Positions 1-20,368 of a DNA stretch of 20,368 bases are shown one piece after another. The notes under the pieces are model-generated. The model worked only from the letters and a program-made list of their open reading frames with translations, ran no database searches and was not told the DNA's origin. The DNA comes from a virus, in the IMG/VR virus record IMGVR_UViG_3300020474_000168, positions 1 through 20,368 of that record. One strand, 5' to 3'. Positions within the stretch are counted from its first letter, which is position 1; every line of letters starts with the position of its first letter. The translations under genes and the position numbers were made by a program.

Positions 1-371
1 CCCTAAACTCTGGATATACTCCTCTAGCAAATTCATTTGTTGATGATGACGCGATCGCATCTTATTATATTTCTTCTTTGGACGAACCAGTATCTAACAT
101 TGAACAGTACCCACCAGAAGATGTTTCACAAGGAGACAGTCAAGAGATGTTCGACGGGCCACTAGGCAAACGTCTAGGTTTAATGGTAAAGTCAACCGTT
201 GGCTTACAATCTAGTGATGCTTTGTTCGATGAGTTGGGTACAACACTGACTAACCCAGGCGGCTTTGCCGCGGCAACATATAAAACAATAGACACAACTT
301 TGAACGTTGTAGGTGTTACAACAGGTTATTCAATAGACATACCAATTAAAATCATAAGATTTAGCAGTTAA
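1..371 (+). CDS. Probable virion structural protein, C-terminal part (5' end outside window)
   Basis: The reading frame is open from base 3 to the TAA at 369-371, so this is the last ~122 codons of a gene that begins before the window. An in-frame TTG at 78 exists, but the frame continues upstream without a stop, so that is not a convincing start. The visible part begins with an acidic, loop-like stretch, then a Gly/Thr-rich segment, and ends in alternating hydrophobic residues (GYSIDIPIKIIRFSS) that look like beta strands. I do not recognise the family. A role in the virion is inferred only from the two structural-looking genes directly downstream in the same orientation, 18 bases away. A catalytic role cannot be excluded, but no catalytic motif is visible. 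Confidence 0.6.
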   Translation, partial: LNSGYTPLANSFVDDDAIASYYISSLDEPVSNIEQYPPEDVSQGDSQEMFDGPLGKRLGLMVKSTVGLQSSDALFDELGTTLTNPGGFAAATYKTIDTTLNVVGVTTGYSIDIPIKIIRFSS

Positions 372-389
372 ATAAGTTAGGAGAAAACT

Positions 390-1526
390 ATGTCAGCAGG
401 CACATTTTATAAAACATTCAACAGTTCAGATAGAACAACAACAAGAACACTATTACATGAATCTATTCCAATTACAGGAACACTTGTTTCAGGTACTTAT
501 AATACCTATAATGATACTGGTCCGGTTGCAAGAGGACAAAATATAAAAACATTTGCTCATGGCATTTTTCAATCTGTTTATGATTATCCTTTCTTAAGTT
601 CATCTGCAAATCATATTTTTGATATTGCGGTAGGGTACAGTAGCACATCCCCACTATCGGGTGCTGCAGCAACTCAAAACGCAAAAAAGATAAACCTTTA
701 TAATCAAATGGCTCAAGTGCTTTCTGGTTATGATACAAACGGCAATGTTAGGCCTTTTGATGCTGACGGTACGTTAAGTTCTGGTGAGAAAATAAAAGAT
801 GCTATTTTTGTTAATTTTTCGCGCTTGCTTGTGAAAGATGAAGTAAAGAAGGGTAGTTTCTCGATGATTATTGGAACAGGATCTGACCCTACGCTCACAT
901 CATCTTTTGAGCAGCACACCCGCGCTGTAACCATAAACGATTCCGGAGCAGAAACTTCGTATAAGGTAAACTCACCGGCCGGTGAATATGGAATATTGAA
1001 AAGCAACGCCGTCGGAACCCCAAATGTAGGACTATTGTACTATCAAGCAGGAATAGCAGTCCTGACAGCATCAATATTCCAGTCATCATCAGACGGCCTC
1101 GCACACACCAGGCATAACTTTGATCCCCTCCCTGCTGCGACGGACCATACCGGTCTTTTCATCTCAATGTCTGCAGTCGGAAACATATATGATACAATGA
1201 CTGGCTCAACAACAGACGTTGCAGCAGACAGTATTAGAAGAAGAATATCCAATATCTCTTTCAATAATACAACTGAACTTAATTCTACCATTTATTTTTG
1301 CAGAGCAAATCACAATGAATTCAACTACAGCTCAAACCCAACTTACTTAAACGGGTCAAAGATAAGAGTTAAGAACAATAATATTTTGGCACCACCAAAA
1401 GCTTATGTAACTACAGTTGGCTTATACTCAGCAGACAATGAATTGCTAGCAGTAGCAAAATTATCCGAGCCCCTAAAGAAGGACCCGACGAACGAACTAA
1501 CATTGAGAGTCCGTCTGGATTACTAA
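390..1526 (+). CDS. Probable virion structural protein, paralogue A (378 aa)
   Basis: ATG start with a good ribosome binding site (TTAGGAGAAAACT) just upstream; stop TAA at 1524-1526. The protein is rich in Ser, Thr, Asn, Gly and Tyr, has no membrane segment or signal peptide, and looks like an all-beta phage structural protein. It is clearly paralogous to the next gene. Shared blocks are VKKGS, an aromatic strand ending YYQAGIAVLTAS (LYEQGICILTGS in the paralogue), NYSSNPTY (NYSNNPTF), and a C-terminal block with VGLYSADNELLAVAKL and a final VRLDY (IGIYDKDDNLLGVATL and LRLDF). I have an impression of similar proteins in marine T4-like phages annotated only as structural, but cannot name the part. 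Tail, baseplate or fibre attachment are all possible. The next gene starts 1 base after this stop, so the two are probably co-translated. Confidence 0.75.
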   Translation: MSAGTFYKTFNSSDRTTTRTLLHESIPITGTLVSGTYNTYNDTGPVARGQNIKTFAHGIFQSVYDYPFLSSSANHIFDIAVGYSSTSPLSGAAATQNAKKINLYNQMAQVLSGYDTNGNVRPFDADGTLSSGEKIKDAIFVNFSRLLVKDEVKKGSFSMIIGTGSDPTLTSSFEQHTRAVTINDSGAETSYKVNSPAGEYGILKSNAVGTPNVGLLYYQAGIAVLTASIFQSSSDGLAHTRHNFDPLPAATDHTGLFISMSAVGNIYDTMTGSTTDVAADSIRRRISNISFNNTTELNSTIYFCRANHNEFNYSSNPTYLNGSKIRVKNNNILAPPKAYVTTVGLYSADNELLAVAKLSEPLKKDPTNELTLRVRLDY

Positions 1527-1527
1527 A

Positions 1528-2706
1528 ATGAGGGGTAAAAAAAGGTTTAAGAATGGTGATGTTTACAACAACACCATTGTAACATACCCTGATTTTGAAT
1601 TCTTTATATACAACAGTAACATATACATAAACAGAGAAACTGCAAAGGATGGTAATTTTTCTAATAAAATTAACCATGTTCCACAAGGGTTCATATCTTT
1701 ACATGAAATAAATGTCAACAGGCCTGCAGACAGTTTAGTATTTCCTTTTATAACAAAAGACAGCGCCCGTACCGCGTTCCGGACAGTAACAACTAGTAAC
1801 TTCCAAGACTCATCACAATTTACTTTTGGCGATACTATATCTGGTTCTTATCCTTTGTCTGGAAGTATCAACAGAATTTATGTGCAATCATATGAAAATG
1901 ACAACAAAAGATTTTTAAGGTCCCTGCAAAACTCAATTGAGGTTGGAGGGTATATGAACAGTAGCTTTAGTTATTCATCCATCAATGCAGCAGATGCAAA
2001 CATCATAGAAGTACCATCTATATTTTATGGATCACAAGTTAAGAAAGGTTCGGTTCAGTTGGACTATTACATCACCGGAACATTATTGGGAACCTTAAAA
2101 GACACTAAGAAAGACGGAAGATTAATTGAAACAGTAGGTCCCCGAACAGGTAAAACAGCGGGCATTATTTTATATGAGCAGGGTATATGTATATTAACAG
2201 GCTCGTATGATCTTAGTGCTGATAATGCTTCAAAAGATAAATACTTTCATTCTAGCACGACCAGTTTTCCTAACTGGTTGAGCTTTGGTTCTGGAATGAG
2301 GGAGACCGCAGGTTCAGGTTCGGCAAAGTCATCCGAAAATGTAGGAACTATTCCCTCTTATATGATCAAGCTTAAAGGCACAAACAAGATACCGACTCTC
2401 ACAATGTTAGCAAGAGCAGAAAAGGGAGAACACAACTATTCTAATAATCCGACGTTTATTGATTATGGCAACTCAGGATCTGTAAATCTTACGAGTGGCT
2501 CATACGTTGAAACATCTAGAACAATAAAAAATATAGCAAAGTCAAAGTATAAGGGACACCAGGAAGAGTTTGAAAAAATAACGTATATTTCAAAGATAGG
2601 TATTTATGATAAAGATGATAACTTACTGGGAGTCGCAACACTGGCAAATCCAGTAAAGAAAACAGAAATTCAAGATTATTTATTCAAGCTAAGGCTAGAC
2701 TTCTAA
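1528..2706 (+). CDS. Probable virion structural protein, paralogue B (392 aa)
   Basis: The ATG lies one base after the upstream stop (TAA-A-ATG) with only a weak SD, which suggests translational coupling to paralogue A. The stop TAA at 2704-2706 shares its last A with the ATG of the next gene. Composition and layout match paralogue A: a Ser/Asn/Tyr-rich body, the VKKGS block near residue 172, the ILYEQGICILTGSY strand, the HNYSNNPTF block, and a C-terminal IGIYDKDDNLLGVATL followed by LRLDF. Paralogue B carries extra residues between the NPTF block and the C-terminal block, including a lysine-rich stretch before the ISKIGIY strand. No enzymatic motif is visible. Function within the virion is unknown. 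Tandem duplication and divergence is the simplest origin. Confidence 0.75.
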   Translation: MRGKKRFKNGDVYNNTIVTYPDFEFFIYNSNIYINRETAKDGNFSNKINHVPQGFISLHEINVNRPADSLVFPFITKDSARTAFRTVTTSNFQDSSQFTFGDTISGSYPLSGSINRIYVQSYENDNKRFLRSLQNSIEVGGYMNSSFSYSSINAADANIIEVPSIFYGSQVKKGSVQLDYYITGTLLGTLKDTKKDGRLIETVGPRTGKTAGIILYEQGICILTGSYDLSADNASKDKYFHSSTTSFPNWLSFGSGMRETAGSGSAKSSENVGTIPSYMIKLKGTNKIPTLTMLARAEKGEHNYSNNPTFIDYGNSGSVNLTSGSYVETSRTIKNIAKSKYKGHQEEFEKITYISKIGIYDKDDNLLGVATLANPVKKTEIQDYLFKLRLDF

Positions 2707-3368
2707 TGGACGCCTTAAAAAGAAAGATGAAGTTTTTAGCTACAAAACTTTCAGCTTTGCAATCAGAGATTGTTGTATCCAGGGAAATATTCCACGCAGC
2801 CCATGCAGACGTAAAGAAAATGTTCGACCAAAAGTATTTCCCGGAAATACCAGTAAAGAACGAAGAAAAACAAGAAGATATAAAAGAATACTCCGAAGAA
2901 GAAGCGCAGCAAAACAATACTCAACAAGAGGAAGTAATACATGAAGAGCAAGCTAAAAACCAAGACTCTCCTGAGACTCAATCAGCAGAAAAAATCGCGG
3001 ACCCAGAAGTTAAAAAGATGTTTAAAAAAATAGCACTGCAGTGTCACCCAGATAAAATTGGAGAGTTAGAGGAAGGATTCGAGAAAAAGAAGAAAGAAGA
3101 GCTTTACAGTAAAGCACGCCAAGCGCTCGAAAGCAACGACGTTGTTCTCATGGCTGACGTCGCGAATGAGTTAGGAGTTGAGGTACCAGAAATTACTGTT
3201 GATCAATTAAAACAAACAGAACAGAAAATAATCGCTATAAAAAATGAGCTACATCATATAGAATCTACATTAGTATGGCACTGGTTCTTTACAGAAGATT
3301 TAGAAAAAAAAGAAACCATGCTTACAAGAATTTTTGAGTTAATGTATGCAAACAATCCTAGGTCTTGA
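2706..3368 (+). CDS. DnaJ-like J-domain protein (220 aa)
   Basis: Residues ~100-160 look like helices II and III of a J domain around an HPD motif (H114-P115-D116, context ALQCHPDKIG), followed by a lysine-rich loop and the helix starting EELYSKARQALES. The HPD tripeptide is the part of Hsp40 proteins that stimulates Hsp70 (DnaK) ATPase. Helix I of a canonical J domain is not obvious. Residues ~1-40 are a helix, ~55-95 are a very acidic Glu/Gln-rich linker, and ~165-220 are a helical tail. In the cell it would most likely recruit host DnaK, perhaps for virion assembly or replication-complex remodelling; that is inference. The start ATG overlaps the previous stop by one base (TAATG), and its 3' end overlaps the resolvase gene by 23 bases. 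An assembly role fits the structural genes upstream and a replication role fits the genes downstream. Confidence 0.75.
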   Translation: MDALKRKMKFLATKLSALQSEIVVSREIFHAAHADVKKMFDQKYFPEIPVKNEEKQEDIKEYSEEEAQQNNTQQEEVIHEEQAKNQDSPETQSAEKIADPEVKKMFKKIALQCHPDKIGELEEGFEKKKKEELYSKARQALESNDVVLMADVANELGVEVPEITVDQLKQTEQKIIAIKNELHHIESTLVWHWFFTEDLEKKETMLTRIFELMYANNPRS

Positions 3369-3885
3369 TATCTCAACCTCTATTACAGGGGCAACGGTAA
3401 TTCAGGACGGTAAAATTTTAGAAACAGTTTTTTGGGACACGAGAAACAAAAGAAAGTTCCCCACTTTCTATGAAAAAGCAAAGTTTATTAAAGAAAATAT
3501 CTTGACAATAAGAAACAACTATGATATAAATAATATATACATTGAACAGTCTCTGCATTCGTTTAGGTCGGGATTCTCATCGGCACAAACACTATCAACA
3601 TTATCCAGGTTTAATGGAGTTGTGTCGTGGTTTTGTTTTGAATTGTTTGGGATCCAACCAGAGATGATCGCCGCCACATCAGCGCGCAAACAAGCAGGCG
3701 TAGGAATCAAACGTGGAGACAATGCAAAAGAAAAAGTCTTAGAATTTGTTATTGACAAGTACCCTGATATTGAGATACAATATACAAAACATGGAAATCC
3801 AAAACCAGGCATATTAGATATGTGCGACAGTATTGTAATCGCGTTAGCAGGAGATAAACTTGTCAGAGAAGCTAAAACTACTTAA
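3346..3885 (+). CDS. ruvC: RuvC-like Holliday junction resolvase (179 aa)
   Basis: RNase H-fold nuclease of the RuvC type, expected to cut four-way junctions and other branched DNA. The four acidic residues of E. coli RuvC (D7, E66, D138, D141) have counterparts here: D8 in the first strand (ILGLDISTS), E67 (IYIEQS), and D158/D161 in the last helix (LDMCDSIVIA). The length is close to the 173 residues of E. coli RuvC. The ATG at 3346 lies 23 bases inside the upstream gene; starting here puts the first strand at the very N-terminus, as usual in the family. The 3' end overlaps the primase gene by 26 bases. T4 itself uses the unrelated endonuclease VII (gp49) to resolve branches before packaging, so this enzyme may fill that job. 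Confidence in the fold is high; substrate specificity is inferred. Confidence 0.85.
   Translation: MQTILGLDISTSITGATVIQDGKILETVFWDTRNKRKFPTFYEKAKFIKENILTIRNNYDINNIYIEQSLHSFRSGFSSAQTLSTLSRFNGVVSWFCFELFGIQPEMIAATSARKQAGVGIKRGDNAKEKVLEFVIDKYPDIEIQYTKHGNPKPGILDMCDSIVIALAGDKLVREAKTT
3849..3854 (+). promoter_or_regulatory. Ribosome binding site deciding a TTG start (primase)
   Basis: AGGAGA lies five bases before the TTG at 3860, inside the end of the resolvase gene. No ATG or GTG occurs in this frame before the zinc-finger cysteines, so this site and the TTG are the best start for the primase. Confidence 0.65.
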
Positions 3886-4777
3886 GAAAGCCCTCGGCCG
3901 TTGCTGGTCTAATGATGACGAACATCAGTTTCACTGCCCAAAGTGCAATCACCACAAACTAAAGTTATCAGTTAATATAGAAAAAGATGTATTCAAGTGT
4001 TGGATATGTGATTACTCTGGCACAAAGATATCTCCGCTTATCCGCAGGTTTGCACCGGCTTACTACGCAGACTGGCGTAGCCTGGCTGGGGAGGTTGACC
4101 TTTCAAAGTATGATACTATTTTTGCTGAGCACGTACCCGAACCACCACAGATTATTGATCTACCAGAGAACTTCCAAACACTAACAGGTAAAAAGACAAG
4201 ACTTAAAAAGCGAGCCCTTAAATACCTTTACTCCCGCGGCTTTACAGATAGAGACATACTAACTTGGAAGATTGGCTTCTGTGACTATGGAGAATATCAG
4301 GATAGGATTATCATCCCAAGCTTCGACGATGATGGCAACGTTAATTTCTTTGTGGCAAGATCATATACGGACGACTGGATGAAATACAAGAACCCAAGAG
4401 TCAGCAAGGATATTATCTTCAACGACCTTAACATCGACTGGGACGATGATGTGATTCTGGCCGAGGGCGTGTTCGATGCAATGAAATGTAAAAACGCTGT
4501 GCCACTACTCGGTTCAACTCTGAGAGAGAACTCAAGATTGTTTCAGAAGATATGCGAACGCAAGCCGGATGTGTACTTGGCGCTCGACGAAGATGTTAAA
4601 GGAAAAGAGTTCGGGATAGCAAAGAAACTAAGAGAATATGGTATTAAAGTTATGTCTATTGATGTCAGCGGCTATTCAGACATCGGAGAGATGCCACAAG
4701 AGGTGGTAGAAGAGCGAAAACAAAATGCGGATATTGTATCGGATTTAGACTATTTACATTACAAACTTGATTTTTAG
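3860..4777 (+). CDS. DNA primase, zinc finger plus TOPRIM (gp61/DnaG-like, 305 aa)
   Basis: Makes RNA primers for lagging-strand synthesis, working with a replicative helicase that is not in this window. Residues 26-50 carry a CHC2-type zinc ribbon with four cysteines (C26, C29, C47, C50; contexts HCPKCN and KCWICD). The centre has the DnaG-type block around LTWKIGFCDYGEYQDRIIIP. The TOPRIM domain follows with E202 (VILAEGVFDAMK) and the metal-binding acidic pair D243/D245 (LALDEDVKG). Length is similar to T4 gp61 (about 340 residues), and no helicase domain is fused. Translation starts at a TTG with a strong SD and overlaps ruvC by 26 bases, so coupled expression is likely. Stop TAG at 4775-4777; a small gene follows nine bases later. 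Alternative: a DNA-binding TOPRIM protein with another role, but the zinc ribbon plus TOPRIM order is characteristic of primases. Confidence 0.88.
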   Translation: MSEKLKLLKKALGRCWSNDDEHQFHCPKCNHHKLKLSVNIEKDVFKCWICDYSGTKISPLIRRFAPAYYADWRSLAGEVDLSKYDTIFAEHVPEPPQIIDLPENFQTLTGKKTRLKKRALKYLYSRGFTDRDILTWKIGFCDYGEYQDRIIIPSFDDDGNVNFFVARSYTDDWMKYKNPRVSKDIIFNDLNIDWDDDVILAEGVFDAMKCKNAVPLLGSTLRENSRLFQKICERKPDVYLALDEDVKGKEFGIAKKLREYGIKVMSIDVSGYSDIGEMPQEVVEERKQNADIVSDLDYLHYKLDF

Positions 4778-4786
4778 GAGACCAAA

Positions 4787-4957
4787 ATGGAACTTACAAA
4801 AAGAAGACTAAAAGAAATCATCGCAGAAGAGATGAACCACTTAGCAGAAACAGGCGACCTTAATATGATCACCGAAGCAGAGAAGAAAGCATTCGAGATT
4901 ATTCTTGAAAAGCTTACACCAAAGCAACTTGAAAATCTCGGCCTTAAAAGAATTTAG
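4787..4957 (+). CDS. Small protein with capsid-targeting-like leader (56 aa)
   Basis: ATG preceded by TTTTAGGAGACCAAA, a good SD that overlaps the upstream stop; TAG at 4955-4957. The protein is helical and charged. Its first 21 residues (L8, I11, I12, E14/E15, L19-A20-E21) resemble the N-termini of the genes at 4961 and 16572. L19-A20-E21 and I28-T29-E30 both fit the L/I-x-E cleavage consensus of T4 gp21-type prohead proteases. I infer that it may be a prohead core or internal protein. Outside that leader I recognise no family; the remainder (EAEKKAFEIILEKLTPKQ) looks like two amphipathic helices. Alternative: an unrelated small regulatory protein with a chance helix. Confidence 0.65.
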   Translation: MELTKRRLKEIIAEEMNHLAETGDLNMITEAEKKAFEIILEKLTPKQLENLGLKRI

Positions 4958-4960
4958 TCT

Positions 4961-5554
4961 GTGAAGAAATCAGAACTAGAGCAAATTATCAAAGAAGAGA
5001 TTCGAGCGGTTTTATTCGAATCTGACCCTAAGCGAAGACTCGGGCAGAATTGGTTTCAAAGAAATTTCACTCCGGATGATTCTTTAGCTCTAGGTATGCC
5101 CCCCGGTATTGGCAACCTTGCGAAAGCAGCATCAGCTCTTTTTAAAGGAACAAAAGCGACCAAGGCAGCAAAAGTGCTAAAGCCAACTAGAAGGTTGTCT
5201 CTCGCACAGAGAAACTTGTTTTCCAGAATTAAGACTGACAAAATAGAAATACACACACCAACACTTGACAAGCTGGGTAGACTTGGTAAACCCGTGGCGA
5301 CAAAGCCATCGGCCGATCAGCTTGCCAAAGTCGAAGGGGTTATAAGAAAAACCATGGATCATCATTCAAAAGGTAGGTACGAGTTTTTTGAAGATGCACT
5401 AAGAGCCAACCTGGTCCCAAAATTACCAGTACCAAAGACTGTAACAGGTGAGTTTGCAAACGCTACGGTTACCTTACAAAGGGTTCAGGGTAAAGAGTTG
5501 GATATCATAGCTAGAATAGTTAAGGCTCCGCCTGCACCACCAAGCCAATTTTAA
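4961..5554 (+). CDS. Basic protein with capsid-targeting-like leader (197 aa)
   Basis: Starts at GTG 4961, three bases after the upstream stop; no strong SD is seen, so reinitiation is likely. The GTG is supported because the product then begins MKKSELEQIIKEEIRAVLFE, nearly the same as the start of the gene at 16572. Residues 18-20 (L-F-E) followed by S21 fit the gp21-type cleavage consensus. The remainder is strongly basic and Ala/Lys/Pro-rich (PKRRLGQNW, FKGTKATKAAKVLKPTRR, KPVATKPS) and ends in a Pro-rich tail (APPAPPSQF). Positive charge and lack of signal peptide or membrane segment suit a DNA-associated protein packaged inside the capsid, as T4 internal proteins are. That is inference; no enzymatic motif is recognised. 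It ends 75 bases before the 47/46 gene, with a promoter in between. Confidence 0.7.
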   Translation: MKKSELEQIIKEEIRAVLFESDPKRRLGQNWFQRNFTPDDSLALGMPPGIGNLAKAASALFKGTKATKAAKVLKPTRRLSLAQRNLFSRIKTDKIEIHTPTLDKLGRLGKPVATKPSADQLAKVEGVIRKTMDHHSKGRYEFFEDALRANLVPKLPVPKTVTGEFANATVTLQRVQGKELDIIARIVKAPPAPPSQF

Positions 5555-5570
5555 AAGTTTGTGAAATAAC

Positions 5571-5599
5571 TTGACAGTCCTTCTAAATTCTGCTATACT
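5571..5599 (+). promoter_or_regulatory. Strong sigma70-type promoter before the 47/46 fusion gene
   Basis: TTGACA (5571-5576, perfect -35), a 17-base spacer, and TATACT (5594-5599, five of six match to the -10), with a TG at 5591-5592 that makes an extended -10. The transcript would begin near 5606, giving a leader of about 24 bases that contains the GGAG ribosome binding site at 5621-5624. It should be read by unmodified host RNA polymerase, so the downstream recombination gene is probably expressed early or middle, unlike the late structural genes. Confidence 0.85.
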
Positions 5600-5629
5600 T
5601 AAATCACAATAACCATTTACGGAGAATAA

Positions 5630-8600
5630 ATGAGATTTGCTCATATTGCGGATACCCACATCCGAAATCTAAAATATCACTTCGAATACAAAGAGGTATT
5701 CAAACAACTATATAAATCATTAAAAGAAGAAAAAGTGGATTATATTATCCACTGCGGAGATATCGCACACACAAAGACACAGATATCGCCAGAGTTTGTT
5801 GACATGTGTAGAGACTTCTTTCAGAACCTTGCTTCCATCGCCCCAACCTATATTATTTTAGGTAATCACGACGGCAACCTACGTAACGGTTCAAGACAGG
5901 ATGCCCTGTCCCCTATTGCAAAAGCCATCAATGACCCTAATCTTATTTTGCTTAAGAACGCCGGCGAAGCAAGGATCGATGATAAATTTTGTTTGAATGT
6001 TTTGTCTGTCTTTGATGAAGACAATTGGGTGGAACCATCTGACTACGATTCGGTTAACATTGCTCTGTATCATGGCGCTATCAACAAATCAAAAACAGAT
6101 AGTAACTGGACACTAGGCGGAGATCACGGTATTGAAATCTTTGAGGAGTTTGACTTTGGTTTTCTTGGAGATATTCACAAAACTCAACAGCTGGACAGCG
6201 AAGGCCGCATTTGGTATGCAGGTTCAACAGTCCAGCAGAACTTTGGAGAGACTTTGGACAAAGGCTATTTGCTTTGGGATATTGAAAGCAAAGATCAGTT
6301 TACTACTAGACTTATTACTTTTGACAACCCAAAGCCTTTCGTTACGCTTACGTTGAGCGAGAAGGGTAATTTGCCTAGAGCGAAGCCACCAGAGGGCGCA
6401 CGTCTTCGTATTGTGTCTGAAAGCAATGTGTCGCTAGACAAAGTCCGCAAGGCCGTAGACATTGCAAAATATAGGTATAACCCAGAGTCGGTAACTTACC
6501 TCAACAGAGCCGCCGGTAAACAAATTAAGGTTGCTGCACCTGAAGGTTTAGAAAAACAAGACCTACGCGACTTGAAAACGCAAGAAGCTCTAATAGCCGA
6601 GTACCTAAAAGAATATGAAGCAACTGAAGAGGTGCTTGAAAAAGTTTATGAATTGAATAAGCAGTTCAATAAACAAATCGAAGAAAACGAAGATGTCATG
6701 CGAAATGTTAACTGGTCGCTTCAAAGTTTAGAATGGGACAACTTATTCAATTATGCAGAAGGCAACACCATCGACTTTACAAAGCTAGAAGGTATTGTTG
6801 GCATATTTGGAAAGAACTATTCAGGTAAGTCTTCTATTGTGGATACATTGCTTTACTCTATGTACAACTCTACATCTAAATCGATCCGTAAGAATCTGAA
6901 TATCATAAACCAGAATAAAGACGAATGTGTCGCTACAGCAACAATTAAGGTTGATGGAACAGACTATATCATCGAGCGCAAGTCTAACAAGTATACAAAG
7001 CGCCTAAAGGGTGTTGAGACTCAAGAGGCAACAACTGACCTAGAGTTTTATTCACAAGACGCCATTGGCAACCACACAGGTTTAAATGGTACCTCTAGGC
7101 AAGATACTGATAAGAATGTAAGAAAGTACTTTGGCACATTGCCAGATTTTCTGGCAACCTCAATGGCTTCTCAGTTGGACTCTTTGTCATTTATCAATGA
7201 AGGCTCAACTAAGAGAAAAGAGTTTCTAGCAAAGTTTTTAGACCTAGAGATCTTTGATAAGAAGTTCAAGATGGCAAAAGAAGCCTCTGCTGAAATAAAG
7301 GTGTCATTAAGGCGCCTAGAGGGTATTGACTTTGATGCAAATATTAAAGATATCAAGACAGAGATTACTAAAGGTGAACTTGCGATTGAGAAAAATAAAG
7401 CAATTTGCACCTCCCTCAAAGAAGAGATGGCAGAGTTAGCACAAGAGGTTAGTCTCTTGGAAGATAAGATATCTTCTGTCCCTGCAGAAATTATTGACCC
7501 TGTTTTGACGGCCAACAAAATAACACAAAAAGAAAAATCCATATTACAAATAAATGCCAAGAAAACGAATGCACAAAAAAACATTGATGAAAATAAAACC
7601 AAGTATGAAAAAATTGAAGACTTTTTAAGGGCCTTTGAAATTGAAAAGTATAAGGAAAAGAAAGAGTCTTTTACAAAAGTCAATGACGAATTGAATAAAT
7701 TAATTTTACTTTTAGAAAGTTTATCTTTGCAAAAAAGCTTACTAGTAACAGAACAAGATAAAGTCTGCACAAGTTGTCACCCACTTATTGGGGAAACCAT
7801 TAAATCAAAAACAGAAGAAATATCCTCAGTTGTACAAAATATCAATACCATAGGTGATGAAATTTCACATGAAGAGATGACCAAGGTAGATAAGTACATA
7901 GACAAATACAATGCTCTAATTGAAAAAAGAGACAATCTTGCAAACTCAATAACGACTAGCAATTTAATTATCGAACGAGCAGACAGCATGCTGTTCAAGG
8001 AGCAGGTCGAACTTGATGATCTTAAAAGCAAAGCTACAGAATATGAAAAAAACAAAGAAGCAATTGAAAACTTAAAACAATTAATATCATACAAAGAGAA
8101 ATTAGAAAAACAGTCTGAAGATAAAGAACAAGAGATGAATTTGTGTGAACAAAAAATTATGCAACTACACAAAAGGCACGGGTCTTCGGAGCAGAAGCTA
8201 TCACACACCCAAGAACAACAGCAAGAGTTTCGTGAACTAGAGCAAAATTTTGCTGCATATCATCTTTTTATGGTTTGTTGTCATCCAAATGGTGTTTCTT
8301 ATGAGATCATTAAAGAGAGGTTACCTTACATTAATCAAGAGATATCCAAGATATTGACCAATATTGTGGAGTTTGAAGTCTTCATATCTAATAACGAGGA
8401 TAAGTTAGATATCTTCATTAAGCACCCTAGTCATGATCCTCGCCCATTGGAGATGGGATCTGGAGCAGAGAAGACTATTGCAAGTATGGCAATACGTTTA
8501 GCTTTTTTAACAGTGTCCAGTTTACCAAAGTCTGACCTATTTATACTTGATGAGCCGGGAACTGCTCTCGATGAAGAAAATATGGAAGGCTTTGTACGCA

Positions 8601-8728
8601 TCTTAGATATGGTCAAGGGCTACTTCAAAACTGTTCTTCTCATTTCTCATCTAGATAGTCTAAAAGACTGTGTAGATATGCAAATAAATATCGAGAAAAG
8701 AAACGGCTATGCACACGTAAGCATATAG
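5630..8728 (+). CDS. Fused SbcD/Mre11-like nuclease and SbcC/Rad50-like ATPase (gp47-gp46 fusion, 1032 aa)
   Basis: One polypeptide carries both subunits of the Mre11-Rad50 / SbcCD / T4 gp47-gp46 complex, which resects DNA ends for recombination-dependent replication. The N-terminal metallophosphoesterase (about 1-340) has D8/H10 (IADTHI), G43-D44 (HCGDIAH), G78-N79-H80-D81, H148 (LYHGA) and a GDIH motif ending in H183. The ATPase half follows. Walker A is G394-S401 (GKNYSGKS). Two long coiled coils flank a zinc-hook C713-T-S-C716. The signature is near 942-948 (MGSGAEK), Walker B is L970-E975 (LFILDEP), and the H-loop is H1007. The zone ~320-380 is a charged helical linker (EYLKEYEATEEVLEKVYELN), where a stop and restart would be expected in T4. 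Start ATG with GGAG SD; stop TAG at 8726-8728. All motifs appear intact, so it should be active. It has its own promoter just upstream. Confidence 0.93.
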   Translation: MRFAHIADTHIRNLKYHFEYKEVFKQLYKSLKEEKVDYIIHCGDIAHTKTQISPEFVDMCRDFFQNLASIAPTYIILGNHDGNLRNGSRQDALSPIAKAINDPNLILLKNAGEARIDDKFCLNVLSVFDEDNWVEPSDYDSVNIALYHGAINKSKTDSNWTLGGDHGIEIFEEFDFGFLGDIHKTQQLDSEGRIWYAGSTVQQNFGETLDKGYLLWDIESKDQFTTRLITFDNPKPFVTLTLSEKGNLPRAKPPEGARLRIVSESNVSLDKVRKAVDIAKYRYNPESVTYLNRAAGKQIKVAAPEGLEKQDLRDLKTQEALIAEYLKEYEATEEVLEKVYELNKQFNKQIEENEDVMRNVNWSLQSLEWDNLFNYAEGNTIDFTKLEGIVGIFGKNYSGKSSIVDTLLYSMYNSTSKSIRKNLNIINQNKDECVATATIKVDGTDYIIERKSNKYTKRLKGVETQEATTDLEFYSQDAIGNHTGLNGTSRQDTDKNVRKYFGTLPDFLATSMASQLDSLSFINEGSTKRKEFLAKFLDLEIFDKKFKMAKEASAEIKVSLRRLEGIDFDANIKDIKTEITKGELAIEKNKAICTSLKEEMAELAQEVSLLEDKISSVPAEIIDPVLTANKITQKEKSILQINAKKTNAQKNIDENKTKYEKIEDFLRAFEIEKYKEKKESFTKVNDELNKLILLLESLSLQKSLLVTEQDKVCTSCHPLIGETIKSKTEEISSVVQNINTIGDEISHEEMTKVDKYIDKYNALIEKRDNLANSITTSNLIIERADSMLFKEQVELDDLKSKATEYEKNKEAIENLKQLISYKEKLEKQSEDKEQEMNLCEQKIMQLHKRHGSSEQKLSHTQEQQQEFRELEQNFAAYHLFMVCCHPNGVSYEIIKERLPYINQEISKILTNIVEFEVFISNNEDKLDIFIKHPSHDPRPLEMGSGAEKTIASMAIRLAFLTVSSLPKSDLFILDEPGTALDEENMEGFVRILDMVKGYFKTVLLISHLDSLKDCVDMQINIEKRNGYAHVSI

Positions 8729-8736
8729 GAGGATTT

Positions 8737-8937
8737 ATGGTGGCACGACTAAAAGCATTCGCGGACAAATATACAGAGAGATTTATCTCTCGTAAGTTTC
8801 TAGCATGGATTACAGCAACTGGTCTCTGTGTATATGGAACAGTAACTAGTGGAGATTGGGTGGCAGTCACTCTCGCTTATATTGGATCCCAAGCACTTGT
8901 TGACCTTGCAGTGCAATGGAAACATGGAAAACAATGA
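8737..8937 (+). CDS. Small two-helix membrane protein, holin-like (66 aa)
   Basis: Start ATG behind an excellent SD (AGGAGGA at 8727-8733). After a basic amphipathic N-terminus (residues 1-20) come two hydrophobic segments, about 21-37 (LAWITATGLCVYGTV) and 42-60 (VAVTLAYIGSQALVDLAV), joined by a short TSGDW turn, then a charged tail (WKHGKQ). Small size, two membrane helices and a charged C-terminus are typical of phage holins, which form the membrane lesion that starts lysis. No endolysin lies in the window, so the assignment rests on architecture and on the two membrane/coiled-coil genes that follow. Its stop overlaps the next ATG (ATGA at 8934-8937). Alternative: an inner-membrane protein of unknown function. 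Confidence 0.6.
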   Translation: MVARLKAFADKYTERFISRKFLAWITATGLCVYGTVTSGDWVAVTLAYIGSQALVDLAVQWKHGKQ

Positions 8938-9320
8938 TTCAGCTTAGGATTGCTTGGCTCTGGGTGAAGAAGAACTGGAAAGCAACAGCCTTAGTTGTTT
9001 GGTCTATTTTCGTTTGGCTTATATCGAGAAAGAATTCGCAAGGAGCAATCGATGCAATGAACGCAAATAAGGAATCTTATGAAGCTCAGATTAAGTCCTT
9101 AAAAGTTCAGCACAAGATTGAGGTGCAAAAAAGAGAAGAACTTCACTTAAAATATCAAGAAACTCTTGTTAAAATAGAAGAGAAATATAAGAAGAAGAAA
9201 GAAGAACTCTCAAAAGTAGAGAAGAAAAAAGTAAAAGAGATAGTGCAAAAAGCAAAGGATAACCCTGATGAAATTAACAAGAAAATTGAAGACCTGTTTG
9301 GTTTTAGTTCTGATTCTTAG
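8934..9320 (+). CDS. Membrane-anchored coiled-coil protein, i-spanin-like (128 aa)
   Basis: I place the start at ATG 8934, which overlaps the previous stop as ATGA; an in-frame ATG at 8916 would add six residues and has a poorer upstream context. The product has one N-terminal hydrophobic segment (about residues 14-30, ATALVVWSIFVWLI) followed by a long Lys/Glu-rich coiled coil through most of the protein and a short tail (FGFSSDS). One N-terminal anchor plus a coiled coil is the plan of inner-membrane spanins such as Rz, which help break the outer membrane during lysis. Its 3' end overlaps the next gene by 53 bases in a different frame, as i-spanin and o-spanin genes often do. Spanins diverge quickly, so no sequence identity is claimed. 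Confidence 0.6.
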   Translation: MIQLRIAWLWVKKNWKATALVVWSIFVWLISRKNSQGAIDAMNANKESYEAQIKSLKVQHKIEVQKREELHLKYQETLVKIEEKYKKKKEELSKVEKKKVKEIVQKAKDNPDEINKKIEDLFGFSSDS

Positions 9321-9702
9321 CTTTACATCACTTTCACTGGCGACTCCGGGAAAATATGCCCGATTAAAGAAGGGTGAAAAGATACCTTGGTCAGGCTGGT
9401 GTTTTGATAGTGAAGCAATGGCACAGATTGTTGCAGAAAAAGAGTTAGCAGAGCAGAAGTGTGAACTCCACACTATGCAAGAATTGGATCAGCAGAAAGC
9501 AAAGTTTGACCTACAAATTGGACAACTGACAGCATCTATGAATTATGAAATTGAAACCAGAGACGCAACCATTGAAGCACTTAAGGAAGAGAACTTAAAA
9601 ATAGAAAACGCATTAATTCATGAACAGAAATTTGGATGGCTAGCACCAGCCTCCATTGGTATCATTGTGGGCGCTTTATCAATATTTTTGGTAACACTAT
9701 GA
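9268..9702 (+). CDS. Signal-peptide protein with coiled coil and C-terminal membrane helix (144 aa)
   Basis: Start ATG 9268, with AAGGA eight bases upstream, nested in the 3' end of the preceding gene (53-base overlap). Residues 1-25 are a clear signal peptide: basic start, hydrophobic core (LVLVLILSFTSL), and S-L-A at 23-25 as a likely signal peptidase I site. No lipobox cysteine follows; C10 sits inside the hydrophobic core. Next comes a short motif (KGEKIPWSGWCFDSEA) and a coiled coil at ~54-118 with two cysteines (C45, C64). A C-terminal hydrophobic segment lies at ~122-144. A signal or anchor at one end and a membrane helix at the other resembles unimolecular spanin-type topology or an inner-membrane partner of the preceding protein. 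The function is inferred from architecture and neighbours only. Confidence 0.6.
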   Translation: MKLTRKLKTCLVLVLILSFTSLSLATPGKYARLKKGEKIPWSGWCFDSEAMAQIVAEKELAEQKCELHTMQELDQQKAKFDLQIGQLTASMNYEIETRDATIEALKEENLKIENALIHEQKFGWLAPASIGIIVGALSIFLVTL

Positions 9703-10070
9703 AAAATAAAGATTTAAATGAGATAGCGAAGATAGAAAATGCTATAAAAGAAAAGTATGGTGAAGAGGCTATTCAGAATCCTAAAGGATCTTGGAACAAA
9801 GAAAAGGAAGCTAAATACCTAGAAGAACTCAAATCTTTTTATAAAAAAACGTCTAGGAAAAAGAAGACTGAAAAGATAGGAGATATTTTAATCAAAAAGA
9901 AGAAAGGCAATCACCAATCTAAAAGAAGCTGCCCAGTTTGTGGTTCATATTCTTTTTCAGCAGCAGACGATCTTTACATGACAAAGTTTGATTGCTGTTT
10001 TGATTGCTATGTTCAGTATATAGAAGGAAGAGAAGAGCGCTGGAAATCCGGCTGGAGACCAAAGAACTAA
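9699..10070 (+). CDS. Zinc-ribbon protein upstream of terminase (123 aa)
   Basis: Start chosen at ATG 9699 because it overlaps the previous stop as ATGA; an in-frame ATG at 9636 lies deep in the upstream gene. The N-terminal two thirds is a lysine-rich helical region (KTSRKKKTEKIGDILIKKKKG). The C-terminus has a zinc ribbon: CPVC at about residues 78-81, then CCFDC about 20 residues later, closing with EGREERWKSGWRP. I have an impression that this tail block recurs in T4-like marine phages, but I know of no assigned function. Position just before the terminase and a basic, zinc-binding character suit a DNA- or RNA-binding packaging or transcription factor; this is inference. Not obviously a gp16 small terminase, which has no zinc ribbon. 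Confidence 0.65.
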   Translation: MKNKDLNEIAKIENAIKEKYGEEAIQNPKGSWNKEKEAKYLEELKSFYKKTSRKKKTEKIGDILIKKKKGNHQSKRSCPVCGSYSFSAADDLYMTKFDCCFDCYVQYIEGREERWKSGWRPKN

Positions 10071-10097
10071 CTATTTATTAATAGCAAACTATTTATT
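10071..10097 (+). promoter_or_regulatory. Repeated CTATTTATT element, possible phage late promoter
   Basis: CTATTTATT occurs twice in the 46-base gap (10071-10079 and 10089-10097), and again at 17973-17981 before the scaffold gene, the other large gap in the head module. Its reverse complement AATAAATAG resembles the TATAAATA-type late promoter box of T4-like phages, but on the strand opposite to the genes. It could be a variant late promoter or processing site, or simply AT-rich spacer. Confidence 0.3.
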
Positions 10098-10116
10098 GCA
10101 AGAGGAAATTAAAACT

Positions 10117-10602
10117 ATGGCAACAACTTTAGAAATTATAAACGGTATCTCACAGGTACTTGCTAACACATACGATGGCGCACTCGACGAGTCCGGCGAG
10201 CCAGTAAAGGTTGGCTTGAGAAGGGAGGAGGGGAACCCACTAGTCGATCACCGCATCATAGATGGCTTTGGAGCACACATTAGTGGTGATCGTTTGCATA
10301 TTAAGTATCACGCAGAGATACCACTTAAAGAAGTTCACTCAAATGGTTTTGAAGGAGAGATGGAGTCAATGGTAGAGAAGGTAAAGTCCTTTATACAGAA
10401 GGAATATAAAAAGGTAACTAAGTCTTCTCTTTCTCTCTCAGACCCAAGCGAGGTTGATGTTTTGGTTGAATATATCTCTCGGATTCGGTGTAGTGTAAAA
10501 GTACATAAGTGCTATTCAATTAGTGGTATACCAACAGAACCAGAAAAGGAAATAAACCCAGAATTTGAAAAATTTACTCAACTTAGCGGCCTGAAGTCGT
10601 AA
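10117..10602 (+). CDS. Conserved-looking phage protein of unknown function (161 aa)
   Basis: Start ATG 10117 with AGAGGAAA upstream; a TTG at 10096 in frame would add seven residues but lacks a comparable SD. The protein begins MATTLEIINGISQVLANTYDGAL and contains a GLRREEGNPLVDHRIIDGFG block, a beta-rich middle (ISGDRLHIKYHAEIPL), a helix (EGEMESMVEKVKSFIQKEYKK) and a final beta/loop region. No signal peptide, membrane helix, zinc site or catalytic motif. It lies nine bases before the large terminase, where T4 has gp16 (small terminase). It does not have the expected helix-turn-helix plus central coiled coil of a small terminase, so I leave the function open. A neck, tail-completion or packaging role is possible. 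It may be the first gene of a late transcript starting in the gap before it. Confidence 0.7.
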   Translation: MATTLEIINGISQVLANTYDGALDESGEPVKVGLRREEGNPLVDHRIIDGFGAHISGDRLHIKYHAEIPLKEVHSNGFEGEMESMVEKVKSFIQKEYKKVTKSSLSLSDPSEVDVLVEYISRIRCSVKVHKCYSISGIPTEPEKEINPEFEKFTQLSGLKS

Positions 10603-10610
10603 GAGGGTAC

Positions 10611-12197
10611 ATGCCAATAAAGCTTACCAAGCAAGAAATCATGAAGGAAATTGTCCGCTGTGGCAAGAAACCTGAATATTTTATCCACACTTACGCAAAG
10701 ATAACACATCCAATGAAAGGGTTGATACCTTTTCACCTGTACCCCTTTCAGGAACAGTTGTTAGAAGACTTCGAGGATCATCGGTTTAATGTAATTCTTA
10801 AGGCGAGACAGTTGGGTATTTCAACTATCACTGCAGCTTATGTGGCTTGGATGATGATGTTCCATCGAGAAAAAAATGTTCTTGTGATTGCAACAAAATT
10901 CAACACTGCAGCCAACTTAGTTAAAAAAGTAAAGGCAATAATAAAGAACTTACCACAATGGCTAAGGATTTCAAATGTGGACATAGATAATAGAACTAGC
11001 TTTGTACTTTCAAATGGATCGCAAATTAAAGCTTCTTCAACATCTGGCGACGCCGGCCGTTCAGAAGCTTTGTCATTGTTGGTTATAGACGAAGCAGCAC
11101 ATGTTGAAGGTTTAGACGAATTGTGGATGGGTCTTTACCCTACCCTGTCTACTGGTGGTCGATGCATCGCCTTGTCGACGCCAAATGGTGTTGGCAACTG
11201 GTTTCATAAGGTATACACTGAAGCCGATAGTAAGTTAAATGATTTTTTTCCAACAAAGCTCGCATGGCAAGTACACCCAGATAGAGATATACAGTGGTTT
11301 GAGAAAGAAACACGTAATATGTCAAAAAGAGAAATTGCGCAAGAGCTAGAGTGCAACTTCAATATGTCTGGAGAAACAGTGTTTTCTTCTGATGACATGG
11401 ATATATACCGAAACCTTGTTAAGGATCCAAAGTATAGAACTGGTTTTGACAGGAATTTGTGGATATGGGAAGAAAAGCAACCCAATAATACTTATCTACT
11501 GTCAGCAGATGTCGCGCGAGGCGATGGTAAAGACTATTCAGTCTGTCATGTTTTTAAATTAGAAACTATGGAGATTATAGCAGAATATAGGGGCAAATGC
11601 ACACCAGATGTGTTTTCTAGAGTTTTGTTTGATATGGGCCAAGAGTATGGTAACGGTCTTTTGGTCGTTGAAAATAATTCAGTCGGCTTCGCGGTTTTGG
11701 ACAAGCTGAAAGAAATGAGATACCCAAACCTTTACCACTCAGTAAAATCAACTCATGAATTTGTAGAAGAATATCAAGCAGATCAGATGTCTAATGCGGT
11801 GGTTGGTTTTTCTATGACTTCCAAAACAAGACCTCTAATAGTCGCTAAGATGGAAGAATTCATTAGAAATAATCTAATTAAGATATATTCCACTAGATTA
11901 TTAGGTGAAATGGCAACTTTTGTATGGAATAATGGTAGAGCAGAAGCAATGCGTTCTTACAATGACGACTTGATAACCGCCTGCGCAATTGGTTGTTGGG
12001 TTAGGGATACAGCACTTGCAGTCAACGAGAGGGAAGCAGAATACGCAAAAGCTTTTGTCGGAGCTATAACAAAGTCGACAAATGAATTAGACACAAGAAT
12101 AAATGGAATGATAGGAACCAGAAAATTAAAGATGAATGATGAAATTAATAAGCACCATAAAACATCGATTGATTTTCCCTGGTTGTTTAAGGGATAA
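10611..12197 (+). CDS. Terminase large subunit (gp17-like, 528 aa)
   Basis: ATP-driven packaging motor and headful nuclease. The ATPase domain has an atypical Walker A (K64-A-R-Q-L-G-I-S-T72), the gp17-type KARQLG form, and Walker B with D160-E161 (LLVIDEAAHV). Coupling motif III is at LSTPNG. The C-terminal RNase H-like nuclease shows D300 (SADVARGDGKD), E354 (VVENNS) and D452/D453 (YNDDLITA), matching the three-acid active site of T4 gp17. Length is somewhat below the 610 residues of T4 gp17, as expected without its N-terminal extension. Start ATG with AGAGGG upstream; stop TAA at 12195-12197, three bases before the portal gene. It docks on the portal encoded next door. No clear small terminase is found in the window. 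Confidence 0.95.
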   Translation: MPIKLTKQEIMKEIVRCGKKPEYFIHTYAKITHPMKGLIPFHLYPFQEQLLEDFEDHRFNVILKARQLGISTITAAYVAWMMMFHREKNVLVIATKFNTAANLVKKVKAIIKNLPQWLRISNVDIDNRTSFVLSNGSQIKASSTSGDAGRSEALSLLVIDEAAHVEGLDELWMGLYPTLSTGGRCIALSTPNGVGNWFHKVYTEADSKLNDFFPTKLAWQVHPDRDIQWFEKETRNMSKREIAQELECNFNMSGETVFSSDDMDIYRNLVKDPKYRTGFDRNLWIWEEKQPNNTYLLSADVARGDGKDYSVCHVFKLETMEIIAEYRGKCTPDVFSRVLFDMGQEYGNGLLVVENNSVGFAVLDKLKEMRYPNLYHSVKSTHEFVEEYQADQMSNAVVGFSMTSKTRPLIVAKMEEFIRNNLIKIYSTRLLGEMATFVWNNGRAEAMRSYNDDLITACAIGCWVRDTALAVNEREAEYAKAFVGAITKSTNELDTRINGMIGTRKLKMNDEINKHHKTSIDFPWLFKG

Positions 12198-12200
12198 ATA

Positions 12201-14207
12201 ATGGCACAAAAAAAGAATAAGAACAACACAAGAAACCCACAGAGTTTGTTATTCAGAAGATTGACAAGACTCTTATCTGGACCAGTAACACAATACAGGA
12301 CACAAAATAACCACAGGCTAAGAAGAATAGACCTTGATAGGTACGCCGGCAAATTCACATCAGCCTCCGGTAAAGACTTTAAGAAGACTGCATACAACCC
12401 GTATGATAACTTACAGTCAGGATATATGGCCTCACAACAGAGAACAGAAAGATATGTAGACTTTGACCAGATGGAGTATACACCAGAGATAGCTTCTGCA
12501 CTAGATATTTATGCAGATGAGATGACAACTTATTCTTCATTGTCACCAATGCTATCAATAGAATGTGAAAACGAAGAAATAAAGGCTATACTGCACTCTC
12601 TTTATACAAACGTATTAAACATAGAGCATAACTTGTTCTCTTGGTGCAGGACAATGTGTAAATATGGAGATTTTTTCTTGTATCTGGATCTAGATGAAAA
12701 ACTAGGGATAACTTCTGTTATCGGTTTACCCACACAAGAAATAGAAAGATTGGAAGGTGAAGACAAAACAAATCCAAACTATGTACAATTTCAGTGGAAC
12801 TCCGCAGGAATGACTTTTGAGAATTGGCAACTTGGACACTTTCGAGTTCTAGGACAAGATAAATACAGTCCATATGGCACATCAGTTCTTGAGCCAGCTA
12901 GACGCATATGGAGACAACTTACATTACTTGAAGATGCAATGATGGCATATAGAATTGTTCGATCACCTGAACGCCGCGCATTCTATATTGATGTTGGTAA
13001 TATACCTCCTCAAGATGTTGAGCAGTATATGCAGAAAGTTATGACAACCATGAAAAGAAATCAAGTTGTCGACGCAAGTACAGGGCGCGTAGATCTAAGG
13101 TACAATCCTCTTTCGGTAGAGGAGGATTATTTTATTCCTGTCCGCGGCCAAAGTTCAACTAAAATTGAGCCTATAGCTGGAGGTAAGTATACTGGAGATA
13201 TTGACGATGTAAAATACCTTAGAGATAAGCTATTTTCAGCCCTAAAGATTCCTGCGGCTTATATATCTTCAGACGCTGATAAGGCAGTAGAAGATAAGAC
13301 TACTTTAGCGCAGAAAGATATTCGTTTCGCGAGGACAATTCAGAGACTACAGAGATCCATGATTACAGAGATTGAAAAAATTGGAATGATTCACCTTTAC
13401 ACTTTGGGTTATCGGGAAGAAGATCTAGTATCCTTCAAGTGCAGACTGAACAACCCTTCAAAGATCGCTGAAATGCAAGAATTGGAACACTGGAAAACAA
13501 GGTTTGACATAGCAGGAGCAGCAACAGAAGGCTTCTTTTCTAAGCAGTGGTTAGCAAGGACTCTGTTTGGTTTGTCCGATGAAGAATTTATAAGAAATAG
13601 AAGAGAGATGTTCTACGATAAGAGATTTGAAGCCGCTCTTGAAACTGTTGGAGAGGTAGAGCAAGCAGAATTGACAGCTGGCTTAAATGCGGGTACAGAT
13701 GATTTAGACATTCAGCAGGACACTGACCTCGGAGGAACTGGAACGGTCGGAGCAGAGCCAGAACTCGGCGCACCAGCAACCCCAGACCCCGCGGCCGCTC
13801 TAGGGGGCGCCCCGACTGGCGCCGGCGCAACACCTGCTCCTGAGGAGGGAGATCTATTGGCAGCCCCGCCTGGAAAAAGGGAAGATAAGAAGGGCAGGAC
13901 TACCACCGCTAAGTCTCACGGATGGTATGAGCCGAGAGGCCTAAGCGCCGGCGGCGATAGAAGAAAAACCTCCGGCCCTAGAAAGAAAAATATGACAAGA
14001 GCTGCTAGCCCTGAGGTTAACACAACAAGAAAAAACTTCCCAGGAATGGGCGAGTTGACTAGTTTGGCGAAAGCTACTAGTATTTACGAAGCCAAAGGAA
14101 CTAATTATAAAGCAGAGGAGTCTAAAATTCTTAAGGAACAGAAAGAATTAGAAGCCTTGTTTAAAAGCCTAGAAGAGAGGGAAAAAAAGAATGAGACTGA
14201 AACATAA
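12201..14207 (+). CDS. Portal protein (gp20-like, 668 aa) with long C-terminal extension
   Basis: Forms the dodecameric ring at the special vertex through which DNA enters and on which the head is nucleated. Residues ~70-500 show gp20-type features: QRTERYVDFDQMEYTPEIASALDIYADE, the WCRTMCKYGDFFLYLD block, FRVLGQDKYSPYGTSVLEPARR, YRIVRSPERRAFYIDVG and the DDVKYLRDKLFSALKIP / EDKTTLAQKDIRFA region near the crown. T4 gp20 has 524 residues; here ~160 extra residues follow. They include a Pro/Ala/Gly-rich linker (~510-560) coded by unusually GC-rich DNA, a basic stretch (KSHGWYEPRG, DRRKTSGPRKKN), and a charged helical end. I628-Y629-E630|A631 fits the gp21 cleavage consensus. Start ATG after AAGGGATAAATA. 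The 3' end overlaps the next gene by 17 bases. Confidence 0.93.
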   Translation: MAQKKNKNNTRNPQSLLFRRLTRLLSGPVTQYRTQNNHRLRRIDLDRYAGKFTSASGKDFKKTAYNPYDNLQSGYMASQQRTERYVDFDQMEYTPEIASALDIYADEMTTYSSLSPMLSIECENEEIKAILHSLYTNVLNIEHNLFSWCRTMCKYGDFFLYLDLDEKLGITSVIGLPTQEIERLEGEDKTNPNYVQFQWNSAGMTFENWQLGHFRVLGQDKYSPYGTSVLEPARRIWRQLTLLEDAMMAYRIVRSPERRAFYIDVGNIPPQDVEQYMQKVMTTMKRNQVVDASTGRVDLRYNPLSVEEDYFIPVRGQSSTKIEPIAGGKYTGDIDDVKYLRDKLFSALKIPAAYISSDADKAVEDKTTLAQKDIRFARTIQRLQRSMITEIEKIGMIHLYTLGYREEDLVSFKCRLNNPSKIAEMQELEHWKTRFDIAGAATEGFFSKQWLARTLFGLSDEEFIRNRREMFYDKRFEAALETVGEVEQAELTAGLNAGTDDLDIQQDTDLGGTGTVGAEPELGAPATPDPAAALGGAPTGAGATPAPEEGDLLAAPPGKREDKKGRTTTAKSHGWYEPRGLSAGGDRRKTSGPRKKNMTRAASPEVNTTRKNFPGMGELTSLAKATSIYEAKGTNYKAEESKILKEQKELEALFKSLEEREKKNETET

Positions 14208-15018
14208 CAAAAAAAGAAACACTGCATTTGTTTTCGAGGCCCTTGTGAGAGAACTCACAGAGTCAGTGGTTAAAAATAACAAGAACAAACAGAATAAGAT
14301 TGTTTCTATTTTAAAGGATCATTTTACTAATAACTCTATCCTAAAGGAGGAGTTGGGACTTTACAAGTCAATTTACGAAACAAGACATATTGAAAAAAAC
14401 ATAGCAGAAAAAATCGTCTACCAAGTTAAAGAGAGGCATGATTCTTTGGACAAGAAGAAACTTTTTCAAGAACAAAGCGCGCTCATAAACAAAATTAACA
14501 GAACCTTATCATCAAAAGTTTACAGTAATTTTGTACCAAATTACAAAACAATAGCATCAGTTTACTCTATTTTTCAAGAAGCTTTGCCCGTTAAGGATAG
14601 GGTACTGTTAGAGGAAAACATAATAGATCAAATGTCAGCTTCTGTCGAAACTACACAAGAGCAGCAACAACAACCTATAGACTCTTTAGTTTATAGTACT
14701 TTTGTCACAAAGTTCAATGAAGAATATTCAGAGTCTTTAAATGAAAACCAGAAACAACTTTTAAACAATTATATATCTTCATTTGACGACAACGGCCTGG
14801 AGCTTAAAATTTATCTAAATGAAGAGATAGGTAGATTAAAAGAAGAGCTTAGTAAAGTAAATAAAAACAATACAGATAATCCTGAGTTTAAAGAAAAGAT
14901 AAGCAGTATTTACTCTATTTTGGAAAATACAAAAAATAAAGAAATAGATACGGAAACTTTAGAAATTGTCTTAAATACTCAACAACTACTTGAAGAGATG
15001 GGAAAAAATGACGATTAA
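14191..15018 (+). CDS. Head-module protein in the gp67/gp68 position (275 aa)
   Basis: ATG 14191 overlaps the portal gene by 17 bases, with GAGAGGG as SD. The N-terminus is basic (MRLKHNKKRNTAFVFEALVRELTES), and the body is almost entirely charged helix with Asn, Lys and Glu. It has a Q-rich patch (TTQEQQQQP) near residue 155 and a C-terminal helix ending QQLLEEMGKNDD. No signal, membrane or catalytic motif is seen. In T4 the prohead core genes 67 and 68 lie between portal and protease, and this gene sits in the same place. A core or portal-associated assembly role is therefore a reasonable inference, but I see no sequence match to gp67 or gp68, both of which are much shorter or differ in composition. 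Confidence 0.7.
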   Translation: MRLKHNKKRNTAFVFEALVRELTESVVKNNKNKQNKIVSILKDHFTNNSILKEELGLYKSIYETRHIEKNIAEKIVYQVKERHDSLDKKKLFQEQSALINKINRTLSSKVYSNFVPNYKTIASVYSIFQEALPVKDRVLLEENIIDQMSASVETTQEQQQQPIDSLVYSTFVTKFNEEYSESLNENQKQLLNNYISSFDDNGLELKIYLNEEIGRLKEELSKVNKNNTDNPEFKEKISSIYSILENTKNKEIDTETLEIVLNTQQLLEEMGKNDD

Positions 15019-15550
15019 TGTTAATATAGAACTTGATCCTAGGATAGAGCTTAAAGCTAGGAGAACTATGGATGGCAATATCTTGATCTTAGATCATGAA
15101 GACATGGACATAGTTCTTATGACTGAAAAGAATAAGTGTGTAACTTTCCCCAAGGAATCAATGTCTGACAGAGTTTATCATTCGCAGGACAGGATGTTCA
15201 AGTTTTTGGCAAAAAAGGGATTGATAGAAAGATCTAGCATTAAGGGTGGAAATGTTTTTGGCTCCTTAGAGGCGGAGATGCTTGAATCTAAAATCCCTGG
15301 TATAAACAGAGACCAAGCCTTTCTTTATTCTATTCACGAATACTTAACCGGTGAAAAACCATACTTTAAGTCAGCATCAGAATTTGACGATGAGCGTTTG
15401 GATGCGATGTTAAGACCAGATCCTGAAGATTCAACAGAGTTGGGCGATGTACCTCAATCGGCAAATAAGGGTTCAATGAACTCTCGCATACGCCCTTATG
15501 GATACATGTACAATTATTCGCTTATCAGAGAAGAAAGCGAGGATAAATGA
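15008..15550 (+). CDS. Head-module protein of unknown function (180 aa)
   Basis: I choose ATG 15008, which overlaps the previous gene by 11 bases and gives MTINVNIELDPRIELKARRTMDG; an in-frame TTG at 14990 would add six residues without a better SD. The N-terminal third is beta-rich (DGNILILDHEDMDIVLM, NKCVTFPKES). The middle has a helical segment (DRMFKFLAKKGLIERSSI), and a block NVFGSLEAEMLESKIPGINRDQAFLYSIHEYL follows. The C-terminal tail is acidic, then Arg/Tyr-rich (RIRPYGYMYNYSLIREES). I recall similar proteins near the protease gene of marine T4-like phages but no function. The stop overlaps the next start as ATGA, so the two are translationally coupled. Confidence 0.7.
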   Translation: MTINVNIELDPRIELKARRTMDGNILILDHEDMDIVLMTEKNKCVTFPKESMSDRVYHSQDRMFKFLAKKGLIERSSIKGGNVFGSLEAEMLESKIPGINRDQAFLYSIHEYLTGEKPYFKSASEFDDERLDAMLRPDPEDSTELGDVPQSANKGSMNSRIRPYGYMYNYSLIREESEDK

Positions 15551-15867
15551 ATTTTATATGGTTTTGCCTAGTTTCATATGGCTTGACTCAAATCCTAGTT
15601 TACGGTAAGATACTAGATCCCATTCGTCCAACTAAGGGCAAATTCGGAGAACTATTTAAATGTCCCATGTGCACCGGCTTTTGGGTTGGAGTATTTTTAT
15701 GGTTCGTAAAGGACTACACACAACTAATTAATTTTGATAATTCTTTTATCACTTGCCTGTTGTTGGGCTTTGCAAGCTCGGCAGCTGCCTATATCGGCGG
15801 TATGGTGTTCGGTGATGATGGAATTAGAATTGAAAAAAAAGTTTTTATAGAAAGGGATGAGCAATGA
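15547..15867 (+). CDS. Small membrane protein with CPMCxGFW motif (DUF1360-like, 106 aa)
   Basis: ATGA overlap with the upstream gene. Residues ~1-20 form a hydrophobic N-terminal segment (FIWFCLVSYGLTQILVY). A soluble turn follows with a CxxC motif in FKCPMCTGFWVGVFLWF that leads into a second membrane helix. A third hydrophobic stretch lies at ~65-88 (FITCLLLGFASSAAAYIGGMVFG). The C-terminus is charged (RIEKKVFIERDEQ). The CPxCxGFW arrangement before a membrane helix is typical of the small DUF1360-type membrane proteins of phages and bacilli, whose role is unknown. In a head gene cluster it might tether proheads to the inner membrane, where T4 proheads assemble; that is speculation. The stop overlaps the ATG of a 22-residue reading frame. 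Confidence 0.7.
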   Translation: MNFIWFCLVSYGLTQILVYGKILDPIRPTKGKFGELFKCPMCTGFWVGVFLWFVKDYTQLINFDNSFITCLLLGFASSAAAYIGGMVFGDDGIRIEKKVFIERDEQ

Positions 15868-15932
15868 ATATCTTAACAGACAATAAGAAATGGAAACTTC
15901 AGCCGGTTCGTAGATGTTGCACTGGCAAATAG
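15864..15932 (+). CDS. Possible mini-gene of 22 residues
   Basis: ATG 15864 overlaps the preceding stop as ATGA, the same coupling used by true genes nearby, and runs to TAG at 15930-15932. The product (MNILTDNKKWKLQPVRRCCT...) is basic with a CC pair. It fills most of an otherwise empty 99-base gap before the protease gene. It may be a real micropeptide, a coupling leader that carries ribosomes towards the protease, or chance. Confidence 0.3.
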   Translation: MNILTDNKKWKLQPVRRCCTGK

Positions 15933-15936
15933 ATGA

Positions 15937-15953
15937 TGCGGGTGGTCCCCGCA
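15937..15953 (+). other. Stem-loop before the protease gene
   Basis: TGCGGG and CCCGCA form a six-base-pair, mostly GC stem around a five-base loop (TGGTC). It lies directly before the AGAGGAA ribosome binding site of the protease gene. There is no T-run after it, so it is not a typical intrinsic terminator. It may affect mRNA processing or the protease translation rate. Confidence 0.4.
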
Positions 15954-15966
15954 ATAGAGGAACGTT

Positions 15967-16575
15967 ATGAAACTTATAAGAGAGTACTATGAATTGTGTG
16001 ATGGCGGCACCTGCCAAGATCTTCTCACAGAAGCAGAAAAGAGAGAAGTTGCCGAAGGCGCCATGTATTTGAGTGGTTGTATGCAAAAGTGTAATACCAA
16101 AAATGCCAACGGCAGAATCTACGAAAAGAAAACTCTTTTCAGAGAGGTAGATAGATACAAGGATTTAGTAAAAGCTCGAAGAGCCCTAGGGGAATTAGAC
16201 CACCCAGAAAGTTCAGTTATATCCTTGGAGAGATGCTCTCATATGGTTACAGAAATTTGGACGGACGGCGATGACGTCATGGGTAAAATAAAAGTTCTGC
16301 AAGAACTACCTATGGGCTCGGTCTTAGCAGGCCTTATAAAAGAAGGCGTAACATGTGGGATCTCTTCTAGAGGTACAGGTTCAATAAGAGAAGAAAACGG
16401 AACAACAATGGTGGAAGATGACTTTTCACTTATTTGTTTTGATATGGTTTCGGACCCTTCCACCCCAGGCGCCTTTATGTTACGTGAGGCAAGAGAAATA
16501 TACAACAATGGCAAAGGTGACACAAATGTTGATAGGATTATTGACAGAATGTTAGATAAGTACGGAGCAAAATGA
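15967..16575 (+). CDS. Prohead core serine protease (gp21-like, 202 aa)
   Basis: Matures the prohead by degrading scaffold and trimming capsid and core proteins after L/I-x-E. The sequence shows the assemblin-like fold marks of this family: NANGRIY near residue 49, the catalytic histidine in GELDHP (H79), and the nucleophile region GISSRGTG (S133/S134). A conserved block DFSLICFDMVSDPSTPGAFM follows. Length is close to T4 gp21 (212 residues). L20-T21-E22|A23 near the N-terminus is a plausible self-cleavage site. Start ATG with AGAGGAA upstream; the stop overlaps the next gene as ATGA, so the enzyme is coupled with a likely substrate. Which of S133 and S134 is the nucleophile I cannot settle from sequence alone. 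Confidence 0.92.
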   Translation: MKLIREYYELCDGGTCQDLLTEAEKREVAEGAMYLSGCMQKCNTKNANGRIYEKKTLFREVDRYKDLVKARRALGELDHPESSVISLERCSHMVTEIWTDGDDVMGKIKVLQELPMGSVLAGLIKEGVTCGISSRGTGSIREENGTTMVEDDFSLICFDMVSDPSTPGAFMLREAREIYNNGKGDTNVDRIIDRMLDKYGAK

Positions 16576-16988
16576 AGAAGTCGGAATTAAAAAATATTAT
16601 AAAAGAATGCGTTAAAGAAGTTCTTTTTGAGGAGGGCGTCCTGTCGAATCTTGTAGCAGAGGTTGCATTTGGCATCACCAAAGCACAAGGAACATTGACA
16701 GAAGCAAAGCAGCCAATGCAGAATCCAGCAGTTTTACAGGAAGCCAGAGAACAAGAGCAAGAATCTAGAAGAAAGAAGCTTCTTGAGACAAAAAGAAAGA
16801 TGCTCGATGCAATGGGTAATTCTAAGTTAGCAAACGCATTTGAAGGAACGAAGCCCCTAAAAGAGGGCGGATCACCAGGAAAGGTTAGTCCACAATCACC
16901 ACTCGCAGGAAGAGATCCTAATGATGCAGGTGTAGATATTAGTGGGTTGTTCAGTGTTGCAGGCGCAAAATGGAACGCTCTAAAGTAA
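16572..16988 (+). CDS. Internal/core head protein with capsid-targeting-like leader (138 aa)
   Basis: ATGA overlap with the protease gene and an SD (GGAG) at 16564-16567. The first 20 residues (MKKSELKNIIKECVKEVLFE) nearly repeat the start of the distant gene at 4961, although the rest of the two proteins differs. L18-F19-E20 is a candidate gp21 cut site, and L42-T43-E44|A45 (TLTEAK) is a second. The middle is a long charged helix (QEAREQEQESRRKKLLE), and the tail is Gly/Pro-rich, ending DISGLFSVAGAKWNAL. It lies where T4-like phages have core genes. I infer a prohead core or internal protein that is processed during maturation. It is not a recognisable gp67 or gp68 homologue by eye. Confidence 0.75.
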   Translation: MKKSELKNIIKECVKEVLFEEGVLSNLVAEVAFGITKAQGTLTEAKQPMQNPAVLQEAREQEQESRRKKLLETKRKMLDAMGNSKLANAFEGTKPLKEGGSPGKVSPQSPLAGRDPNDAGVDISGLFSVAGAKWNALK

Positions 16989-16998
16989 AGGAGTTATA

Positions 16999-17235
16999 AT
17001 GAGCAAAGGAAAACCATGTCACGTTGAAATCGTGATTCACGATCAGAATCAAGTAGAGAGGATGATCAAAAAGTTTACAAGAAAATGCAAAAAGCAAGGG
17101 CTTTTTGAAGAATTAAGAGAGAGACGATATTTTAAAAAGAAGTCTCAAAAAATGAAAGAAAAACGGGAAAATAAAAAGAGGTTGTCCCAAAAATCAACCC
17201 AAAAGCATAAAGATAAATTTAACAAGTTTGATTAG
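16999..17235 (+). CDS. rpsU: Phage-encoded ribosomal protein bS21 homologue (78 aa)
   Basis: Small, very basic protein. Residues ~19-47 (VERMIKKFTRKCKKQGLFEE then LRERRYFKKK) align without gaps to the core of bacterial bS21, whose E. coli sequence there includes [25 protein letters not shown]. Shared features are the K/R-F-x-R-x-C-x-K-x-G start and the R-x-R-R/E-Y/F-x-K end, and both have a Lys/Arg-rich helical tail. Length is close to E. coli bS21 (71 residues), with a short N-terminal strand (HVEIVIHDQNQ). bS21 sits on the 30S platform near the anti-SD end of 16S rRNA and supports initiation. Strong SD (AAAGGAG) before ATG 16999; the next gene's SD overlaps its stop. Phage bS21 copies are known in marine phages; the effect on host translation is not settled. 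A generic basic nucleic-acid-binding protein is the main alternative. Confidence 0.82.
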   Translation: MSKGKPCHVEIVIHDQNQVERMIKKFTRKCKKQGLFEELRERRYFKKKSQKMKEKRENKKRLSQKSTQKHKDKFNKFD

Positions 17236-17248
17236 GAGAATATAAGAA

Positions 17249-17932
17249 ATGTCAAGTTTTCACAGACACAGCAGTTGGGGCCGAACTCGCCGACCAAAAA
17301 ACATCGCAGGCCCAGATGGAACATATGCCTCACCCGCAACCGACGACGGTGAACTTACTAGCACCACTGCCGCCACAGGAGCAGATTTGAGAACAACAAT
17401 TTCTAGTATTGTTAGTTTGTCCTCCAATGTGCTGAATTTAGGGGTGGCTGCCTCAGCTAACTATTCTGCAGGAGATGTGATTCAAATCACAAGAACAGGG
17501 CAAGATTGGTTGGATGGAACGTATAAAATAGTGGCCGTCAATTCCGGGGGCGCAAATAGGATTTCTATCACTTTAAAAAATAATACGGGTCATGTCGTTT
17601 CAACAACTTCTCAAATCATAGCAACAGGAACAATAACCAGAAGAACAACAAGCGGATATCTTACAGAAAACCAAAGGTTTTTGCATGTCACAACAGAAGC
17701 GGCCGTGACTGATATCTATGGATATAATTTTGCCGCAGGCCGTTGGCGTTTACTTAGGAGAATTATCACTGACGACAAAGGTAGCACTGCTGCAGTAGAT
17801 GACGCGGAAGTAGTTCACAAAAAGATAACAGTACCAGCGGACACCCACATGGTGCTCGACATAGCTGGTATTGACAAGATCGCTTTCTTGGGAACAGCAA
17901 GTAAAACCGTTCTAGCTTGTTCTACCTTTTAA
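17249..17932 (+). CDS. Probable head-surface or structural protein (227 aa)
   Basis: ATG 17249 with TAGGAGAATATAAGAA upstream. The N-terminus is His/Arg-rich (SSFHRHSSWGRTRRPKN) and glycine/proline-containing. Residues ~35-125 are a Ser/Thr/Ile-rich beta region with a compact fold-like pattern (AGDVIQITRTGQDWLDGTYKIVAVN). The C-terminal part is more ordered-looking (ENQRFLHVTTEAAVTDIYGYNFAAGRWRLLRRI, then ADTHMVLDIAGIDKIAFL). No enzymatic motif, signal or membrane helix. In this place, between protease and scaffold, an outer decoration or accessory head protein is plausible, and the middle beta region may be an inserted Ig-like or carbohydrate-binding-like domain. Family not recognised. Confidence 0.7.
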   Translation: MSSFHRHSSWGRTRRPKNIAGPDGTYASPATDDGELTSTTAATGADLRTTISSIVSLSSNVLNLGVAASANYSAGDVIQITRTGQDWLDGTYKIVAVNSGGANRISITLKNNTGHVVSTTSQIIATGTITRRTTSGYLTENQRFLHVTTEAAVTDIYGYNFAAGRWRLLRRIITDDKGSTAAVDDAEVVHKKITVPADTHMVLDIAGIDKIAFLGTASKTVLACSTF

Positions 17933-17972
17933 AACCTCAAAATTTTTTCCTTCCCTTTAAAGACTCTGAACA

Positions 17973-17981
17973 CTATTTATT
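17973..17981 (+). promoter_or_regulatory. Third copy of the CTATTTATT element, before the scaffold gene
   Basis: The nine-base sequence is identical to the two copies at 10071-10097 and lies 55 bases before the scaffold ATG, in the largest gene-free gap of the head module (17933-18035). The gap otherwise holds T-rich sequence and the TAGGAG ribosome binding site at 18021-18026; I see no terminator hairpin in it. A phage-specific late promoter is the best guess, at low confidence. Confidence 0.3.
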
Positions 17982-18035
17982 TAGAGGCAATCCTATTTGT
18001 CTCTTTATGTACATAATTGTTAGGAGTCAAAAAAT

Positions 18036-19229
18036 ATGTCAAATCTACTCGAAAGAGCTATCATTGACGCAAAGGCGTTAAAAGAAGCAGCGCTCAAGAA
18101 CGCAGAACAACTCGTCATTGAAAAGTACTCATCTGAAGTGAAACAAGCCGTCGACCGGATTTTAGAAGAAGAGACACAAGTAAATGAACAAGACGATGCT
18201 TTAACAGATCTTTTTGGAGATGATCAAGCTGCAATGGGCTTAGACCAAGCAGAAATTTCAGAAGACGAAACTGACAGTTTTATCTCCGCAGATGATTTGG
18301 AATCTAATCTTCCAGATGCATTCGCTTCCGATGATGATGAATTAATACAAATAAAATTAGACTCTCTCGATAGTGACCTTGAAGACGAGGACGACGGCGT
18401 ATTCGCTGGAGATGATGAATACGAAGACGATGAAATTGGCATAGACCTTGAGGGTGAGGATGACTTCGAATCTGAATTTGGTTCTGACATGGATGCTGAC
18501 GTGGGCCTAGATATGGATGCTGGAGATATCGGCTTGGATGTCACATCAGACTCACCAATGTCCACAGCAGCTTTGGAAGAGATAATCGCAGATGCCTTGA
18601 AAGAGGTGCTTAATGAGGAAGAAGAACTCGATGAAGAGGTAGATTTAGATGAACTCATGGAAAGAGTTAGAGTCGAAGGCGAGCCACAAAAGTCTGGCTG
18701 GGCAGGAACACCAGAATCTATCATGAGAGAATATGAATCAATGCTTCTTGCAAGAGAGCAAGACAGCGAAGTAAAAGAAAAGAATGCGGAACTAAGAAAG
18801 ATGGTTGCCGAACTTCAAAAAGAAAACAAGACAATATCTTCTGCGGCTCTTAAGCTGCAGGAGCAAAACAAGAATTTTAATACAACATTTAAGACTATGC
18901 AAAAAAAGTTGGAAACCATGAATGTCTCTAACGCAAAGTTGTTGTATATAAACCAGGCTCTAGAAAATGCCTCCTTGAATGAGCGACAAAAGAAAAAACT
19001 TGTCGAAGCCATTTCGAAAGCCGGAACTGTACAGGAAGCAAAGATTATTTTTGATACAATGAATGAATCTGTTTCTACTACTTCAGACGTGAAGAAGCAA
19101 GCAACATTAAATGAAATGGTATCAAGAAAGTCATCGTTACTTGTCGCGGCTCGAAAAGAGCAAACACAACAGGATGCCAATCCTATGTTTAATAGAATGC
19201 AGAAATTGGCAGGAATAAAGACAAAATAA
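18036..19229 (+). CDS. Prohead core scaffold protein (gp22-like, 397 aa)
   Basis: Internal scaffold that shapes the prohead and is then degraded by the protease. Position directly before the major capsid gene matches T4 gene 22. Residues 1-50 are helical (LLERAIIDAKALKEAALKNA). Residues ~52-172 are extremely acidic (Asp/Glu/Ser repeats such as DDEYEDDEIGIDLEGEDD). Residues 175-194 carry a leader-like helix (ALEEIIADALKEVLNE) similar to the N-termini of the genes at 4961 and 16572. Residues ~240-310 are a coiled coil. The C-terminal part (LLYINQALENASLNERQKKK, then EAISKAGTVQEAKIIFDT) is the conserved-looking gp22-type block, and the last residues (MFNRMQKLAGIKTK) are basic. T4 gp22 has about 270 residues, so the acidic half is an expansion. 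Start ATG with TAGGAG at 18021-18026. Confidence 0.88.
   Translation: MSNLLERAIIDAKALKEAALKNAEQLVIEKYSSEVKQAVDRILEEETQVNEQDDALTDLFGDDQAAMGLDQAEISEDETDSFISADDLESNLPDAFASDDDELIQIKLDSLDSDLEDEDDGVFAGDDEYEDDEIGIDLEGEDDFESEFGSDMDADVGLDMDAGDIGLDVTSDSPMSTAALEEIIADALKEVLNEEEELDEEVDLDELMERVRVEGEPQKSGWAGTPESIMREYESMLLAREQDSEVKEKNAELRKMVAELQKENKTISSAALKLQEQNKNFNTTFKTMQKKLETMNVSNAKLLYINQALENASLNERQKKKLVEAISKAGTVQEAKIIFDTMNESVSTTSDVKKQATLNEMVSRKSSLLVAARKEQTQQDANPMFNRMQKLAGIKTK
18558..18617 (+). other. Leader-like segment embedded in the scaffold protein
   Basis: These bases code for scaffold residues 175-194, whose pattern L-x-x-I-I-x-(D/E)-x-x-K-E-V-L-x-E matches the N-terminal 20 residues of the proteins starting at 4961 and 16572. 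It marks the end of the acidic domain and ends at L-N-E, a possible gp21 cleavage site. Confidence 0.5.
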
Positions 19230-19250
19230 TTCTAAATTAAAGTTTATAGA

Positions 19251-19261
19251 AAAGGAGGTGA
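19251..19261 (+). promoter_or_regulatory. Perfect extended Shine-Dalgarno of the major capsid gene
   Basis: AAAGGAGGTGA matches the complement of the bacterial 16S 3' end (TCACCTCCTTT) over all eleven bases and ends seven bases before the ATG at 19269. It is the strongest ribosome binding site in the window and fits the very high expression expected of capsid protein. Confidence 0.9.
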
Positions 19262-19268
19262 ATTTATA

Positions 19269-20368
19269 ATGTCTATTTTACAAAGATTAACAGAAGGCGT
19301 ACAGTCTCGCAACTTGCAAGACGAAGGTACAGCTCTTCTTAATAAGTGGGAAGCTACTGGCTTGCTTGAAGGCCTTAATGAAGGCAATCAGAAGCAGGGA
19401 ATGGCGGTACTTCTCGAAAACCAAGCGAAGGAACTTCTTAGAGAAGCTTCTTCCATGGCTGCAGGTGATGTCGAAGGCTTCGCTGCAGTTGCATTCCCAA
19501 TCGTTCGTCGTGTATTCGGCGGATTGATCGCAAATGATCTCGTTTCGGTTCAGCCAATGAGCTTGCCATCCGGTCTCATTTTCTTTCTTGATTTCACACA
19601 CACCCTTGGCAACCTCGGTGCTGTTGCTGGCGAATCTGTTTACGGCGGTAACGTTGTAGGTCGTCAGTTGACTGGTGGTGTTGATCTCGCATCAGGTGTT
19701 GCAAAGACATCTGGCGGCCACTATGAGTTTGGTCACGGCCACTCTTCCCCAACTGGGTCAACAACAGTGAACCTAACAGAACTTCTTTCAGCAGGCGAAA
19801 GCGCCACCGGCGTTCTTGTTTCAGCTCTTACTGAAGCAGACAAGAAGTTGATTGATTACGACCCGGATTTGCTTGCAGCACCAACAACAAGAATCTCTGT
19901 TGTTGAGACAGACTTGACAAGGCGTGAACTTGGACCAACAGGAAGTATTGATTTCAACAATCTCGCGGCTTTCGTCCCCGCAGCTGCCTCTGACGCGGCC
20001 GCAGTACCAGTTCGACGCTTGACAAAGATCAATGCAAGCGACAAGGTTCAAATTGTATTTGTTAAGGCTACCAATTTTGATGCCGCCATCGCTGCAGGAA
20101 ATACTACAGCAACTGTACCATTGGCAGACAACTTTGATGCTGCACACTCAGATGCAATCGGTGCACTTGTAGGTAACGCTCCATGGGGACTTGAAGGTTC
20201 GGACGATACCGGTGGTCAAGGCGGATTAGGAAACTCAGACGTCAGTATCATGCAAGAGATCGACATCAAGGTCGATTCAATTGCTGTTACAGCACAAACC
20301 AAGAAGTTGAAGGCCAAGTGGTCTCCAGAGCTTGGTCAGGACCTCAACGCATACCACAACTTGGACGC
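19269..20368 (+). CDS. Major capsid protein (gp23-like), 5' part of gene
   Basis: Open from ATG 19269 to the window end (366 full codons), so the C-terminus is missing. The N-terminal ~59 residues form the helical, Glu-rich propeptide (RLTEGVQSRNLQDEG). L57-R58-E59|A60 is the expected gp21 cleavage point; T4 gp23 is cut after E65. Next comes AAVAFPIVRRVFGGLIANDLVSVQPMSLPSGLIFFLDF, which matches the T4 gp23 region around the conserved VQPM-x-x-P-(S/T)-G. Near the visible end, the DIKVDSIAVTAQTKKLKAKW stretch, then SPELGQDLNAYHNLD, matches the gp23 block with A-x-T-x-x-L-K-A and E-L-x-Q-D-L. Codon use and GC content look more optimised than in neighbouring genes, as in highly expressed genes. 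Forms the hexamers of the capsid shell; a gp24-type vertex protein is not in view. Confidence 0.95.
   Translation, partial: MSILQRLTEGVQSRNLQDEGTALLNKWEATGLLEGLNEGNQKQGMAVLLENQAKELLREASSMAAGDVEGFAAVAFPIVRRVFGGLIANDLVSVQPMSLPSGLIFFLDFTHTLGNLGAVAGESVYGGNVVGRQLTGGVDLASGVAKTSGGHYEFGHGHSSPTGSTTVNLTELLSAGESATGVLVSALTEADKKLIDYDPDLLAAPTTRISVVETDLTRRELGPTGSIDFNNLAAFVPAAASDAAAVPVRRLTKINASDKVQIVFVKATNFDAAIAAGNTTATVPLADNFDAAHSDAIGALVGNAPWGLEGSDDTGGQGGLGNSDVSIMQEIDIKVDSIAVTAQTKKLKAKWSPELGQDLNAYHNLD

What the first reader, a model, noticed from the sequence alone, without database searches (positions are those of the whole stretch)
4787..16988. A shared 20-residue leader on unrelated small proteins: candidate capsid-targeting signal
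Three proteins (starting at 4787, 4961 and 16572) share only their N-terminus: a basic start, L-x-x-I-I-x-E-E/C helix, then L-x-E at residues 18-21 (LAE, LFE, LFE). L-x-E is the recognised cleavage consensus of T4 gp21-type proteases, and T4 internal proteins use a short N-terminal capsid-targeting sequence removed by that protease. One of these genes lies next to the protease gene, and the other two are more than 10 kb away beside replication genes. I infer a modular tag that loads diverse cargo into the prohead. The cargo at 4961 is strongly basic and could be injected with DNA.
Basis: partly seen in the sequence, partly recalled or inferred. Interest (0 to 1): 0.75.

Follow-up and report, generated by a model that had tools for sequence, protein, structure and literature searches.

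The report
Capsid-entry tag on many phage cargoes
Marine T4-like phages put the same short, apparently removable address label on the front of hundreds of otherwise unrelated small proteins, most likely to load them into the virus head next to the DNA; this gives a sequence key for predicting which unknown phage proteins are delivered into bacteria at the start of infection, although nobody has yet shown the loading or the cutting at the bench.

Summary
A profile of the leader (MKKSELxQIIKEEIxxxLxE) finds over 350 distinct open frames in the fetched IMG/VR contigs, in about 227 unrelated cargo groups, with no comparable hits in shuffled sequence and almost none in 85,000 bacterial genomes. Selected on residues 1-13 alone, the sequences stay conserved up to L-x-E at residue 20 and then turn random. 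ORFs B (45 bits) and C (34-37 bits) are clear members; ORF A (5-11 bits) is weaker. ORF B sits in a slot that, in close relatives, is empty or holds other tagged cargo. One cargo family, an ADP-ribosyltransferase-like fold, occurs behind the long tag, behind a 10-residue tag (MIKLIDLLNE), or inside long multidomain frames; every junction is [LIM]-x-E followed by G, A or S, and this Glu is invariant. Capsid proteins of the same phages carry the same motif at their maturation site. This works like the capsid-targeting sequence of T4 internal proteins, but with different sequences, two tag classes and far more cargo. Incorporation, cleavage and injection are inferred. Against: some tags, including the isolate's, lack L-x-E; linkage to gp21 did not exceed a control; no virion proteomics was found.

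The parts
4787..4849 (+). Leader-like N-terminus of ORF A (MELTKRRLKEIIAEEMNHLAE), weak member, MKITK-type subgroup
   Evidence: 4.8 bits with strict profile, 11.0 with broad profile; 71-95% conserved in 15 relatives
4787..4957 (+). ORF A, 56-aa conserved small protein that marks the left edge of the cargo slot
4961..5020 (+). Long tag of ORF B (MKKSELEQIIKEEIRAVLFE), predicted cleavage after Glu20
   Evidence: 45 bits
4961..5554 (+). ORF B, tagged cargo (197 aa) without known full-length relatives, in the variable slot between ORF A and gp46/47
   Evidence: 3 partial relatives only; slot empty or filled with other tagged cargo in relatives
15967..16575 (+). gp21-type prohead protease
   Evidence: phrog_207 1.1e-51; LDHPES and GISSRG motifs read from the sequence
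16572..16631 (+). Long tag of ORF C (MKKSELKNIIKECVKEVLFE)
   Evidence: 33.6-36.9 bits; Glu20 in 99 of 106 family members, P3 hydrophobic in all 99
16572..16988 (+). ORF C, conserved tagged head-locus protein with three conserved [LIM]-x-E sites (Glu20, Glu44, Glu72); proposed core protein
18036..19229 (+). Scaffold (gp22-like) by position and by N-terminal likeness to the gene before gp23 in phage immuto
   Evidence: gene order only; no PHROG hit
19269..20368 (+). Major capsid protein gp23-like (cut off by window end); predicted maturation site ELLRE|ASS after Glu59 (codon 19443-19445)
   Evidence: alignment of 33 distinct sites: P1 Glu 33/33, P3 L/I/V 32/33
3860..4777 (+). DNA primase, left neighbour of the slot
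   Evidence: phrog_47 2e-41
5630..8728 (+). gp47/gp46-type SbcD-SbcC protein in one open frame, right neighbour of the slot
   Evidence: phrog_77 and phrog_100
10611..12197 (+). Large terminase (gp17)
   Evidence: phrog_2 1.1e-51
12201..14207 (+). Portal (gp20)
   Evidence: phrog_213 3.4e-75

Best explanation
[quoted passage not shown] Shown from sequence: a 17-20 residue, apparently helical N-terminal module is shared by hundreds of otherwise unrelated small proteins of T4-like phages, ends in [LI]-x-E, is selected at the protein level, and is joined to interchangeable cargo. Inferred: the helix binds the scaffold core during prohead assembly, the gp21-type protease (encoded next to ORF C) cuts after the Glu, the tag fragment leaves, and the mature cargo stays in the head with the DNA and enters the host on infection. 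ORF B would be such an injected accessory protein in a variable slot; ORF C would be a conserved core component cut at several sites; ORF A is a weakly matching conserved neighbour.
For: Sharp end at L-x-E: 109 of 128 leaders chosen on residues 1-13 only have [LIVMF]xE at 17-24, versus 39 +/- 5 in shuffles; alignment consensus MKKSELxQIIKEEIxxxLxE, then nothing. 227 cargo clusters among 358. N-terminal: 567 profile hits near a start codon, 83 elsewhere, mostly weak. Slot: flanks 73-93% identical in DNA, cargo of ORF B absent from all 15 relatives, slot empty or holding other tagged genes. The same ART-like cargo behind long tag, short tag or inside long frames, junction always [LIM]xE then G, A or S (22 of 22 read; Glu20 invariant); model: helix 3-20, low-confidence linker 21-23, then a folded domain that matches DarT/Tpt1 from residue 19-21 on, Z 10-11.6. 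Capsid-protein site motif is the same. Short tag: 68 sequences versus 2-9 when the Glu is replaced or shifted. All six Ser and Leu codons occur at S4 and L6; 30% of identical residues between tags of one locus use different codons. T4 precedent: CTS of 10 residues, processing set by residues 8 and 10, unrelated IPs sharing only the leader (PMC9026906; PMC12373910).
Against: No virion proteomics or N-terminal data were found. The three clear long tags of the isolate immuto lack L-x-E near residue 20, and about 15% of IMG/VR leaders lack it. The core IIKEE itself fits [LI]xE at residue 12, so the true cut could lie there. gp21 was found in 11 of 13 leader contigs of 100 kb or more but also in 6 of 10 control contigs, so that association proves nothing. 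Late-promoter test inconclusive. ORF A scores low, and A and C stay conserved beyond the site.
Confidence: 0.8

Rival explanations
1. The leader is a docking helix for another phage or host partner (for example a tail, membrane or replication complex) and is not removed; L-x-E only caps the helix.
For: The helix is amphipathic by its residue pattern; the clear immuto tags lack L-x-E; two of the three window genes sit beside replication genes.
Against: L-x-E is kept at three spacings (Glu17, 19, 20), recurs in the different short tag, where exchanging the Glu abolishes the pattern, and sits at every cargo junction whatever lies upstream.
Confidence: 0.12
2. Shared ancestry: recently duplicated genes whose cargo diverged quickly or was lost by frameshift, with no function kept in the leader.
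For: Tandem arrays of tagged genes occur (L102, L052, L113).
Against: Tags within one locus differ in codon at 30% of identical residues, cargo groups are unrelated, and the same cargo appears with and without the tag.
Confidence: 0.04
3. Only ORF B is true tagged cargo; ORFs A and C merely resemble it. A is an independent small protein and C a head-core protein whose leader has another role.
For: A scores 5-11 bits; both A and C stay conserved past the site.
Against: C scores 34-37 bits and keeps [LIM]xE at 20 in 99 of 106 members; A scores above every decoy.
Confidence: 0.3

Closest known systems
Phage T4 internal proteins IPI-III and their capsid-targeting sequence (CTS), removed by gp21
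   Same: Short N-terminal propeptide shared by otherwise unrelated small proteins, [LI]-x-E end, gp21-type protease, variable cargo slots (PMC9026906, PMC3012670, PMC12373910)
   Different: Long tag of about 20 residues with another sequence; a second, 10-residue tag class; hundreds of cargo groups; up to about nine tagged genes in one genome, some in tandem arrays; packaging not shown
T4 Alt, head-packaged ADP-ribosyltransferase with a 7-residue propeptide
   Same: An ART-type enzyme with a removable N-terminal propeptide
   Different: The cargo here is DarT/Tpt1-like in fold, about 115 residues long, and occurs behind several leaders
Polyvalent proteins of phages and conjugative elements (PMC5512222)
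   Same: Long frames that join several enzyme domains, ART among them, proposed to enter the host
   Different: Here module boundaries are enriched in prohead-protease-type sites; the known ones are thought to rely on a built-in metallopeptidase
Propeptides of giant phage SPN3US and phiKZ head proteins (PMC5694885)
   Same: Prohead-protease removal of N-terminal propeptides of ejected proteins
   Different: Those are mostly over 100 residues long, cut at A-x-E or S-x-E sites, and are not a shared short tag

Membership tests
T4-type capsid-targeting sequence (CTS) of internal proteins | N-terminal, short, shared by otherwise unrelated proteins | tested here: met
   227 cargo clusters, consensus ends at residue 20; N-terminal location
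T4-type capsid-targeting sequence (CTS) of internal proteins | Ends in the gp21-type site [LI]-x-E | tested here: met
   109 of 128 versus 39 by shuffling; exceptions in phage immuto
T4-type capsid-targeting sequence (CTS) of internal proteins | gp21-type protease and L-x-E capsid-protein site in the same phage | tested here: met
   but gp21 is not clearly more frequent than in control contigs
T4-type capsid-targeting sequence (CTS) of internal proteins | Sequence relation to the T4 CTS | tested here: inconclusive
   Only an eye comparison: the short tag MIKLIDLLNE has the length and hydrophobic-x-Glu end of the T4 CTS; the long tag differs
T4-type capsid-targeting sequence (CTS) of internal proteins | Cargo genes variable at a fixed locus | tested here: met
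T4-type capsid-targeting sequence (CTS) of internal proteins | Packaged in the prohead and cut by gp21 | not testable with these tools
   needs virion proteomics or a protease assay
T4-type capsid-targeting sequence (CTS) of internal proteins | Injected into the host | not testable with these tools
   needs an injection assay
ADP-ribosyltransferase (DarT/Tpt1-like), for the cargo of L081 | ART fold | tested here: met
   Foldseek 4.8e-4 to a tRNA 2'-phosphotransferase; VIA Z 10-11.6 to DarT and Tpt1
ADP-ribosyltransferase (DarT/Tpt1-like), for the cargo of L081 | Sequence membership in a curated ART family | tested here: inconclusive
   PF15633 E 0.0056, below the curated cut-off
Polyvalent proteins | Several enzyme domains in one phage polypeptide | tested here: met
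   SET, DUF6267, cytidylyltransferase-like and ART-like modules
Polyvalent proteins | Packaged and injected | not testable with these tools
   no proteomics

The most novel reading that the evidence does not exclude
T4-like phages of the sea and lakes use one cut code, [LI]-x-E, for a two-tier delivery system: a 20-residue and a 10-residue entry tag on single effectors, and long multidomain frames whose shuffled enzyme modules (ART-like, SET, cytidylyltransferase-like and others) are released by the prohead protease inside the head, which would be a viral polyprotein strategy in phage.
Probability: 0.45. Interest if true: 0.82.

Novelty: new variant of a known kind. Interest (0 to 1): 0.68.

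Why it matters
Most accessory proteins of marine phages have no known function. A tag that marks those loaded into the head turns hundreds of unknown small genes into testable candidates for injected counter-defence or host-takeover proteins, as the T4 internal proteins turned out to be inhibitors of type IV restriction enzymes (PMC12373910). It would show that the CTS principle, known mainly from T4 and its relatives, is much wider, with two tag classes and very large interchangeable cargo.

Tried and rejected
A tblastn search of the bare 20-residue leader and of ORF C in the phage isolate collection found nothing. Linkage to gp21: control contigs made it uninformative. T4-type late promoters upstream of tagged genes: slight enrichment that AT content could explain, and no clear motif before gp23. 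The idea that the tag copies a segment of the scaffold protein: window gp22 has LEEIIADALKEVLNEE inside and Mel-JY01 gp22 has MKKEKLVQLVKEEE, but internal matches are few and weak across the set, so it stays a speculation. Pfam, PHROG and PADLOC scans of the cargo gave isolated, mostly weak hits, so no common function could be named. The ORF C model has low confidence (mean pLDDT 69, pTM 0.27) and was not searched for fold. Literature searches for the tag sequence and for phage polyproteins cut by the prohead protease found no report in the held library.

Full report
The window is a complete IMG/VR record of 20,368 bases, a fragment of a T4-like phage. Gene calls and PHROG matches give, in order, two unassigned (probably structural) proteins, a J-domain-like protein, a RuvC-like resolvase, primase, ORF A, ORF B, a one-frame gp47/gp46 protein, several small genes, terminase, portal, unknown proteins, the gp21-type protease, ORF C, an S21-like protein, an unknown protein, a gp22-like scaffold and the start of gp23.

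Check of the observation. Among 128 distinct leaders so found, unconstrained positions are also conserved (S4 87%, E5 67%, Q8 64%, I14 71%, L18 67%, E20 68%) and conservation stops after residue 20. [LIVMF]-x-E occurs at residues 17-24 in 109, versus 39 +/- 5 after shuffling. An alignment of 143 tagged proteins has the consensus MKKSELxQIIKEEIxxxLxE and nothing after it.

A profile built without the window finds 437 start sites of 10 bits or more in the fetched loci and none in shuffled sequence or with permuted columns; window ORFs B and C score 45 and 34, A only 5. With a broader profile A reaches 11, the best decoy 3.6. The tag is N-terminal: 567 hits lie near a start codon and 83 elsewhere, mostly weak. 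The 362 distinct tagged frames fall into 227 cargo clusters, and single loci carry up to nine tagged genes, many in tandem. Codons vary freely at conserved residues, so selection acts on the protein.

The slot. ORF A is conserved in 15 relatives (71-95%), ORF B has no full-length relative. In these relatives the space between A and gp46/47 is either empty or filled with one of at least five other tagged genes, while the flanks are 73-93% identical in DNA and the cargo part of B has no similarity anywhere. This is the behaviour reported for the internal-protein loci of T4-like phages (PMC12373910).

The cut site. The tagged cargo of L081 (P0001) has about 30 homologs in IMG/VR, most of which align only after the tag. 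Their upstream parts are the long tag, a 10-residue tag of the form MIKLIDLLNE, or the inside of long open frames; in all 22 distinct cases that I read off, the domain is preceded by L, I or M, any residue, Glu, then G, A or S. In an alignment of 22 homologs this Glu is invariant, together with His-Tyr, Ser-x-Thr-Arg and Glu residues of the kind expected in ADP-ribosyltransferases. The model has a helix at 3-20, a linker of low confidence at 21-23 and a confident domain after it, which matches DarT and Tpt1 structures from residue 19-21 on, Z 10-11.6. T4's own packaged Alt is an ADP-ribosyltransferase (PMC9026906). The capsid proteins of these phages have P1 Glu in 33 of 33 and P3 L, I or V in 32 of 33 distinct maturation sites, located by alignment. 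A scan for the short tag found 68 sequences in 39 cargo groups, versus 2-9 when the Glu is exchanged or moved; some of these are long tags that also fit the pattern, and the cargoes include a zeta-toxin-type kinase (2e-12).

ORF C is a conserved family (106 distinct members) beginning with a tag-like helix; [LIM]-x-E is kept at Glu20 (99 members), Glu44 (95, in a stretch otherwise poorly conserved) and Glu72 (83). I propose a core protein cut at several sites, as gp22, gp67 and gp68 are in T4 (PMC5694885).

Isolates. Of the near relatives in culture, Flavobacterium phage immuto has three clear long tags (two near its primase, as in the window) and one short tag, but its long tags lack L-x-E near residue 20; Microcystis phage Mel-JY01 has the same head gene order without clear tags. 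A 159-kb relative of the window carries eight long-tag hits, the weakest of them doubtful, and a 140-kb leader-rich phage nine.

Long frames. The relatives also carry frames of 600-1370 residues with shuffled modules (cytidylyltransferase-like, ART-like, SET, DUF6267). Module edges have [LIVMF]-x-E within four residues on 42% of sides, versus 18% at random positions; edges from BLAST are fuzzy, and many events are related, so this is suggestive only. Multidomain 'polyvalent' proteins are known (PMC5512222); their cutting by a prohead protease at such sites is, as far as the held library shows, not described.

Verdict. What is shown: a phage-specific, modular, N-terminal tag that ends in a prohead-protease-type site and is joined to interchangeable cargo. 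What is inferred: binding to the core, cutting by gp21, retention in the head and injection. What weakens it: no proteomics, tags without L-x-E, a second possible site at residue 12, and a gp21 association no stronger than the control.

Noticed in passing
L390, L391, L397-L406, L435-L446; immuto26A_183 (L292:9131-11854): Open frames of 450-1370 aa that combine cytidylyltransferase-like (NadR-like), ART-like, SET, HExxH-type and ligase-like modules in shuffled order, with [LI]-x-E at many junctions.
   Followed up: partly
window:16999-17235: Ribosomal protein S21-like gene inside the head gene cluster; the same place is taken by an annotated RpsU in Microcystis phage Mel-JY01.
   Followed up: no
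window:5630-8728: gp47 and gp46 equivalents (SbcD and SbcC) are in one open frame of 1032 aa.
   Followed up: no
window:2706-3368: Protein with a J-domain-like motif (LQCHPDKIG) between structural and replication genes.
   Followed up: no
L454:151-728: Two adjacent tagged genes near a contig end whose cargo begins with a very basic run (KRKKRKKKKKKK).
   Followed up: no
L094: A family of tagged leucine-rich-repeat proteins in tandem (LRR_4 5.9e-25).
   Followed up: no
L440:2901-3404, L439:629-1423: Short-tagged nucleotidase-like (NT5C, sub-threshold) and zeta-toxin-type kinase proteins.
   Followed up: partly
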